Of a stretch of 64,000 bases of DNA, positions 1 through 64,000 are shown piece by piece (position 1 is the first letter of the stretch; the number at the start of each line of letters is the position of its first letter). This DNA is from a virus. Both the position numbers and the translations under genes were made by a program. The DNA lies in the IMG/VR virus record IMGVR_UViG_3300033994_001671, positions 1-64,000 of that record, one strand, 5' to 3'. Below the pieces are notes generated by a model. That model made no database searches. It was not told the DNA's origin and saw nothing but the letters and a program-made list of their open reading frames with translations.

Positions 1-825
1 AACTCTTCAAAAACGACCGCGCTTGTCAAAGCCGCTGTGTCTGTACAGAAGAAGGGGCATTTGCCTGTTTTTATTATCACCGAGAAAAAATGGAGCTGGG
101 ACCATGCAGTAGAACTTGGTCTTGAAGCTAAAATGGTAGACGGAGAATGGGATGGTCAATTTATCTTTAATGATAACTTTGACTATATTGAACAAGTTAC
201 AGATTACATTAACGAACTATTAGACGAACAAGAAAAAGGTAATATTCCTTATTCTCTTTGTTTCCTTTGGGATTCAGTTGGTTCAGTTCCTTGTAAGATG
301 ACATTTGACGGTAAGGGTGGAAAACAACATAACGCATCTGTATTAGCTGATAAGATTGGTATGGGTATTCAGGCTCGTATTACCAAATCTCGTAAGGAAG
401 ATTATCCATACACAAACACAATGGTGGTAGTTAATCAACCTTGGGTTGAATTACCTGACAATCCATTTGGACAACCAACAATTAAAGCAAAAGGTGGTGA
501 AGCTCTTTGGTTGGCATCGGCTCTTGTATTCTTGTTTGGTAATCAGAAAAATGCTGGTATTAACCACATTACTGCCACTAAAAATGGTAGAACGGTATCT
601 TACGCTATCAGAACAAAAATATCTGTCCTAAAGAACCATATCAATGGATTAGGGTATAAAGATGGTAAGATTATCGCAACTGCTCAAGGATATATTGCTG
701 ACGATAAAGATGCTCTTGAAACATATAAGAAAGAGTATTCACAATATTGGAACGCAATCCTTACAGGAACAGGTGAAATAACTCTTGACGAGACTGAAGA
801 AACTTTTACAAACGAACAATTTTAA
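1..825 (+). CDS. uvsX: UvsX/RecA-like recombinase (5' end outside window)
   Basis: Strand-exchange recombinase that should coat single-stranded DNA and drive homologous recombination-dependent replication. The reading frame is open from base 1, so the start codon lies upstream; a GTG at 37 is only an internal codon. The first visible residues, N-S-S-K-T-T, are the end of a Walker A loop in which the glycine normally before the lysine is replaced by serine, as P-loops of T4 UvsX type also deviate. Further on are a hydrophobic Walker B-like strand ending in LWDSVGS, and the RecA-family MVVVNQPWV strand (N-Q) around bases 421-450. The C-terminus is acidic, as in many RecA/UvsX proteins. It is followed after 9 bases by a 5'-3' exonuclease, consistent with a recombination/replication operon. 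UvsX rather than bacterial RecA is inferred from the T4-like context. Confidence 0.85.
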   Translation, partial: NSSKTTALVKAAVSVQKKGHLPVFIITEKKWSWDHAVELGLEAKMVDGEWDGQFIFNDNFDYIEQVTDYINELLDEQEKGNIPYSLCFLWDSVGSVPCKMTFDGKGGKQHNASVLADKIGMGIQARITKSRKEDYPYTNTMVVVNQPWVELPDNPFGQPTIKAKGGEALWLASALVFLFGNQKNAGINHITATKNGRTVSYAIRTKISVLKNHINGLGYKDGKIIATAQGYIADDKDALETYKKEYSQYWNAILTGTGEITLDETEETFTNEQF

Positions 826-834
826 TTTTAGTTC

Positions 835-1839
835 GTGAAAAAAACACTACTTGTTGACGGAAACAATCTAATGAAAATTGGGTTTCATGGTGTGAAGGAT
901 TACTTCCACAATGGAGAACACATTGGAGCGTTGTATCATTTTATGAATACACTTCGTAAATTCATTAACGAACAAAACTTTGATAAAGTAGTAGTATTAT
1001 GGGATGGTGAAGATTCCACGAGTTTACGTGGAATTCTTTATCCCAAATACAAACAAAACCGACGATTGGTTATGGAGGATGCTATCTTTATGTCCTATCT
1101 AAAACAAAAAAATCGTATCAAACAATATTTGGAAGAAGTCTATATAAGACAATTAGAGATTAGTGGAAGAGAAGCTGATGATTTAATTGCTTATTATTGT
1201 CAAGTATCTGAAAATGAAGATAAATTAATTTTTTCATCAGACAGAGACTTAACACAACTTATTTCCGAAAACGTGTCCATATACTCACCATCAGTTAAAG
1301 CTACGTTTAAACAGGGGGATAAGATTAAATTTGACGACTTTGAGTACCCACACTATAACGTAAAGACATTGAAGATATTAATTGGTGATAAATCAGATAA
1401 TATTGAAGGCATCTATCTTTTGGGTGAAAAAACTTTAGTTAAATTTTTTCCTCAAATACTTGAAACAGAAGTTTCTTATAACGATATTTTAACAAGAGCT
1501 GAAAATTTATTAAAAGAGAATAAAGACAATCAAGCTCTAAAGAATCTTTTAACAGGTAAAACAAAATCAGGTATTTTTGAAAAAGAATTTTTCCAAGTTA
1601 ATGAACAGATTGTTGACTTATCTAATCCTTTATTGAGTGATGAAGACAAAGAAGAAATACTATCAATTGTTACCGAAAAATTAGATATTGAAGGTAGAAG
1701 TTACAAGAACTTAATTAAGTATATGGTTCAAGACGGGTTATTTAAATACCTACCAAAGGGTGACGACTCATGGACATACTTCATCCAACCGTTCATGAAG
1801 TTAACAAGAAAAGAAAAAACAAAAACAAACAAAAAATAA
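835..1839 (+). CDS. 5'-3' exonuclease / flap endonuclease (T4 RNase H type)
   Basis: Predicted structure-specific 5' nuclease that removes RNA primers and 5' flaps during lagging-strand synthesis. The 334-aa protein shows the PIN/FEN acidic residues in order: D8 (LLVDGNN), D57 (LWDGED), E113/D115/D116 (GREADDL), D136/D138 (SSDRDL) and D185/D188 (IGDKSDN), the last opening the helix-hairpin-helix DNA-binding region. The length fits T4 RNase H (about 300 aa). Start is a GTG, nine bases after the recombinase stop; no other in-frame start preserves the first catalytic Asp. The basic C-terminal tail (KKTNKK) may help DNA binding. A DNA polymerase I 5' nuclease-domain homologue is the alternative name for the same activity. 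Confidence 0.88.
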   Translation: MKKTLLVDGNNLMKIGFHGVKDYFHNGEHIGALYHFMNTLRKFINEQNFDKVVVLWDGEDSTSLRGILYPKYKQNRRLVMEDAIFMSYLKQKNRIKQYLEEVYIRQLEISGREADDLIAYYCQVSENEDKLIFSSDRDLTQLISENVSIYSPSVKATFKQGDKIKFDDFEYPHYNVKTLKILIGDKSDNIEGIYLLGEKTLVKFFPQILETEVSYNDILTRAENLLKENKDNQALKNLLTGKTKSGIFEKEFFQVNEQIVDLSNPLLSDEDKEEILSIVTEKLDIEGRSYKNLIKYMVQDGLFKYLPKGDDSWTYFIQPFMKLTRKEKTKTNKK

Positions 1840-1847
1840 CATAAATT

Positions 1848-2300
1848 ATGAAAGAACAAGACATTACCAAACTGGAATTCTTGATGACGGTAAACAACAA
1901 TTTTATCGTACAACGTTTTTTTAACGTTAAGGGGTATAGCCCAAAGGCTCACAACTCGGCTGAGTTGATTGATTTGATGGATGGTTTCATTTCAGAATTG
2001 AAAGAAAATTTCAAGATGAAAACTGTAAACTATATGTTGGACAATCAATATCAGATTAGTGAAGACCCTGAGGTATTGAACACATCATTTACTGATGGAC
2101 CTGAGTCGTTTAACATCTATATCAAAAATGGTGATACGACAATGTGTCATTATACGTTTGATGCTAAACTTTATCCACCTAAGGTGAGATACACCGTAGA
2201 CATACGCCCGTTCCTAAAAGGTATCCTTTTTGGTCTTACTGACGTGTTGTCATCTAGAAATTTAACACACGAATACATGGGTTATCAGCTGGCTCGTTGA
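1848..2300 (+). CDS. Conserved-looking hypothetical protein
   Basis: A 150-aa soluble protein that I do not recognise. It has no signal peptide, membrane segment or metal motif. Composition is mixed alpha/beta with alternating charged and aromatic residues. It starts 8 bases after the exonuclease stop and ends 25 bases before the helicase start, so it is cotranscribed with replication genes; a role as helicase loader or single-strand DNA accessory factor would fit the position of T4 gene 59/32-type genes but nothing in the sequence shows it. Confidence 0.7.
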   Translation: MKEQDITKLEFLMTVNNNFIVQRFFNVKGYSPKAHNSAELIDLMDGFISELKENFKMKTVNYMLDNQYQISEDPEVLNTSFTDGPESFNIYIKNGDTTMCHYTFDAKLYPPKVRYTVDIRPFLKGILFGLTDVLSSRNLTHEYMGYQLAR

Positions 2301-2307
2301 TATTTAT
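2301..2307 (+). promoter_or_regulatory. TATTTAT element upstream of helicase gene
   Basis: Exact TATTTAT, 18 bases before the ATG at 2326. One of ten copies found directly upstream of gene starts in this window; candidate phage promoter core. It is the only copy in front of a replication gene. Confidence 0.35.
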
Positions 2308-2325
2308 TCTAAAAACAAACATAAT

Positions 2326-3696
2326 ATGGCTGACAAAAATTTTGACTATTTGGGAGAGACCTTCCAATTACAACTTCTTAATCAAATGATACTTGATAAG
2401 GATTTTTCACACTCAATTATTGAGGTGATGGAATCTACTTATTTTGAAAACAAATACTTTAGATTATTTGTTCAGATGGTAAAAGAATACTATTCAAAGT
2501 TTGAACACAGTCCTAGTTTTGAGACAATTCAACAAAAAGCTAAGAGTGAAATTAGTCAGGAGTTATTATTAAAGATAACTCTTGACACTATTTCTGATAT
2601 ACAGAATGTTACCGAAGAGGGTACTCAGTTTGTTCAGGAAAAGGCATTGAAGTTTTGTAAACAACAAGAACTTCAAAAAGTTATGGATAAAGCTAAGAAA
2701 ATCATTGACCATGGTGAGTTTGAAAACTACGACACCTTGGAAGAAATGGTTAGAGGAGCTTTACAGGTTGGAAACGTGGATAGAGGAACGGGAGATGTGT
2801 TTCAAGACTTAGATGAGGTATTGGCGGATGATTATAGACATCCAATCCCTATGGGAATACCGGGTATTGACAATCTTTTGAAAGGTGGTTTGGCAAAAGG
2901 AGAAATTGGTGTTATATTAGCACCCACTGGTGTTGGTAAATCAACACTGACAACAAAGATTGCTAATCACGCTTTTAATTTAGGGTTTAATGTTTTACAA
3001 ATTTTCTTTGAGGATAACTATAAGATTATTCAGAGAAAACACTTTACGTGTTGGACGGGTATAGCACCTGACGAACTTGGTAATCATAAAGAAAAGGTTA
3101 TGGCTAAAATCTCAGAGATTAAAGAAACCATGCCAAACAAGTTGATTATGAAGAAGTTACCTTCGGACACATTAACTATGAATCAGATTAAGAATCAGAT
3201 TAGAAAGTTGATTGCCGATGGGACAAGGATTGATGTGGTTATTTTGGATTATATTGATTGTGTAACACCTGAAAAGATGATGGACGATGAATGGAAATCT
3301 GAGGGTTCAGTTATGAGAGCATTTGAATCAATGTGTCATGAATTGGATATTGCAGGTTGGACGGCAACACAGGGTAATAGAAGTTCTATTTCATCTGATG
3401 TGGTAACAACTGACCAAATGGGTGGTTCTATTAAGAAAGCTCAGGTAGGACACGTTATCATCACGGTGGCTAAGTCATTACAACAAAAAGAATTAAATCT
3501 TGCAACTATTGCTATCACAAAGTCAAGAATTGGTAAAGACGGGGTAGTATTTGAAAACTGTAAGTTCAATAACGAAATGTTAGAAATTGATACAGAAAGT
3601 ACTACAACATTCTTAGGACTTGAAGAACAGAAGGAAGAAAGAAATAGAAGTAGAATTAAAGAAATTATGGAGAAAAGAAAACAAACAACAGTATAA
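2326..3696 (+). CDS. Replicative DNA helicase, DnaB/gp41 family
   Basis: Hexameric 5'-3' helicase expected to unwind the replication fork together with the primase encoded at 56948. The 456-aa protein has an N-terminal helical DnaB-N-like region (about 1-150) and a RecA-fold core with Walker A APTGVGKST (about 199-207), a Walker B strand ending LDYID (about 307-311), a TQGNRSS segment matching DnaB motif H3, and a late VAKS/TKSRIG segment matching motif H4 with its arginine finger region. Length matches T4 gp41 (475 aa) and DnaB (about 470). It lies between an unknown gene and nrdB, in the same direction as the recombinase. Confidence 0.93.
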   Translation: MADKNFDYLGETFQLQLLNQMILDKDFSHSIIEVMESTYFENKYFRLFVQMVKEYYSKFEHSPSFETIQQKAKSEISQELLLKITLDTISDIQNVTEEGTQFVQEKALKFCKQQELQKVMDKAKKIIDHGEFENYDTLEEMVRGALQVGNVDRGTGDVFQDLDEVLADDYRHPIPMGIPGIDNLLKGGLAKGEIGVILAPTGVGKSTLTTKIANHAFNLGFNVLQIFFEDNYKIIQRKHFTCWTGIAPDELGNHKEKVMAKISEIKETMPNKLIMKKLPSDTLTMNQIKNQIRKLIADGTRIDVVILDYIDCVTPEKMMDDEWKSEGSVMRAFESMCHELDIAGWTATQGNRSSISSDVVTTDQMGGSIKKAQVGHVIITVAKSLQQKELNLATIAITKSRIGKDGVVFENCKFNNEMLEIDTESTTTFLGLEEQKEERNRSRIKEIMEKRKQTTV

Positions 3697-3709
3697 TTAT
3701 TAAAACAAT

Positions 3710-4669
3710 ATGGAACAAAAAATGGAAAAATTATTAGAAGAAAATCCAAATCGTTTTGTGATATTCCCAATCAAGTACAACGATATTTGGGAATATTATA
3801 AGATGCATCAAGCCGCGTTTTGGACGGCAGAAGAAATTGATTTAAGCGGTGACCTACGTGATTGGGAAAACTTATCAGAGAACGAACAGTATTTTGTGAA
3901 AAATATTTTATCGTTTTTTGCAGCATCAGATGGTATCGTAAATGAAAACTTGGCTGAGAATTTCTACAGAGAAGTACAATATCCTGAGGCAAAATTCTTT
4001 TATGGAATTCAGTTGGCTATGGAAAACATCCATAGTCTAATGTACTCACTTCTTATTGATACTTACGTGTCAAATGAGGATGAGAAGAACAAATGTTTCA
4101 CTGCATTAGATAACCTACCGGCAGTTCAAAAGAAGGCTAAATGGGCTTTGGATTGGATTGAAAACGCATCTTTTCAAGAAAGATTGGTTGCGTTTGCTGC
4201 AGTTGAGGGTATCTTCTTTTCAGGTTCATTCTGTTCTATCTTTTGGTTGAAATCAAGAGGTATCATGCAAGGATTGTGTAACGCTAATGCTTTGATTTTC
4301 AAAGATGAAAACTTACATTGTGACTTTGCAATTCATTTATTAAATAATCACATTGAAAACAAACCGAGTGAAAAGAGAATTAAAGAAATTCTACTTTCAG
4401 CTCTTGAAATTGAAAAAGAATTCATCACTGAATCACTACCTGTTTCTTTAATTGGTATGAACCAAAACTTAATGAAACAATATCTTGAGTTTGTGGTTGA
4501 TGGATTATTGGTAAAGTTTGGATGTAAAAAACAATTTAATGTAGAACAACCGTTCAAATTCATGGAACAAATTGCAGTTGAAACAAAGGGTAATTTCTTT
4601 GAGTCACGTACCGTTGAATATCAAAAGGCCAAGTTAAATGAAACCCTATCCTTTACTGACGATTTTTAA
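3710..4669 (+). CDS. nrdB: Ribonucleotide reductase class I, small (beta) subunit
   Basis: Carries the diiron-tyrosyl radical used by NrdA to reduce ribonucleoside diphosphates, feeding dNTPs to phage replication. All metal ligands are visible in the 319-aa protein: D74, E105, H108, E166, E200 and H203, with radical tyrosine candidate Y112 ([10 protein letters not shown]). Motifs [23 protein letters not shown] and DENLHCDF are strikingly close to eukaryotic R2 proteins rather than to E. coli NrdB. The length is normal. Two in-frame ATGs occur (3710 and 3722); the first is chosen. It is 13 bases after the helicase and 19 bases before nrdA, giving the order B-A. Confidence 0.96.
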
Positions 4670-4688
4670 TTTATTATCTTTTTAAACT

Positions 4689-7121
4689 ATGATGTCACTT
4701 AAAATTAAAAAAAGAAGTGGAGATGATTCGTCATTTAATCCACAGAAAATTTATAACCGTATTAAAAGAGCTTCAAAGGGGTTGAGTGTCAACTCCGATG
4801 AAATCTTTATTAAGGTTATCACTTCAGTACCAACTGAAGGTATTATTACTACAAAAGAATTAGATAAGTTAATCTATGAAATTGCTGCGGCGTTTACAGG
4901 TAGTCATCACGATTACTCAAGATTAGCGTCTTCAGTTGCTATTTCATCTTATCATAAAGAAACTAATCCAAGTTTTTGTCAAACAATTAGAGAGTTATAT
5001 TCTGATGGAATTATCAATGATGGTTTGATAGAAATAATTGAAAGATACGGAGAGGAAAATATTGATAATGTTATTAATCACGACAATGATTACAATTTTG
5101 ACTATTTTGCTTGGAGGTCACTTGCTGAGATGTATCTTCTGAAATTGTCGGAAGGTAAAGTAGTTGAACGTCCACAACACATGTATATGAGAGTTGCTCT
5201 TTGGGTAACTAATACATTTAAGGAAGCGGTTGAGTATTACCAAGCGTTATCAACTCAAAGAATATCTCCGGCAACACCAATTATGATTAATGCTGGTACT
5301 AAAACACCACAACTTGCTTCTTGTGTTCTTCATTACAATGATTCGGATTCTCGTGAAGGTTTGTTAAACACCATGAGAGATATTTCAACTTACTCATCTG
5401 ATGCTGCGGGTATCGGACTATCAATGTCTAACATTCGTAGTAAGGAGAGTCGTATTTCATCTTCAGGTGGACACGCTGGTGGACTTTTAAAGTATTTGAA
5501 GATTGTAAATGAGTCACTTCGTTTCTTTAACCAACAAGGGCGTAGACCTGGTTCTGCGGCAATTTACTTGGAACCTTGGCATAAAGATATCTTTGACCTA
5601 TTGGAAATTAAAAAGAATACAGGCGCCGAGGAATTAAGAGCTCGTGATTTGTTTACCGCACTTTGGATTCCTGACAACTTTATGAACGCAGTTAAGAACA
5701 ACGACGATTGGTATTTGTTCTGTCCTAATGATATAATTAAGGCGGGTATAAAACCATTACAAGAAAGTTACGGTGATGAATACGAAGAAAATTATAAATT
5801 AGCCGTAAGTATGGGTCTTGGTAAGAAAGTTAAGGCTCAGGAGATTTGGAATAAGATTATTGAATCACAAGTTGAAACAGGTGTTCCATATTTATGTTCT
5901 AAAGATAGTGCTAACAGAAAGACAAACCATCAGAACATTGGTGTTATTAAACAATCAAACCTTTGTAATGAAATCTATCAATACACTGACGAGAATATAA
6001 CCGCAATCTGTACTCTTTCATCTATGGTGTTAAAGAACTATGTAAAAGATGGTGAGTTTGATTTTCAGGGATTGTATGAAGAAACTCGTAAGGTTGTAAG
6101 AGCGTTAAACAAAGTTGTTAACATCAACAATTACTCAACTGAAAAAGGACGTAAGGGTGGATTATACCAAAGAGCAATCGCTATTGGAACTCAAGGACTT
6201 GCAGACGTATTCTATTTGATGGATTACATTTTTACATCTGAGGAAGCTCGTAAATTAAATAAAGAAATTTTTGAAACAATCTATTTTGCGGCAATCACTG
6301 AAAGTAACAGATTGTGTATGGATGGTAAGTATGAACCGTATGCTTACTTTAAAGGGTCACCAATGTCACAAGGAGTATTCCAATTTGATATGTGGGGATT
6401 GAATGAAGATGAGTTATCAGGAAGATGGCCTTGGTCAACTCTAAAAGAGAATGTTAGTAAGTACGGAGTTTGTAACTCATTATTCACAGCTCAAATGCCT
6501 GTGGCATCTTCAGCTAAGATTACAGGTTCATATGAAATGACAGAACCTGCTCATTCGGCAATTTTCAACAGACGTGTAATTGGTGGTGAGATTATGATTG
6601 TTAACAAGTATTTGATTAGTGATTTTGAGAAGATTGGAATTTGGTCTGAGGACTTAAAGAATGAAATCATTATGAATGAAGGTTCAATTCAAGGAATTAA
6701 CTTCTTGAATTATTTGGACCCTGAAGATAAAAGATATAACTTTAAAGTTAAGAGAATTGAAAGACTGATTGAAAAGTATAAAACAATTTGGGAAATATCA
6801 CAAAAGGCATTGATTGAAATGGCGGCAGATAGAGCACCATTTATTGACCAATCACAATCAATGAATATCTACATGTCAAACCCAACATTATCAAAAATTT
6901 CATCATCACATTTCTACGGATGGGAAAAAGGATTAAAAACACTTTGTTATTACGTTAGAACAAGAGCAATCTCAACGGGAGCTAAACACTTAGCTATGGA
7001 CGTATCAAAAATTAACAAACCAAAACCAACACCTGAACCACCAAAGGTTGATTACAGTTATATGAATTTACCTCCAAAACCTGAGAATAGTGAATTTGAT
7101 TGTTTTGGTTGTTCATCATAA
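4689..7121 (+). CDS. nrdA: Ribonucleotide reductase class I, large (alpha) subunit
   Basis: Catalytic subunit that reduces NDPs to dNDPs. The 810-aa protein opens with an ATP-cone regulatory domain (about 1-90), then the barrel with active-site cysteines C212 (ASCVLHYND) and C441 (AICTLSS), the radical cysteine C426 within N424-L-C426-N-E428, and the C-terminal redox pair C805/C808 (FDCFGCSS). The tail resembles the eukaryotic C-x-M-C form. Length is that of a full class Ia enzyme, with no intein or insertion. Two consecutive ATGs (4689, 4692) make the exact start uncertain by one residue. It is last in the replication block and is followed by a clear terminator. Confidence 0.97.
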   Translation: MMSLKIKKRSGDDSSFNPQKIYNRIKRASKGLSVNSDEIFIKVITSVPTEGIITTKELDKLIYEIAAAFTGSHHDYSRLASSVAISSYHKETNPSFCQTIRELYSDGIINDGLIEIIERYGEENIDNVINHDNDYNFDYFAWRSLAEMYLLKLSEGKVVERPQHMYMRVALWVTNTFKEAVEYYQALSTQRISPATPIMINAGTKTPQLASCVLHYNDSDSREGLLNTMRDISTYSSDAAGIGLSMSNIRSKESRISSSGGHAGGLLKYLKIVNESLRFFNQQGRRPGSAAIYLEPWHKDIFDLLEIKKNTGAEELRARDLFTALWIPDNFMNAVKNNDDWYLFCPNDIIKAGIKPLQESYGDEYEENYKLAVSMGLGKKVKAQEIWNKIIESQVETGVPYLCSKDSANRKTNHQNIGVIKQSNLCNEIYQYTDENITAICTLSSMVLKNYVKDGEFDFQGLYEETRKVVRALNKVVNINNYSTEKGRKGGLYQRAIAIGTQGLADVFYLMDYIFTSEEARKLNKEIFETIYFAAITESNRLCMDGKYEPYAYFKGSPMSQGVFQFDMWGLNEDELSGRWPWSTLKENVSKYGVCNSLFTAQMPVASSAKITGSYEMTEPAHSAIFNRRVIGGEIMIVNKYLISDFEKIGIWSEDLKNEIIMNEGSIQGINFLNYLDPEDKRYNFKVKRIERLIEKYKTIWEISQKALIEMAADRAPFIDQSQSMNIYMSNPTLSKISSSHFYGWEKGLKTLCYYVRTRAISTGAKHLAMDVSKINKPKPTPEPPKVDYSYMNLPPKPENSEFDCFGCSS

Positions 7122-7141
7122 TTAACAATATCCGATGTGTT

Positions 7142-7166
7142 ATCCCGAGCTAGGTCGGGATTTTTT
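7142..7166 (+). terminator. Rho-independent terminator after nrdA
   Basis: Seven-base stem ATCCCGA (7142-7148) and TCGGGAT (7155-7161) around a six-base loop, running directly into a T tract. It separates the replication/nucleotide operon from the following gene and is the most GC-rich hairpin in this region. Confidence 0.85.
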
Positions 7167-7177
7167 ATTTAAAGAGG

Positions 7178-7184
7178 TATTTAT
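7178..7184 (+). promoter_or_regulatory. TATTTAT element upstream of flavodoxin-like gene
   Basis: Exact TATTTAT starting 11 bases after the T tract of the nrdA terminator and ending 4 bases before the ATG at 7189. A preceding AGAGG could act as a weak ribosome binding site. Placement directly after a terminator is what a promoter would show. Confidence 0.45.
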
Positions 7185-7188
7185 TATT

Positions 7189-7956
7189 ATGTCTAATATC
7201 ATACAAGAAGAAATTGAAAAAATAAGAAAAATGATGCTCTCAGAGAACATGGTTCAGGAGGGTGGTGAAAAAAAGTTAAAACAAACTTTAGACATTCTAA
7301 AAAAGAAAAAGAAAGTTTTATTATTAAGTTGTTCAAATAGATATAATTGGGATGATAAAAATATTGATGTCCCTAAATCAAAAATCTTAGCAATGTATTT
7401 AAATGAAGAACTTGGGGATAAATCAGTTTTCATGGATGTTTCTGAATTAAAAATATTTCCTTGTGAAGGAAATGTGTCTAGAGAAGAAGGTAATAGTTGT
7501 GGACTTTTAAAATCTTTACTTAAAGATGATAAAAAAAATCCTTCAGGATACCATAGATGTTGGGCTAGTTTAAATAATAAGTCAGATGAACTATGGAAAG
7601 TATCTAAAGAACTTTTTGAAGCGGATGCTGTAATATTTTTTAGTTCAGTGAGATGGGGACAAGCAAATATGTTCTATCAAAATTTAATTGAGAGATTAAC
7701 TTGGATTGAAAATAGACATGCTACTTTAGGTGAAAAAAATATAGTTGAAGGCATTGAGACAGGATTTATCTGTGTTGGACAAAACTGGAATGGTGAAGAT
7801 GTAACTAAAACCCAAATGAAAGTTCATGAGTTTTACGGATTTGAACCAAATAAGAAACTATATTGGAATTGGCAATACACAACAGATGTTTATGACGAAA
7901 GTAAATCTTCTTACAAAAAATCCCACAAAAAGTTTATTGACGATATGGGATTATGA
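7189..7956 (+). CDS. Flavodoxin-like / NAD(P)H-dependent FMN reductase-like protein
   Basis: A 255-aa protein with a charged N-terminal leader (about 1-40, Lys-rich) followed by a flavodoxin-type alpha/beta fold: first strand VLLLSCSNRYN (phosphate-loop position), a central strand AVIFFSSVRWGQAN that matches the 'xxxP/S-x-xxG' flavin-binding loop of FMN reductases, and a GFICVGQNWNG strand. Likely binds FMN and moves electrons; one speculative use is supplying reductant linked to the class I RNR genes just upstream. An in-frame GTG-type start at 7135 would run through the terminator, so the ATG at 7189 is chosen. Family assignment rests on the pattern of the loops only, so the exact activity is uncertain. 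Confidence 0.65.
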   Translation: MSNIIQEEIEKIRKMMLSENMVQEGGEKKLKQTLDILKKKKKVLLLSCSNRYNWDDKNIDVPKSKILAMYLNEELGDKSVFMDVSELKIFPCEGNVSREEGNSCGLLKSLLKDDKKNPSGYHRCWASLNNKSDELWKVSKELFEADAVIFFSSVRWGQANMFYQNLIERLTWIENRHATLGEKNIVEGIETGFICVGQNWNGEDVTKTQMKVHEFYGFEPNKKLYWNWQYTTDVYDESKSSYKKSHKKFIDDMGL

Positions 7957-8128
7957 AATTGGTTATTATAGGTACTCACCCAAAGGAAAACCAATAATTG
8001 ATTGTATAAGTTACTACCCTATTAATGATTTTATAAACGAATATCTACTTAAACAAGAATTTGTAGAATTTGAATATGAAAATGAAACTCCAAAAACTAT
8101 TGAGGGTAAAATTATTGTTTTGATATAA
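7937..8128 (+). CDS. Possible small protein, start uncertain
   Basis: Open frame of about 63 codons in the +1 frame relative to the preceding gene, which it would overlap by 20 bases. There is no ATG in the non-overlapping part; a TTG at 7937 is the best candidate start. The predicted product is rich in Tyr, Ile and Glu with no recognisable motif. The alternative ATG at 7953 (different frame) gives only 14 codons. It fills an otherwise empty 198-base stretch, so it may be a real small gene, a decayed 3' end, or non-coding. Confidence 0.3.
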   Translation: MTIWDYEIGYYRYSPKGKPIIDCISYYPINDFINEYLLKQEFVEFEYENETPKTIEGKIIVLI

Positions 8129-8142
8129 ATTTAATTTTTCAG

Positions 8143-8149
8143 TATTTAT
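8143..8149 (+). promoter_or_regulatory. TATTTAT element at start of tail block
   Basis: Exact TATTTAT ending 5 bases before the ATG of the gp25-like gene, the first gene of the baseplate block. Candidate late promoter core. Confidence 0.45.
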
Positions 8150-8154
8150 TTAAT

Positions 8155-8607
8155 ATGGCAAATGGTGTAACATACGGTATTACTTTTCCTTTTAAAGATT
8201 CGCTAAATGGTAAATTTTTGGATTTATCAGATACAAGTGAAGAAGAAATTAGAAGTAGTTTAATACATTTATTACTTACAAGAAAAGGTAGTAGATATTT
8301 TATGCCAAACTTTGGGACAAGATTATATGAGTTTATTTTTGAACCACTTGATAGTCCTACTTTTGACCAAATAGAGACAGAAATAAAAGAAGCGGTTGAA
8401 ACTTACATACCAGGATTAACAATTACTTCAGTTAAAATTGAACCAGCGGTTGAGACTCAAGATACTTTACAAATAAATAATGAGTCGGCAACTGAATTTA
8501 ATTTTACTAATACTCCTGAAATTGAATACACCGCAAAAGTAAGAATAAATTATAATATTACAAATAATGTATTTAATACCGCAGGATTTGTAATTATTAA
8601 TATATAA
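8155..8607 (+). CDS. Baseplate wedge protein, gp25/GpW-like lysozyme fold
   Basis: 150-aa homologue of the T4 gp25/P2 GpW family, a small protein at the sheath-baseplate junction that starts sheath assembly. The family core is visible at about residues 39-66: a Leu-rich helix, TRKGSRYFMPNFGTRL and then YEFIFEPLD, followed by a helix with regularly spaced Ile/Glu and a strand-rich end. T4 gp25 is 132 aa. It is followed after 4 bases by the gp6-like gene, the usual gp25-gp6 neighbourhood of contractile-tail phages. Confidence 0.88.
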   Translation: MANGVTYGITFPFKDSLNGKFLDLSDTSEEEIRSSLIHLLLTRKGSRYFMPNFGTRLYEFIFEPLDSPTFDQIETEIKEAVETYIPGLTITSVKIEPAVETQDTLQINNESATEFNFTNTPEIEYTAKVRINYNITNNVFNTAGFVIINI

Positions 8608-8611
8608 AACT

Positions 8612-10483
8612 ATGATATCATATACTACAAGGGATTTTCAGGCAATTAGATTAGAGTTAATAAATTATGTTAGAACTTATTATCCTGATTTAATTCAAAA
8701 CGTAAATGATGCTTCTGTTTTTTCTGTATTACTTGACTTAAACGCTGCGGTTACTGATAACTTAAATTATCATATTGATAGAAGTTTACAAGAAAGTGTT
8801 TTACAATTTGCACAACAACCAAGTTCACTTTATAATATTGCTCGAACTTATGGATTAAAAATTCCTGGAATGAGACCATCGATTTCATTGGTTGATTTTT
8901 CAATACAAGTTCCACCTTTTGGTGACGCTCCTGCTGTACAATCTAGTACAGGTACATTACAACCACCAGACTCTGCTTATTTTGGAATTTTAGCTAAAGG
9001 TAGTCAGGTAATTGGTGCTGGTCAAACTTTTGAAACTTTATACGATGTTGATTTTGGTAATGATTTTAATAGTGAAGGAATGGTTAACAGAACAGTAATT
9101 CCTAACTTTAACGCTAATAATATATTAATTAACTATACAATTACAAAAAGAGAAGTTGTTATTAATGGTATTACAAAAGTATTTAAGAGAGTTATTAATA
9201 CTCCTGAAACAAGACCATTTTTTGAATTTTTCTTACCTGAAAAAAACGTATTGGGTGTAACTGGTGTAATCTTAAAAGACGGTACTAATTACAACAACAT
9301 TCCTTCAGCACAAGAGTTTATGGATACTACAAACTTAACTAATAAGTGGTTTGAAGTTGAGGCTTTAGCTCAGGACAATATTTTTATCGAAGACCCAACA
9401 AAACCACAGGATGAAACAGGTATTAAGGTTGGTCGTTATTATAAAACAAACCAAAAGTTTATTACTGAATATACACCACAAGGATTTTTAAAATTAACTT
9501 TTGGTGGTGGAAATACATCCTCAGATGAACTATTAAGACAATTTACTACTAATGGTACTCCTTTAGACATATCGAAATATCAAAATAACTATTCTTTAGG
9601 TTCAACACTTAAAGGTAATTCAACATTATTTGTTCAGTATCGTGTTGGAGGTGGATTGGTAAGTAATCTTGGACCTGGTTCAATTACTCAACTTGGAACT
9701 GTGAACTTTAATGTATATGGTAGTGACCAAAATAAAGTTACTGCAGTAATTAATTCTTTATCTTGTAACAACATATTACCATCAATTGGTGGTGCAAATT
9801 ATCCAAGCATTGAAGAAATTAGAAATTTAATAACATTTAACTTTGCCGCACAAAACAGAGCGGTAACTATTAATGATTACGAAGCGATTATTAGAAAAAT
9901 GCCTTCAAGATTTGGAGCACCTGCTAAAGTTGCAATTACTGAGGTTGATAATAAAATAAACGTACAAATTTTGTCATACGATTCTACAGGAGCGTTAACT
10001 GAAGTAGTATCTGGTACAATAAAAAATAATATTGCAACTTATTTGTCAAATTACAGAATGATGAATGATTATATCCAAGTTCTTTCGGCTCAAGTAATTG
10101 ATTTAGCGTTTGACATTTTTATTGTACTTAATAGTTCACAAAATCAGGGTGTTGTAATTTCAAATATAATATCAAGGATTAATACTTATATGAGTCCAAG
10201 TAATCGAGGTATGGGTGAAAATCTTTATATATCACAATTAAGAGCGTTAATACAAAGTGAAGAAGGTGTTATTACTGTTGCATCTATAAATGTGTATAAC
10301 CGAGTTGGTGGATTATATTCATCATCACAAGTTTCTCAATCATATTCTAATACAACAACAAAAGAAATTAAGGTTATAGAAGATACTATTTACGCAGAAC
10401 CAAATCAAATTTTTAATATTAGATTCCCTGATAAGGACATTAAAGTGTCAGTTAAAAATCTAACAACAGTTAATTTCAGTTAA
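8612..10483 (+). CDS. Baseplate wedge protein, gp6/J-like
   Basis: 623-aa protein matching baseplate J/gp6 proteins, which form the wedge ring that holds the baseplate together. Evidence is the N-terminal TTRDFQAIRLELINYVRTYY segment followed by DASVFSVLLDLNAA and NYHIDRSLQES, typical of the gp6 head domain; the J-like region near 400-450 (NYPSIEEIRNLITFNFAAQN, then RAVTINDYEAIIRKM); and a C-terminal domain with MSPSNRGMGENLYISQLRALI. T4 gp6 is 660 aa. It follows gp25 by 4 bases. No membrane segment or signal. Confidence 0.87.
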   Translation: MISYTTRDFQAIRLELINYVRTYYPDLIQNVNDASVFSVLLDLNAAVTDNLNYHIDRSLQESVLQFAQQPSSLYNIARTYGLKIPGMRPSISLVDFSIQVPPFGDAPAVQSSTGTLQPPDSAYFGILAKGSQVIGAGQTFETLYDVDFGNDFNSEGMVNRTVIPNFNANNILINYTITKREVVINGITKVFKRVINTPETRPFFEFFLPEKNVLGVTGVILKDGTNYNNIPSAQEFMDTTNLTNKWFEVEALAQDNIFIEDPTKPQDETGIKVGRYYKTNQKFITEYTPQGFLKLTFGGGNTSSDELLRQFTTNGTPLDISKYQNNYSLGSTLKGNSTLFVQYRVGGGLVSNLGPGSITQLGTVNFNVYGSDQNKVTAVINSLSCNNILPSIGGANYPSIEEIRNLITFNFAAQNRAVTINDYEAIIRKMPSRFGAPAKVAITEVDNKINVQILSYDSTGALTEVVSGTIKNNIATYLSNYRMMNDYIQVLSAQVIDLAFDIFIVLNSSQNQGVVISNIISRINTYMSPSNRGMGENLYISQLRALIQSEEGVITVASINVYNRVGGLYSSSQVSQSYSNTTTKEIKVIEDTIYAEPNQIFNIRFPDKDIKVSVKNLTTVNFS

Positions 10484-10505
10484 CATCATTTATTTTTTGA
10501 AAATC

Positions 10506-10534
10506 GTGTGTAAACTATTTATTAAAAAACACAC
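10506..10534 (+). promoter_or_regulatory. Inverted repeat abutting the start of the 1865-aa gene
   Basis: GTGTGT (10506-10511) and ACACAC (10529-10534) flank a 17-base spacer containing a TATTTAT (10516-10522); the ATG at 10535 follows immediately. In RNA this would be a six-base stem ending exactly at the start codon; in DNA it could be an operator around the promoter core. Short, so modest confidence. Confidence 0.35.
10516..10522 (+). promoter_or_regulatory. TATTTAT element upstream of the 1865-aa structural gene
   Basis: Exact TATTTAT, 12 bases before the ATG at 10535, inside a small inverted repeat. Candidate late promoter core. Confidence 0.45.
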
Positions 10535-13500
10535 ATGTCTTCATCTTACAGAATTAGAACAGAGTTAGGGATTGATAAAGTAATTCAGGTAAAACTTGAA
10601 CAAAATTTTGACACACTTGAATTATTGTCTTTATCAATTAATCCAAATGATACTTACATTAGAGCTTGTGCTGACTATGGGGTGGTTGTTGGTAGAGTTT
10701 TCTGCAATAACGGATTTGGTTTACCTAACGCTAAAATATCTATTTTTATTGCTTTAGATGAGGCAGACATCAATGATACTGTAATTAGTACATTATATCC
10801 ATACAGAACAATTAATGACGTTAATGAAGATGGTTACAAATACAATTTATTACCTTATACACCCTCTTACACAGGACACATTCCTGTTGGGACTTTTCCT
10901 GATAGAAATGACGCTTTAACTAATAAGTCGGTAATTCAGGTTTACGACAAGTATTTTAAGTTTGTTGTTACCACAAATGGTTCGGGTGACTTTATGATAT
11001 TAGGTGTACCACCAGGACAGCATACTTTATTTATGCAAGTTGATTTGTCCGATATTGGTGAGTTTTCATTTACACCTGCGGATTTAATTAGAATTGGTAG
11101 AGCAACTGAATCACAAGTTAACGGGGCTCAGTTTAAGTTTTCTGAAAATTATAGTGAACTACCTCAAATTGTGACAATATCAAAAACAGTTCAAGTTGCA
11201 CCATTTTATGGTGAACAAGAAACTTGTGATTATTATATTGCAAGAACTGACTTTGACTTAACTGCTGAAGCTCAAGTTACTATTTTACCTACAGCAGTTT
11301 TTATGGGTTCATTGGTTTCAACAGTTGATGAAACTAAATTAGGGTATAATAATATCTATGACAAATGTAAAATCCCAAAAACAATGGGTGACTTGTGTGA
11401 CTTGACTTCAGGTCCTGGGCAAATATTGGCGATAAGACAAAGTTATAGAACTGATAGTGACGGATTACCGATATTGGAAACAGTTGAATTAGAAAATGGT
11501 GGTAAAGTAATTGATGAAAATGGAGCTTGGTTACTAGAAGTTCCAATGAACCTTGATTATGTTTATACCGATGAAGAGGGTAATCAACAAATAACACAAA
11601 ATCCTGAAGTTGGTATACCGACAAAAGGTAAGTACAGATTTAAAGTAAAATGGGAACAAGGCCCTGAAATTTCCGAACCTACTAAAAGAGCTTATTTTTT
11701 AGTTCCAAATATTAAAGAATATGGTTGGACTAATTCAGACGACCCATATTTGGATTACCAATTTAATGAACAGATTGGTATTCCTGTATCTATTTTCATA
11801 CCATCAAATTCTCCAAATGAGAATGGTGAGTATGTTTATTTATCAGACGCAGGTTTAAATCCTAATGAAACTAATCGAGTGTATAGATTAACAGGTACGT
11901 TAAATGTTGAAAACTTTCAAATATATTACTCTGATGGTACTCAATATCTTTCACAAAATATATATCCGCAAGATTTTACATCTTTATATTTTGTTTATGA
12001 TAGAATAGATGATGGTTCAGATGCAATCATCAACTTCTTAAAAATTGATGAAGATAGATTTTTACTTGAACAGTCATATGCTTTTAGTTTAGATTGGACA
12101 GACTATGCTAATGTGTCAGCCGCAATTAATTGTGAAGATACATTTATGGAACTTAAATATAATAAAGTTTACACTGTTAGTCAGTTAATGGATAGATATG
12201 TTTCGGAAAGGAGACCGTGGAATACAACAGGTATTAAAAATATTTTAGATGATAAATGTACAGGTGAATATAACAAATTTCCAACCAATGATGCATTTTT
12301 TAGAGTAAATTTTACATATATAGTGTACAACATATTCTTTGAAATTTTCAGATATATCGCAATGATTTTAATGATTATTGCTCACATTTTGGGATTTCTA
12401 TGGTTAGTTGTCGGACCAATTTTGGCGACAATTGTTTCATTAATTCAAACTCTTGTTTATGGAATATGTGTTTCGTTAAATTGGATTAGAAGAAGATTTG
12501 GTAGACCTGAAAGAACATGTAATACACCAATAGATGTTAGTGCATTTTTTACAGGTAATCCTTTTAAAAATCTTGGTTTACCTTTATTATTGTATACTGA
12601 AGATGGTTGTGAAAGATGTAATTGTAGGTTAGATGACCAAAGAATTAATTTTGATTCTATTGGACAACCTAATTTATATACGTTACTTAATTCAAGTATT
12701 TTAATTGACTCAACCGATTTTACACTCTATCGTAGTGATAATGTTGAATCTGAGTATATATCTGGTTTATATGCTGGTGACGTAAATCCAAGTCAATATT
12801 TTGAGTATAATAGATTTCCGTGGGTTATTGCTGAAATTGAAGTTGAAGTTGAGGTTAACAATAACGGAGATACTGATATTAGAACATTAACTAACTCTCA
12901 TTTCTCAACGTCGCTACCTTATTCTGAATATTTAAATTCTTGGAACAATAAAGGTAGATATTTTGATGGTACTGATATTGAAACTGATTTTGGTCTTCCA
13001 ACTGACTTTTACGGTTCAACAAGAATGATAGTTTCAATTGAACCTGATTTTAACAATCCTCAAACAAAATATCATATGGATAATTTTACGGTATTGTTTA
13101 TTGACCCGTCGGCTAGTCCGTTAGAAGCTGGTAAGATAGTATCATTTCAGGATAGAGATATGTCAATTGACCCGAATTATTTTTCTGAACAAAGACAAGT
13201 ATATGCTACAGGTACAACAATTAATTTATCACATATTAATGTACAATGGACAAACCCTACAACGGGGCCTAACCAAGCTAGTCAAATGATGACAACGTAT
13301 AATATACCAGGATTTGATAGTTTACCTAAGACAACAGGTTTTCCATCTGACATTGAATATTTCCAAGTAATTACGGGATGGACAGTTGGTCAATATAAAG
13401 AAATTATAGGTAACCCTTTTGGTGGTAAATTTGGACTCTTATATAATTACAGTATGACTCATTATGAATATAGTACAGGTAATAATATTGCGGGGTATAA

Positions 13501-16132
13501 TGGAAGAATTAGGAGATTTGAGAATCCACAAAACATTATTGGAATATCTAATTTAATATCAAATATTGATGATTATCAAATTGTTGTTTTAATGAGAGGT
13601 GTTGATGTTCACTCACCTAGAGTAAAACAAAGAATTTATACTGACCCATTTTTTAATGCCTTTGGTTATGGTTATGGGTATGTTAATAACAATGGGTCTT
13701 TACCTCCATTAAATCAAGTTTTAGACAATCCAAGTGGTTATATTGAAGGTTATTACAAGTTAAATATACCCTTACAACCAAATGCGTATAATAATAAAAC
13801 TTGTACAAGACATAATCAACTGGGTACTAATACTGACGCTGACCAATGGGGTAGTACTGTATTTTATGATAGTTACGCCTTTTTATATAATACTAATTTA
13901 TTTTCAGCGTATATTACTAATATGTTAAATTACTATTCGTCTTTTGATATAACCACGTTTGGTCAAAATGGTAGTAATAGTCAAATACCACCTCAGTTTT
14001 CCGATGGTAGTTACAATCCATTATACTTGAATTTTGATAATGGTTATACTAGAAATAGTACGTTAAATTTTATGGGAGGTTATTTTAGTGTACAACAACA
14101 AAATCCTGCGAGTGGGGCAGGAAACTGTAGTTTACCAAAACCGGTAACTCCCGTTTATACTTTAAATTATTGGAACTTTCCTGAGTTATATAGTGGGAAT
14201 GGTTTAATTCCCTATCAAACATTAGAAGGACAGTCTTTGTATTATTTAAATATTGGTTATTCTTATTACAATTCAGATTGTGAATTTTGTAATGGAGGTC
14301 TCGGTGAACCATGTAGTTTACTAGTTAATAGTTACAGTAGTTTCCAAAGAGGCTTTATTTCACCTTCATACAATAGTACAAATTCATATGCTAATTCTAA
14401 CGCCAATGGATATACAATCTATTCAAGTATTAATATGAATAATAGTTCAAGAATTGTTGTAAGAACTGATAGGTTACCGACATCAACATCTGAGTCAATT
14501 AATGGTGGTAATAGTTACTTGATGCACCAAAACCCAACATTTGCAATTTTCCAATACAACGACTCTGGTGAACAATCTGAACTAACTAATGTAACACAAC
14601 AAGCATTTTCAATTAATGATAGTACAAATCAATTTTTACCTTATGCTGAAGTCGCTGACTCTTTAGCTGATTGTGAAAAGGCGGTAATGTTAAAGTGTTA
14701 TGAGTTAATTAATGGAGTGCCCACTATAAAACCTGATTGTGAGGAATTAATGAACCCAACATCGAGCAATAAAAAATTCTTTAATTATGGTACAGGATGT
14801 TATAATTTAGTTTCAAAATTAATTGCAACTATTCCTGATGACATAAGGTCGATTGTTGAATGGTCACAAAGAGTTAAAGTTAATAATGCGGTATGTTTCA
14901 ATGTGTTTTCCCATTCATTTTCAAATCAATGGATAAATGGTACTTTATACGCTTATCCATTCAACAATAAAAGAGTATTTACTGGTTCTGATAATAGACC
15001 GTACAGTATCTTTTGTAAGGATACAATATACTTCCATGAAACAAGTAATAATTTTTATTACAGAAGTTCTCCTTGGTCAGTGACTGAAGGATTTATTGGT
15101 AAAAATAATACAACTTTTGGTAACACTATTGACTTTGGAAATTATAAATTTTTACAGTCACCTACAACAATTTTAGATTTAGGGCCTAAAGCTTATTTCA
15201 TTCAGGAGTTAGTAAATAATGATGACTATGATGGTTATATTGTTTCTAAAATTAAATCTACAAGTTACAATAATGTTTCTGAAATTTTGAATTTGTTTAT
15301 ATTAAGTCGTTTAGTTAATCCAAATTTTTTACAATTTTTAATACCATCGACACCGGGTGTGAATGAAGGTTCGGACGACCCAACCGTAAGAGGTTTCTTT
15401 AAAAATAGAAGATGGGAAAATAACAATACTAGTACATTACCTGCATTAGTTGATGCTGATTATGCTCAGATGATATCAATTAACTCTGAGTTTGGTATAA
15501 TACCATTTAGTGTTTCTAATTACGCTCAAACAGTAGATTCAGTATACCAACCTGTAATTTTAGGTGACGAAAATAATTTCCCATTTTTTGGATTGTTATT
15601 AACAGGTATTACCCAAGATAGAGATTATATATCACCAAGACGAACTATATGGAATCCACAGGCAACTATTGATACCCCACAACAATATAATTTTACTGAA
15701 ATTCCTGTTAAGTCACAAGAAGTACCATTTTATTTATGGAAACTTATAAAAATGAATAATGAAGAGACTGGACAACCTATGGACTATGGGACAATTTTTG
15801 GTTCACAAAATAATAATTGGGTGACAAACTATCCTGATTCAACAGGGGAGTTTAATAATTCATTCTTCCAATACAAATATCAAAAATTAGATAGATTTAA
15901 TAATGCTAGTCGATATTTTCAGGTGGATGGAAACTTGGCGGCTAATTATAGAGGGACTTTAATAAACTTTGACTCAAATAATGTACCAACAGATACAATA
16001 CCGACTCAAAACTTTAATCCTCAATTTTTAGTAGGTGCTCCAAACCACTTCTATTTTGGATTAAAAAGAGGTGGAAGTGCGTTAGATAGATTTTTAATAA
16101 AATACGTAAATACAGAAGAAGTAATTGAATGA
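10535..16132 (+). CDS. Very large tail/baseplate structural protein with internal hydrophobic hairpin
   Basis: 1865-aa protein of unknown exact role, placed immediately after gp6 and thus probably a baseplate or tail component. About residues 45-175 resemble a carboxypeptidase-regulatory-like beta-sandwich (VVVGRVFCNNGFGLPNAKIS, later GDFMILGVPPGQHTLF). Residues about 593-652 are a long hydrophobic stretch (IFFEIFRYIAMILMIIAHIL, then GFLWLVVGPILATIVSLIQT) ending in a basic WIRRRFG, which looks like two membrane-spanning helices; a Cys cluster (DGCERCNC) follows. The rest is Asn/Tyr/Thr-rich beta-type sequence. It is too large and too beta-rich for a normal tape measure. The hydrophobic hairpin suggests membrane contact or penetration during DNA entry. 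Its stop overlaps the TTG start of the next gene. Confidence 0.8.
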   Translation: MSSSYRIRTELGIDKVIQVKLEQNFDTLELLSLSINPNDTYIRACADYGVVVGRVFCNNGFGLPNAKISIFIALDEADINDTVISTLYPYRTINDVNEDGYKYNLLPYTPSYTGHIPVGTFPDRNDALTNKSVIQVYDKYFKFVVTTNGSGDFMILGVPPGQHTLFMQVDLSDIGEFSFTPADLIRIGRATESQVNGAQFKFSENYSELPQIVTISKTVQVAPFYGEQETCDYYIARTDFDLTAEAQVTILPTAVFMGSLVSTVDETKLGYNNIYDKCKIPKTMGDLCDLTSGPGQILAIRQSYRTDSDGLPILETVELENGGKVIDENGAWLLEVPMNLDYVYTDEEGNQQITQNPEVGIPTKGKYRFKVKWEQGPEISEPTKRAYFLVPNIKEYGWTNSDDPYLDYQFNEQIGIPVSIFIPSNSPNENGEYVYLSDAGLNPNETNRVYRLTGTLNVENFQIYYSDGTQYLSQNIYPQDFTSLYFVYDRIDDGSDAIINFLKIDEDRFLLEQSYAFSLDWTDYANVSAAINCEDTFMELKYNKVYTVSQLMDRYVSERRPWNTTGIKNILDDKCTGEYNKFPTNDAFFRVNFTYIVYNIFFEIFRYIAMILMIIAHILGFLWLVVGPILATIVSLIQTLVYGICVSLNWIRRRFGRPERTCNTPIDVSAFFTGNPFKNLGLPLLLYTEDGCERCNCRLDDQRINFDSIGQPNLYTLLNSSILIDSTDFTLYRSDNVESEYISGLYAGDVNPSQYFEYNRFPWVIAEIEVEVEVNNNGDTDIRTLTNSHFSTSLPYSEYLNSWNNKGRYFDGTDIETDFGLPTDFYGSTRMIVSIEPDFNNPQTKYHMDNFTVLFIDPSASPLEAGKIVSFQDRDMSIDPNYFSEQRQVYATGTTINLSHINVQWTNPTTGPNQASQMMTTYNIPGFDSLPKTTGFPSDIEYFQVITGWTVGQYKEIIGNPFGGKFGLLYNYSMTHYEYSTGNNIAGYNGRIRRFENPQNIIGISNLISNIDDYQIVVLMRGVDVHSPRVKQRIYTDPFFNAFGYGYGYVNNNGSLPPLNQVLDNPSGYIEGYYKLNIPLQPNAYNNKTCTRHNQLGTNTDADQWGSTVFYDSYAFLYNTNLFSAYITNMLNYYSSFDITTFGQNGSNSQIPPQFSDGSYNPLYLNFDNGYTRNSTLNFMGGYFSVQQQNPASGAGNCSLPKPVTPVYTLNYWNFPELYSGNGLIPYQTLEGQSLYYLNIGYSYYNSDCEFCNGGLGEPCSLLVNSYSSFQRGFISPSYNSTNSYANSNANGYTIYSSINMNNSSRIVVRTDRLPTSTSESINGGNSYLMHQNPTFAIFQYNDSGEQSELTNVTQQAFSINDSTNQFLPYAEVADSLADCEKAVMLKCYELINGVPTIKPDCEELMNPTSSNKKFFNYGTGCYNLVSKLIATIPDDIRSIVEWSQRVKVNNAVCFNVFSHSFSNQWINGTLYAYPFNNKRVFTGSDNRPYSIFCKDTIYFHETSNNFYYRSSPWSVTEGFIGKNNTTFGNTIDFGNYKFLQSPTTILDLGPKAYFIQELVNNDDYDGYIVSKIKSTSYNNVSEILNLFILSRLVNPNFLQFLIPSTPGVNEGSDDPTVRGFFKNRRWENNNTSTLPALVDADYAQMISINSEFGIIPFSVSNYAQTVDSVYQPVILGDENNFPFFGLLLTGITQDRDYISPRRTIWNPQATIDTPQQYNFTEIPVKSQEVPFYLWKLIKMNNEETGQPMDYGTIFGSQNNNWVTNYPDSTGEFNNSFFQYKYQKLDRFNNASRYFQVDGNLAANYRGTLINFDSNNVPTDTIPTQNFNPQFLVGAPNHFYFGLKRGGSALDRFLIKYVNTEEVIE

Positions 16133-17927
16133 TAATTTTCAAATATTAAAAGGTACCGCTAGGTATGCGAGTGCTCCCGACATTGATAGTAAAATCAATG
16201 TTACTTTAGATAGTACTCTGAAGGAACTTACTGAGTATGACAGAAATTTAGGAATTGATTTAGCCTTCAGATTTGATACTGAAAGACAACAATCAACAAT
16301 TTTTAATTTTACCTGTAAGTTTACTCTTCTTTTTGAAAACGCTTATTCAGGATTAACACAACCAATTACAAATCCGTATTCACCAATCAATAGAAATTTA
16401 TATTATGTAAGTCCTGAAACGTATAGAATTTTACAAAACAGTAATCCTGACCCTAGTTTTGAAATTGCTTGGGCTGGTTTACCACAATATCATGAGTTTG
16501 AGTTTATAAGAACGGATTATAATGTTCCTGGATATACAACCATTCAAAATAACCAAACTCCACATGTACCATTTAATACTTTAGAGGCAACGTTTTACAA
16601 TTGGTTTTTTTATCTAACATATCCTTTTGAAAGTGATTATACAAAACAATTACAAATTTTATTAGATGATGGTAATACTTTTGATTGGATTATTGGGAAT
16701 GGAATTCCATTTGTAGTAAGTAATGAATTTATAAATGGTAAACCTGTAATTCAATTTACGTGTCCATTTAATCATAATTTAAGTGAAGGTGATAGTGTTG
16801 AATTAACAATTTCTTGTAACACTAATAATACCTTTGATGTTTATACTTTAGGTGATTCATATGCGAATAATCAAGATAGAATATTCACAATATATAATTT
16901 AGGTTATGCTGATTGTGGTAATTTTTATGATGGGGCAATTGGATTAATGAAACGAATTACAACTAAAGGTAATCCTGAATCAAAATCAAAATATTATGTA
17001 AGAAGACACAAAGTTATTACAAGTTATAATGATTCAGAATTAACAAAAACAGGTTTTGAAAATAATCCATTCGGTACAAACACAAAATATGAGTCAAAAG
17101 CTTTAACTCCAAATTTGAGTCCAAGAATTTCAATAAAAGAAGGTTCACAAAGTTATAACTTATCATTTAAAAACGATGTTGATATAAATAACCTTTTAGA
17201 TAATTTAAATAGACCTGTTACTGAATTTTATACAACAGTAGTTAATAGAGGATATTTTGGATTTTTTAATAAACCAATTGTTAATGGGGTAGGGTTAAAA
17301 CAGGGATGGGAGTTTAATCTTGGGCCAAATTTAAATACATGGTGGAACGATACAAACACGTTAGCGTTAACAAACGTTCAAACTAATTTCTATGATAAAA
17401 CATCACCTGGTGGTACAATTTTAAGATTTTATTATAATTTACCATATAATGTTGGAGATACTCTTGATGGGGATATTTGTGAATGGAATGATATGACACA
17501 AACTGAAACTGTTTTGTCTGAATATTACCAAAAAATAAATTTTAATCAAAAAATATTTAGAACATCACCTATTGGTGAGTCAAATCCAAATACTGAAGGT
17601 TATTATTATAAACCACACTATAAATTCCAAATAAGGGTTTTTTCAGATTATGTTGAACAAAGTGACGAAAGTAATCCTCAAAATTTTCCTTTAGTTAATT
17701 TACCTACTTACGCTTTCTTTTCAAGTTACAATAATGATTTCAGATGGAGAGATATATATCCTTATGGTTTCATTGATGATATTGGACGAGGTGTTGATAG
17801 GCCTTTTTTAAATAACAAACATTACGTACATGAAAACTTCATTTTTAGATTAATACCTGAAGGAAGTAATGTAACTAATATAAACACTACACAAGTTAAC
17901 GACCCAATTACAGATGGTTGTGAATAA
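16125..17927 (+). CDS. Tail/baseplate structural protein, unknown
   Basis: 600-aa protein with no family that I recognise; rich in Asn, Tyr, Phe and Thr, beta-type, no signal peptide. The only start that covers the frame is a TTG at 16125, overlapping the previous stop in TTGAATGA; the nearby ATG at 16129 is in another frame and closes after six codons. Its first residues (NDNFQILKG) resemble those of the next gene (NNFKILK), suggesting a common N-terminal docking segment or ancient duplication. Overlaps at both ends indicate translational coupling with the neighbouring structural genes, so a stoichiometric virion role is inferred. Confidence 0.75.
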   Translation: MNDNFQILKGTARYASAPDIDSKINVTLDSTLKELTEYDRNLGIDLAFRFDTERQQSTIFNFTCKFTLLFENAYSGLTQPITNPYSPINRNLYYVSPETYRILQNSNPDPSFEIAWAGLPQYHEFEFIRTDYNVPGYTTIQNNQTPHVPFNTLEATFYNWFFYLTYPFESDYTKQLQILLDDGNTFDWIIGNGIPFVVSNEFINGKPVIQFTCPFNHNLSEGDSVELTISCNTNNTFDVYTLGDSYANNQDRIFTIYNLGYADCGNFYDGAIGLMKRITTKGNPESKSKYYVRRHKVITSYNDSELTKTGFENNPFGTNTKYESKALTPNLSPRISIKEGSQSYNLSFKNDVDINNLLDNLNRPVTEFYTTVVNRGYFGFFNKPIVNGVGLKQGWEFNLGPNLNTWWNDTNTLALTNVQTNFYDKTSPGGTILRFYYNLPYNVGDTLDGDICEWNDMTQTETVLSEYYQKINFNQKIFRTSPIGESNPNTEGYYYKPHYKFQIRVFSDYVEQSDESNPQNFPLVNLPTYAFFSSYNNDFRWRDIYPYGFIDDIGRGVDRPFLNNKHYVHENFIFRLIPEGSNVTNINTTQVNDPITDGCE

Positions 17928-18669
17928 TTTTAAAATATTAAAAACAAATATTGATAAGGGGATTAACATCCCAATCAATATAAATTGGGACTTTTTGGAT
18001 AGGGAAGACGCTCTTAATTTGTATGAGGAACAAATTATTACTGAAATAATTGGTGAACCTGAAAATTATGAAACTGCAAGATTTTCATATCCATATCCTT
18101 TTAGGTATGTTTTTAATTTTAAAAACAGTGGTGATACCGATTGGGTAAATAGTTATGTTGAATCGGGTAGATTTACACAACCTCAAGTTTTAAATAAGAC
18201 AACTGCGTTTATGAAATCATTCTTCAAGATTGATTTTTACGATAGTCAAAATACTTTAAGAAGACGAAATTTTCTAACTGTTATTTTAAATAAAAAAAAT
18301 GATACAACAGATGTTGATTTGGGAAATAATCAAGGAACGGGTAAACTATCAATACCTCGATATAGTTTGAACCCATTAACTAATCCTGAAGGTTTTTATC
18401 TTTATTGGTTTGAAAATCCTGAAATATTAAATTTAACAAAATTGTATATGACTGTTAAATTTTTTGATGGTTCTGATGGGACATTTACAACGTTTACCAC
18501 AAAAAAACAAACCGATTCATCGACACCTTATCGATTGACTACTGATTATTTTATGAGAGAAGTTAATTTTAATTTTACTCAACAGACATATACAATAAAT
18601 AATCTTAATTCACAAATTCCACTTTCAACAAATAATTGGTACGAGTATAAAAATCCACCTACAGTATAA
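17914..18669 (+). CDS. Tail/baseplate structural protein, unknown
   Basis: 251-aa protein, beta-rich and aromatic, unrecognised. An ATG at 17914 gives MVVNNFKILK, but a GTG at 17920 gives the same GTGAATAA start-stop overlap geometry as the gene before it and an N-terminus (NNFKILK) aligned with that paralogue; the true start may therefore be 17920. Ends 2 bases before the next ATG. Coupled translation and composition suggest a virion component assembled with its neighbours. Confidence 0.72.
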   Translation: MVVNNFKILKTNIDKGINIPININWDFLDREDALNLYEEQIITEIIGEPENYETARFSYPYPFRYVFNFKNSGDTDWVNSYVESGRFTQPQVLNKTTAFMKSFFKIDFYDSQNTLRRRNFLTVILNKKNDTTDVDLGNNQGTGKLSIPRYSLNPLTNPEGFYLYWFENPEILNLTKLYMTVKFFDGSDGTFTTFTTKKQTDSSTPYRLTTDYFMREVNFNFTQQTYTINNLNSQIPLSTNNWYEYKNPPTV

Positions 18670-18671
18670 AA

Positions 18672-19757
18672 ATGGAAATAATTAAAATTAAAATATCTCC
18701 TGAATTTTTAGAATCAGATATTGTACAAGTAACATCTAGCGGGTATACTTTTGGGGTATATACTGGATTGACAAGTATATTACAAGGTAATACTGGTGGA
18801 ACGTCATTACTTACAGGACTTACATTTCCTATTTTATTAAAACAAAAGTATCAAGATATTGGTTATTATGATGGATTTGATGGGAATATTACACAACAAG
18901 TTATTTCTGCTAACTTTTCATTTACCTCGTCAACAGAAAGTCCGTATACCGTTAGTTTATTTAATAATTCAAGTGAGGGTGCAGTTTATTTAATTGATTC
19001 GACATATACGATTGATTGGGGTGATGGAAGTTCACAAGTTATAAACTCTTTTTATCCTGACTTTATAAATCACACTTATGGAAATCCTTTACCTAACCCA
19101 ACAAGTTATACCATTACATTAAGACAAGAAAACATGTGGGGTACTGTTACAACAACTAAAACAGTTAATGTACCTTACTCACCTGTGGATAATTCAAACC
19201 CATACGGAACTGTGACTTTTGCAAATACAAGTGGAAGTTGGAGTGCTAGTCCTCAGACATATAATTTTATTTATACTGCAGATTCATATAATGAAATTGC
19301 GTATCAAATAGGTTCTTATTATGGACAGGTACCTTATTTTATTACAGGGGTAACAACGTCAAGATTAGAGGATTTATCATTGTATGGGCCAACACAATAC
19401 CAAGTGGGTCAGACGGTTAATTTACCTGGAGGTGGGTATGGTGTTGTTAATTATTTAACATCACAACAAACAGGATATACTATAAACAATACAGACTATA
19501 TTGACTTTTCGGGTGGGACATCAATTTTTGTCGTGGCTTCTTCAGGATTAACTTCAGATATGTTAGTTCAAAGTGCTATTACAAAGAATGAAGTTCTTAT
19601 GAATGTAATAGACCAACCTCAATTATTTTCAAGTGTTTTTGTTGAACGAGGTAAGAATTCCGCATTGGAAAACTTCAGAAGAATTGGTGAAGTTTCAACA
19701 ATGTCAGATTTGGTAAATTACGGATATAATTTTTTCAACATACAAAACAGTCAATAA
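18672..19757 (+). CDS. Tail structural protein with PKD-like domain
   Basis: 361-aa protein. Around residues 110-180 it carries a PKD-type Ig-like beta-sandwich: the tell-tale IDWGDGSS, then NHTYGN and YTITLRQEN. PKD domains mediate protein-protein or carbohydrate contacts in extracellular proteins, fitting a baseplate-attached or fibre-attached role. The N-terminus (MEIIKIKISPEFLESD) lacks a signal peptide. Begins 2 bases after the preceding stop; followed by a 36-base gap that contains a TATTTAT element, so it probably ends a transcription unit. Confidence 0.72.
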   Translation: MEIIKIKISPEFLESDIVQVTSSGYTFGVYTGLTSILQGNTGGTSLLTGLTFPILLKQKYQDIGYYDGFDGNITQQVISANFSFTSSTESPYTVSLFNNSSEGAVYLIDSTYTIDWGDGSSQVINSFYPDFINHTYGNPLPNPTSYTITLRQENMWGTVTTTKTVNVPYSPVDNSNPYGTVTFANTSGSWSASPQTYNFIYTADSYNEIAYQIGSYYGQVPYFITGVTTSRLEDLSLYGPTQYQVGQTVNLPGGGYGVVNYLTSQQTGYTINNTDYIDFSGGTSIFVVASSGLTSDMLVQSAITKNEVLMNVIDQPQLFSSVFVERGKNSALENFRRIGEVSTMSDLVNYGYNFFNIQNSQ

Positions 19758-19770
19758 AACTAAAAATTAA

Positions 19771-19777
19771 TATTTAT
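19771..19777 (+). promoter_or_regulatory. TATTTAT element upstream of 19794 gene
   Basis: Exact TATTTAT, 16 bases before the ATG; AAGGT between it and the ATG may be a weak ribosome binding site. Candidate late promoter core. Confidence 0.45.
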
Positions 19778-19793
19778 ACTAATAAGGTAAAAA

Positions 19794-20699
19794 ATGGCAA
19801 CAGGTAATTATGGAACAGTAAGATTGGCGGATGTGAGTCCAGCTGATGTGGAAATAATAATGAATTATACACCATCAAGAGATTTCACTAATAATTTCAT
19901 CTTGAAAAAATTAGATGCTCTTGAGTTGTTACAACCTTATTTTAGTAATCCTGCTATTGGTGGGCAAACAAATGAAATTTTAGGTGGGATGTATAATTTA
20001 AAATTACCATCTTCAGAATTTAATAATCTTGGAATTTATAACCTATTAATTAGGCCAATTCAAATTAGAACTGAAATTCTTGATTGTGGTGTATTACAAG
20101 CACTACCAAATGTTAAGGGTATCATTATTGATTTGACAAATGTACCCCAAGAATTTTTAAACAGATTTGTTCCACAAGGACTAGTGGGTTATCGAATAGA
20201 ATATTTGAATAGTGATGGTACAAAAAATACTAATTTTTTTAGAATAATTACTTCTTCATTTTATTGTGAGGCGGTAGTTGCAAATACTAATAATACATCC
20301 GATAAAGCACAAAGATGGGTTTATAGTGATGGTGAAACTAATCTTTTATTTTGTACGGTTTCACCAAGTTCATCACCCTCAAACAAACCAAATGCAACAC
20401 CTTATATTGGTGCTGCGGGACAAAATATTATTTTAACAAATACCTTTTTTGACCCAATAATGATTGAAGTTGAAATTGTTGAAAATGATATATCAACGTT
20501 AGCAATCGCACTTTACGGGAATCAAACTAAATCTATTGAAGATGGTATATATACCATTTATGATACTAATAACAACATTTACAAACAATACAACTTATAT
20601 GAAATTAGAAGTCAATTTAATGAGTTGTTATATGAGGTTAGACAAAATAGAGGAAGTAATCTTGATACAACTAAAATCTTTGATAATATCATAGCTTAA
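19794..20699 (+). CDS. Tail/baseplate structural protein, unknown
   Basis: 301-aa protein that I cannot assign. It begins MATGNYGTVRLADVSPADVE, has a strand-rich middle and ends with a helical, charged segment (about 265-301) that could oligomerise. The stop TAA overlaps the next ATG (TAATG), so it is coupled with the 987-aa gene downstream. By position between baseplate genes it is inferred to be a wedge or tail-fibre-socket component. Confidence 0.7.
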   Translation: MATGNYGTVRLADVSPADVEIIMNYTPSRDFTNNFILKKLDALELLQPYFSNPAIGGQTNEILGGMYNLKLPSSEFNNLGIYNLLIRPIQIRTEILDCGVLQALPNVKGIIIDLTNVPQEFLNRFVPQGLVGYRIEYLNSDGTKNTNFFRIITSSFYCEAVVANTNNTSDKAQRWVYSDGETNLLFCTVSPSSSPSNKPNATPYIGAAGQNIILTNTFFDPIMIEVEIVENDISTLAIALYGNQTKSIEDGIYTIYDTNNNIYKQYNLYEIRSQFNELLYEVRQNRGSNLDTTKIFDNIIA

Positions 20700-23662
20700 T
20701 GGCAACTTATAAATGTCCACCACAAAATAGAAATTTTTCCGATAATTTTGTTGGTTTACAACTGACTGATGGTGGAGGACTTACGCTTGGTGGTTTTGAA
20801 TTCTCAACTAGTATTACCGAAAAGGTTAATAGAAATTTTGAAACTGGTACATTTTCATCATTATTTAATAATGATGATTTAAATTTAACACCCGAATTAG
20901 CTGCGTCTGTTTATAACAATAATTTCAGATTGTACCCAAATTTTGATGAAACTGATGTTACAAATTTTGTATCCTATGGTTCATTAAGTAAACGATTAGA
21001 AGTTGCAATTAATAATGTCTTAAATTATTTTCCAGCGGCGTTAGAAATAAGAAATTTTACATCAGGGTCAACAACTGCAAATACTGCGGTTAATATTAGT
21101 TATAATGGTAATTTAGATGAAACAGTATTAACAATTCCTTGGCAAACAATAAGTAATCCTTTCAATATTGATTATAGAATTAATGCAACTGTTTATATCA
21201 GTAGTTTAGGATTTCCTGTTTCAAAATACAGAAACTTAACAAATCAATTTAGAAGTTATTCATTATTTCTTAGCGGACAAAGTTATGAACTAAATTATAT
21301 TAATACAACCTCTGATTTTTCAACCGATTTAACAATATATGTTAAAGGTAATCCATTTAGTGGGTTAACAACATATTCTCAAAATTTTGTTGTTAGACCA
21401 AATGATACAATAGTTAATGAAGTTTTCAATCTTGAGTTAGGAGAAATTGAAGAAGCGTTATTAAATAGATACTCTAACCCAATATATACGTACCAATATC
21501 AAACACCATCTGAATCGGATGATGGTTACATTTCAAATGTTGTACGTTCAATTACTTGGCCATTAGGTGGTGTATGGAATATAGATATTAGTTCTTTTGG
21601 ATATGAAAATTATATATCTGAATTACAGATATTAGGTACAAGTTATGATGAAAATAAAACAAATTTAGTATCTAGATTTTATACGACAAATGCGTTAAAG
21701 GAATTTGATACTGTAGATGAAAAGGTTGATAAGACTTTAAAAATTTATGGTAGAAGTTTTGATGAAACAAAAAAATATATTGATGGAATACAGTATGTTA
21801 ATTCTGTAAATTACAATATTGGAAATGATATACCTTCAGGTTTAGTTACTAATTTGGCTCAAACACTTGGTTGGTCAATCAGGATGTCCCCAATTGCAAA
21901 TGCTGACTTTTTAGAGTCGGTTTATGGTACTACGGATAATGCGTTTCCTGCTTATTCGACAAGTCAAACAAAACAAGATTTAAATAATCAATATTTTAGA
22001 AATTTAATTCTTAATTCATCTTATTTGTACAGGTCAAAAGGAACAAGAAAGTCGATTGAATTTTTATTGGGTTTTATTGGGGCACCTGAAGCTCTTGTTG
22101 AGTTTAATGAGAATGTTTATTTGGCGGACACAAATATTAATATAGAAAAATTTAATTTATTATATTCACAAATTTCAGGTGGAACATATACCCCACAGTT
22201 TACGGTTTTAAATAGTGGTAATACCTATAATTTTCAGGGTGTAACATATACTGCATTTACACAATCAGGTGTTACAATTCCGACAAATACAACATTAACC
22301 GATTATCCTGTTGACAGTGAGGGTTATCCTGTAAATCCTGTGTTTACTCAAGGGACAACAAGTAGACCAAGTTTTTATTTTCAAAAAGGAGGTGGATGGA
22401 TTGAGTCTACAGTACAACATAGAACACCTGAAGAAGTTAATTATAGTACTAGTATCTACACTGGACAAAATGTTAATATCCAAACTAATTTAGAACCATT
22501 CACATATGGTCAAAAATTCTTAGATAGATTTAGAAATTTCCCATTCATGGATATGGGTTTTAATCTTAAAAAAGTTCAGGATAATAAAAAGAGTTGGACT
22601 AATGAAGATATCGGGTTGAGAAAAAACATTGATAATTTATTTAATGCTTATTACCCAATCTCAACAGATAGATTATTACTTAATGTTAAGAATGTTGAAA
22701 TATTCTTAAATCCTGCTCAAGCTCTTGCATATGATGTTTGGTATGTTTCGGCAACCAAAAATTACCCAATACCTTACACAGGATTATCTTCACCGTATCC
22801 ACAGATAGGTGGTATTGATTGGACTTTTATTAATCCACAACCACAAAATAAAACTTTTTATGAGTTTTATAAAACTTTTTGGTTGAACATGATAAATGTT
22901 AGAAATCGACAATTTTCATCCGATGGAAAAACAAGTGGTTACCCAACATTACAGTCACTATTTTGGAAATACCTTACGATGTACCAAGATACAGGATTAA
23001 CTAATTACAATTTTGGTTATCAAAATATGATTGAGTATATTAATGGACTAGGTGATTTTTGGATTAAATTAATTGAACAATTTGTTCCGGCAACAACTAT
23101 TTGGAATACAGGAACAAAATTTGAAAATTCAATATTCCATAGACAAAAGTTTATTTATAGAAGACAAAGAGGTTGTCAGTTGGTACTACAAGAAGTTGTT
23201 GGGCCGGTTACAACTGGTACTCTCCAAACTAATGGTTGTGACTCATTTACTTTTGATATTGATGTACCATCAATTCAAAATATTGGAGATGGTTTACATG
23301 ATGATGCACAAGTATTGGCGACTGAACAAGGGTTTACTGATGGTTATACAATTGTCAATGCAAGTTATGGATTTGGTTTTACATTAACACACATTAATAC
23401 TGGTGAAGAATTTATATTTGAGTATAATAATGGGCCAACCTATTATTACCCAAATTTATACCCAACTCAAACACAATGGATAAATACTATAAATCAAGGA
23501 TTAGTTTACTTTTCAAATAGTGGAATTAATAATCAAGCAGGTGTACAAATAGTTTATAACAGTAATACAAATCAATTACAATTAATATCGACAATATGTG
23601 GATTTGATGATGTTGTTATAAGTGATATAGTCGTAATAAATGATATACAGATACAAGGATAA
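20699..23662 (+). CDS. Large baseplate-like structural protein
   Basis: 987-aa protein. The N-terminal third is beta-rich; the middle contains a segment with SYLYRSKGTRKSIEFLLGFI (about residue 440-460), reminiscent of the 'KGT-x-x-S/A-x-E' motif of phage tail protein I (baseplate wedge) families, so a wedge role is plausible. A C-terminal domain of about 150 residues begins after a Gln/Arg-rich HRQKFIYRRQRGCQLVLQEV and is Asp/Ile-rich. It is coupled by TAATG overlaps to both neighbours. Assignment by motif only. Confidence 0.68.
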   Translation: MATYKCPPQNRNFSDNFVGLQLTDGGGLTLGGFEFSTSITEKVNRNFETGTFSSLFNNDDLNLTPELAASVYNNNFRLYPNFDETDVTNFVSYGSLSKRLEVAINNVLNYFPAALEIRNFTSGSTTANTAVNISYNGNLDETVLTIPWQTISNPFNIDYRINATVYISSLGFPVSKYRNLTNQFRSYSLFLSGQSYELNYINTTSDFSTDLTIYVKGNPFSGLTTYSQNFVVRPNDTIVNEVFNLELGEIEEALLNRYSNPIYTYQYQTPSESDDGYISNVVRSITWPLGGVWNIDISSFGYENYISELQILGTSYDENKTNLVSRFYTTNALKEFDTVDEKVDKTLKIYGRSFDETKKYIDGIQYVNSVNYNIGNDIPSGLVTNLAQTLGWSIRMSPIANADFLESVYGTTDNAFPAYSTSQTKQDLNNQYFRNLILNSSYLYRSKGTRKSIEFLLGFIGAPEALVEFNENVYLADTNINIEKFNLLYSQISGGTYTPQFTVLNSGNTYNFQGVTYTAFTQSGVTIPTNTTLTDYPVDSEGYPVNPVFTQGTTSRPSFYFQKGGGWIESTVQHRTPEEVNYSTSIYTGQNVNIQTNLEPFTYGQKFLDRFRNFPFMDMGFNLKKVQDNKKSWTNEDIGLRKNIDNLFNAYYPISTDRLLLNVKNVEIFLNPAQALAYDVWYVSATKNYPIPYTGLSSPYPQIGGIDWTFINPQPQNKTFYEFYKTFWLNMINVRNRQFSSDGKTSGYPTLQSLFWKYLTMYQDTGLTNYNFGYQNMIEYINGLGDFWIKLIEQFVPATTIWNTGTKFENSIFHRQKFIYRRQRGCQLVLQEVVGPVTTGTLQTNGCDSFTFDIDVPSIQNIGDGLHDDAQVLATEQGFTDGYTIVNASYGFGFTLTHINTGEEFIFEYNNGPTYYYPNLYPTQTQWINTINQGLVYFSNSGINNQAGVQIVYNSNTNQLQLISTICGFDDVVISDIVVINDIQIQG

Positions 23663-25842
23663 TGGCGGAAAGTTCGTATTCAATAAGTTTAACAGGTGAT
23701 TGTACAAATAGTTCATTAGGAGCTGCGCTAATTACTTTAGTTGGCTCAAGTCCGTATACAATCTATTGGGTAAATAATGTATTACCATCGGCAACTTTTT
23801 CAGGAAGTTCTTATTCTGTAACAGGATTAAGTACGGGTACTTACGGATTTAATATTACAGCTTCAACTATTCCGATTAATGAAGTTATAGGACCTGTATA
23901 TTTTAATATAGTTTCAGCAAGTACTGCATATATTAACACATCTGATTTTGTAACATGTCAACCTGATAGTTCATATTTAACAGTTGTAACCACAGGAACG
24001 ACTAATGGGGTAATTGACAATACTCAAGGAACATTTGTTGGGGCAACAATTAATTTATATAAAGACTATGTATACTATGCTTCCGCAACTTCGGTTAATA
24101 CCGCATATTCTTTTATAAATTTATCTGAAGGTATGTATTACGCTCAGGTAACAGGGGATGGTAATTGCCCTTGTGAAACAGAATCTGTGATAATACATAC
24201 TAATCCAAATTTACTTGATTTTGGATTATATACAATTGATAATCCAGCATGTTCACAACAAAGTGGTAAAATATACGTTACAGGTTTAACAGGTGTTTCA
24301 CCATTCATTTATCAGTGGTCACCTACTGTTGGTGGTACAGGTGATACATTTGTAACTGGGCTAACTCAAGGCTCGTACAATTTAACTGTTATAGATGCGA
24401 ATGGGTGTAGTTTAACTAAAATAACAACTATTACAAATGCTGAACCGATATCGTTTATATCTTATACAACCACACCACCAACTTGTTTTAATGCTGATGG
24501 GAGTATAACGTTTAATATTACAGGTGGAACGGCTCCGTATTTTTATTTATTAAGTAATGGTGATTCAGTTACAACATATGGTACATCTGTAACATTTAAT
24601 AATATTGGGTCAGGAAGTTATACTTTAACAGTTACGGATGTTTCGTTATGTAGTCTCTCAACATCAGTTGATTTCTTAGTTCCAAGAAGTTTTTCATTGG
24701 TATCTGAAACAGTTTCAAACTCACAATGTTCGTATAATAGTGGGTCAATAACTGTTACATTATTAGGTGGGACACCTCCATTTATATATTCATTAAGTAA
24801 TAATAGTGGTGTGACAACAACTAATACGTCAACACTTCAAACCAATACATTTAACAGTTTAGAGTCGGGTACATATACTTTAACAATTAATGATAGTAGT
24901 AGTGCTTGTACTTATACTAATAATATTACAGTATTAAATGATACATCATTTAATTTTTCTATTACAGGAAATAGTACTTATTGTGGTCTTAATGATGGTT
25001 CTATCAATATATCTGTAACTCCAAGTTATACATCTTCAACATTTTATACGTATTCACTATCAAACGGGGCTAGCTCATACCCGACAACTTCAACGACATA
25101 TACCTTTACTAGTTTACCTGCAGGTAATTACGATGTAACTATTGAAAATCTTTCAGGATGTACTCAAACTACATCAACTACAATTGATTATTTGGCACCT
25201 TATCAATTTGCGTTATATGGTACTGATTGTATAAATGGTAGTGGTGGTACGATAAGTGTTTTATTAAATGAAAGTACTGGGCCTTTTAACTTTATTTGGA
25301 GTGATAATGTTAATGGTCAAATTGGTACATATATTACAGGTTTAACTGCTGGTACTTATGTATTAACTGTTAGCGGTACAAGTAATTGTGAAACAACTAA
25401 ATCAATTGATATTAGTTGTAACCCATTAAGAACTGCTAGCTCAACTTACAAGTATACGATTGGTAATAAAACATATCTACCTTCATCAATATTTAATTTT
25501 ACAAAAATGTTAAATGAGGGATATTCTTCATTAACAACAGGACATGAGGATTGTAAACTTAAATATGCTAAATTTAATTGTGATATAGAACTTGACGGAA
25601 CGGTTTATTCAGGTACTTTCTTTACAACAACATCTTTATCTAATTCACCGACAGTAAACGCATTTAAGACAGTTATTGATGCATTAATCAATACTATACC
25701 TGATATTAAATCTTATGAGGTTAATTTATTGACAAATACCATCAGTATTGAATCAGATGTTGTTGGTGGTGTTGAAGTTTATAAAGATGATGTATTAACT
25801 ATATCGGTAAGAATGGATTATAGTATATCTTGTCGCACTTAA
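23662..25842 (+). CDS. SprB-repeat adhesin-like virion protein
   Basis: 726-aa protein built from about seven SprB-like beta-sandwich repeats. Each shows C-x-n-(D/S)GSI or SGKI, a GGT(A/P)P-(F/Y) turn, and ends GSYxLTV-(I/T)D-x-x-GC, for example GGTAPYFYLL and GSYTLTVTDVSLCS. SprB is the repetitive gliding adhesin of flavobacteria and such repeats are typical of Bacteroidetes surface proteins. The last 140 residues form a separate, unrecognised domain. No signal peptide or type IX secretion tail is present and the gene is coupled by TAATG to a baseplate gene, so it is a virion protein, probably a host-contact fibre, rather than a host adhesin. Confidence 0.78.
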   Translation: MAESSYSISLTGDCTNSSLGAALITLVGSSPYTIYWVNNVLPSATFSGSSYSVTGLSTGTYGFNITASTIPINEVIGPVYFNIVSASTAYINTSDFVTCQPDSSYLTVVTTGTTNGVIDNTQGTFVGATINLYKDYVYYASATSVNTAYSFINLSEGMYYAQVTGDGNCPCETESVIIHTNPNLLDFGLYTIDNPACSQQSGKIYVTGLTGVSPFIYQWSPTVGGTGDTFVTGLTQGSYNLTVIDANGCSLTKITTITNAEPISFISYTTTPPTCFNADGSITFNITGGTAPYFYLLSNGDSVTTYGTSVTFNNIGSGSYTLTVTDVSLCSLSTSVDFLVPRSFSLVSETVSNSQCSYNSGSITVTLLGGTPPFIYSLSNNSGVTTTNTSTLQTNTFNSLESGTYTLTINDSSSACTYTNNITVLNDTSFNFSITGNSTYCGLNDGSINISVTPSYTSSTFYTYSLSNGASSYPTTSTTYTFTSLPAGNYDVTIENLSGCTQTTSTTIDYLAPYQFALYGTDCINGSGGTISVLLNESTGPFNFIWSDNVNGQIGTYITGLTAGTYVLTVSGTSNCETTKSIDISCNPLRTASSTYKYTIGNKTYLPSSIFNFTKMLNEGYSSLTTGHEDCKLKYAKFNCDIELDGTVYSGTFFTTTSLSNSPTVNAFKTVIDALINTIPDIKSYEVNLLTNTISIESDVVGGVEVYKDDVLTISVRMDYSISCRT

Positions 25843-25861
25843 AATAGTTGAAAAACTATTT
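25842..25861 (+). promoter_or_regulatory. Perfect GAAA-loop hairpin in leader of 25870 gene
   Basis: AAATAGTT (25842-25849) and AACTATTT (25854-25861) form an eight-base perfect stem closed by GAAA, a GNRA tetraloop. The 3' arm overlaps the TATTTAT element at 25857. No T tract follows, so it is unlikely to be a terminator; it may be an RNA processing or stability element, or an operator. Confidence 0.4.
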
Positions 25862-25863
25862 AT
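25857..25863 (+). promoter_or_regulatory. TATTTAT element upstream of 25870 gene
   Basis: Exact TATTTAT ending 6 bases before the ATG at 25870. Candidate late promoter core. Confidence 0.45.
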
Positions 25864-25869
25864 CATTAA

Positions 25870-26874
25870 ATGAGTTTAGTAACAATAAATAGTTTGGGAG
25901 GAATACCTCCTTATGTTATTTCAGTTTGTGACATATTTCAATACTCTTGTCAAACTGTGACAACAATATATGATTATATTCCACCATCTGTTAGTTTTAA
26001 TATTCCGAGTCCATATTCATCGGCTCCAAAAGTTTTAATTAAAATAGTCGATTCTACAGGATGTATTTTCACACAAGAATATATGTGTGTAACACCTACT
26101 CCAACCCCAAGTATTACTCCAAGTGTCACCCCGACAATTTCTTTAACTCCTTCAAATACTCCAACACCAAGTATTACACCATCATTTACACCTACACCGA
26201 GTATCACACCAAGTATTACACCTACACAAACAGTTACACCATCACATACCCCAACACAAACAATTACTCCAACAGTTACAAGAACTCCAACACCTACAGT
26301 TACACCTGACACTCCTATTTATGCTTATTTGTTCATTGAACCATACTCAGGTTCTGCTAGTGTTGGTTCTTACATGAATTCACTTGGTTCTAATTTTTAT
26401 GGATTTACAAATACTACTAAACCAAGTAGTTCGGCTAGTACATTTGATTTAGACATGAACAAATATGTTAACTTCTCAGGATGGACAACAGGATTATTTC
26501 CAAATATTATAAAACAATTAGTACCATCGGCAAGTAGTGGACTTGATTCATACGGTAACCCATATCTTAAATATAATTTCCCAACAACAAAAGTACCTGA
26601 AAATACGGTTGGATGTAAAGCTTGGTACACTTGGATAATACCAATTAGCAGAACCAATAATCAATACCAAGTTGAGATTGATTTGGGAATAGTTAATCCA
26701 AATGTCTTTACAAGTGTAAAGACGGAACCGACAATTTACGCTAATACATTTACTTATACAGGTAGTACTATTGCAAATACAACATACAGGGTTTACACAA
26801 CATACCCATCAAATACATTTGAATTGGATAATACTTATGACCTTTATTTTAGAGGAAGTAAGGTTGATATATAA
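25870..26874 (+). CDS. Modular fibre protein: 73-aa cap domain, Thr-Pro linker, C-terminal domain
   Basis: 334-aa protein of three parts. Residues 1-73 match two stand-alone 73-aa genes in this window (48979 and the minus-strand 56652): short beta domain with paired Cys and a final KIVDSTGCI. Residues about 75-148 are a Thr/Pro/Ser linker ([12 protein letters not shown] type). Residues 150-334 begin [14 protein letters not shown] and resemble the C-terminal domain of the gene at 37087 (YAYVFAEPQDSSAS). No signal peptide. Likely a spike or short fibre in which the linker separates an attachment domain from a receptor-facing domain. Function inferred from architecture and fibre-gene context. 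Confidence 0.72.
26092..26313 (+). repeat. Thr-Pro linker coding repeat
   Basis: Low-complexity stretch encoding (T/S)P-rich residues 75-148 of the 25870 protein. Nearly the same peptide order recurs at 37519-37659, marking it as a shared, shuffled module. Confidence 0.8.
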
Positions 26875-26883
26875 TTATAGTAA

Positions 26884-28881
26884 ATGAGTTTCCCATATAA
26901 AAATCCAATATCGTCTATCCAACTAAATGGAACACAAAGTGTACCAAGAAACAATACGTATGGTACTACTTTCAGTGTTAATAATACGGGTGGTTATATG
27001 GAGGTTTTCAGTTTATCTGACCTTTATTATACAATACCATCGGGAACAACGGGAAGTATTGAATATTCGGGTAATACTATTCCTATTGAGTTTACAAAAG
27101 GAACGGGAACAGCTTGGTCACCTGATGTAATTACTTTGGCTTCAGATAATATTTCATCAGGTAGAAGACGACTTGGTATGTTGGCTTATGTTTATGAGGT
27201 TGACCAAGTTTACCAATATCATATTAATGATTACGAGACGTTATTTAATGCTGCGACTGCTAGTACGGGATGCGCTCAAGTATCTGATTTTGGAACAACG
27301 ATAAATAATAAAACTGCTGCGGGTCAGTCGTTTATTAATTCTTGGACTGCTAACACTATTGAAGATGTTAGTGGTGCAACATATAGTACTGCGGCATGGA
27401 GAAAGTTTTCGACAGGAACTGGAGGAGGTTCAGGATTTACGTCAGTTAGAATAAATAATGTTAGTCAATTTACGTCATCACCATATAGTTATATTAATTT
27501 TAGTGGTGTTAATGTTGATATATCATCAGTTGGAAACAATACGATTGTATTATCGGCAAGTACTAGCGGAGGTGGTGGAGGAAGTGGTTCGTCAGGTAGT
27601 AGTGGTAGTTCAGGAACATCGGGAACTAATGGTAGTTCAGGTTCTAGCGGGATTAGTGGTTCTTCAGGTACTAGTGGTAGTTCAGGTTCTGCAGGAACAT
27701 CGGGGAGTTCGGGTTCTACAGGTTCGTCAGGAACAAGTGGTAGTAGTGGAACTTCAGGTAGTTCTGGTACATCTGGTTCAAGTGGTAGTAGTGGTTCTTT
27801 AGGAACATCAGGAAGTAGTGGTACCTCAGGTAATGGTGGGTCATCGGGAACAAGTGGTTTAGATGGGATAAGTGGAACGTCAGGTTCTTCAGGGTCAAGT
27901 GGAAGTACTGGCTCTTCAGGAACTAGCGGAACATCAGGTTTAAGTGGTTCTTCAGGAACTTCAGGTAGTTCTGGTACATCAGGTTCATCGGGTAGTTCCG
28001 GTTCTGCCGGAACATCAGGTACAGGATTTACCACAATCACAAGTCCGGGTAGTAATAGAGTATTAACATCTGATGGGACATCTAATGCTGCGGTTGCTCA
28101 GGCTAGAATGACTTTTGATGGTACTACATTATCAGTTACAGGTAATACAAGTGTTAATGGTAATATAAGTACTACAGGTGTAACATCTTTTGGTAACGGA
28201 ACATTTACAAAGGCGGGGTCAGCTACTGGTGATGTTCTTCTTGATAATAATAGTACAGATACTCCGGGTGTTTTGTTTTATTATGCTAATAATTCAAACT
28301 TTGGTATTGATAGTTTTAATGGGTCATTTGATGTTCTAAGTGGACAGTTAGTTCGTATCACAAATAATTTAAATGAAGCAGGAGGTGCGGTAAAAATGGC
28401 TATAGATACCACAGGTAATGTGGTATTTACAGGATTTATAAAGGCTAATGCGTGGAGAGCCGGTCAGGTAATTAACGATATTATTTTGAGTAATACTGAG
28501 GTAACTGTTAGTACTACAACTATAGCTACCAGTAATTCGGATACTGATTTTGTTACTTATAGTTATACACCATTAAGTTCTACAAGTTATTTAGTAATAC
28601 ATTATCATTTAGCATCTTTTGATTTTACTTCTGGTACAGGTAATGATTCATACATATCTAGAATAAAGGTTGATGGTGGTGAAATAACCTATTCAGTACA
28701 AAGCACGGTTAATGGATTTCGTACAGGTGTTTTATTTCCATTAACGGGTAGATACACTAACTCTAATACTACCGCAAAATCGATAGTAGTTGCATGTCGT
28801 AGAAGTTTTGCGGATGATAATATCACAATAGTAAATTCATCTACTTCAATGTGGTTAAGAATAACAGAAGTTGCAAGATAA
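26884..28881 (+). CDS. Tail fibre with collagen-like Gly-X-Y tract
   Basis: 665-aa fibre protein. Residues 1-180 are a domain shared with the giant fibre at 38326 (common features: YxNPIS start, SGRRRLGM, then xxYQYxIxxY). Residues about 232-380 are Gly-X-Y triplets in which X and Y are almost only Ser/Thr. The C-terminal 285 residues contain a TSDGTSNAAVAQARMTFDG stretch typical of phage fibre tips and a final beta-rich domain with SYLVIHYHLASFDF, perhaps a trimeric jelly-roll. The TAA stop overlaps the next ATG. Looks like a trimeric fibre with an N-terminal virion anchor, triple-helical shaft and receptor-binding tip. Confidence 0.82.
   Translation: MSFPYKNPISSIQLNGTQSVPRNNTYGTTFSVNNTGGYMEVFSLSDLYYTIPSGTTGSIEYSGNTIPIEFTKGTGTAWSPDVITLASDNISSGRRRLGMLAYVYEVDQVYQYHINDYETLFNAATASTGCAQVSDFGTTINNKTAAGQSFINSWTANTIEDVSGATYSTAAWRKFSTGTGGGSGFTSVRINNVSQFTSSPYSYINFSGVNVDISSVGNNTIVLSASTSGGGGGSGSSGSSGSSGTSGTNGSSGSSGISGSSGTSGSSGSAGTSGSSGSTGSSGTSGSSGTSGSSGTSGSSGSSGSLGTSGSSGTSGNGGSSGTSGLDGISGTSGSSGSSGSTGSSGTSGTSGLSGSSGTSGSSGTSGSSGSSGSAGTSGTGFTTITSPGSNRVLTSDGTSNAAVAQARMTFDGTTLSVTGNTSVNGNISTTGVTSFGNGTFTKAGSATGDVLLDNNSTDTPGVLFYYANNSNFGIDSFNGSFDVLSGQLVRITNNLNEAGGAVKMAIDTTGNVVFTGFIKANAWRAGQVINDIILSNTEVTVSTTTIATSNSDTDFVTYSYTPLSSTSYLVIHYHLASFDFTSGTGNDSYISRIKVDGGEITYSVQSTVNGFRTGVLFPLTGRYTNSNTTAKSIVVACRRSFADDNITIVNSSTSMWLRITEVAR
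27580..28022 (+). repeat. Gly-Ser/Thr-Ser/Thr triplet repeat (short fibre)
   Basis: About 148 codons of Gly-X-Y triplets using varied synonymous codons, so the repeat is clear in protein but imperfect in DNA. It contains one GLDGISGTSG interruption also found near the end of the giant fibre tract. Confidence 0.9.
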
Positions 28882-30728
28882 TGCCAATCCCACCGAATAA
28901 AATAAAATACTCAACGTCCTTTCATCCTAATACGATTAAAGTTAAGGATTGGGTTTTGGGTATTAATGAAGGTGCGGAATACGGGCCAACAAGTGTTACA
29001 GGATTTTGGAATTCTATTATACCACCATCAGGTGGTTATACCATGTATGGAAACAAGGCAGTTGCTGGACCATCCATAGTGGTTGCTCAAAACGACTCAG
29101 AACTTATTGGTTTTACACAAGGATTTGCGGGACAAACATTTAATACTGCTAACGAAGCGTTAGGATGGTACACAGGACAAACAGGTCTTATTTGTGTTAA
29201 CCTTGATTACCCTGATATTATAACTGACGGATTAACATTATTACTTGATGCTGGTTATGTTTCATCATACCCAAGAAGTGGTTCACGATGGGATGATTTA
29301 AGTTTTAGTGGTAACAACGGAACACTAATTAATACTCCAACATTCAATTCAAGTAACAACGGATACCTCACATTTAACGGAAGTAATCAATATGTTAATG
29401 TTGCAGGTACTCCTGTTGGAATAACGGCATATACCAAAAACATTTGGTTTTATCTAAACTCAACGGCTGATAATAATTTATTAAGTAGTGATACTGGTGG
29501 ACACTTTATGTTCTTTGCAGGTTCAAATAAATTATATTGTGGACATTCTGATTGGGGTAATTATACGGTTTTCCCATCGGTCACTAACTTTAGTAATGGG
29601 GTGTGGTATAATGCGTGTGTAACTTTTGATACCATAAATGGATTTGTATTGTATGTTAATGGTGTTCAGGATAGTACATACACCACTCAAAAGACACCTA
29701 TAGGGGGTAATGGTTCAACAAGGATAGGAGCGTTTGGTGATGGAGGTAATCTATTAAATGGTAGGGTTTCAGTTGCTATGACTTACAATAGAGTATTAAG
29801 TTCTACTGAAGTATTAAAAAATTACAATTCATTTTCGTCAAGATTTATTTCACCATCACCTACTCCGACAACAACAATAACCCCTACACCTACAATGACA
29901 GTTACCCCGACGATAACTCCAACAAATACTCAAACACCGACAAATACAATTACTCCAACACCTTCCATAACTCCGACTAGAACTGTAACACCTACCCAAA
30001 CACAGACACCGACAAATACGATTACTCCAACACCAACAAGTGTGGGTGGGGTAATTAGTGGTAATTTATTTATGAAGTTAGATGCTACTAATTATGTTAG
30101 TGGTACTTGGACTGATGAAACGGGAAATGGAAATAATGCAACTATTAATGGTGCCACTTGGTTGTCTACTGACGGAGGTATTTTTGATTTAAATGGGACT
30201 AGTAATACAATAAGTATACCTCATACTGCTAATCTTAGTTTAAATACTACAACCCAAAGAACAATACAAGTTTGGGTTAAATTTGACGTTTTACCTAGTT
30301 CAGGTCAACAAGTTCCGGTCTTTGGAAAACTATCCAGTTCATTTGGATTTGATGGGTATTGGGGTGGGTTATTCTCGAATGCTGGCGTTGTGAGGGTAGT
30401 TACAAATGGAACGGGGGTTCAAAAAATATCCGACTCTACGTTAACCGTTTCAATTAATACTTGGTATTTATTTACATTTGTTTCACGAATTACCTCAACT
30501 GCTAATACCACCAAAGTGTATATTAATAATACCGAATATATAACAACCGCTCATGGTACTGATACATATAGTGAAACTAACCCTCTTTATTTGGGTTACA
30601 TTGGTACTGGTATATCATCACTTTATTTAAATGGTAAAATAGGTGCCTGTTATTTTTATACCACAGGATTAACCGCCAGTGATGTAACAACAAACTATAA
30701 TAATACTAAATCAAAATATGGATTATAA
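28881..30728 (+). CDS. Fibre/adhesin with two LamG-like lectin domains joined by a Thr-Pro linker
   Basis: 615-aa protein. An N-terminal domain (1-110) precedes a concanavalin A/LamG-like fold at about 115-310 (DGLTLLLDAG, later NQYVNVAG and RIGAFGDGG), a Thr/Pro linker at about 324-387, and a second LamG-like domain at about 395-615 (LFMKLDATNYVSG, then YTTGLTASDV). LamG-like domains bind glycans, so the protein is a candidate receptor-binding fibre with two lectin heads. Start chosen at the ATG in TAATG (28881) rather than an upstream ATG at 28851, because it is coupled to the preceding stop. Followed by the PA14-like gene after 5 bases. Confidence 0.8.
   Translation: MPIPPNKIKYSTSFHPNTIKVKDWVLGINEGAEYGPTSVTGFWNSIIPPSGGYTMYGNKAVAGPSIVVAQNDSELIGFTQGFAGQTFNTANEALGWYTGQTGLICVNLDYPDIITDGLTLLLDAGYVSSYPRSGSRWDDLSFSGNNGTLINTPTFNSSNNGYLTFNGSNQYVNVAGTPVGITAYTKNIWFYLNSTADNNLLSSDTGGHFMFFAGSNKLYCGHSDWGNYTVFPSVTNFSNGVWYNACVTFDTINGFVLYVNGVQDSTYTTQKTPIGGNGSTRIGAFGDGGNLLNGRVSVAMTYNRVLSSTEVLKNYNSFSSRFISPSPTPTTTITPTPTMTVTPTITPTNTQTPTNTITPTPSITPTRTVTPTQTQTPTNTITPTPTSVGGVISGNLFMKLDATNYVSGTWTDETGNGNNATINGATWLSTDGGIFDLNGTSNTISIPHTANLSLNTTTQRTIQVWVKFDVLPSSGQQVPVFGKLSSSFGFDGYWGGLFSNAGVVRVVTNGTGVQKISDSTLTVSINTWYLFTFVSRITSTANTTKVYINNTEYITTAHGTDTYSETNPLYLGYIGTGISSLYLNGKIGACYFYTTGLTASDVTTNYNNTKSKYGL
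29852..30043 (+). repeat. Thr-Pro linker coding repeat
   Basis: Low-complexity stretch encoding the TPTxTITPTP-type linker between the two LamG-like domains. Same composition as linkers at 26092, 37519 and 55916. Confidence 0.8.
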
Positions 30729-30733
30729 ATAAA

Positions 30734-31597
30734 ATGGCAACATCACGACCTTTTGCATATAATACAGGCTCAACAATTTCAGGGACAGAACAAGTTGGAA
30801 GTATTGCTATTGGATACCCAACAAGTGGTTTTACATCCACAGGTTTAAGATGGTGGAATGGGCCTGATGAAGATTTGGGATATGTTATTGCTCACACCGT
30901 ACCGTCAGGAACACAACCAAATCCTGTTGGAGTTCCTGCTTATATCGGTTTTTGGAGAACACCAAGTAAGACAGATAATAACTTTATTAGTTTATCTCAG
31001 TATGTATCAAGTTTTACCGGAACACCACAAACATTTGCAAGTGCTTCAGCGGCTAAGACATGGTTAAACTCGGCGGGATATTGGACATCTTGGGATTTAA
31101 GTTATACTGCAGGAGTATTTAAAACAACTTATAGTGGGTACTTTAATGATAATGTTAATTTCTTTGCAACCGCAACTCCCGCATCAGTAGGTGGAAATCC
31201 TGCGACTTCAGTACAAACCACCGAGATAACAGAACCCCCAACCAGTGACGGTGAGAATTTCAGTTGTCAATGGTTAGGTTATTTCAAACCAACTACTACA
31301 GAAACTTACACATTCTTTACTTCATCTGATGATGCTTCCTATGTTTGGGTTGGTAGTAATAGTATTTCAGGATTTACAACAACAAACTCAACAGTTAATA
31401 ACGGTGGATTACATGGGACACAAGAACGTTCAGGTACAATTGCCTTAACTGCTGGTACATATTATCCGTTACGAGTACAATTTGGAGAACTAAGTGGTGG
31501 TGACGTGATGACTTTTAGTTATTCAACTCCGACTATAACAAAAACAACCAACGTAACAGGTTTAATTTTTTATAATTTGGTAACAAGCGGATTTTAA
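30734..31597 (+). CDS. PA14-domain fibre/adhesin protein
   Basis: 287-aa protein whose C-terminal half (about 170-280) matches a PA14/GLEYA beta-barrel: WLGYFKPTTTETYTFFTSSD, then ASYVWVG, then TAGTYYPLRVQFGELSGGD. PA14 domains commonly bind carbohydrates. The N-terminal half carries GYVIAHTVPSGTQPNP and a WRTPSKT stretch of unknown fold. Begins 5 bases after the LamG-like gene, with the sequence TATAAATA (T4 late promoter-like) ending 2 bases before its ATG. Last gene before the glycosyltransferase operon. Inferred to be a glycan-binding fibre tip or accessory. Confidence 0.78.
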   Translation: MATSRPFAYNTGSTISGTEQVGSIAIGYPTSGFTSTGLRWWNGPDEDLGYVIAHTVPSGTQPNPVGVPAYIGFWRTPSKTDNNFISLSQYVSSFTGTPQTFASASAAKTWLNSAGYWTSWDLSYTAGVFKTTYSGYFNDNVNFFATATPASVGGNPATSVQTTEITEPPTSDGENFSCQWLGYFKPTTTETYTFFTSSDDASYVWVGSNSISGFTTTNSTVNNGGLHGTQERSGTIALTAGTYYPLRVQFGELSGGDVMTFSYSTPTITKTTNVTGLIFYNLVTSGF

Positions 31598-31653
31598 AAA
31601 CTAAAACTTATTAATTTATTTCTTTAATTTTTATTTAAAATTAATACTTTTTG

Positions 31654-31668
31654 TGTAAAACATTTACA
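31654..31668 (+). promoter_or_regulatory. Short inverted repeat over the start of the glycosyltransferase operon
   Basis: TGTAAA (31654-31659), ACA spacer, TTTACA (31663-31668); the last base is the A of the ATG. The 70-base gap before this operon has no GC-rich hairpin, and contains a TACTTTTTG close to, but one base longer than, the host -7 element. Possible operator; weak. Confidence 0.25.
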
Positions 31669-32912
31669 TGAAAATTTTTATACAAGTTGCCTCTTACAGA
31701 GACCCCCAACTAATCCCAACTATACAGTCAGCATTGGAAAATGCTAAACGACCTGAAAACTTAGTTTTTGGTATTGCTCGTCAGTTTCATCCTGATGATA
31801 ATTTTGATAATTTAGATGAATATAGGAATGATGAAAGATTTAGAATAATCGATATTCCATACACCGAATCCAAAGGAGCTTGTTGGGCAAGAAATCAAAT
31901 ACAACAAGTATATGGTAAGGAAACTTACACTCTTCAAATTGACTCACACATGAGGTTTGCTCAAAATTGGGATGATGAGATGATTAAGATGGTTAAACAA
32001 CTTCAAAAGAAAGGATATAAGAAACCTTTATTAACAGGTTATGTTTCATCCTTTGACCCTGACAATGACCCCAACCTACGTGTTAACGAACCATGGAGAA
32101 TGGCGTTTGATAGATTTATTCCTGAAGGTGCGGTTTTCTTTTTACCTGAAACAATTCCTGGTTGGCAAAATTTAACTGAACCTGTTACCGCAAGATTTTA
32201 CTCGGCTCACTTCTGTTTTACTCTTGGAAAATTTGCTAAAGAAGTTCAACACGACCCTGAGTTTTATTTTCATGGTGAAGAGATTTCAATCGCTGCAAGA
32301 GCATACACTCATGGATATGATTTATTCCACCCACATAAAGTTTTAATTTGGCATGAATATACTCGTAAGGGTAGAACTAAACAATGGGATGACGATAAAC
32401 AATGGGTTGATAAGAATAATTTTGCTCATAAGAAAAATCGTTCTCTATTCGGTATGGATGGTGAGGAAGATATGAATCACGGGAAGTATGGGTTTGGTAA
32501 AGTTAGAACTTTAAGAGATTATGAAAAATATTCAGGTCTTTTATTTTCAAAGAGAGCCGTTCAACAATATACGTTAGATAAAGGTTATCCACCAAATCCA
32601 AATAACTTCAATTCAGAAGAAGAATGGTTAAAGTCATTTACATCGGTATTCAAACATTGTATTGATATTGGGTTTACTCAAGTACCTGAAAAGGATTATG
32701 ACTTTTGGGTTGTTGCGTTCCATAATGAATTAGATGAAACCATTTACAGACAAGATGCTGATAAAGGTGAGGTTGATAGAATGTTAAGAGACCCTGATGG
32801 TTATTGTAAAGTTTGGAGAGAGTTCTTAACTGATTCAAAACCTAAATATTGGGTTGTTTGGCCTCACTCGGAATCTAAAGGATGGTGTGATAGAATAACA
32901 GGAAATTTATAA
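31668..32912 (+). CDS. Glycosyltransferase, GlcNAc-transferase family-like
   Basis: 414-aa protein resembling the Glycosyltransferase (GlcNAc) family, whose eukaryotic members include the cytosolic enzyme that adds GlcNAc to hydroxyproline of Skp1. Visible features: N-terminal strand MKIFIQVASYRDPQL, then ESKGACWARNQIQ, the metal-binding D92-S-H94 (LQIDSHMRF), an HFCFTLGKF segment, and FHGEEISIAARAYTHGYDLF followed by HPHKVLIWHEY. No membrane anchor or signal, so it acts in the cytosol. First gene of a five-gene glycosyltransferase run embedded between fibre genes. Substrate is unknown; virion fibres are the leading inference, with nucleic acid or host glycan as alternatives. Confidence 0.82.
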   Translation: MKIFIQVASYRDPQLIPTIQSALENAKRPENLVFGIARQFHPDDNFDNLDEYRNDERFRIIDIPYTESKGACWARNQIQQVYGKETYTLQIDSHMRFAQNWDDEMIKMVKQLQKKGYKKPLLTGYVSSFDPDNDPNLRVNEPWRMAFDRFIPEGAVFFLPETIPGWQNLTEPVTARFYSAHFCFTLGKFAKEVQHDPEFYFHGEEISIAARAYTHGYDLFHPHKVLIWHEYTRKGRTKQWDDDKQWVDKNNFAHKKNRSLFGMDGEEDMNHGKYGFGKVRTLRDYEKYSGLLFSKRAVQQYTLDKGYPPNPNNFNSEEEWLKSFTSVFKHCIDIGFTQVPEKDYDFWVVAFHNELDETIYRQDADKGEVDRMLRDPDGYCKVWREFLTDSKPKYWVVWPHSESKGWCDRITGNL

Positions 32913-32915
32913 GAT

Positions 32916-33626
32916 ATGAAATTTACATTTGCTACTTTTTGTTTTGGTGAAAGATATTATAACCAAGTTAATAGATTTATTGGTGATATCGTAGAATCGG
33001 ATTATAAAACAAATTTGGTTGTTATTACCGATGACCCAAGTAAGATTAATAATCAAGAATTTGTTCACACTTTCAACATTAATGATTTTAATCCAAATTA
33101 TTTGGAGTATGCTAAAAACTACTATGATTTTGATTTTTCAGTTAAGAGATATTCGTTAAGAGCTGCTTTAAGTATTGGTTTTACTAAAATGATTTTAGTT
33201 GATTGTGATATGAGAGTTAACCCATCTTTCTTTAATGAAGAAAAGATTTTAGGAGCGTTTGATGAGAATTGTTTATCAGGGCCAGTAACATATAATTTTA
33301 ACGAACAAGTTCATACCAATAGTGAATTAGGTAGACGATTACTTGAGTATGAAAAGTATTTCAATCATGAGGTTAATAAAGATAAGTTGGAGGTTATGCC
33401 TGAAGATTGTATCCAATACTTGAGTATTGATGAAGATAAGTTTAATAGTTTTTTAGATACTTGGGACAAGTGTATCGAATATAAAAAAGAAAAAGGTTTG
33501 AGAAACATACCCGCAGGTAACATAGACGAGATGTGTTTCTCGGCGTTATCTAATGGAATTGAAATAAAAAATAACGCTTATAAAGCATCAAATATAATAT
33601 ACGCAGAACATGACAAATGGTACTAA
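32916..33626 (+). CDS. Glycosyltransferase-like protein (GT-A, DxD)
   Basis: 236-aa soluble protein. Strand-helix pattern with a KMILVDCDMRVN segment places a DxD motif at D96/D98, as in GT-A glycosyltransferases that bind nucleotide-sugars through a divalent metal. An ASP-rich VVITDDPSK strand precedes it. The C-terminus contains GNIDEMCFSAL, a position where GT-8/HtrL-like enzymes carry acceptor-site acids. Starts 3 bases after the preceding gene and overlaps the next by 17 bases. Specificity cannot be read from the sequence. Confidence 0.62.
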   Translation: MKFTFATFCFGERYYNQVNRFIGDIVESDYKTNLVVITDDPSKINNQEFVHTFNINDFNPNYLEYAKNYYDFDFSVKRYSLRAALSIGFTKMILVDCDMRVNPSFFNEEKILGAFDENCLSGPVTYNFNEQVHTNSELGRRLLEYEKYFNHEVNKDKLEVMPEDCIQYLSIDEDKFNSFLDTWDKCIEYKKEKGLRNIPAGNIDEMCFSALSNGIEIKNNAYKASNIIYAEHDKWY

Positions 33627-34464
33627 AATAATTTCAGCAATTTATGAATTAAAATATGTTGAAGGGATTAATAGTGAAAGATATAAAAATTTTCCATTAT
33701 TGGTTGCAACGATTAAAAACATAATTTATCCTGAATATCGTTACGTAATTTATACTGACCAAAATTCATATGATAAGTTTAATTTAAAGTATGAATTTAA
33801 TTTCCCAAATGTTGAATTTAAATTTAAAGAATTAAATACATCTGAAACTTGTGAATTAATTGACAGAATTAGAACTCAAGAATTATCAGGTGGAATTAAC
33901 TATGATAGAATTTATTGTGTAAACAATTATTTGGAAGTTGTTTTAAATAAACTTCAATTCTTAATTGATGAGTCACATGATTGTGATAATATCTTTTGGA
34001 TTGATGCTGGTTTGATTGGAACATCTTGTCATGACGGGTGGAGAGATTATATGGCTCCGTTAATTAACTCAAAAAACTTTTTGGATAAGGTGGTTGATAA
34101 GATAAATCAACATGGATTTATCCATTTAAAAGGTAATTCAATTGTCATGAATTATGAAACGGTTGCTAAGTTTAACGACCTATTTGGTGTTGAATTAAAG
34201 GTTGTTCCTGGATGTCTATTTGGTGGAACATCAGAAAAAGTTAGACATATTTTAGACGGATATTTAGACATTTTTAATCAATACTTAACCACACATAACC
34301 AACTTATTAGTGAACAAGAGGTTCTTACGGCTATTACAGGTAAACATTCGGATGAATGTCACGCTTTTGAATTTGGTGATTGGTTAGACTTACAAAAAGC
34401 GTTTTTAGACATTTTAGACATTTATGATGAGACAAAATATGTAAGGGAGAAGTGTTATGTTTAG
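33610..34464 (+). CDS. HtrL/YibB (WlaTC)-like putative glycosyltransferase
   Basis: 284-aa protein resembling the HtrL/YibB/WlaTC family found in surface-polysaccharide loci. Characteristic stretch is NIFWIDAGL (about 128-135, key D132), preceded by a YVIYTD strand and followed by a GGTSEKV loop and SEQEVLTAI. Shares the FWIDAGL motif with the N-terminal half of the 35017 protein, so the two are likely paralogues. No membrane segment. Overlaps both neighbours (17 and 8 bases), showing a tightly coupled operon. Activity is inferred from family context. Confidence 0.65.
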   Translation: MTNGTKIISAIYELKYVEGINSERYKNFPLLVATIKNIIYPEYRYVIYTDQNSYDKFNLKYEFNFPNVEFKFKELNTSETCELIDRIRTQELSGGINYDRIYCVNNYLEVVLNKLQFLIDESHDCDNIFWIDAGLIGTSCHDGWRDYMAPLINSKNFLDKVVDKINQHGFIHLKGNSIVMNYETVAKFNDLFGVELKVVPGCLFGGTSEKVRHILDGYLDIFNQYLTTHNQLISEQEVLTAITGKHSDECHAFEFGDWLDLQKAFLDILDIYDETKYVREKCYV

Positions 34465-35020
34465 TCTTAACATTGTTTGTACTTCAATTGGGAGAGAAAC
34501 TCTACCAAGATTAATTGAGTCATTCAAAGACCAATTAGACCCAACAGATATTTTTACAATAATCTCAGATATTAATCACGACTTTGTTTCAGAAGTATTA
34601 TCAAGATATGAGTTTAAATTCAAAGTTAATCACATATTAAATCAAGGGGAACAAAAATGGAAATACGGACATCCGTTAATTAATGAAAACATTAATTCAT
34701 TAGAAGGTGATTTTATAATGTTTGCCGATGATGATGATAGATACACTGAAGACGCATTTAAAGTAATCAAAGAAACTATTAAAGATAAAAACAAATTATA
34801 CATATTCAAACACAATTGGTTAGGTGATATTAATTGGAGATTAAAAGATTTCACAAGAGGTAATGTAGGGAAATGTATGGGAGTGATTCCAAACACACAT
34901 AATTTACCGATGTTCCAAGAAGATGTTTTTGGGGATGTTATTTTTTATGAAGAGATAGGTCAAATGTTTGAAAGTGAATTTGTTGATTACATAATCTATA
35001 AAGTTAGACATACGGAATGA
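34457..35020 (+). CDS. Family 2-like glycosyltransferase (short)
   Basis: 187-aa GT-A protein: N-terminal strand LNIVCTSIGRETLPRLIES, then GDFIMFADDDDRY with four consecutive Asp (D91-D94) forming the nucleotide-sugar/metal site. It is shorter than usual GT2 enzymes (about 230-300 aa), with little beyond the nucleotide-binding half, so its acceptor domain may be provided by a partner. Overlaps the preceding gene by 8 bases and the next by an ATGA overlap. Confidence 0.72.
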   Translation: MFSLNIVCTSIGRETLPRLIESFKDQLDPTDIFTIISDINHDFVSEVLSRYEFKFKVNHILNQGEQKWKYGHPLINENINSLEGDFIMFADDDDRYTEDAFKVIKETIKDKNKLYIFKHNWLGDINWRLKDFTRGNVGKCMGVIPNTHNLPMFQEDVFGDVIFYEEIGQMFESEFVDYIIYKVRHTE

Positions 35021-36687
35021 GTAATATTACATTAGTTACAGGATTGTGGAATATTGGAAGAGAAAATCTTGAAGAAGGTTGGTCTCGTTCTTTTTCACAT
35101 TATTTAGAAAAATTTGAACAACTATTAAAAGTTGAAGAAAACTTAATAATTTTTGGTGAAAAGGAATTGGAGGAATTTGTTTGGGAAAGAAGAGACCAAA
35201 GTAATACCCAATTTATTTTAAGAGATAAGAGTTGGTTTGTTGAAAATGACTTTTACAATAAAATACAAGAAATTAGAAATAATCCTGAATGGTATAATCA
35301 ATCAGGGTGGTTAAAAGAATCAACACAAGGTAGATTGGAAATATACAATCCACTTGTTATGTCAAAAATGTTTATATTAAATGATGCAAGGATTTTTGAT
35401 AAGTTTAATTCAGAGTTTTTATTTTGGATTGACGCTGGACTTACAAATACTGTTCACCCCGGATATTTCACACATGATAAGGTGTTAGATAATTTAAGTA
35501 AGTATATAGATAAGTTTACATTTGTTTGTTTTCCATACGATGCAAGTAATGAGATACACGGATTTTCATATCCAAAGATTAATCAGTGGGCTGAAGATGA
35601 TGTAAAAAAAGTTGCTCGTGGTGGATTTTTTGGAGGTCCTAAAGAAACCATATCACAGATGAATGGTGAATACTATAACCTATTGAATGATACACTATCA
35701 AGTGGGTACATGGGAACGGAAGAGTCAATATTTTCAATAATGGTTTATAAGTTAAGTGAATACATAAATTATTTTGAAATTGAATATAATGGTTTATTTG
35801 GGAAATTCTTTGAGGATTTAAAAGATGATGTTTTAGTTAAAAAGACAGAGTTTGTTAAAATTCAAAATGATTTAGATATAGATAAAGTTGCGTTGTATGT
35901 AATAACATTCAATTCACCAAAACAATTTGAAACATTAATTAAATCTATGATTGAATATGATAGGGATTTCTTGGAAAAACCAAAGAAATTTTTATTGGAT
36001 AACTCTACAGATTTATCAACAACTGAAGAATACTTAAAACTTTGTAAAGAATATGACTTTGAACATATTAAAAAAGATAACATAGGTATTACAGGTGGAA
36101 GACAATGGACTGCGGAACACTTTGATGAAACGGGGTTGGACTATATGTTATTCTTTGAGGATGATATGTTTTTTTACTCACAAAAAAATGAAGTGTGTAG
36201 AAATGGGTTTAACAGATATGTAAGTAATCTATATCAAAAAAGTTTAGAGATAGTTAACAAAGAAAACTTTGATTTTTTAAAATTAAATTTTTCAGAGTTT
36301 TATGGTGATAATAGTACTCAGTGGAGTTGGTATAATGTTCCACAAAATTTCAGAGAACAACATTGGCCAAAAAATCCAAGATTACCTCAACAGGGTTTAG
36401 ACCCAAATGCTCCAAAAACAAAATTCAACGAGATTAAAACACATAAAGGTTTACCATACGCTTCAGGTGAAATTTATTTGTGTAACTGGCCAATAATCCT
36501 TTCAAAAAGTGGGAGTTATAAATGTTATTTGGAAACAAAATATCAACACCCATATGAACAAACTTTAATGTCTCATAACTTCCAAAACACAATTAAAGGT
36601 AAATTAAAACCAGGTATTTTATTACTCACTCCTACCGAACATGATAGATTTGAACATTATGATAGTAATTTAAGAAAAGAATGTTGA
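35017..36687 (+). CDS. Two-domain putative glycosyltransferase: HtrL-like plus GT2-like
   Basis: 556-aa fusion. The first 270 residues carry LFWIDAGL (about 136-142, D139) and GGPKETISQMNGEYYNLLND, as in the HtrL/YibB-like gene two positions upstream. From about residue 290 a second domain begins (VALYVITFNSPKQFETLIKS), with GITGGRQWTAEHF and an acidic LFFEDDMFF (about 380) as in GT2 enzymes. A bifunctional enzyme could add two sugars in sequence. No signal or membrane segment. Last gene of the glycosyltransferase run; followed by a 29-base gap containing a TATTTAT element and then by fibre genes. Confidence 0.7.
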   Translation: MSNITLVTGLWNIGRENLEEGWSRSFSHYLEKFEQLLKVEENLIIFGEKELEEFVWERRDQSNTQFILRDKSWFVENDFYNKIQEIRNNPEWYNQSGWLKESTQGRLEIYNPLVMSKMFILNDARIFDKFNSEFLFWIDAGLTNTVHPGYFTHDKVLDNLSKYIDKFTFVCFPYDASNEIHGFSYPKINQWAEDDVKKVARGGFFGGPKETISQMNGEYYNLLNDTLSSGYMGTEESIFSIMVYKLSEYINYFEIEYNGLFGKFFEDLKDDVLVKKTEFVKIQNDLDIDKVALYVITFNSPKQFETLIKSMIEYDRDFLEKPKKFLLDNSTDLSTTEEYLKLCKEYDFEHIKKDNIGITGGRQWTAEHFDETGLDYMLFFEDDMFFYSQKNEVCRNGFNRYVSNLYQKSLEIVNKENFDFLKLNFSEFYGDNSTQWSWYNVPQNFREQHWPKNPRLPQQGLDPNAPKTKFNEIKTHKGLPYASGEIYLCNWPIILSKSGSYKCYLETKYQHPYEQTLMSHNFQNTIKGKLKPGILLLTPTEHDRFEHYDSNLRKEC

Positions 36688-36695
36688 TTTTTTGA

Positions 36696-36702
36696 TATTT
36701 AT
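36696..36702 (+). promoter_or_regulatory. TATTTAT element upstream of 36717 gene
   Basis: Exact TATTTAT, 14 bases before the ATG at 36717, in the gap between the glycosyltransferase operon and the next fibre genes. Candidate late promoter core. Confidence 0.45.
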
Positions 36703-36716
36703 TTAAAAAACTATTA

Positions 36717-37085
36717 ATGGAATTTTTTATTAACAAAGGTGCAACACTGCCTGTTCTTAAAATGCAAGTGGTTAAAGATGGTATTGCTGACATAACAGAG
36801 TTTATGTCATTAATAGAAAACTCGTTGATTTATTTTTCCATGATAGATGTTAAAACGGGAGGTTACAAGATTCTGAATAAGAAAGGAGGGTTTGTTGAAA
36901 AGACATTTATTGACCCAAACGCTGAGACAGAGTACTATGTTTATTATAAATTCACTTCAAGCGATACAAGTAGAGAGGGACTTTATGAAGGAGAGTTTGT
37001 TTTTATCACTGATACAGGAACTTATATTTTACCAATCAGAGAAAAACTTACGATAAAAATTGGTAATAGTTACGTATCTATTTAA
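36717..37085 (+). CDS. Small fibre-associated protein, paralogue of next gene's N-terminus
   Basis: 122-aa protein. Its start, MEFFINKGATLPVLKMQVVK, aligns with MEWFIKKNSTLPVFQVEISK of the 37087 gene, and both share a YYVYYKF/YYVNYQF strand and a (T/S)SRE-EGxF segment; it is therefore a free-standing version of that protein's first domain. Beta-rich, no signal. Possibly a fibre connector or cap assembled beneath the longer paralogue. Separated from it by a single base. Confidence 0.72.
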   Translation: MEFFINKGATLPVLKMQVVKDGIADITEFMSLIENSLIYFSMIDVKTGGYKILNKKGGFVEKTFIDPNAETEYYVYYKFTSSDTSREGLYEGEFVFITDTGTYILPIREKLTIKIGNSYVSI

Positions 37086-37086
37086 T

Positions 37087-38295
37087 ATGGAATGGTTTAT
37101 TAAGAAAAATTCAACGTTACCAGTTTTCCAAGTTGAGATATCAAAAGACGGAAGAAGTGATTTTGGTTTAGATGAAAATATTTCGGGTAATACAATTTTA
37201 ATTTCGGTATATGATGAAGTTAATAAGAAATATATTGTAGCGTCTAAAGAATGTTATATTACAACAAGTGCGTCTACTGTTAATCCTTTAGATATTACTT
37301 ATTATGTAAACTATCAATTTACAAGTAGAGAAACTAAAAATGAGGGTAAGTTTTTAGTTCAGTTTTTAAAACAATCATCTCAGGGTATTGTTATTATACC
37401 ATTACCTCAAAAAATTTATGTAAGTGTTCTTAGTAGTTTTAGTTTAAACTCTTACTCTTATCCGACTAATAATCCTTACATTATTGATAGACCATGTTGT
37501 AACGCACCAGCTCTACCTGCAACACCTACACCAACACCATCTATTACTCCAAGTGTTACTCCAACAATGTCTTTAACACCATCACTAACTCCAACTCTCA
37601 CACCTACAACAACTACAACACCTACATTTACTCCTACACCATCTATTACAACACCACAATATTATGCTTATGTATTCGCAGAACCACAAGATTCTTCGGC
37701 AAGTGGTTCGTTGTATGGATTAGGAAGTTATATGTATTACTTATCGGATGGTATAACACCTGATACTAATGTTAATTGGTACGGATGGGGTAACTCGGGA
37801 GCTCTTCCATTACCAACAAATCCAAACTACAGTTATATGATGAACAAATACTCATCATACTCAGGATTTACAGGTGGAACAGGAAACTTTGTTAAACCTA
37901 CAGACTTAAAAGGTGCGTTAAATCAATTCCCAAATACTATCAATGATAGTTTTGGATGTTTAATTAACCAATACACTTTTGAAACAATAGAAGTTAATAA
38001 TAGTGATATTAACACTAGTTTACAGTACATGTATACGATTTGGATACCACTTGATGGTGTCGGAGGAACTTTAAATAATATGAGTGTAAATGTTGGTTAT
38101 CAATCACAACCTTGTGACTTTGATATTTTAGCAACTCCTGACCCTAAAATTTCGGTTGGGGATATTACAATAACTCCAGGTGGAGCGATACCTGCGGGAA
38201 CTTATAGAGTATTATACTTATCAAACGATGGATTGTTACCTCCAAAACTTCCTGATAATAACAATTATTATTTCAAAGGGGTGTATAAAACCTAA
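37087..38295 (+). CDS. Modular fibre protein with Thr-Pro linker
   Basis: 402-aa protein. Residues 1-125 are the domain shared with the 36717 gene; a Cys pair (RPCCNAPA) precedes a Thr/Pro/Ser linker at about 145-190 ([20 protein letters not shown]); residues 193-402 begin YAYVFAEPQDSSAS and match the C-terminal domain of the 25870 protein ([14 protein letters not shown]). The start at 37087, one base after the upstream stop, is preferred over an in-frame start at 37060, because it aligns with the paralogue's MEFF. The protein is thus a recombination of one gene's head with another's tail through a common linker. Likely spike or short fibre. Confidence 0.75.
   Translation: MEWFIKKNSTLPVFQVEISKDGRSDFGLDENISGNTILISVYDEVNKKYIVASKECYITTSASTVNPLDITYYVNYQFTSRETKNEGKFLVQFLKQSSQGIVIIPLPQKIYVSVLSSFSLNSYSYPTNNPYIIDRPCCNAPALPATPTPTPSITPSVTPTMSLTPSLTPTLTPTTTTTPTFTPTPSITTPQYYAYVFAEPQDSSASGSLYGLGSYMYYLSDGITPDTNVNWYGWGNSGALPLPTNPNYSYMMNKYSSYSGFTGGTGNFVKPTDLKGALNQFPNTINDSFGCLINQYTFETIEVNNSDINTSLQYMYTIWIPLDGVGGTLNNMSVNVGYQSQPCDFDILATPDPKISVGDITITPGGAIPAGTYRVLYLSNDGLLPPKLPDNNNYYFKGVYKT
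37519..37659 (+). repeat. Thr-Pro linker coding repeat
   Basis: Low-complexity linker whose order [15 protein letters not shown] repeats that of 26092-26313, while DNA differs at many synonymous positions. Confidence 0.8.
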
Positions 38296-38325
38296 AAAAA
38301 AGATAATTATTAGTAAGTAAAAAAA

Positions 38326-41300
38326 ATGGCAATACCGTATCAAAATCCAATAAGTGCGTCCCAAATTACAGGACCTTTCAGTGTAGCGAGAACAAGTCCA
38401 TACGGAACCAATTTTAATGTTTTAAATGTTGGTGGATGGCAAGAGGCGGCATACCTTACTAATTTAGGTTTAACATTTAGTGGGCAAGGACAACAACAAT
38501 TAAGTGTTAATAATATACCTATTAATATTAACATTGGTAACGGTACATTTTCTCCAACATATTTAACTTTAAATTCTGACAATTTCTCTTCGGGTAGAAG
38601 AAGATTGGGTATGATTGTTTGGGTTAATGAAACTGAAACGGCATATCAATATCAAATAGACAATTACAATGATTTATGGGATGCTGCAGTAAGTGCTAAT
38701 TCTGTAACTCAATTATCTTACGAAACTATTATAAAGAATAATACACCTGAAGGTCAGGCATTTATTAATGCTTGGACAGGCTCAACTATTGAAGGTGTTA
38801 GTGGTGTTACAAGAGAAAATGCGAGATGGAGAGTTTTTGCTCAAGGTACTGAATTAACGGGTGGTACTTATTTTTCAGGTACAAGTACATTAGAATTATA
38901 TAATAGTGATGGAACTATTATTTCTGTAACAGGTATTACGGCATCTGGTTCTAATGGTAGTTCTGGAACATCAGGTTCTGCGGGTACAAGTGGTTCTTCA
39001 GGTAGCTCTGGTTCTTCAGGTTCAGCAGGTACAAGTGGAACTTCAGGTAGTTCTGGTTCATCAGGTAGTTCTGGTTCTGCGGGTACATCAGGAACAAGTG
39101 GAACGTCTGGTTCATCAGGGGATAGCGGTTCTTCGGGAAGTGCTGGAACTAGCGGTAGTTCAGGTAGTGCTGGAACATCAGGTATTAATGGTGTTGATGG
39201 TGCAAGTGGAACATCAGGTACAAGTGGTTCATCAGGACTATCAGGTACTGGAGGTTCTTCGGGTACATCAGGAACATCTGGCTCCTCAGGTTCATCAGGT
39301 TCTTCAGGAAGTGTGGGAACAAGTGGAACGTCAGGTTCTTCGGGAAGTTCTGGTACAAGCGGAACTTCAGGAACTTCAGGTTCAAGTGGTTCATCGGGAA
39401 GTTCAGGTTCAAGTGGTTCATCGGGTACATCAGGTAGTACTGGTACTAGTGGTAGTAGTGGAACAAGCGGAACGTCGGGTTCATCAGGTTCTGCGGGAAG
39501 TAGTGGTTTATCAGGTAGTGTTGGAACATCTGGCTCAAGTGGTAGTTCAGGTAGTTCTGGTTCATCAGGTACATCTGGCTCAAGTGGTAGCTCTGGTTCA
39601 ACAGGTTCGTCAGGTAGTAGTGGTATAACTGGGTCTTCAGGTACGAGTGGTAGTTCTGGCACATCAGGTTCATCTGGTAGTTCAGGTTCTTCAGGTTCAT
39701 CTGGTAGTTCAGGTTCTTCAGGTAGTACTGGTTCATCAGGAACTAGCGGAACATCAGGAACATCAGGTACAAGTGGTAGTTCAGGTTCTACAGGAACATC
39801 GGGTTCTACAGGAACATCGGGTTCATCAGGTAGTAGTGGCTCAAGTGGAAGTTCAGGATTGACAGGTTCATCAGGAACATCGGGTTCATCAGGGACATCG
39901 GGTTCATCAGGTAGTTCTGGTTCAAGTGGTAGTAGCGGAAGTACAGGGTCTTCGGGCACAAGTGGTAGTTCTGGTACATCAGGTTCATCAGGAAGTTCAG
40001 GTTCATCAGGTTCTAGCGGTAGTGTTGGAACTTCGGGAACAAGTGGTTCAAGTGGAAGTTCAGGTTCTTCAGGAAGTGTAGGAACATCAGGTACAAGTGG
40101 AAGTTCAGGTTCGTCTGGCTCAAGTGGAAATACAGGTTCAAGTGGAACGAGTGGTTCATCAGGTACATCTGGCTCAAGTGGTAGTTCAGGTTCGTCTGGC
40201 TCAAGTGGTTCAAGTGGAAGTTCAGGTTCATCTGGAAGTGTAGGAACATCAGGTACAAGTGGTAGTTCAGGTTCTTCAGGTAGTTCAGGTGTTAATGGTT
40301 CTTCAGGGACTAGTGGTAGTTCGGGAACATCTGGTTCTTCAGGAAGTTCGGGTTCATCAGGTTCTAGTGGTAGTTCAGGAACATCTGGCTCAAGCGGGTC
40401 TTCTGGTTCAAGTGGAAGTACTGGTTCTTCAGGAAGTGCAGGTACATCGGGTAGTGTAGGAACTAGCGGTAGTTCTGGTTCATCTGGTTCTTCAGGTAGT
40501 ACTGGCTCAAGTGGTACTTCAGGTTCTTCGGGAAGTTCTGGTACTAGTGGTTCATCAGGTAGTGTAGGTACTAGTGGTTCATCAGGTAGTTCTGGTTCAA
40601 GTGGTAGTAGCGGAAGTACAGGGTCTTCTGGTACAAGTGGGAGCTCAGGAACATCTGGTACAAGCGGTAGTTCTGGGTCATCTGGTTCAGTTGGTACAAG
40701 CGGTTCATCAGGTAGTGTTGGAACATCTGGTTCATCAGGTTCTGTTGGTACTTCAGGAACATCGGGTTCATCAGGTAGTACTGGTTCAAGTGGAAGTTCA
40801 GGAAGTAGTGGTAGTGTAGGAACAAGTGGTTCTTCAGGGACATCTGGCTCAACAGGTACTTCAGGAACATCAGGTTCAAGTGGGTCTTCAGGTAGTTCGG
40901 GTTCATCAGGAAGTTCAGGTACAAGCGGAACATCAGGTTCAGTAGGAACAAGTGGTTCATCGGGAAGTTCAGGGTCAACAGGAACTTCAGGTTCAAGTGG
41001 GTCTTCAGGTAGTTCAGGAAGTAGCGGAACATCTGGTTCTAGTGGAAGTGTTGGAACTTCTGGTACATCAGGAACAAGTGGTTCATCGGGAAGTTCTGGT
41101 TCTGCCGGTACAAGTGGAAGTGTAGGAACAAGTGGTACTTCAGGTTCATCTGGCTCAAGTGGAAGTTCAGGTTCAACAGGTAGTTCAGGTACTAGCGGTT
41201 CATCTGGAAGTTCTGGTTCTGCAGGTACAAGTGGAAGTTCTGGTTCTTCAGGTAGTACGGGTTCAAGAGGAACTAGCGGAACATCAGGAAGTTCTGGTTC

Positions 41301-44300
41301 TGTTGGAACTAGTGGAACGTCTGGTTCAGTAGGAACTAGCGGAACATCTGGAACAAGTGGTTCATCAGGTTCTAGCGGTAGCGCTGGAAGCTCAGGAACG
41401 TCAGGTTCTAGCGGTAGCACAGGTTCAAGTGGTTCTACTGGCACGTCAGGTTCTTCAGGAACAAGTGGTTCTGTAGGTACAAGCGGAACATCTGGTTCCT
41501 CAGGAAGTGTAGGTACTTCAGGTACTAGTGGAAGCTCAGGAAGTGTAGGAACATCTGGTTCAAGTGGTACTACTGGTACCTCAGGAACATCAGGTAGTTC
41601 AGGTTCTAGCGGAAGTTCAGGTTCAAGTGGAACTAGTGGTAGTTCAGGAAGTTCTGGTTCATCGGGTAGTAGCGGTAGTTCTGGTAGTGTAGGAACATCT
41701 GGTTCTTCAGGAAGTTCTGGTTCAAGTGGTTCATCCGGAAGTTCAGGTTCTACAGGTTCAAGAGGAACATCGGGTACTTCAGGAACTAGCGGTTCAAGTG
41801 GAAGTACAGGAACTAGTGGTACATCAGGTTCAACGGGGACTTCAGGAACAAGTGGTTCAACTGGAACATCAGGTACAAGTGGAAGTACAGGGTCTTCAGG
41901 AAGCTCTGGTACGTCGGGTAGTGTAGGTACTAGCGGTAGTTCAGGCTCTAGCGGAAGTACAGGAACTAGTGGAACCTCTGGTTCAACAGGGACTAGCGGT
42001 TCATCAGGTAGTTCAGGTTCAAGTGGAAGTTCAGGTAGTAGTGGTAGCGTTGGAACTTCTGGTACATCAGGTTCAAGTGGTTCTTCAGGAAGTGCAGGTT
42101 CTAGTGGAAGTACTGGAACCTCAGGAACATCAGGTAGTTCTGGTTCTTCAGGTAGTTCAGGTTCAAGTGGTAGTGTTGGAACATCAGGTTCATCGGGTAG
42201 TGTAGGTACTAGCGGTTCTTCTGGTTCAAGTGGAAGTTCAGGTTCTAGCGGAAGTACAGGGTCAAGCGGAACTAGTGGTAATTCAGGTTCGTCTGGTTCA
42301 AGTGGAAGTTCAGGTTCATCTGGAAGTGTAGGAACAAGTGGAACCTCAGGTTCAGTAGGTACAAGTGGTACATCAGGAAGTTCAGGCTCAAGTGGTAGTA
42401 CGGGTTCATCTGGTACTAGCGGCTCTTCGGGAAGTACTGGGTCATCTGGAAGTTCAGGTTCAACAGGAACTAGCGGTTCTTCAGGAACATCAGGTAGTAG
42501 CGGTTCTAGTGGTAGTGCTGGAACAAGTGGTAGTTCTGGTTCTGTTGGTACATCTGGGTCAAGCGGAAGTAGTGGTTCATCGGGAAGTGTAGGCACATCC
42601 GGTTCTTCAGGCTCTAGCGGTAGTGCTGGAAGTTCAGGAAGTGTTGGTACATCAGGGACTAGTGGTAGTTCAGGTTCTTCTGGTTCAAGTGGTAGTGTTG
42701 GTACATCAGGTACTAGCGGTTCATCAGGTACTAGCGGTTCATCAGGGTCAAGCGGAACTAGCGGTAGTTCAGGTTCTAGCGGTTCTTCAGGAAGTTCTGG
42801 GTCATCTGGCTCTTCAGGTAGTACAGGTTCAAGAGGAACTAGCGGTACTTCAGGAACTAGTGGTAGTGTAGGTACATCCGGTTCTTCAGGTAGTTCGGGA
42901 ACATCAGGAAGTAGTGGAAGTTCAGGTTCTGCAGGTACAAGTGGAAGTGTAGGAACATCTGGAACTTCTGGTTCAAGTGGGTCATCAGGTTCAAGTGGTA
43001 GTGTTGGAACTAGCGGGTCATCAGGAACAAGTGGTTCGTCAGGTTCTAGCGGTAGTGCTGGAAGCTCAGGAAGTACTGGTTCATCAGGTTCTGCGGGAAG
43101 TGCTGGTACATCAGGGGTTAATGGTTCTTCAGGAACATCAGGTTCTGCTGGCTCAAGTGGAAGTTCAGGTTCTTCAGGTAGTTCGGGTTCAGTAGGTACA
43201 AGCGGAACTTCAGGTTCATCAGGTAGTGCTGGCTCGTCAGGGTCTAGCGGTTCTGTTGGTACTTCAGGTAGTAGTGGAACATCTGGAAGCTCTGGCTCAA
43301 GTGGTAGTGCGGGTTCATCAGGGAGTAGTGGAACTTCAGGTTCATCAGGAAGTTCAGGTTCAAGTGGTAGTACGGGGTCTTCAGGAAGTTCTGGTTCAAC
43401 AGGTTCTAGAGGAACTAGCGGAACATCAGGTTCATCTGGAAGTGTTGGTACTTCAGGAACGTCAGGTTCAGTAGGTTCGTCTGGTTCTTCAGGAACTTCA
43501 GGTTCAGTAGGTACTAGTGGAACATCTGGAAGCTCTGGCTCAAGTGGTAGTGCGGGGTCATCAGGGAGTACTGGTACAAGTGGAAGTTCGGGTTCAACTG
43601 GTACTTCAGGTTCAAGTGGAAGTAGTGGCTCATCAGGTTCTTCAGGGAGTACTGGTACAAGTGGAACATCAGGTTCTAGTGGAAGTAGTGGTAGTTCAGG
43701 GTCATCTGGTTCTGCAGGTACATCAGGAAGTAGTGGAAGTTCAGGGTCTAGCGGTAGTTCTGGTTCATCAGGTACATCGGGAACTAGCGGAAGTTCAGGA
43801 ACTTCAGGTAGTAGTGGGTCATCAGGTTCAACGGGTAGTTCAGGAAGTAGTGGAACAAGTGGTTCATCTGGTACTTCAGGTTCATCTGGCTCAAGTGGTA
43901 GTACGGGTTCTTCAGGAAGCTCAGGCTCAAGCGGAAGTTCTGGTTCAACAGGTTCTAGAGGAACAAGTGGAACTTCTGGTTCGTCAGGAACTAGCGGAAC
44001 GTCAGGAACATCAGGCTCAAGCGGAAGTGTTGGAACATCTGGTTCGTCAGGAAGTACAGGAACATCAGGTAGTGCTGGTTCTTCTGGCTCAAGTGGTAGT
44101 TCAGGTTCAAGTGGAAGTACTGGAACATCAGGTTCATCAGGTTCTAGCGGTAGTACTGGAAGCTCAGGAACGTCAGGTTCTGTAGGTACAAGCGGGACAT
44201 CAGGAACTTCGGGAAGTACTGGTTCTAGTGGTAGTTCAGGAAGTTCTGGTTCATCGGGTAGTACAGGTACTTCAGGAAGCTCAGGTTCAAGTGGAACTAG

Positions 44301-45615
44301 TGGTTCTTCAGGGTCTAGCGGTTCATCGGGTTCTAGTGGAAGTTCAGGGTCATCTGGTAGTACAGGTTCAAGAGGAACTAGCGGTACTTCAGGAACTAGT
44401 GGTAGCTCAGGAACATCTGGTTCTTCGGGTACATCAGGGTCAGGTGGTTCTTCAGGAAGTAGTGGTAGTTCTGGAACTTCAGGTTCTTCAGGAACAAGCG
44501 GAAGCTCAGGAACATCAGGTTCAAGTGGAAGCACGGGTAGTTCAGGCTCGTCAGGTAATACTGGAAGTTCTGGTACATCGGGTTCTTCGGGTACAAGTGG
44601 TTCTTCTGGGTCATCAGGCTCAAGTGGGAATACTGGTTCTTCGGGAACTTCTGGTTCATCAGGAACTAGCGGTTCTTCAGGAAGTTCAGGTTCAAGTGGT
44701 AATACAGGTTCTTCGGGTACTAGCGGTTCATCAGGTTCTTCTGGCTCATCAGGTTCAAGTGGAAGCTCAGGTTCTTCAGGTATTACAGGAAGTAGTGGAA
44801 CTAGCGGTTCTTCAGGAAGTGCTGGTTCATCAGGTAGCTCAGGTTCAGGTTCATCAGGAACAAGCGGATTAGATGGTATTAGTGGAACATCTGGTTCATC
44901 AGGTACATCTGGCTCAAGTGGTAGCTCTGGTTCAACAGGTTCGTCAGGTAGTAGTGGTATAACTGGGTCTTCAGGTACGAGTGGTAGTTCGGGAACATCA
45001 GGTTCATCGGGAACAAGTGGTTCTAGTGGAAGTTCGGGTTCTTCAGGTAGTTCGGGGTCTAGCGGAAGTACGGGTTCAAGAGGAACAAGTGGTTCATCAG
45101 GCACATCAGGTAGTCAAGGTAATAAAGGTGGTCTTCAATACCAATACGGTGGTGGGACAGGAGGTGCACCTGCTTCAGGTCAATTTACTTATCAAGGAGC
45201 GGGTGTAGCGGTGTATGATTTGAAATTTGACGTAGTAACTGCTGACTCAGCAGATTTAAGTGATTATTTTTTAAACTTAGTTGGAACACAAGGGATTGTA
45301 TATTTAATTTTTAATTTAAATGGTTCAAATAAAATTGATATTTACTACTTCAACAATGTAAGTGTAAGTGGTAGTGATTATTTGTTTACAGGTGCATTAT
45401 ATACAAATGGTGGTGATACAACACTTACAGTAAATGACGTATGTGCAGTTACTATTATTGTTAACGGTACATCTGGAACATCAGGTTCATCAGGTACTTC
45501 AGGTTCATCGGGTATTACTGGTTCATCAGGTACCTCAGGAGCTGCAGGAGCTGCGGGTGGAACATTCACATTAGGACTTGTTTATACAACAGCAAACAAT
45601 TTTAACTTTATATAA
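38326..45615 (+). CDS. Giant collagen-like tail fibre, Ser/Thr-rich and proline-free
   Basis: 2429-aa protein. Residues 1-180 are the N-terminal domain shared with the 26884 fibre (YQNPIS, SGRRRLGM, YQYQIDNY), presumed virion anchor. Residues about 208-2265 are roughly 686 Gly-X-Y triplets in which X and Y are nearly all Ser or Thr (GSS, GTS), with scattered Val, Ala, Leu, Ile, Asn and seven GSRGTSG sites; I see no Pro in the tract. A C-terminal domain follows (about 2270-2390), then a short second GTSGSSG stretch and a terminal TLGLVYTTANNFNFI. Gly at every third residue is the collagen rule, so a trimeric shaft is likely. A 6.2-kb open frame on the opposite strand is a codon-usage shadow. 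Target of the nearby glycosyltransferases is an inference. Confidence 0.88.
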   Translation: MAIPYQNPISASQITGPFSVARTSPYGTNFNVLNVGGWQEAAYLTNLGLTFSGQGQQQLSVNNIPININIGNGTFSPTYLTLNSDNFSSGRRRLGMIVWVNETETAYQYQIDNYNDLWDAAVSANSVTQLSYETIIKNNTPEGQAFINAWTGSTIEGVSGVTRENARWRVFAQGTELTGGTYFSGTSTLELYNSDGTIISVTGITASGSNGSSGTSGSAGTSGSSGSSGSSGSAGTSGTSGSSGSSGSSGSAGTSGTSGTSGSSGDSGSSGSAGTSGSSGSAGTSGINGVDGASGTSGTSGSSGLSGTGGSSGTSGTSGSSGSSGSSGSVGTSGTSGSSGSSGTSGTSGTSGSSGSSGSSGSSGSSGTSGSTGTSGSSGTSGTSGSSGSAGSSGLSGSVGTSGSSGSSGSSGSSGTSGSSGSSGSTGSSGSSGITGSSGTSGSSGTSGSSGSSGSSGSSGSSGSSGSTGSSGTSGTSGTSGTSGSSGSTGTSGSTGTSGSSGSSGSSGSSGLTGSSGTSGSSGTSGSSGSSGSSGSSGSTGSSGTSGSSGTSGSSGSSGSSGSSGSVGTSGTSGSSGSSGSSGSVGTSGTSGSSGSSGSSGNTGSSGTSGSSGTSGSSGSSGSSGSSGSSGSSGSSGSVGTSGTSGSSGSSGSSGVNGSSGTSGSSGTSGSSGSSGSSGSSGSSGTSGSSGSSGSSGSTGSSGSAGTSGSVGTSGSSGSSGSSGSTGSSGTSGSSGSSGTSGSSGSVGTSGSSGSSGSSGSSGSTGSSGTSGSSGTSGTSGSSGSSGSVGTSGSSGSVGTSGSSGSVGTSGTSGSSGSTGSSGSSGSSGSVGTSGSSGTSGSTGTSGTSGSSGSSGSSGSSGSSGTSGTSGSVGTSGSSGSSGSTGTSGSSGSSGSSGSSGTSGSSGSVGTSGTSGTSGSSGSSGSAGTSGSVGTSGTSGSSGSSGSSGSTGSSGTSGSSGSSGSAGTSGSSGSSGSTGSRGTSGTSGSSGSVGTSGTSGSVGTSGTSGTSGSSGSSGSAGSSGTSGSSGSTGSSGSTGTSGSSGTSGSVGTSGTSGSSGSVGTSGTSGSSGSVGTSGSSGTTGTSGTSGSSGSSGSSGSSGTSGSSGSSGSSGSSGSSGSVGTSGSSGSSGSSGSSGSSGSTGSRGTSGTSGTSGSSGSTGTSGTSGSTGTSGTSGSTGTSGTSGSTGSSGSSGTSGSVGTSGSSGSSGSTGTSGTSGSTGTSGSSGSSGSSGSSGSSGSVGTSGTSGSSGSSGSAGSSGSTGTSGTSGSSGSSGSSGSSGSVGTSGSSGSVGTSGSSGSSGSSGSSGSTGSSGTSGNSGSSGSSGSSGSSGSVGTSGTSGSVGTSGTSGSSGSSGSTGSSGTSGSSGSTGSSGSSGSTGTSGSSGTSGSSGSSGSAGTSGSSGSVGTSGSSGSSGSSGSVGTSGSSGSSGSAGSSGSVGTSGTSGSSGSSGSSGSVGTSGTSGSSGTSGSSGSSGTSGSSGSSGSSGSSGSSGSSGSTGSRGTSGTSGTSGSVGTSGSSGSSGTSGSSGSSGSAGTSGSVGTSGTSGSSGSSGSSGSVGTSGSSGTSGSSGSSGSAGSSGSTGSSGSAGSAGTSGVNGSSGTSGSAGSSGSSGSSGSSGSVGTSGTSGSSGSAGSSGSSGSVGTSGSSGTSGSSGSSGSAGSSGSSGTSGSSGSSGSSGSTGSSGSSGSTGSRGTSGTSGSSGSVGTSGTSGSVGSSGSSGTSGSVGTSGTSGSSGSSGSAGSSGSTGTSGSSGSTGTSGSSGSSGSSGSSGSTGTSGTSGSSGSSGSSGSSGSAGTSGSSGSSGSSGSSGSSGTSGTSGSSGTSGSSGSSGSTGSSGSSGTSGSSGTSGSSGSSGSTGSSGSSGSSGSSGSTGSRGTSGTSGSSGTSGTSGTSGSSGSVGTSGSSGSTGTSGSAGSSGSSGSSGSSGSTGTSGSSGSSGSTGSSGTSGSVGTSGTSGTSGSTGSSGSSGSSGSSGSTGTSGSSGSSGTSGSSGSSGSSGSSGSSGSSGSTGSRGTSGTSGTSGSSGTSGSSGTSGSGGSSGSSGSSGTSGSSGTSGSSGTSGSSGSTGSSGSSGNTGSSGTSGSSGTSGSSGSSGSSGNTGSSGTSGSSGTSGSSGSSGSSGNTGSSGTSGSSGSSGSSGSSGSSGSSGITGSSGTSGSSGSAGSSGSSGSGSSGTSGLDGISGTSGSSGTSGSSGSSGSTGSSGSSGITGSSGTSGSSGTSGSSGTSGSSGSSGSSGSSGSSGSTGSRGTSGSSGTSGSQGNKGGLQYQYGGGTGGAPASGQFTYQGAGVAVYDLKFDVVTADSADLSDYFLNLVGTQGIVYLIFNLNGSNKIDIYYFNNVSVSGSDYLFTGALYTNGGDTTLTVNDVCAVTIIVNGTSGTSGSSGTSGSSGITGSSGTSGAAGAAGGTFTLGLVYTTANNFNFI
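39556..39656 (+). repeat. 101-base direct repeat, copy 1
   Basis: Identical over 101 bases to 44890-44990, 5334 bases downstream, in the same codon phase. Encodes a GSTGSSGSSGITGSSGTSG-containing segment. Recombination between copies would remove 1778 codons without frameshift. Confidence 0.9.
44890..44990 (+). repeat. 101-base direct repeat, copy 2
   Basis: Exact partner of 39556-39656. Lies close to the 3' end of the tract, immediately after a GLDGISGTSG interruption also present in the 26884 fibre. Confidence 0.9.
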
Positions 45616-45622
45616 TATTTAT
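45616..45622 (+). promoter_or_regulatory. TATTTAT element upstream of 45652 gene
   Basis: Exact TATTTAT directly after the giant fibre stop and 29 bases before the ATG at 45652, the longest spacing of the ten copies. Candidate late promoter core. Confidence 0.4.
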
Positions 45623-45651
45623 AATAAACTAAATTAAATTATTATAATACT

Positions 45652-46071
45652 ATGCCAGCAAATACAGCACCAATTTTTACACTAAGACCTGAGATTATGT
45701 GGAATGTTAGCATTACGGCTGCGAATAATACGGGAGATTTAACCTCAGGTACAGTTTATCCTGTTTTTACCGCAGGTACCGAAGGGAGTTATGTACAAAA
45801 AATAAGATTTAGACATACAGGTGCAAATTCGGCGGCAACTGTTGGTCGTGTTTGGATTAATAATGGTTCAACAACTACTACCGCAGCTAATAACACTTTA
45901 TTTGATGAAATAACAATTGCGGCAAATGCAACATTTGTTACCAACGCAGCGTCAACCAACTATGAATTACCACTTATGTTTGCTTTACCTCCTAATTATA
46001 TAATTTATGTAACAATCGGTGCCGCAGCCGCTGGTGGTATTGACGCAACGGTTATAGGAGGGGACTACTAA
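45652..46071 (+). CDS. Small virion-type beta protein, unknown
   Basis: 139-aa protein rich in Ala, Thr and Asn, with strands ESYVQKIRFRHTGAN-type, VGRVWINNG and YIIYVTIGAAAAGG. It resembles small beta-sandwich proteins near phage fibre genes but I cannot name a family. No signal or membrane helix. Its stop overlaps the next ATG (TAATG). Possibly a fibre tip cap, trimerisation domain or chaperone for the giant fibre immediately upstream. Confidence 0.68.
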   Translation: MPANTAPIFTLRPEIMWNVSITAANNTGDLTSGTVYPVFTAGTEGSYVQKIRFRHTGANSAATVGRVWINNGSTTTTAANNTLFDEITIAANATFVTNAASTNYELPLMFALPPNYIIYVTIGAAAAGGIDATVIGGDY

Positions 46072-46256
46072 TGTTAATATATCAATTAATACAATTTGAC
46101 TATGGTTCGCCAGTATCTATGGGATATATGGAAATAGATTGGATGGCAGGACAATGTTTAAGATTAACCGATTTAGACGGTAATACTTTAGATTTGACAA
46201 TAAATTTCGGATACCGAGTTGTTGATTCAAACCCTCCAAGACCATCATGGGCTTAA
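46071..46256 (+). CDS. Small protein between fibre genes
   Basis: 61-aa protein, coupled to the preceding gene by TAATG and followed after 6 bases by a glycine-rich gene. Contains YGSPVSMGYMEIDWMAGQ and ends in PPRPSWA. Too short to classify; its tight coupling on both sides and normal codon use support it as a real gene, perhaps a fibre assembly factor. Confidence 0.6.
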   Translation: MLIYQLIQFDYGSPVSMGYMEIDWMAGQCLRLTDLDGNTLDLTINFGYRVVDSNPPRPSWA

Positions 46257-46262
46257 AAAAAT

Positions 46263-47165
46263 ATGATTGACTATTACAATTTAGCTGACAATCAATATCA
46301 CAATCAAGTCTATACTGGACCAATAGGTACCAGTGCCTCTTTAAGTACTTTTTATTGGGTTAAACCAAGAGGTATTACTATGGTACATATTACCGCTATT
46401 GGTGCCGGAGGTGGAGGAGCTTCGGGTAACCAATCTACGGGTACTGCGGCTTCAGGCGGTAGTGGTGGTGGTTCGGGGGCAATAACTCGATTAACAATAC
46501 CTGCTATTTTATTATCTGAAAGTTTAAAAGTAACTGTTGGTGCTGGAGGTACGGGTGGTACAGGAGGTTCAGGAGGCACGAATGGTGCGTCGACATATGT
46601 TGATATCGCAAGAGGGGATACGACTGCTATCCAAACTCGTGTAGTATTCGCGGCCGCGGGTTCCGGTGGAAACGTAGGTTTGGCTGGTGGAGCCTCTGCC
46701 GGTGGAGGTGCAGGAGCAATTGCAACTCAAGGAAACGCAATTTATCTAACAATGGGTACTTTTGTGTCTATCGCTGGACAAGCAGGTGCGGGAGGTGTCA
46801 ATGCTGCCGCTGGAGGTTCAATAACTGTTACGTCGTCAGGATTACCAATAACAGGTGGGGCTGCCGGTGGTGGAAAAAGTGCCGCTGACGGGAATTTTGC
46901 TGGTGGTAGTATAACTGGAAGTGGAACAATACCTACAATCTCAGGAGGTGCTGGTGGTGCGACAAATAATGGGGCAAGTGGTATTTTTATAAACTTACCT
47001 TTTTTCTCATTAGGAGGAGCTGGTGGTGGTTCTTTTGCTCTTGGAACTGCTGGTAATGGTGGAAAAGGTGGAATTGGTTGTGGAGGAGGAGGTGGGGGTT
47101 CAGGAACCACACGTGGTAGTGGTGGAGATGGAGGACCTGGGATGGTAATAATAACTTGTTGGTAA
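46263..47165 (+). CDS. Glycine-rich fibre-tip protein, paralogue 1
   Basis: 300-aa protein, first of three tandem paralogues. N-terminal segment DYYNLADNQYHNQVYTG leads to WVKPRGITMVHITAIGAGGG, then an alternation of Gly-rich loops (GGGGASG, GGTGGTGGSGG) with conserved short strands (GAITRLTIPAILLSESLKV), and a closing GMVIITCW. The pattern of polyglycine loops between fixed strands recalls the polyglycine sandwich of the Salmonella phage S16 gp38 adhesin, whose loops set host range; homology is not claimed. Likely receptor-recognition protein or fibre tip. Confidence 0.72.
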   Translation: MIDYYNLADNQYHNQVYTGPIGTSASLSTFYWVKPRGITMVHITAIGAGGGGASGNQSTGTAASGGSGGGSGAITRLTIPAILLSESLKVTVGAGGTGGTGGSGGTNGASTYVDIARGDTTAIQTRVVFAAAGSGGNVGLAGGASAGGGAGAIATQGNAIYLTMGTFVSIAGQAGAGGVNAAAGGSITVTSSGLPITGGAAGGGKSAADGNFAGGSITGSGTIPTISGGAGGATNNGASGIFINLPFFSLGGAGGGSFALGTAGNGGKGGIGCGGGGGGSGTTRGSGGDGGPGMVIITCW

Positions 47166-47177
47166 TTTGTATGTAAT

Positions 47178-48050
47178 ATGAGTTTTGTATATGATTTAGC
47201 GGATACTAGTTATAAGACACAAGTGTTCTATCAGTCGGGAAGTTGGATAAAACCTCAAGGTATAACTATGATATCCATTACTGCTATTAGTGCTGGTGGT
47301 GGGGGAGCTGGTGGTGCTACTAACTCATCTGCAAATAATAGGTCAGGAGGTGGAGGTGGTGGAGGTGGATGTTTAACTAGATTAATTATTCCTGAAATTT
47401 TTATAACAGATTCTTTGATAATAAATGTAGGTACTGGAGGTGCTGGGGGAGTATCGAGTGGAGGAGCTGGAAGTAATGGAGGTCCTACATTTGTTGATAT
47501 GCCTGTTCCTGGTAATACTGATATATATACACGTATTATAACCACTTCAGGTGGTACTGGAGGTAATGGAGCAACTGCTGGTAATGGAGGCTCCACCGCT
47601 AACGTTGCAGACGCATTATACTCAACGATTGGAGTTTGGACAACAATTGCAGGCCTTGGTGGAGGTGCAGGGACAACAACTAATGGAACTTCACTTACAT
47701 GGGGTTCTCTTGGTATGTTATATGGGGGTGCTGGTGGAGGGGGTATGGCGGCAGGAGCTACCACACCAACAAATGGAGGAAATTTAACAGGTGCAGGTAT
47801 AGTCCCTACAAATACTGGAGGACAGTCAGGTGGTGCAGGTAGTGTAGGGGTATTTTCATTAACCCCATTCTATTCTATTGCAGGAAGTGGTGGTGGAGGA
47901 GGTGGTACTACACCTGCTTCAGGTGGAGCAGGTGGTGATGGAAACATTGGTACTGGTGGTGGAGGTGGTGGTGCTGGTACCACACCTACAGGTGTTGGAG
48001 GGACAGGAGGACGTGGAGGTGATGGTTTAGTAATAATACAGTGTTGGTAA
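47178..48050 (+). CDS. Glycine-rich fibre-tip protein, paralogue 2
   Basis: 290-aa tandem paralogue of the previous gene: starts FVYDLADTSYKTQVFYQ, has WIKPQGITMISITAISAGGG and LTRLIIPEIFITDSLIINV, and ends GLVIIQCW. Between these fixed strands the Gly-rich loops differ in length and content, as expected if loops vary for receptor binding. Twelve bases after paralogue 1. Confidence 0.72.
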   Translation: MSFVYDLADTSYKTQVFYQSGSWIKPQGITMISITAISAGGGGAGGATNSSANNRSGGGGGGGGCLTRLIIPEIFITDSLIINVGTGGAGGVSSGGAGSNGGPTFVDMPVPGNTDIYTRIITTSGGTGGNGATAGNGGSTANVADALYSTIGVWTTIAGLGGGAGTTTNGTSLTWGSLGMLYGGAGGGGMAAGATTPTNGGNLTGAGIVPTNTGGQSGGAGSVGVFSLTPFYSIAGSGGGGGGTTPASGGAGGDGNIGTGGGGGGAGTTPTGVGGTGGRGGDGLVIIQCW

Positions 48051-48060
48051 AAATTTAATT

Positions 48061-48969
48061 ATGGATTTTGCATATAATTTAACAAATAACGCTCACAAAA
48101 CGCAAATATATTATACTGCGGGTCAATATGCTTACACTTTACCTAAAGGTATAACTATGGTCTATATCTTATGTATGGGTGCAGGAGGTGGAGGAGGAGG
48201 TGGATTTACTCGAGCCGCTGGTTCAGCTGGTGGTGGAGGTGGAGGTGGAGGAACAGGTGCTCTTACTCGTGTAGTTATACCTAAAATTTTTCTATCAGAT
48301 AGTTTACTCATATTGGTTGGTACGGGAGGACCAGGTGGTGCTGGTGGTAATCCTGCAACTGCGGGTACTGCTGGTGGTCAATCAATTGTTAGTACTAACT
48401 TAGGTGGTACGGTGGCATTAAACAATTTATATATTGCTCAGGCTAATGGTGGTAGTGCCGGAAATCCTGGAACAGGTGCTGCGGGTGGTACAGGAGGTGC
48501 GGGAGGTACCGCGACAACTAATACAGGTATGGGTATGGTGTCATTAGGAACATTTACAAATAGAATTGGTATAACAGGTGGAGATGGTAACGCAACTGCT
48601 TCACCACTTGCTGGTGTATATGGAACAGGTTCTATACCATTTTCTGCTGGACGAGGTGGAGGTGGTATAAATGCGGCAAACCCTGGTACAAGTGCAAATG
48701 GTGGGTCAATATCGGGTAGAGGTTTTGTTGTTGATGTTGTTGGAGGAGCCGCGGCTGGTGGGGCAGGTGTTAATGGAATGTTTATGATGAAACCATTTGT
48801 TAGTCTTGGAGGTACAGGTGGTGCTAGTAACAATGCTGGTGTGGGAGGTGTTGGTGGTAAAGGGGGTCCTGGGTGCGGAGGTGGGGGAGGAGGTGCTGGA
48901 ACATCTCTATCTGCTGGTGGTGCTGGAGGTCCTGGTGGTGATGGTTTAGTAATTGTAACTTGTTGGTAA
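48061..48969 (+). CDS. Glycine-rich fibre-tip protein, paralogue 3
   Basis: 302-aa tandem paralogue: starts FAYNLTNNAHKTQIYYT, has TLPKGITMVYILCMGAGGGG and LTRVVIPKIFLSDSLLILV, ends GLVIVTCW. Ten bases after paralogue 2. All three end in the same (V)I-x-(T/Q)CW, probably a structural or trimerisation tail. Confidence 0.72.
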   Translation: MDFAYNLTNNAHKTQIYYTAGQYAYTLPKGITMVYILCMGAGGGGGGGFTRAAGSAGGGGGGGGTGALTRVVIPKIFLSDSLLILVGTGGPGGAGGNPATAGTAGGQSIVSTNLGGTVALNNLYIAQANGGSAGNPGTGAAGGTGGAGGTATTNTGMGMVSLGTFTNRIGITGGDGNATASPLAGVYGTGSIPFSAGRGGGGINAANPGTSANGGSISGRGFVVDVVGGAAAGGAGVNGMFMMKPFVSLGGTGGASNNAGVGGVGGKGGPGCGGGGGGAGTSLSAGGAGGPGGDGLVIVTCW

Positions 48970-48978
48970 TTATATAAT

Positions 48979-49200
48979 ATGACATACGTTGAAATTTCAA
49001 ATATTAATGGTGTACCACCCTTTCAAATTTACTTATGTGATTTTGCGGAAAACAATTGTTCTTTAGTTCAGACAGAGTATGACCCTGTTTATTGGCCCGT
49101 TATTGTTAATTTACCTGTATCCCTTACAGGTTCAACTACAGTGTTTTGTAAAGTAGTTGATGGTAATTCTTGTGAGACAACTCAAATACTTTCATGTTAA
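48979..49200 (+). CDS. 73-aa stand-alone adhesin cap domain
   Basis: 73-aa protein starting TYVEISNINGVPPFQIYLC and ending KVVDGNSCETTQILSC. It matches residues 1-73 of the 25870 fibre and the minus-strand gene 56652-56873. The (G/V)PPF-x-I-Y-x-C start and KVVD-x-NxC end resemble half of a SprB-like repeat. No signal peptide. Nine bases after the last glycine-rich gene and 46 bases before the SprB-like adhesin; the same two-gene order recurs on the minus strand. Confidence 0.7.
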   Translation: MTYVEISNINGVPPFQIYLCDFAENNCSLVQTEYDPVYWPVIVNLPVSLTGSTTVFCKVVDGNSCETTQILSC

Positions 49201-49234
49201 ATGAATTAACTGTGTATAAAAACAGATTTTTTGT

Positions 49235-49241
49235 TATTTAT
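49235..49241 (+). promoter_or_regulatory. TATTTAT element upstream of 49247 gene
   Basis: Exact TATTTAT ending 5 bases before the ATG. Preceded by a six-T run after a very short CTGT/ACAG inverted repeat that might be a weak terminator. Candidate late promoter core. Confidence 0.45.
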
Positions 49242-49246
49242 AAGTA

Positions 49247-51277
49247 ATGGCTTTAGGATTTCAAAATTGTTGTGACATTGAGGACTATTTTTATGTAAAT
49301 GGTATTCCTGGTTCTGTTTCAGAATATGAGATATATTATATTGAAACAACACAAGGTGATACGTTATGTGGAACATATGTTGAATTACCTGAATTATTTT
49401 ATGAACCTTTGGTTTATGATTTAGTTGGAATGACTGGACAAACAAGTTGTACTACTTGTAAATTATTAAATCCTTGTCCTACAGGTATTACTATTGATTT
49501 TAGTAGTCAGAGTACAGGTATTTTTACAACAGTAAATGAATGTACTATTAAAACAATTTTTCCATTCTATGTTGAATGTGATAGTGTGTTCCCAACATTA
49601 GATGAGTCAACAACTGGTTCAGTTAGTTTATTTGTCACGGGTGGTACACCACCATATAGTTTTTACAGTGCGGGAACTGAAACTCAAATTGGTCAAGCTA
49701 TAGAACCAACAAATAATACTTATTTGTTGTATACTGACGTTATACCTGGTACATATTCAACAACTGTTGTTGACTATTATGGTGATAATGTACAAGATAT
49801 TGACTGTGTTATTCCTGAACTACCTGATTATATTTATGCTGAGTGTCAGGTTACAAATCCAACTATTAATGGATTTAATGATGGTAGTTTAACATTGTAT
49901 GTAACAGGTGGAACACCACCATATAATTACTATTATTCAGGTTCTTCAATAACATTACCACTTACTAATTTAAGTGCTGGGACGTACAACATTACAGTTG
50001 TTGATAGTGGAGTTGGAATTTATTCACAAACTGCAACAACATCTTGTTTAGTTGAAAATCCTGCTGAAATAATTTATCCTAATAAATTATGTATGAATTT
50101 TGATTATTGTGGTGTTGAATTTTATTTAAATTTTACAAGTGCGTCAACCTACAATTTAAGACCGTTATATACTCTTGATAATCCTTCTGAGATTTCTGTC
50201 ACAGGAATGAGTTTATTTTGGAATACAAGTTGGGTAAGTTCAGTTGAAAATCACAATTCACCATTACCAATACCAACACAATGTCAACAAGAACAAACTT
50301 GTTCATTTACTATTCAAAATCCTTTTGCAATTAAACCACAAGACAGTGGTTGGTACGGTTCAGGTACATTTACACCTGGACCAAGTATATCATCAATTAT
50401 TGTAACTTCAGGTGTTTGTTCGGCGATAACACCAACATTAACAGTACAAGTTGAAAATTATTGTGATAATTCAACACAGTGTCAAGGAGGTGTAACTTTA
50501 ATACCTAGCTCATCATTTGGTGGGCCATACACGTATTTTGTTGATGATGTTGAACAAAACTCACCTGTATTTTTTGGATTATGTAGTGGAGGTCACACGG
50601 CACAAGTAATAGATGGCGATGGTAATTTAAGTGATATTGTTTCATTTAATATTACATCAACAACACCCTCAACTATTGGTTATTCAAATTGTGTATTTTC
50701 TGCTGGAGATATTGTTAATTTAAATTCAGGTGGTAATAAAAAATGGAATTTTAAAACTGTAATATCTAATATACCGTCATCATGTCAACTAATTGGTAAA
50801 GTTAGAATAACTTATCAATATCTTTTCTCAGGTGTGACGGCAAATATTGGAATATCTCCAATATTACCATCGGGTACTTGGAATTTAATTATTAACCAAT
50901 TAACAACACAACCTGCGGTTGGTAATTGTCCGGCATATGTTATTTATACTCAAGTTTACGAGTCAACAAATTATACTATAAATGTGTTTTCATCTACAAT
51001 ACAAATAAATAATTGTGGGTTCAGTTGGTTTTTTAATAATCCAGTAGGATTATGTACTAATAAAGATGTACGAGGTATTGTGACAGTTCAAATGTATTCA
51101 ATCACTCCTAGTGGAGCTCAGTGTTGTATAACTATACCTCCGACTTATACTATTGGAACGTCTACTGTCCATATTAGATATAATAAAACAACACCGCCAT
51201 CTGAAATTACATTAACTAATACAAGTCTTCTATGTAATCCAAGTACACCTTCACCACCGGCAGAAAACATACAATAA
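49247..51277 (+). CDS. Cys-rich adhesin with SprB-like repeats
   Basis: 676-aa virion-type protein. Residues 1-85 form a Cys-rich module (NCCDIEDYF, YYIETTQGD, SCTTCKLLNPC) shared with the start of the minus-strand 54173 gene. Two SprB-like repeats follow (VTGGTPPYSFYSAG ... PGTYSTTVVDYY and VTGGTPPYNYYYSG ... AGTYNITVVDSG), then further Cys-containing beta domains, including CSGGHTAQVIDGDGN. No signal peptide or secretion tail. Probably an adhesin attached to the tail. The 26 bases to the next gene hold no evident signal. Confidence 0.75.
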   Translation: MALGFQNCCDIEDYFYVNGIPGSVSEYEIYYIETTQGDTLCGTYVELPELFYEPLVYDLVGMTGQTSCTTCKLLNPCPTGITIDFSSQSTGIFTTVNECTIKTIFPFYVECDSVFPTLDESTTGSVSLFVTGGTPPYSFYSAGTETQIGQAIEPTNNTYLLYTDVIPGTYSTTVVDYYGDNVQDIDCVIPELPDYIYAECQVTNPTINGFNDGSLTLYVTGGTPPYNYYYSGSSITLPLTNLSAGTYNITVVDSGVGIYSQTATTSCLVENPAEIIYPNKLCMNFDYCGVEFYLNFTSASTYNLRPLYTLDNPSEISVTGMSLFWNTSWVSSVENHNSPLPIPTQCQQEQTCSFTIQNPFAIKPQDSGWYGSGTFTPGPSISSIIVTSGVCSAITPTLTVQVENYCDNSTQCQGGVTLIPSSSFGGPYTYFVDDVEQNSPVFFGLCSGGHTAQVIDGDGNLSDIVSFNITSTTPSTIGYSNCVFSAGDIVNLNSGGNKKWNFKTVISNIPSSCQLIGKVRITYQYLFSGVTANIGISPILPSGTWNLIINQLTTQPAVGNCPAYVIYTQVYESTNYTINVFSSTIQINNCGFSWFFNNPVGLCTNKDVRGIVTVQMYSITPSGAQCCITIPPTYTIGTSTVHIRYNKTTPPSEITLTNTSLLCNPSTPSPPAENIQ

Positions 51278-51303
51278 AAATGAAACGAAGATAATTATAA
51301 ACA

Positions 51304-53475
51304 ATGGGATATATTATAAAAGAAAATCAAGGATTATTAATTACAAGATTAACGGACACTGGACGTAAAAAAATATCTGAAGGTAATTTTAATGTTTCTT
51401 ATTTTCAAATTGGAGACAGTGAGGTTAATTATACCTCAATTGCAAATTACGATATATCTAGTTTTCAAATACTTGAACCATCATATAACGCTCAAAATTC
51501 AACAGGAGTTCCTAACTCAACTAAAAATAATGTTAAATATCCTTTTTATTTACAAGGCTCTTCAGGGTTAACTTATGGTATTCCATTTATGGCATCTTCG
51601 GATGAGTCAGTATTTAATACTGCGTCACCTAACGGTTTCTTTGTAACCGCGAGTACTGCATCTACTTGTTTTAGTCCTTATCATACAAGTGCATACACTT
51701 ACAACTCACAATATGTTGTTAATTTATCAGGATTAACTGGTAACACTTCAGTTTTAACACTTATTTCCAATCCTTGTCCTGATTCTGTATCAGCGACAAC
51801 TATTTCTGCGGGAACTCTTGTAACTATTTTTATGAGTGGTGGAAGTTCATGTGGATGTATCGATTCTTGTTATCCTGTATTAACTTACCAAGTTCAGAGT
51901 TGGAATTCAGGAACAACACAACTTGTTGTTGATAGACTATTACCTAATTTATCAGGTAATACTGGTCAAGCTAGATTATTTTTCTACCCATCAGGTATGA
52001 CAGGTTATGATTTACCGACACCTATGAACTATTGGAGTGATAGTGTTATTAATTATGAATCAGTTTGTACACCTGAAGATGGGTTAGTTAAAATTTGGAA
52101 TATGAATATTCCGTGGTCTGAAAGTCCTGCGGGATTAATTTCGACATTATATAGTCAATATGGTGAATTTGGTTCCAAAGATTATATCAGTACAAAAGAA
52201 TACTACGGATATATGTCGTCAAGTGGACAAACAGATACATCAGGTGTTACATATTATAATTCATACGGTGAACAAATATTAGTGACCCCTGAAGAACAAA
52301 AAGCAATTTCAATTGTTCACTACACAAACAATACAATAATTAATTTTTATGGTGAAAAATTTGCTTGTGAAGCATATGACACAACAAATCCTGGTGATAC
52401 AGGACAAGCAAGAAATTTTACAATTAACCTGCCTTGGTTAATGTGGCATAAAAATCCAATTAGTTGTTGTAGTGGTGAAACATTTTGGATTGACCCACCT
52501 GGATTTAATGGGTACGATTTATTAACACCATACTATATTCAATCAAATGAAAATCTTGATATGAATAATCCGGGTATTAGATATTTTCATTTATATGATA
52601 CTCACCCAAATCCTGATGGACGACCAAGTAGGGTTGGTAAAGTATTTCCTGATGATAAGGTAATTGTTTTTGATGATGAGGAAATTATTGCCGCAATGAC
52701 TTATGTTGCTAATAGAAACTATACACTACCTGCCCCAAAACTTGGATATAGTGCACCTGGACTTTGTAACGATACATCAACTGATGGATTACTTGATAAT
52801 GATAACCAATGTGTGTGGGTAACTTATGGTTTTGATGGGCCTTGGACTGGAATGCATTGTAATTATTATCAGAAAATAATTGGCCCTGTAACAGGTTGTA
52901 GTTTAACTGAACAAAACGTAACAGTTAAATTCGGAAATGAATTTAAATGTATGAAAACAGGTACTACACAAGGATTTTCAGCGACTGACTTTTACATTTT
53001 AGCACAAACAGGAACAACATCACAGAATAGACCTAATCCAAATAATTGGGTTAGAATGAATTATTCTACCGCATTATCAGGTGGTTATATTAATCCATCA
53101 GGTCTTACGGCAACAACATTTACAATTACACCTACAACTTATGCTAATGGAACAACATATAATTTAGGTAATCAATTAGAGTTACCAACTATTAGTAGTA
53201 GTTCATCAACATTATATTTTGGTGATGAATATTTCTTCTACGGGAATGTTAATACTGATATTCAGGCAACAATTTACGAAATGAGATATCTTATAAATTT
53301 ACCTAACGCACAATTTGTAAATTCATCAAATCCTACTTGGACACAAGGTATAACTCCTTATATGTCTGAAATAGGATTATATGACGCTAATAAAAACTTA
53401 CTTGTATTATCTAAATTCCAATCACCTCAAGTTAGACAAGGTATACAACAAGCGGTTGTTAAGTTAGATTTCTAA
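51304..53475 (+). CDS. Large tail-associated structural protein
   Basis: 723-aa protein whose N-terminus (ITRLTDTGRKKISEGNFNVS, then YFQIGDSEVNY) looks like a conserved virion-docking domain; a long middle of mixed beta sequence contains scattered Cys pairs (SCGCIDSC) and acidic loops (FPDDKVIVFDDEE). It ends in a helix-rich segment with QVRQGIQQAVVKLDF. I do not recognise a named family. Its size and place after the adhesins suggest a baseplate hub-fibre connector or a fibre base. Last plus-strand structural gene before the RuvC-like nuclease. Confidence 0.7.
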   Translation: MGYIIKENQGLLITRLTDTGRKKISEGNFNVSYFQIGDSEVNYTSIANYDISSFQILEPSYNAQNSTGVPNSTKNNVKYPFYLQGSSGLTYGIPFMASSDESVFNTASPNGFFVTASTASTCFSPYHTSAYTYNSQYVVNLSGLTGNTSVLTLISNPCPDSVSATTISAGTLVTIFMSGGSSCGCIDSCYPVLTYQVQSWNSGTTQLVVDRLLPNLSGNTGQARLFFYPSGMTGYDLPTPMNYWSDSVINYESVCTPEDGLVKIWNMNIPWSESPAGLISTLYSQYGEFGSKDYISTKEYYGYMSSSGQTDTSGVTYYNSYGEQILVTPEEQKAISIVHYTNNTIINFYGEKFACEAYDTTNPGDTGQARNFTINLPWLMWHKNPISCCSGETFWIDPPGFNGYDLLTPYYIQSNENLDMNNPGIRYFHLYDTHPNPDGRPSRVGKVFPDDKVIVFDDEEIIAAMTYVANRNYTLPAPKLGYSAPGLCNDTSTDGLLDNDNQCVWVTYGFDGPWTGMHCNYYQKIIGPVTGCSLTEQNVTVKFGNEFKCMKTGTTQGFSATDFYILAQTGTTSQNRPNPNNWVRMNYSTALSGGYINPSGLTATTFTITPTTYANGTTYNLGNQLELPTISSSSSTLYFGDEYFFYGNVNTDIQATIYEMRYLINLPNAQFVNSSNPTWTQGITPYMSEIGLYDANKNLLVLSKFQSPQVRQGIQQAVVKLDF

Positions 53476-53531
53476 ATTATTTACAATTAAGTTAATTAAT
53501 TTAATATTATGACTAATAACTAATATTAGAT

Positions 53532-54125
53532 ATGGCAAAAAGTATTAAAAATTCACCTAAAATTTTGGGTTTAGACGTTTCAACCAAAACAATTGGTGTA
53601 GCATTGTTTGATTTATCTTCAAGGGATTTATTGGAATTAACTCATGTTTCACCACAACCAAAACCAACACCTGAAACCAAGATTGAGGAAATGTTATTAA
53701 AATCTGCAACATTCAGAAAGAAATTGGAGGAATACAAAGGAGTTGGTGTCGTTAGATGTGTAATTGAAGAACCTTTGTTGAATAGTAATAATGCTTATAC
53801 TATCGGAACACTATTGAGATATAATACATTGATTACTAAAGAAGTTTATGATGTGTTGGGTATTGTTCCTGAATATGTTTCAACATATAACTCAAGAAAA
53901 GAAGCGTGGCCTGAATTGGTAAAGAAAAACGAGAAAGGTAAATATGTTTTGTTTGGAGGTTATCCTAAAGATTGTGATAAAAAGATGATTATATGGGAAC
54001 TTGTTGCTAAAAGAGAACCTCAAATTAATTGGTTGTATACAAGAAACAATACATTAAAGAAAGAAAACTTTGATATGACAGATGCTTATACTGTTGTATT
54101 AAGTTATCTAAATGCTAAAAAATAA
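53532..54125 (+). CDS. RuvC-like Holliday junction resolvase / RNase H-fold nuclease
   Basis: 197-aa RNase H-fold protein predicted to resolve branched DNA before packaging. Catalytic acids seen: D15 in ILGLDVSTKTIGVALF, E79/E80 in RCVIEEPLL and D181/D184 in FDMTDAY, the expected D-E-D order. Lys-rich tail. T4 uses endonuclease VII (gp49) for this step, so a RuvC-type enzyme would be a functional replacement. Alone on the plus strand between tail genes and the inverted adhesin pair; followed by a bidirectional terminator. Confidence 0.75.
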   Translation: MAKSIKNSPKILGLDVSTKTIGVALFDLSSRDLLELTHVSPQPKPTPETKIEEMLLKSATFRKKLEEYKGVGVVRCVIEEPLLNSNNAYTIGTLLRYNTLITKEVYDVLGIVPEYVSTYNSRKEAWPELVKKNEKGKYVLFGGYPKDCDKKMIIWELVAKREPQINWLYTRNNTLKKENFDMTDAYTVVLSYLNAKK

Positions 54126-54147
54126 TAAGATTTTTATTTTAAAATTT

Positions 54148-54171
54148 AAGGTGTCGTTTGACACCTTTTTT
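54148..54171. terminator. Bidirectional terminator between convergent genes
   Basis: Eight-base perfect stem AAGGTGTC (54148-54155) and GACACCTT (54160-54167) with a GTTT loop, followed by Ts on the plus strand and by an A/T-rich T-containing tract when read on the minus strand. It lies between the RuvC-like stop (54125) and the minus-strand adhesin stop (54173). Confidence 0.85.
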
Positions 54172-54172
54172 G

Positions 54173-56647
54173 TTATGTACATAATACCACTACACTACCT
54201 GATATACCATTACTTGCATAAACTTTAGTAGTTGTGGTATCATAATCAATACCTGATGCTCCACCACCAATACTACTTATTGTTTTAACAACTGTATTAG
54301 TTGTTGTGTTAATTACACTTATAGTAGAATCAAATGAATTTGTAACATATAATCTATTAGACGAATCTATTGTCATATCATATGGAGCACTACCCACTGA
54401 AATTGTTGAACCTGTTGATAATGTTATTGTGTTAACAGGGACAATTAAATCACTATTTTGAAGTGCTACGTACACTGTATTATTTGATATATTGACTTTA
54501 CATGTTCTTGGATATAACGAACCTGGTAAACCAACAAACGAAACTGTTGAAATTACAGTATTTGTGAATACATCAATAACTGACATAGTGTTGTCGTTAG
54601 CATTTGGTACAAATACTCGACCTAATGTTGGGTCAAATGATGGGTTAATTGGAGCATTACCAACAGATATTGTTGATGTTATTGTGTTAGTTAAAGTGTT
54701 AATTACGCTAACATTTGCAGTATTAAAGTTTGTCACATACATTTGATTATTAATAGAATCAAAACATATTCCTACTGGACCACCCGCACCAATAATTGTT
54801 GTTATTGGTGAATTTGTGTCACCATCTAATACGACAATAGTTGATGAATTATAATATGTGATATAAATATTGTTATTCAAAGTATCTAGAGCCATTCCTT
54901 GAGGACCAATTTGTCCTGTTGAAATACTCAAATATGATGTATTATTTGTTTTGTCAATAACTTCAATATTGTTGAAAGGTGTGCTTGAAACATATGCGTA
55001 ATCTGTTGATGGGTTTGATAACATATTATATAATGTGAAACCAGGTGTTATTGAAATTGTTGTTGTAACAAATGGACAATAAGGTGTTGTTGTTGGTGTC
55101 GGAGTAGGTGTTGGAGTAGGCGTTGCAGTTGTAACTGGGATACAAAATTCACAATCAAATAAATTACCACTCTCAATAGATTGGAGTGTGTTAGTAGGTG
55201 AACCTAAAATATCTGAATTGTAAGTTACACAAACAGATTTAAAGTCAATCACAGCACTAAATGTTGAACCTGTGTTAAACGGTATTATTTCACCAACAAT
55301 ATATTTTTCGGGTGAGTTACAATCCAAAAGTAATTTTGAATATAAACTTGTAAATTTAGATGAGAATGTATCATAAGATACTGAACCACTTACAACAACA
55401 CTTTTAACAGCATTTGTTGGAGTAACACTTGGTGTTGGTGAAGGACCTGGATAACTGTAATTAACACCACTAAACGATAATGATTTACCGTTACACAATG
55501 GTGTAGGTGTTGGGGTAGTTGTTGGTGTTAATGTCGGTGTTATACTAGGTGTTGGTGTTGGAGTTGCTCCTGAAGTAATATTACAATCAAATACTGCTGT
55601 AAAATCAAAAGTATTACATGCGTCAGTGTTTGATGGTGTTGGTGTAGGACATGAAGACCCAAAATATGTTACGTCTAAATCAGGACAAACAGTATTACTT
55701 CCTGTTGGACCAAATAATTTACACTCACCATTTACACAAGTTGATAAACACCACTTTGTTTCACCAGTGTTGTAATATATGTAATAAGGATTAGTTACGT
55801 CTGGCTTATAAAAAACATTTCTTCCTCCAAATACTCCATAGTTGTAATAAGTTCCATCATAATTTGTATAACCGTCTAAATTTGTGAATACACAATAACT
55901 TGATTGAGGACATGCGGTATAAGTTGGCGTTGCCGTTGGTGTTGTTGAAGGTGTTTGTGAAATACTTGGTGTTGGCGTATTACAAAATGTTGGTAGTGGG
56001 GTCTTTGTAATTGTTGGAGTTGGAGTTGTGGTTGGTGTTATTGATAATGTAGGGGTTGGAGTTGATGTTGTTGTCGGTGATGGTGTAATAGTTGGTGTAA
56101 TACTTGGAGTAGGTGTAACCGTTCTTGTTGGAGTATGTGTTGGAGTAATACTTGGAGTTGGAGTATTTGTTGAGGTAACGGTAACTGTTGGTGTTATGGT
56201 TGGAGTAATACTTGGTGTTGGTGTTATGGTTGGTGTAACACTTGATGTTGGTGTTTGAGTTTGTGTTTTTGTTGGAGTATTTGTTGGTGTTTTTGTTGGA
56301 GTGGTACTTGGTGTAACAGTTTTTGTTGGAGTGTTTGTTGGTGTTTTTGTTGGAGTAGCACTTGGTGCAGGTGTTGAAGTAGGTGTTGGTGTTGGGCCAG
56401 GAACACAAGGGTTCACGGTTGTACATGCGGTACAAGATGAATATGATGTTAAATTTATTGTTAATATGTTATAGATTGGAGTACCTGTAACAAATCCTGT
56501 TGTTAAATGTTGAGAACAACCTGAATAAAAATCAGTCTCCAAATAATAAGAGTTTCCGACAGTAAATGTTCCTGCAGAGTAAGTTGATTGAATTTGAAAC
56601 GTAGTTCCACTACAACAACCTGAAAATGAATACCAACTTAAAGCCAA
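54173..56647 (-). CDS. Modular adhesin: Cys module, Thr-Pro linkers, YVTN-type beta-propeller
   Basis: 824-aa protein. Residues 1-84 are the Cys module shared with the 49247 gene ([25 protein letters not shown]). Residues 85-244 are a 160-residue Thr/Pro linker; about 245-360 and 383-500 are two unrelated Cys-containing modules divided by shorter TPTP linkers; about 527-824 are YVTN/YncE-like propeller blades, each with [21 protein letters not shown]-type or [19 protein letters not shown]-type sequence. Propellers of this kind commonly bind proteins or glycans. Together with the 73-aa gene upstream it is the only gene pair on the minus strand, suggesting a separately acquired or inverted host-contact cassette. 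Confidence 0.8.
55916..56395 (-). repeat. Long Thr-Pro linker coding repeat
   Basis: 480 bases encoding 160 linker residues of the minus-strand adhesin. Includes internally repeated [13 protein letters not shown] units. The plus strand of this stretch yields only Val/Gly-rich shadow frames. Confidence 0.85.
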
Positions 56648-56651
56648 TTTT

Positions 56652-56873
56652 TTATATACTTGTGCAACCTGTTATTATGCAACCATTTGCATCTACAACC
56701 TTCATACAATAGTGTGAAAACATTTCTATTGGAGAAGGTACTGTAAAATTATATGGTAAACTACCACTTCCAATACTTGTAATATAATAACATGGACTAC
56801 CACCTGAAAGACATATATAAACGTCAAACGGAGTGGAACCTGTAATATTATTAACCGTAATTGTTGTTGGCAT
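56652..56873 (-). CDS. 73-aa stand-alone adhesin cap domain
   Basis: 73-aa protein starting [20 protein letters not shown] and ending [17 protein letters not shown], a paralogue of the gene at 48979 and of the first 73 residues of the 25870 protein. It precedes the modular adhesin by 4 bases, the same order as the plus-strand pair 48979/49247. Probably a small partner that caps or attaches the larger adhesin. Confidence 0.7.
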
Positions 56874-56878
56874 ATGAT

Positions 56879-56885
56879 ATAAATA
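56879..56885 (-). promoter_or_regulatory. TATTTAT element upstream of minus-strand adhesin pair
   Basis: Exact TATTTAT read on the minus strand, ending 5 bases before the ATG at 56873. That the motif is oriented with the gene here, on the opposite strand to all other copies, supports a directional role. Confidence 0.5.
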
Positions 56886-56947
56886 TAAAAGGGATTAAAA
56901 CTTTGTGAAGTTTGACAACAATAAGTTTTTATCTTATTATTAAGGTA

Positions 56948-57844
56948 ATGGACGAAGACGAAATTTTACTTGAAATTATTAGGGACTTATTTGGTAAAGA
57001 GAAACATTATTATGCTTCCAAAGGTCAGATTTCAATAAATTGTCCGTATTGTGATGAGGGTAGAAACAAAGGTAACCTTGAAATTAATATCAACGAACAC
57101 GTATATAAATGCTGGTCGTGTTCAGACTCAAATGGAACACACGGAGTTTTAGGTAAGTTAATTGATATTTTTGGAACCAAAAACCAAAAGAAAACTTACG
57201 ATATATTTAAACCCGAAGAACATAAGTCAAAACATGTTGAACTAAAAAAGTTAAAACTTCCCAAAGAATTTATTTCAATTAAAGATGCTAATCCCCTTCA
57301 TATACCACACAGAGAAGTTTTAAAATATATTAAAACACGTGGTATTACTGATGAGATGATTGATAAGTTTAATATTGGATTTGCAACCGATGGTGACTAC
57401 GGAGGTAGGATTATTATACCTTCATATGGTATGGACGATGAGATTAACTACTTCATATCAAGGGCGTGGTTTAAAACGAAGAACAAGTATAAAAATCCTG
57501 AATACCCAAAGGAAACAATTATATTCAACGAGAAGTTGATTGATTGGGAAAAACCAATTTACCTATGTGAGGGTGCTATTGACGGGTTCTTTACACCCAA
57601 TCCAGTTGTTCTACTTGGGAAGGTATTACATGAATTATTGTTTGAAACGATATATACCAAGGCTAAGTCAGATGTTATTATATGTTTGGATGCTGATGCT
57701 TGGAAAGATGCTCAAAAACTTTACAACCAACTAAATGGTGGGAAGTTAAGGGGACGAGTGAAGATTCTAAAATTACCAAAAGACTCTGATATTGCAGATT
57801 TGAAAGGTAAGATAGATGATTATTTTTATGAAATGAGTTATTAA
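56948..57844 (+). CDS. DNA primase, zinc-finger plus Toprim (T4 gp61/DnaG type)
   Basis: 298-aa primase that should make RNA primers for lagging-strand synthesis with the helicase at 2326. A zinc finger lies at the N-terminus: C32/C35 (NCPYCDEG) and C55/C58 (YKCWSCSD). A Toprim region follows with the EGxxD motif E208-D212 (LCEGAIDGFF) and the DxD pair in IICLDADAWKD. Size is near T4 gp61 (342 aa) and shorter than DnaG, lacking a long helicase-interaction domain. An in-frame TTG at 56912 would add 12 residues, but the ATG at 56948 is preferred. Gene is divergent from the minus-strand adhesins. Confidence 0.9.
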   Translation: MDEDEILLEIIRDLFGKEKHYYASKGQISINCPYCDEGRNKGNLEININEHVYKCWSCSDSNGTHGVLGKLIDIFGTKNQKKTYDIFKPEEHKSKHVELKKLKLPKEFISIKDANPLHIPHREVLKYIKTRGITDEMIDKFNIGFATDGDYGGRIIIPSYGMDDEINYFISRAWFKTKNKYKNPEYPKETIIFNEKLIDWEKPIYLCEGAIDGFFTPNPVVLLGKVLHELLFETIYTKAKSDVIICLDADAWKDAQKLYNQLNGGKLRGRVKILKLPKDSDIADLKGKIDDYFYEMSY

Positions 57845-57845
57845 A

Positions 57846-58700
57846 ATGGAATTAAAAGAAATTGCTTTAGAATTACGAGAAATTTTAGAGAACAAAAGAC
57901 AAGAGTTGGAGTTAACCTTTATTGAGGATACCCACACGTATTTTATGAAAGATGTGGATGGTGTTGTTAAAAACAATTTCCCATCAGTATCAAAGGTGTT
58001 GAAGAAGTTTTACCCTGAGTTTCCAACTGACGAAGCTGCTGAAAGGAAATCAAAAGGAAACCCTGTAATTAAACAATCACTGATTGAAGAATGGGCAGCC
58101 GCTGGTGATTATTCTACCAATATGGGTAGTAGGGTTCACTTCTTTTTGGAGAAGAAGTTGATTGAAAGTAGTGGAAGTTATAAAGAAGTCCGTCAACCAA
58201 TTTTTGATTGTGATGTTACACAGATTCTAAAGGGTGATAGTATGATTACCGCTGGTTCCAAATTTCTAAAACTAATGAAGGAACGTGAAGTTGTTTTGTT
58301 GGATACAGAGATTGTTTTGGGTCATCCTGAATTAGGATATACGGGACAACCCGATAAGGTGTGGTTGGTGATAAACAAGAAGAAAGATGGGTTTGGGTTA
58401 TTAATAACTGACTGGAAGACAAACAAACCTAAAAACTTTGAAAGTAATAGTTTTACAAAACCTATGTATAAACCATTCCAAAACCTACCAAATACCGCTC
58501 TTGGACACTACTATGTTCAACTACCTTTATACGGTAAGTTAATCTTAAAAATGTTGGAAGGAACAAAATACGAAAACATGAAATTATATGGATGTATTGT
58601 CGTATTATTGCAAGAGGATTCAGAGTTCAAAGAGTTCAGAGTACCACAAGATGTGATAGATACTGTGATGACTATGAATGTAAAAGACTATCTGAATTGA
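57846..58700 (+). CDS. PD-(D/E)XK nuclease superfamily protein (RecB/Cas4-like core)
   Basis: 284-aa predicted DNA nuclease. The restriction-like core is visible as an early helix with GSRVHFF (H98), E155 in LLDTEIVLG, D170 in YTGQPDKV, then D189 and K191 in LLITDWKTNK, plus a Tyr/Gln-containing HYYVQLPLYG helix, the order found in RecB/Cas4-like nucleases. No iron-sulphur Cys cluster and no helicase domain are present. It starts 1 base after primase and precedes small genes leading to SbcCD, so a role in end processing during recombination or host DNA degradation is inferred. Confidence 0.78.
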   Translation: MELKEIALELREILENKRQELELTFIEDTHTYFMKDVDGVVKNNFPSVSKVLKKFYPEFPTDEAAERKSKGNPVIKQSLIEEWAAAGDYSTNMGSRVHFFLEKKLIESSGSYKEVRQPIFDCDVTQILKGDSMITAGSKFLKLMKEREVVLLDTEIVLGHPELGYTGQPDKVWLVINKKKDGFGLLITDWKTNKPKNFESNSFTKPMYKPFQNLPNTALGHYYVQLPLYGKLILKMLEGTKYENMKLYGCIVVLLQEDSEFKEFRVPQDVIDTVMTMNVKDYLN

Positions 58701-58727
58701 CAACAAACAAAAAAAATACTATATTTG
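58697..58727 (+). promoter_or_regulatory. Bacteroidetes-type promoter (TTG / TAnnTTTG)
   Basis: TTGAC at 58697-58701 and TATATTTG at 58720-58727, separated by 20 bases between TTG and TA, match the host primary sigma consensus TTG-N(about 17-23)-TAnnTTTG. The ATG of the next gene lies only 4 bases after the -7 element, so the transcript would be leaderless or nearly so. Confidence 0.65.
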
Positions 58728-58731
58728 AACT

Positions 58732-58929
58732 ATGATAAAACTAACATTTAACACAACAGACAAAACAGTAAGCGTTGATTTAGGTCAACTTCATTTTGAG
58801 GATTACTTAAACGTATCAACAGTACAGGTGAGAGAAGGTTACTACGAAGTAATGACTAAAACTGATGAGAAATCTAAACCAGTACTTAGAGTACCGATTA
58901 GTAATACAATAATGTTTATACAAGAATAA
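58732..58929 (+). CDS. Small hypothetical protein
   Basis: 65-aa soluble protein with no family recognised; beta-type sequence with TDKTVSVDLG and LRVPISNTIMFIQ. Starts almost directly at a host-type promoter and ends 1 base before the zinc-ribbon gene, so it heads an early operon that runs to SbcC. Confidence 0.6.
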   Translation: MIKLTFNTTDKTVSVDLGQLHFEDYLNVSTVQVREGYYEVMTKTDEKSKPVLRVPISNTIMFIQE

Positions 58930-58930
58930 T

Positions 58931-59164
58931 ATGCAATTAGAAAAACCAAAAATTAATTTAAGAGACATGGACTTCATTGTCTGTGACAAATGTGAACATA
59001 ACGAGTTCAAAGAAATTACGTATCTAAAACGAGTACCAAAGTTATTAACTGGTTCACCTGACGATACCGTTGTTCCATTCCCAACATACGCTTGTTTGGC
59101 TTGTGGACATGTGAATGAAGAGTTAAACCCATTTCATACTGAATCTCCGAAATTAGAACTATGA
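58931..59164 (+). CDS. Small zinc-ribbon protein
   Basis: 77-aa protein with two Cys pairs, CDKC (about 18-21) and CLACGH (about 55-60), spaced about 33 residues apart as in zinc ribbons. Such small phage ribbons often bind nucleic acid or RNA polymerase; nothing here decides which. Its end overlaps the start of the SbcD-like gene (ATGA), so it is cotranslated with recombination proteins. Confidence 0.65.
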   Translation: MQLEKPKINLRDMDFIVCDKCEHNEFKEITYLKRVPKLLTGSPDDTVVPFPTYACLACGHVNEELNPFHTESPKLEL

Positions 59165-59940
59165 TAAAAAAGTTAGTTCATTTTTCTGATTTACACATTA
59201 GGTTGTTTAAAGACCACCAGTTATATAAAACAATATTGGAGGATGCATTTAAACAATGGAAAGATATTGCACCTGATAGAATTGTATTTACGGGGGATTT
59301 GGTTCACTCAAAGAATCAGATGACACCTGAACTTGTTGAGTTTATCGCTTGGGTATTGACAGAGTGTTCAAAGATTGCTAAGACGGTATTAATACCTGGT
59401 AATCACGACTTCCTTGAAAATAACATGGAACGATTGGATGCTCTAACACCTGTGGTTGATTCACTTAAAAATGACATGGTAGTTTACTACAAGAACAGGG
59501 GTGTGTATCAGGATGAAAATATTGATTGGTGTGTGTATTCACTTATGGACCATAACATCCCACCTACGATTGAAAAATCTGATAGAGTTAAAATTGGATT
59601 ATTTCACGGACCAGTTCAGGGACTTACAACCAACTTAGGATTTAAGTTTGAAGATGGGTTTGAAACATCAAAGTTTGATGGATGTGATTTGGTACTATGT
59701 GGTGATATTCATAAGAGACAAATCTTTGATATACCGGGTGGTAAGAAGGCTTACATGATTGGTTCAACCGTTGGACAGAACTATGGTGAAACGGTAACCA
59801 AACACGGATATGGAATTTATGATGTGGAAAAGGATGAGTATACGACAGTGGATTTATTCAACCCAAAACCTTTCATATCATTTAGAATAAACTCATACGA
59901 AGATATTGAAAATGGAACAGAAAAATTCGTTAACTATTGA
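59161..59940 (+). CDS. SbcD/Mre11-like recombination nuclease subunit (T4 gp47 type)
   Basis: 259-aa calcineurin-type metallophosphoesterase that with the SbcC-like ATPase should resect DNA ends. Metal motifs in order: FSDLHIR (D10, H12), FTGDLVHSKN, IPGNHDF, LFHGPVQG, and CGDIHKRQ, followed by GSTVGQNYGE. T4 gp47 is 339 aa; the shorter C-terminus suggests a reduced capping or ATPase-binding domain. Located two kilobases upstream of its partner, with three small genes between, much as gp47 and gp46 lie close in T4-type phages. Confidence 0.9.
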   Translation: MIKKLVHFSDLHIRLFKDHQLYKTILEDAFKQWKDIAPDRIVFTGDLVHSKNQMTPELVEFIAWVLTECSKIAKTVLIPGNHDFLENNMERLDALTPVVDSLKNDMVVYYKNRGVYQDENIDWCVYSLMDHNIPPTIEKSDRVKIGLFHGPVQGLTTNLGFKFEDGFETSKFDGCDLVLCGDIHKRQIFDIPGGKKAYMIGSTVGQNYGETVTKHGYGIYDVEKDEYTTVDLFNPKPFISFRINSYEDIENGTEKFVNY

Positions 59941-60364
59941 GTTAACCAAACAAGACGTTGAAGACTTCAATTCATTCTGTAAGATTAATGAAATAACCGA
60001 CCCTAATGGTTTTGTTAAACTATGTTTCCGTAAAGGATACTATATTGAAAAATATGGTTTATTGAATCAGGGTAATCTTCCTGAGGTTATTGACAGAGAA
60101 TTTGAAAAGGAAGTTATTGTTGAAGATAACTCAAAGATTGAAGAACTACAAAATGAAATTTACATTCTTAAAGGTAAATTGGAAGATAAAAAGGAAGTGG
60201 AATGTGGTAAACTACAAGAAACCCTTTTTGAACTAAACAGACAATTAAGTGATAAAAATAACACAATAAAAGAATTAACAAGAAAGGTGAATGAGCTTGA
60301 AGATATGACAAAAACTTCTTATGCTTTCTACCTACAGAATTCAAACTTAAAAAACAGAATATGA
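59912..60364 (+). CDS. Coiled-coil protein, unknown
   Basis: 150-aa protein. The first 70 residues contain LTKQDVEDFNSFCKINEI, resembling a ribbon-helix-helix or small DNA-binding fold; residues about 75-135 are a charged heptad-type coiled coil (KIEELQNEIYILKGKLEDKK). Begins at an ATG inside the SbcD-like gene (29-base overlap) and its stop overlaps the next ATG. Could be an accessory subunit of the SbcCD complex; unproven. Confidence 0.65.
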   Translation: MEQKNSLTIELTKQDVEDFNSFCKINEITDPNGFVKLCFRKGYYIEKYGLLNQGNLPEVIDREFEKEVIVEDNSKIEELQNEIYILKGKLEDKKEVECGKLQETLFELNRQLSDKNNTIKELTRKVNELEDMTKTSYAFYLQNSNLKNRI

Positions 60365-60711
60365 CACAGTTAGTATTATTTATGATTTTAGCCTACGGGT
60401 TTTCAACAATTATGGTTTATGGAACCATCTTCAAAGGAATGAGAGATTTCATCAAAGCTTATGGAAACTCCGATTTAATTTTTTCAAACACATTCAATTT
60501 CATTTCAGGTATTTTATCCTGTATGATGTGTTGTTCCACTTGGATAGGGTTCTTCTTAGGAACAGTTTTATTCTCACCGACTTATCAGTTTTTCGGAACA
60601 AGTCCATACATTTCATGGTTCTTTGATGGGTTATTCGCGTCAGGAGCGGTATGGGCAATCAACGCTTTCATTGAATGGTTTGAAGTAAACCGACCAGCTA
60701 AAATAGATTAA
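60361..60711 (+). CDS. Small membrane protein
   Basis: 116-aa protein with about three hydrophobic segments: 3-25 (LVLFMILAYGFSTIMVYG), about 47-72 (FISGILSCMMCCSTWIGFFL) and about 85-105 (FFDGLFASGAVWAINAFI). A CMMCC cluster lies in the second. Inner-membrane location likely; function unknown, perhaps lysis, superinfection exclusion or membrane anchoring of replication. No holin-type lysin gene is adjacent. Confidence 0.6.
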   Translation: MTQLVLFMILAYGFSTIMVYGTIFKGMRDFIKAYGNSDLIFSNTFNFISGILSCMMCCSTWIGFFLGTVLFSPTYQFFGTSPYISWFFDGLFASGAVWAINAFIEWFEVNRPAKID

Positions 60712-60731
60712 TTTAAAAACCAAATAAATAT

Positions 60732-60914
60732 ATGCCAAAGTCAAGATTAAGACCAAACCACAAGCAGAAGGTTGCTGCGTGGAAATTAAAAAACGCTCAT
60801 GCTGAAAGACGCTACCAAAGAACAATGTCAGATTTGTTTGAAAAGATGAGACAAACAGCTTCTGAAAAGACAGAAGAAGTAGAAACAAATGAACCTGTTC
60901 AGCCCGCAAATTAA
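60732..60914 (+). CDS. Small basic protein
   Basis: 60-aa protein with a strongly basic first half (SRLRPNHKQKVAAWKLKNAH) and an acidic tail (EKTEEVETNE). Might bind nucleic acid. An ATAAATA sequence lies immediately upstream of the ATG. Overlaps a possible upstream start of the SbcC-like gene. Confidence 0.5.
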   Translation: MPKSRLRPNHKQKVAAWKLKNAHAERRYQRTMSDLFEKMRQTASEKTEEVETNEPVQPAN

Positions 60915-60930
60915 TTTCACAAAAGTTAGA

Positions 60931-63258
60931 ATGATAAAAGATTTAGATTTTTCAAAACTTGAAAATCCTTACGTACAAGTAGTATGGGAAGATACCCCAG
61001 AGAATTTTACACAAGAAAAGTTAAAAAGTGTGAAAGCGTACTTTCAAAAAAAGTATTCAACTACAAGCGTAAATGTTATTACCAAGTTAAAGAAAACAGA
61101 AGAGGTACAAGACAATGTTGATGTTACTATCAACATTATGGACGAGAACTATCAACACGATTTGATTAAGTCCATCCTTCAATCTAAATCCCAAGAAAAC
61201 CTTTACGAAGATATACTGAAGATTGACTCAGCGGTAAATAATAAGATGATTGCCGAACAAGATGAGATTGCTTCATTTAAGAAGTGGTATATTAAGAAGA
61301 TTGAGTTTTCTAACTTTCTATCTTATGGTGAAAACCAACATATAAACTTTGAAAAGTTGGGTGGGATTACTGTAATTGAATCAGACCCACCTAACTTTGG
61401 AGGTAAAACTGTGTTGTCTGTGGATTTGTTGATGTTCTTGTTTTTTAATACAACAACAAAGACAAACAAAGCTGAAGAAATATTTAACAGATATTCTGAC
61501 AAAGATAAAGTATCTGTTAGAGGGGAAATTGTTATTGATGGTGAAGATTACATTATTGTTCGTGAACTTGAACGTAAGAAATCTAAGTCAGGTGATTGGA
61601 ATGTTAAAACAGAATTAGACTTCTTTAAGAAGTTTCCTGATGGTTCATTGGTTAAATTTACAGGTGAACAACGACGTGAAACTGAAAAGTTTATTAAGAC
61701 ATCAATTGGAAGTTATGAAGACTTCTTGATGACGATATTAACCACTGGTACTAACCTTGAGGACTTGTTGGAAGCAAAACCAACAGCTCGTGGACAAGTC
61801 TTATCAAGATTTTTAGGTTTAGATTTTCTTAAAAGAAAAGAAGAGACTGGTAAAGAAATCTATTCAGAGTTCTCCAAGTCAATGATTTCAAACATTTACA
61901 ATACTGAAACATTGAAGAATGAGAACGAAGAACTATTGGTTAAAAACCAAGAGTTTGATAAGAATATTGTAGAAAGTGAAGTTAAAATTGAAGATGTTAA
62001 GGGTAGGATTGTTAAAGGACAAGAATATCGTGATAACCTTTTAAAATCAAAGGTTGTTGTTGATAGAGAAATTTCATTACTTAATCCTGACAATACAAAG
62101 AAAGAAGTGGGAAACTTTGAACACCAAATCAAACAGAATGTTCAGTTAAGAGATGGTGTTAAGATTGTTGAACCTTCAGAGTTTTATTATGAAAATGAAC
62201 ATGATAAGGTTAAGGAAGAGTACCAAAAGACTTACAAACAAAAGGTTGAGTTAGATACTAACATATCATCCATCCAAAAATTAAAGAGTTCAGTAAGTGG
62301 TGGAATTAAGTGTGAACATTGTGGCATTGAACTTATGAACGCAACAATTACACAATCAAGAATTGCGGAACTTGACGGACTTATCGGGCAAAAAACCAAG
62401 ATTGAGGGGTTAATACAAGAATTATCGGACAAAGAACAAGGTTTTGTTAAACTTAAAAAAGACTTTGACGAGTACGAAAGAAACAAACTTGTCTATGAAA
62501 AATACCAAGCAACAATTGAAAACTTTGAATTGAAGAAAGAAAGTTTGTTAGATAAGTTAAAAAGATATGATGATGTACAAGATGTAATCAAATCTAACGA
62601 ACAAATTGAAAGTCAAATCATTAAGGCTAACTTACGATTGGAAGATTTAAAACGAGAGGAACAACTTGTCCAACAGGAAGTGACCAATTCAAGATTTAAG
62701 ATAACTAATAATCTTGAAAAGATTAATTCTAATAACAACTTAATTATTAAAATTTCTGAGGAACAACAAAAGGAAGTTAAGTATAAAGTTTATTTAGAGT
62801 TGTTTGGCAAGAACGGTATCTCAAAAAGAATTATGAAGAGTATGATGCCTTTGATTAACTCCGAACTTCAACGACTATTACAGGATTCTTGTTACTTCAG
62901 ATTGGAAATTCGTATTAGTGAAAAGAATGAGGTAGAATTTTGGATGATAGACAATAATACTCAAATTGAAAAGTTAATGACTTCAGGTTCGGGATATGAG
63001 AAGACAATTGCTTCACTGGCACTAAGAGCGGTGATGGCTAAAGTGTGTTCATTACCTAAACCAAATATTACAGTATTTGATGAGGTGTTCGGTAAGATTT
63101 CTAATGATAACTTGGAAATGGTTTATGAGTTCTTTATTAAGATTAAAGAATACTTTGAAAACATACTTGTTATTACTCACAACCCTATGATTTCAAACTG
63201 GTCTGATAACATTATCAAGATTACGAAAACTGACAACATTTCTAAAGTTTCACATTAA
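60931..63258 (+). CDS. SbcC/Rad50-like recombination ATPase (T4 gp46 type)
   Basis: 775-aa SMC-like ATPase partner of the SbcD-like nuclease. Domain order: an unusual N-terminal region of about 120 residues; ATPase head with a P-loop NFGGKT (K159) in an otherwise atypical SDPPNFGGKTVL; long coiled coil; zinc-hook C461-E-H-C464; second coiled coil; then signature SGSGYEKT, Walker B ITVFDEVFG and His-loop VITHNP at the C-terminus. T4 gp46 is 560 aa, so the extra length is mostly the N-terminal addition. A start at 60889 is possible (14 more residues) but overlaps the previous gene by 26 bases; the ATG at 60931 is preferred. Confidence 0.9.
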   Translation: MIKDLDFSKLENPYVQVVWEDTPENFTQEKLKSVKAYFQKKYSTTSVNVITKLKKTEEVQDNVDVTINIMDENYQHDLIKSILQSKSQENLYEDILKIDSAVNNKMIAEQDEIASFKKWYIKKIEFSNFLSYGENQHINFEKLGGITVIESDPPNFGGKTVLSVDLLMFLFFNTTTKTNKAEEIFNRYSDKDKVSVRGEIVIDGEDYIIVRELERKKSKSGDWNVKTELDFFKKFPDGSLVKFTGEQRRETEKFIKTSIGSYEDFLMTILTTGTNLEDLLEAKPTARGQVLSRFLGLDFLKRKEETGKEIYSEFSKSMISNIYNTETLKNENEELLVKNQEFDKNIVESEVKIEDVKGRIVKGQEYRDNLLKSKVVVDREISLLNPDNTKKEVGNFEHQIKQNVQLRDGVKIVEPSEFYYENEHDKVKEEYQKTYKQKVELDTNISSIQKLKSSVSGGIKCEHCGIELMNATITQSRIAELDGLIGQKTKIEGLIQELSDKEQGFVKLKKDFDEYERNKLVYEKYQATIENFELKKESLLDKLKRYDDVQDVIKSNEQIESQIIKANLRLEDLKREEQLVQQEVTNSRFKITNNLEKINSNNNLIIKISEEQQKEVKYKVYLELFGKNGISKRIMKSMMPLINSELQRLLQDSCYFRLEIRISEKNEVEFWMIDNNTQIEKLMTSGSGYEKTIASLALRAVMAKVCSLPKPNITVFDEVFGKISNDNLEMVYEFFIKIKEYFENILVITHNPMISNWSDNIIKITKTDNISKVSH

Positions 63259-63259
63259 G

Positions 63260-63290
63260 TTTGGTAAATTAAAAAATTGTATTATCTTTG
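63260..63290 (+). promoter_or_regulatory. Bacteroidetes-type promoter (TTTG / TAnnTTTG)
   Basis: TTTG at 63260-63263 and TATCTTTG at 63283-63290 with a 19-base spacer, matching the host primary sigma consensus. It begins 2 bases after the SbcC stop. The first ATG of the next gene (63298) is 7 bases downstream, giving a very short or no leader. Confidence 0.65.
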
Positions 63291-63297
63291 TAAGACT

Positions 63298-63852
63298 ATG
63301 ATTATGAATTATATATTATTTGCATTCGGGGAATATAAAGAAAACCCACAGGCTTTAAACCTTTTAACTGAAACGGTATCACAAATATCAAAAGGTGATA
63401 TAAAATTCCAACATGGAGACAGTGGTGTCATAATAACATTTGGCACGAAGTTGGATTGGGAAGATATAGACGACTATATGAAAAAAAATATTGTTAAATT
63501 AACGGCAATGTATTTTGTTTTCCCTATTGAATCTGACATGATATATTCTATGGACGAAGATATTAAAAAACATTTGTTTGAAAACACTGACATTTTGACA
63601 GAAAATGAAGAATTAAATCAGACTAGATACGTAAGTGATAATACAGGAGTTCCTGAATTTTTAAAGGGTATACATATTCACAGGGGTAGTCCTTTTGATG
63701 ATATTCTTAAAATTCTTAATGAAGAAGTTATTCAAGATGTACCAGTTATGACACTTAATGATTTATTGGATAAGATAAAAGAAAAAGGTATAGATAGTTT
63801 GTCAGAAATTCAGTTAAAACAATTAGAAATTTACTCAAAACAAATAATATGA
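63298..63852 (+). CDS. Hypothetical protein preceding sigma factor
   Basis: 184-aa soluble protein that I do not recognise (YILFAFGEYKENPQALNLLT start; long acidic middle; LDKIKEKGIDSLSEIQLKQL end, which resembles a short helical tail found in several phage proteins). Frame is open further upstream from a TTG at 63277, but that lies inside the promoter, so the ATG at 63298 (or 63304) is chosen. Its TGA overlaps the sigma factor start, so it is cotranscribed and perhaps functionally linked to it. Confidence 0.65.
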   Translation: MIMNYILFAFGEYKENPQALNLLTETVSQISKGDIKFQHGDSGVIITFGTKLDWEDIDDYMKKNIVKLTAMYFVFPIESDMIYSMDEDIKKHLFENTDILTENEELNQTRYVSDNTGVPEFLKGIHIHRGSPFDDILKILNEEVIQDVPVMTLNDLLDKIKEKGIDSLSEIQLKQLEIYSKQII

Positions 63853-64000
63853 TGGAAAAAAACCAAGTTATCCCGATTAATCAAGACGAAGTACAAATCT
63901 ACCTTAAAGAACTTAGACGTATTAAGGTAATGACTCCTGAAAGAGAAAGGGAACTGTCGGCTAAGATGCAAACCCCCGAAACATCTGATAGTGAAAAGGC
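63849..64000 (+). CDS. Sigma-70 family RNA polymerase sigma factor (3' end outside window)
   Basis: First 50 codons only. After a short leader the protein reads DEVQIYLKELRRIKVMTPER and then ERELSAKM, a clear match to region 1.2 of group 1-3 sigma-70 factors (consensus D-x-V-x-x-YLKEI-x-x-x-LLTxEEE-x-ELA). Two ATGs are adjacent (63849 and 63852); the first overlaps the preceding TGA. In T4 the late sigma gp55 gene lies near genes 46/47, and the position here after the SbcC-like gene is the same, so a late-transcription role is inferred. It should redirect host RNA polymerase to phage promoters, candidate site TATTTAT. Confidence 0.82.
   Translation, partial: MMEKNQVIPINQDEVQIYLKELRRIKVMTPERERELSAKMQTPETSDSEK

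What the first reader, a model, noticed from the sequence alone, without database searches (positions are those of the whole stretch)
31668..45615. Possible fibre self-glycosylation system: glycosyltransferase operon beside giant Ser/Thr fibres
Seen: five soluble glycosyltransferase-like genes (GlcNAc-transferase-like, GT-A DxD, HtrL-like, GT2-like, and an HtrL+GT2 fusion) form one overlapping operon lying between fibre genes. The neighbouring fibre has about 686 Gly-X-Y triplets where X and Y are almost all Ser or Thr, and Thr/Pro linkers occur in four further fibre genes. Known: the GlcNAc-transferase family includes a cytosolic enzyme acting on a protein (Skp1); phage virions assemble in the cytosol. 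Inference: the phage enzymes O-glycosylate the fibres, giving a mucin-like coat that could shield, stiffen or mask the virion or help it attach to host glycans.
Basis: partly seen in the sequence, partly recalled or inferred. Interest (0 to 1): 0.85.

Follow-up and report, generated by a model that had tools for sequence, protein, structure and literature searches.

The report
Phage's swappable fibre-sugar gene cassette
Among its tail-fibre genes this large uncultured phage carries a swappable set of sugar-attaching enzymes that probably decorates its own fibre proteins with varying sugar chains; the giant Ser/Thr fibre beside it does not look like the essential target.

Summary
In detail: five overlapping soluble glycosyltransferase (GT) genes (31668-36687) lie among fibre genes, beside a 2429-aa fibre with 694 Gly-X-Y triplets, mostly Ser/Thr, and genes with Pro/Thr linkers. 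"The phage glycosylates its own virion" remains the best reading, but the proposed substrate is doubtful. Close relatives keep the end genes (GT1, GT5) while those between are replaced exactly at gene borders; 85 non-redundant cassettes show 36 interior arrangements. GT1's model matches mucin-type polypeptide GalNAc-transferases best (Z 20). No interior ORF has a predicted membrane segment (0/480). Giant tract and cassette occur without each other: 36 of 39 sampled tract-bearing contigs lack both end enzymes, and a 294-kb relative has the five genes but no tract. A Pro/Thr-repeat motif tracks the cassette instead: 49/52 records with end enzymes against 12/42 without. A cultured relative with both end enzymes, phage XacN1, has Pro/Thr proteins, no such tract, and at least two reported virion glycoproteins. 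I propose a polymorphic mucin-type O-glycosylation locus acting on Pro/Thr linkers. Host-surface modification is the main rival; DNA modification is unlikely. The acceptor is untested.

The parts
31668..32912 (+). GT1: PF11397 (GlcNAc) glycosyltransferase, left end of the cassette; GT-A fold closest to polypeptide GalNAc-transferases; D92-S93-H94 invariant in 29 sequences
32916..33626 (+). GT2p: soluble GT-A-like protein (DCD motif), cassette interior, absent from L005/L006/L011
   Evidence: no family hit
33610..34464 (+). GT3p: HtrL-like putative glycosyltransferase, cassette interior; its loose cluster is in 73 of 85 non-redundant cassettes
34457..35020 (+). GT4p: short GT2-family (Glycos_transf_2) protein, cassette interior
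32913..35016 (+). swappable interior: DNA 92-95% identical on both sides to L006 and L011, no DNA match between; homology stops at 32915 (L006) or 32912 (L011; GT1 stop codon ends at 32912) and resumes at 35017 (GT5 start codon)
35017..36687 (+). GT5: right end; HtrL_YibB domain (about 1-268) fused to a second GT-A domain (about 285-550)
36717..37085 (+). 122-aa adaptor-like protein; a relative is found in 76 of 85 non-redundant cassette loci
37060..38295 (+). fibre-like protein with adaptor-like N-terminus and a Pro/Thr linker (residues 149-204): candidate O-glycan acceptor
28851..30728 (+). Laminin_G_3 (lectin-like) protein with a Pro/Thr linker (residues 325-399): candidate acceptor
25870..26874 (+). 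334-aa protein with a Pro/Thr linker (residues 71-150): candidate acceptor
54173..56647 (-). 824-aa protein with the most Pro/Thr windows of the 19 genes scanned (162, between residues 75 and 539): candidate acceptor
26884..28881 (+). second collagen-like fibre with a related head
30734..31597 (+). GLEYA/PA14-domain protein just upstream of GT1

Best explanation
The five genes are a polymorphic O-glycosylation locus with which the phage decorates its own tail-fibre and adhesin proteins in the host cytosol. GT1, a polypeptide GlcNAc-transferase-like enzyme, would start the glycan on Thr/Ser (possibly hydroxyproline) in the mucin-like Pro/Thr linkers of fibre proteins. The interior GTs would extend it, and GT5 (two GT-A domains) would extend or cap it. 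Swapping the interior cassette between the two constant genes changes the sugar chain, giving phages that differ in virion glycan much as bacterial strains differ in O-antigen. Shown here: gene content, cassette swapping, predicted fold of GT1, absence of predicted membrane segments, position beside fibre-like genes, and statistical association with Pro/Thr linkers. Inferred: enzyme activity, acceptor, order of action and benefit (masking, protease resistance, stiffening or glycan-mediated attachment).
For: Swap: window against L006 and L011, flanks 92-95% identical, interior replaced at the GT1 stop and GT5 start. 147 loci with both end genes: 480 interior ORFs in 59 clusters, 36 arrangements; 85 non-redundant cassettes. 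66 proteins scanned (59 cluster representatives, 7 from XacN1/RAS14): 44 Pfam families, 25 shown, among them fucosyltransferases, a PLOD-type GT, FkbM methyltransferases, UDP-galactopyranose mutase, UDP-GlcNAc 2-epimerase, DegT aminotransferase, carbamoyltransferase; GT25 in the commonest interior type. 0/480 with a membrane segment, but only 19 of 2033 other ORFs have one. GT1: the first 29 VIA rows are all polypeptide GalNAc-transferases, Z 20.0-16.9, other GT-A enzymes from 16.9 down; D-S-H invariant in 29 sequences including XacN1 and RAS14. CAZy GT60 starts mucin-type O-glycans in protists and Skp1 glycosylation (PMC8724618, PMC6939170 passages). PTPTPT-coding DNA motif: 47/50 records with end enzymes, one reversed-pattern hit in all, 49/52 against 12/42 without, and 31/31 against 3/13 for records of 100 kb or more. 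A Pro/Thr gene lies within 450 bases of the cassette in 7 of 9 large records, 0.21 expected. RaK2, with no GT1/GT5 match, has 0 Pro/Thr ORFs and 0 motifs; XacN1 has 31 motifs. XacN1 virion: at least two glycoproteins reported.
Against: No acceptor is shown. XacN1's glycoproteins are not named in the text I could read. The Pro/Thr association rests on related genomes, many of them fragments, so the p-values are not independent tests. Twelve contigs without GT1/GT5 also have the motif: 6 of 36 tract-bearing contigs and all 6 fibre-head relatives tested. In XacN1 the nearest Pro/Thr ORF is 3.3 kb away and in G015 67 kb; a random-position test of distance gave only a combined p of 0.03. GT1 also occurs without GT5 in the held 10 kb (L033, L037-L039). 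A bacterial GT1 homologue (Jiulongibacter, L339) lies beside genes that look like polysaccharide synthesis. GT-A folds are shared by enzymes with many acceptors: TarS was Foldseek's first hit.
Confidence: 0.5

Rival explanations
1. Host-envelope remodelling: the soluble GTs add sugars to the host's LPS core, capsule precursor or surface glycan during infection, hiding the receptor from competing phages or freeing progeny from debris. The variable cassette follows variation in host surface glycans.
For: GTs in the host-recognition cluster of pelagimyophages are read this way by their authors (PMC7029224 passages). GT25, named by Pfam as LPS biosynthesis, is in the commonest interior type. A Jiulongibacter GT1 homologue sits beside polysaccharide-type genes (judged from their N-termini). 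Cassette swapping fits a target that varies between hosts.
Against: 0/480 interior ORFs carry a predicted membrane segment (the rate elsewhere in the loci is also low), and no flippase, polymerase or lipid-carrier transferase was among the families shown (25 of 44). GT1 resembles polypeptide transferases. Cassettes adjoin fibre-like genes, and XacN1 virions are reported to hold glycoproteins.
Confidence: 0.22
2. One reading: the giant Gly-X-Y fibre rich in Ser/Thr is the main acceptor and becomes a mucin-like, stiffened coat.
For: It lies 1.6 kb from GT5 and is very rich in Ser/Thr. Collagen-type GTs (COLGALT1, LH3) are among Foldseek's hits for GT1 and GT5, and the commonest interior type carries a GT25 enzyme, the family that includes collagen galactosyltransferase (recalled).
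Against: The tract is found without GT1/GT5 in 36 of 39 sampled contigs, 13 of them 100 kb or longer, and behind homologous fibre heads without GT1 in 12 of the 13 contigs L246-L258, those 12 being 25-93 kb fragments. The tract is missing from 28 of 50 records reached through GT1 or GT5, including one with the same five genes (G010). Ser/Thr share is just as high without the enzymes (0.89-0.98 in L249-L254).
Confidence: 0.15
3. DNA modification: the GTs glycosylate hypermodified bases to evade host nucleases.
For: GT5's second domain has weak similarity to TET-associated GTs (PF20691, E 0.03, below cut-off) and to phrog_842, a beta-glucosyl-HMC-alpha-glucosyltransferase (E 5e-5). XacN1 is annotated with a carbamoyltransferase in the cassette, and two of the 66 scanned proteins match that family; such enzymes can act on modified bases (recalled).
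Against: No hydroxymethylase seen: PF00303 in 15 of 50 records, all 8 that I read with the Asn of thymidylate synthase (criterion recalled), XacN1 and RAS14 included; none in G004 and G031, 240-kb contigs of the closest relatives, completeness unknown. Tet_JBP 0/50, though that search had no positive control. XacN1 DNA was digested with BssHII, NaeI and SpeI (PMC5852040 passage). The locus lies among fibre-like genes, not replication genes.
Confidence: 0.06

Closest known systems
Xanthomonas phage XacN1 and Stenotrophomonas phages RAS14/CM1 cassettes (AP018399, OP752703, OP883945)
   Same: Both end enzymes present (GT1 44-47% identity, GT5 40-43%); three genes between them in XacN1 and two in RAS14; giant ORFs nearby; Pro/Thr motif in XacN1 and RAS14. 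In XacN1 at least two virion glycoproteins are reported, and the authors suggest phage GTs as the cause.
   Different: No Gly-X-Y Ser/Thr tract motif in XacN1 or RAS14; the interior genes differ, XacN1's including a carbamoyltransferase; the paper names two GTs (ORF328, ORF334) and does not describe a cassette in the parts I read.
Mycobacteriophage virion glycosylation (Freeman et al. 2023; seen only as cited in PMC12619734)
   Same: Glycans on phage virion proteins; that phage GTs make them is recalled.
   Different: C-termini of capsid and tail-tube subunits there; here fibre linkers are proposed, with a many-gene swappable cassette.
GT60 polypeptide alpha-GlcNAc-transferases (Skp1 Gnt1; Trypanosoma cruzi mucin-type initiator)
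   Same: PF11397 (GlcNAc) match; no membrane segment; fold close to polypeptide GalNAc-transferases; Asp-Ser-His motif. The PF11397-GT60 link is recalled.
   Different: Phage protein of 414 aa; acceptor unknown; no general prolyl hydroxylase partner (PF13640 in 7 of 50 records).
O-antigen-type polymorphic glycan loci of bacteria (recalled)
   Same: Constant ends, exchangeable interior of GTs and sugar-modifying genes.
   Different: No membrane assembly proteins detected; lies in a phage fibre region.
GTs in the host-recognition cluster of pelagimyophages and the core GTs of moraphages (PMC7029224, PMC12619734)
   Same: GTs in large aquatic T4-related phages; in pelagimyophages mixed with tail-fibre genes.
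   Different: Pelagimyophage authors favour host O-chain modification; moraphage authors list DNA, host and virion. No cassette analysis in what I read; I did not test whether the gene families are the same.

Membership tests
PF11397 / GT60-type polypeptide GlcNAc-transferase (GT1) | Sequence match to the family profile | tested here: met
   232 bits against a cut-off of 21; that PF11397 corresponds to CAZy GT60 is recalled
PF11397 / GT60-type polypeptide GlcNAc-transferase (GT1) | GT-A fold close to polypeptide GalNAc-transferases | tested here: met
   VIA Z 20.0, rmsd 3.6, 268 aligned; the first 29 rows are all of this kind; model pLDDT 83.5
PF11397 / GT60-type polypeptide GlcNAc-transferase (GT1) | Asp-X-His metal motif (motif recalled) | tested here: met
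   D92-S93-H94 invariant in 29 sequences
PF11397 / GT60-type polypeptide GlcNAc-transferase (GT1) | Transfer of GlcNAc from UDP-GlcNAc to Ser/Thr or hydroxyproline of a protein | not testable with these tools
   needs enzyme assay
Virus-encoded virion glycosylation | GT genes clustered with virion structural genes | tested here: met
   fibre-like neighbours
Virus-encoded virion glycosylation | Glycosylated virion proteins in a phage with these GTs | tested here: inconclusive
   reported for XacN1 in PMC5852040 text; proteins not named there; supplement not available to me
Virus-encoded virion glycosylation | Loss of glycan when the GT is deleted | not testable with these tools
   needs a mutant
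T4-type DNA glucosylation | Pyrimidine hydroxymethylase (PF00303, Asp variant; criterion recalled) | tested here: not met
   15 of 50 records have PF00303; 8 of 8 read are of thymidylate-synthase type, 7 not read; none in G004 and G031. Records may be incomplete
T4-type DNA glucosylation | TET/JBP base oxygenase as alternative source of the hydroxyl | tested here: inconclusive
   0 of 50, but no control genome rang
GtrABC-type O-antigen seroconversion | Membrane GtrA/GtrB/Gtr proteins | tested here: not met
   0 of 480 interior ORFs, and none of the window's five, has a 19-residue segment of mean hydropathy 1.8 or more
Polymorphic glycan locus (O-antigen-like organisation) | Constant flanks with replaced interior | tested here: met
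   22 of 50 records reached through GT1 or GT5 have the tract; 36 of 39 sampled tract contigs lack GT1 and GT5

The most novel reading that the evidence does not exclude
A widespread group of large phages has a mucin-type O-glycosylation pathway of its own. A polypeptide-GalNAc-transferase-like starter enzyme acts on Pro/Thr linkers of fibres, and a cassette exchanged by recombination between two constant genes writes a variable glycan, so that these phages have glyco-serotypes at the virion surface that switch independently of their receptor-binding domains.
Probability: 0.4. Interest if true: 0.82.

Novelty: new variant of a known kind. Interest (0 to 1): 0.62.

Why it matters
In the phage papers read here, glycosyltransferases are mostly assigned to DNA or host LPS. 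Here a widespread group of large phages keeps a starter enzyme resembling those that begin mucin-type glycans, next to fibre-like proteins with mucin-like linkers, and exchanges the extension genes as a block. If the glycan is on the virion, phage surfaces would vary in sugar as well as in protein, which would affect adsorption, neutralisation and how structures and proteomes of such phages are read. The question can be tested now: virion mass-spectrometry data for a relative were deposited (PXD008065), and the published search listed no sugar modification.

Tried and rejected
Giant tract as the obligate partner: rejected as a rule. Skp1-like route through hydroxyproline: a PF13640 oxygenase is in only 7 of 50 records, so not general. 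DNA modification: see rivals. Sequence search of solved structures gave nothing for GT1, neither with the single protein nor with the profile, and one weak unrelated hit for GT5; only fold comparison helped. GT2p is not detectably related to GT5. GT5's whole-chain matches to LH3, LARGE1 and mimivirus R699 have rmsd of 17-25 A, so I do not read them as function; each half matches generic GT-A enzymes at Z 12.7-15.2. A first distance test with random positions was weak (nine records, combined p 0.03; G021 dropped as a near-duplicate of G022); the adjacency test was chosen afterwards, so treat its p-value as descriptive. No near DNA match in the phage collection; the adaptor had no match there. 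Bacterial GT1 homologues, 25 loci: read for neighbours in six only; the GC-rich ones gave unreliable ORF calls and are not used. Pfam's GT9 hit among the 66 scanned proteins is not counted as cassette content, because XacN1 ORF328, annotated as family 9 and lying outside the GT1-GT5 interval, was in that set. Papers: the eight searches showed no report of a swappable fibre-linked GT cassette in listings or in the passages read; the library lacks most subscription papers.
Full report
WHAT IS THERE. The window is 64 kb of a 75-kb virus record. Its genes are those of a T4-like phage: UvsX-type recombinase, DnaB-type helicase, ribonucleotide reductase, baseplate wedge and SbcCD homologues. Five genes on the + strand, 31668-36687, overlap or nearly touch. 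GT1 matches PF11397 far above its cut-off. GT2p has no family hit but keeps two Asp of a DxD-type motif in nine sequences. GT3p is HtrL-like by profile comparison with GT5. GT4p is a short GT2-family protein. GT5 joins an HtrL_YibB domain to a second GT-A domain. Downstream come a 122-aa adaptor-like gene, a Pro/Thr fibre-like gene and the giant collagen-like fibre; upstream are a GLEYA/PA14 protein, a Laminin_G_3 protein with a Pro/Thr linker, and a second collagen-like fibre.

THE OPERON IS A SWAPPABLE CASSETTE. GT1 and GT5 searches of viral contigs found 400 and 566 relatives, of which the best 80 each were kept. Of 161 loci, 147 hold both; five have GT1 without GT5 (the window's own short locus, L033 and L037-L039). 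In the 147 the gap between GT1 and GT5 holds 480 ORFs in 59 clusters and 36 arrangements. After removal of near-identical copies 85 cassettes remain, with 1 to 13 interior genes and still 36 arrangements; the HtrL-like interior cluster is in 73 and an adaptor relative in 76. Against L006 the window is 94.6% identical up to base 32915, just past the GT1 stop codon at 32912, and again from base 35017, the GT5 start codon. Against L011 identity (92%) ends at 32912 and resumes at 35017. Between these points the genes differ: a gene of the GT25-like cluster and an HtrL-like gene stand in place of GT2p-GT4p. That is block exchange at gene borders between close relatives.

WHAT THE CASSETTE GENES DO. 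One representative of each of the 59 interior clusters and 7 XacN1/RAS14 genes (two of them outside the GT1-GT5 interval) were scanned: 44 Pfam families matched, 25 shown, without telling which protein matched which. They include FkbM and other methyltransferases, DegT aminotransferase, carbamoyltransferase, fucosyltransferase families 10 and 11, UDP-galactopyranose mutase, UDP-GlcNAc 2-epimerase, PLOD-type and sugar-binding DXD transferases. Ten proteins scanned singly added GT25 and a galactosyltransferase-type domain. This is the content of a glycan-building and glycan-decorating locus. None of the 480 interior ORFs has a hydrophobic segment by a simple hydropathy test, but only 19 of 2033 other ORFs do, so this is modest evidence against a seroconversion system with membrane parts. 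It does not exclude soluble enzymes acting on LPS core.

GT1 LOOKS LIKE A POLYPEPTIDE O-GLYCOSYLATION ENZYME. The AlphaFold2 model (27 sequences, pLDDT 83.5) was compared with the PDB. Foldseek's first hit is TarS; polypeptide GalNAc-transferases make up most of its top list, with COLGALT1, RmlT and chondroitin polymerase among the rest. In the VIA comparison the first 29 rows are all polypeptide GalNAc-transferases, Z 20.0 to 16.9, and other GT-A enzymes follow from 16.9 down. PDB redundancy inflates the number of rows but not the top Z, and the margin is about 3 units. Asp92-Ser93-His94 is invariant in 29 sequences, XacN1 and RAS14 included; that such enzymes use an Asp-X-His metal motif is recalled. 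Passages of PMC8724618 and PMC6939170 place in CAZy GT60 the starter enzymes of mucin-type glycans in protists and of Skp1 glycosylation. The link between PF11397 and GT60 is recalled.

THE GIANT TRACT IS NOT THE PARTNER. Tracts were counted as runs of eight or more Gly-X-Y triplets. They are in the held DNA of 32 of 161 loci (19 of 90 long ones), and Pro/Thr linkers in 133 of 161 (80 of 90); after removing copies, 12 and 73 of 85. In 50 whole records reached through GT1 or GT5 a DNA motif for Gly-Ser/Thr triplets is present in 22; XacN1 and RAS14 have none. G010, a 294-kb contig, has GT1-GT5 in the window's order at 67-83% identity and no tract. From those 80 I took 39 contigs of 38 kb or more, leaving out two that also qualified (L372, L419) and the 40 unlisted loci. 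GT1 and GT5 are present in the same three (G027, already known, G070 and G101) and absent from 36. All 13 of 100 kb or more lack both. Homologues of the giant fibre's head carry Gly-X-Y tracts without GT1 in 12 of the 13 contigs L246-L258; these 12 are 25-93 kb fragments and L257's tract is only 11 triplets.

PRO/THR LINKERS TRACK THE CASSETTE. A DNA motif for Pro-Thr-Pro-Thr-Pro-Thr is present in 47 of the 50 records; the reversed pattern hit once in all of them. Three of the 50 were reached by GT1 with no GT5 in the held 10 kb (L033, L037, L039). The comparison set of 44 records was taken because they carry the tract or the fibre head; 42 lack GT1 and GT5. Of these 42, 12 have the motif: 6 of 36 tract contigs and 6 of 6 fibre-head relatives; the other two records have both enzymes and motif; the reversed pattern hit five times. 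Together 49/52 against 12/42, and 31/31 against 3/13 for records of 100 kb or more. In the loci measured, phages with the enzymes are lower in GC (0.29-0.38 in 22 loci against 0.31-0.49 in 13), so composition does not favour the C-rich motif. In nine large records read in pieces, a Pro/Thr gene lies within 450 bases of the cassette in seven, against 0.21 expected from gene-anchored intervals; in G031 and G010 the small adaptor gene lies between. XacN1 and G015 are the exceptions. RaK2, of the clade with which XacN1's authors compare it, has no GT1/GT5 match, no Pro/Thr ORF and no motif. XacN1 has 31 motifs and 16 Pro/Thr ORF pieces in 320 kb, at least one gene being split at a piece border; several lie beside tail-sheath and structural genes. 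These genomes are related and some records are near-copies (G021/G022, for example), so the counts are descriptive.

THE CULTURED RELATIVE. XacN1 carries GT1 (ORF334) and GT5 (ORF330) with a carbamoyltransferase and two more genes between them; a 9.9-kb ORF ends 3.2 kb beyond the GT5 end and a baseplate wedge gene adjoins that ORF. Its paper (passages and the structural-protein section read) reports at least two virion glycoproteins, no visible tail fibres, and suggests that phage GTs may have made the glycoproteins. The idea that these enzymes glycosylate virions is therefore already in print for a homologue. The raw data were deposited, and the published search listed no sugar.

ALTERNATIVES. 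Host-surface modification is the serious rival: authors of the pelagimyophage study read GTs in the host-recognition cluster so (PMC7029224 passages), and one bacterial GT1 homologue lies beside polysaccharide-type genes. DNA modification is disfavoured: of 15 records with PF00303, all eight proteins read are of thymidylate-synthase type, two 240-kb contigs of close relatives have no PF00303, and XacN1 DNA was digested with three restriction enzymes. Tet_JBP was absent from 50 of 50 records, without a positive control. The moraphage paper (passages and one section read) lists DNA, host and virion as possible targets of its four core GTs.

VERDICT. Observation confirmed; interpretation partly supported. 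I commit to a polymorphic O-glycosylation locus acting on fibre proteins, Pro/Thr linkers first, at about 0.5. Shown: cassette anatomy and exchange, predicted fold and motif of GT1, absence of predicted membrane segments, and association with Pro/Thr linkers. Inferred: catalysis, acceptor, glycan structure and benefit.

Noticed in passing
38326-45615 and L479 (G031): The giant fibre varies greatly in length: 2429 aa and 694 triplets in the window, 4766 aa and 1422 triplets in a relative with a 98% identical head and a near-identical C-terminus. If triple-helical (0.286 nm per residue, recalled) these tracts would be about 0.6 and 1.2 micrometres long.
   Followed up: partly
38868-45104, - strand: A 2078-aa antisense ORF of Pro/Leu/Glu/Asp/Val repeats lies opposite the giant fibre; probably an artefact of the Gly/Ser/Thr codon pattern.
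   Followed up: no
L246-L254: A fibre-head homologue with a Ser/Thr-rich Gly-X-Y tract follows a relative of the window's Pro/Thr fibre gene, with no GT1 or GT5 before it; L254's fibre is at least 3337 aa and open at the contig end.
   Followed up: partly
L339, 4943-15142: Jiulongibacter sediminis carries a GT1 homologue (54%) next to genes that look like UDP-glucose dehydrogenase, an epimerase-type SDR, a carbamoyltransferase and an FkbM-type protein, judged from their N-termini only.
   Followed up: partly
L347 and L357: Burkholderiales isolates carry GT1 homologues (40-41%); a VgrG-like ORF (both) and a PAAR-like ORF (L347) appear nearby, judged from N-termini only, with doubtful ORF calls.
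   Followed up: no
54173-56647, - strand: An 824-aa minus-strand gene in a window whose other convincing long genes are on +; Pro/Thr-rich stretches between residues 75 and 539.
   Followed up: no
L487 (XacN1), record positions 124048-133104: Six adjacent XacN1 ORFs (232-237) all carry Pro/Thr linkers, three of them about 435 aa long; they may be a tandem family, homology not tested.
   Followed up: no
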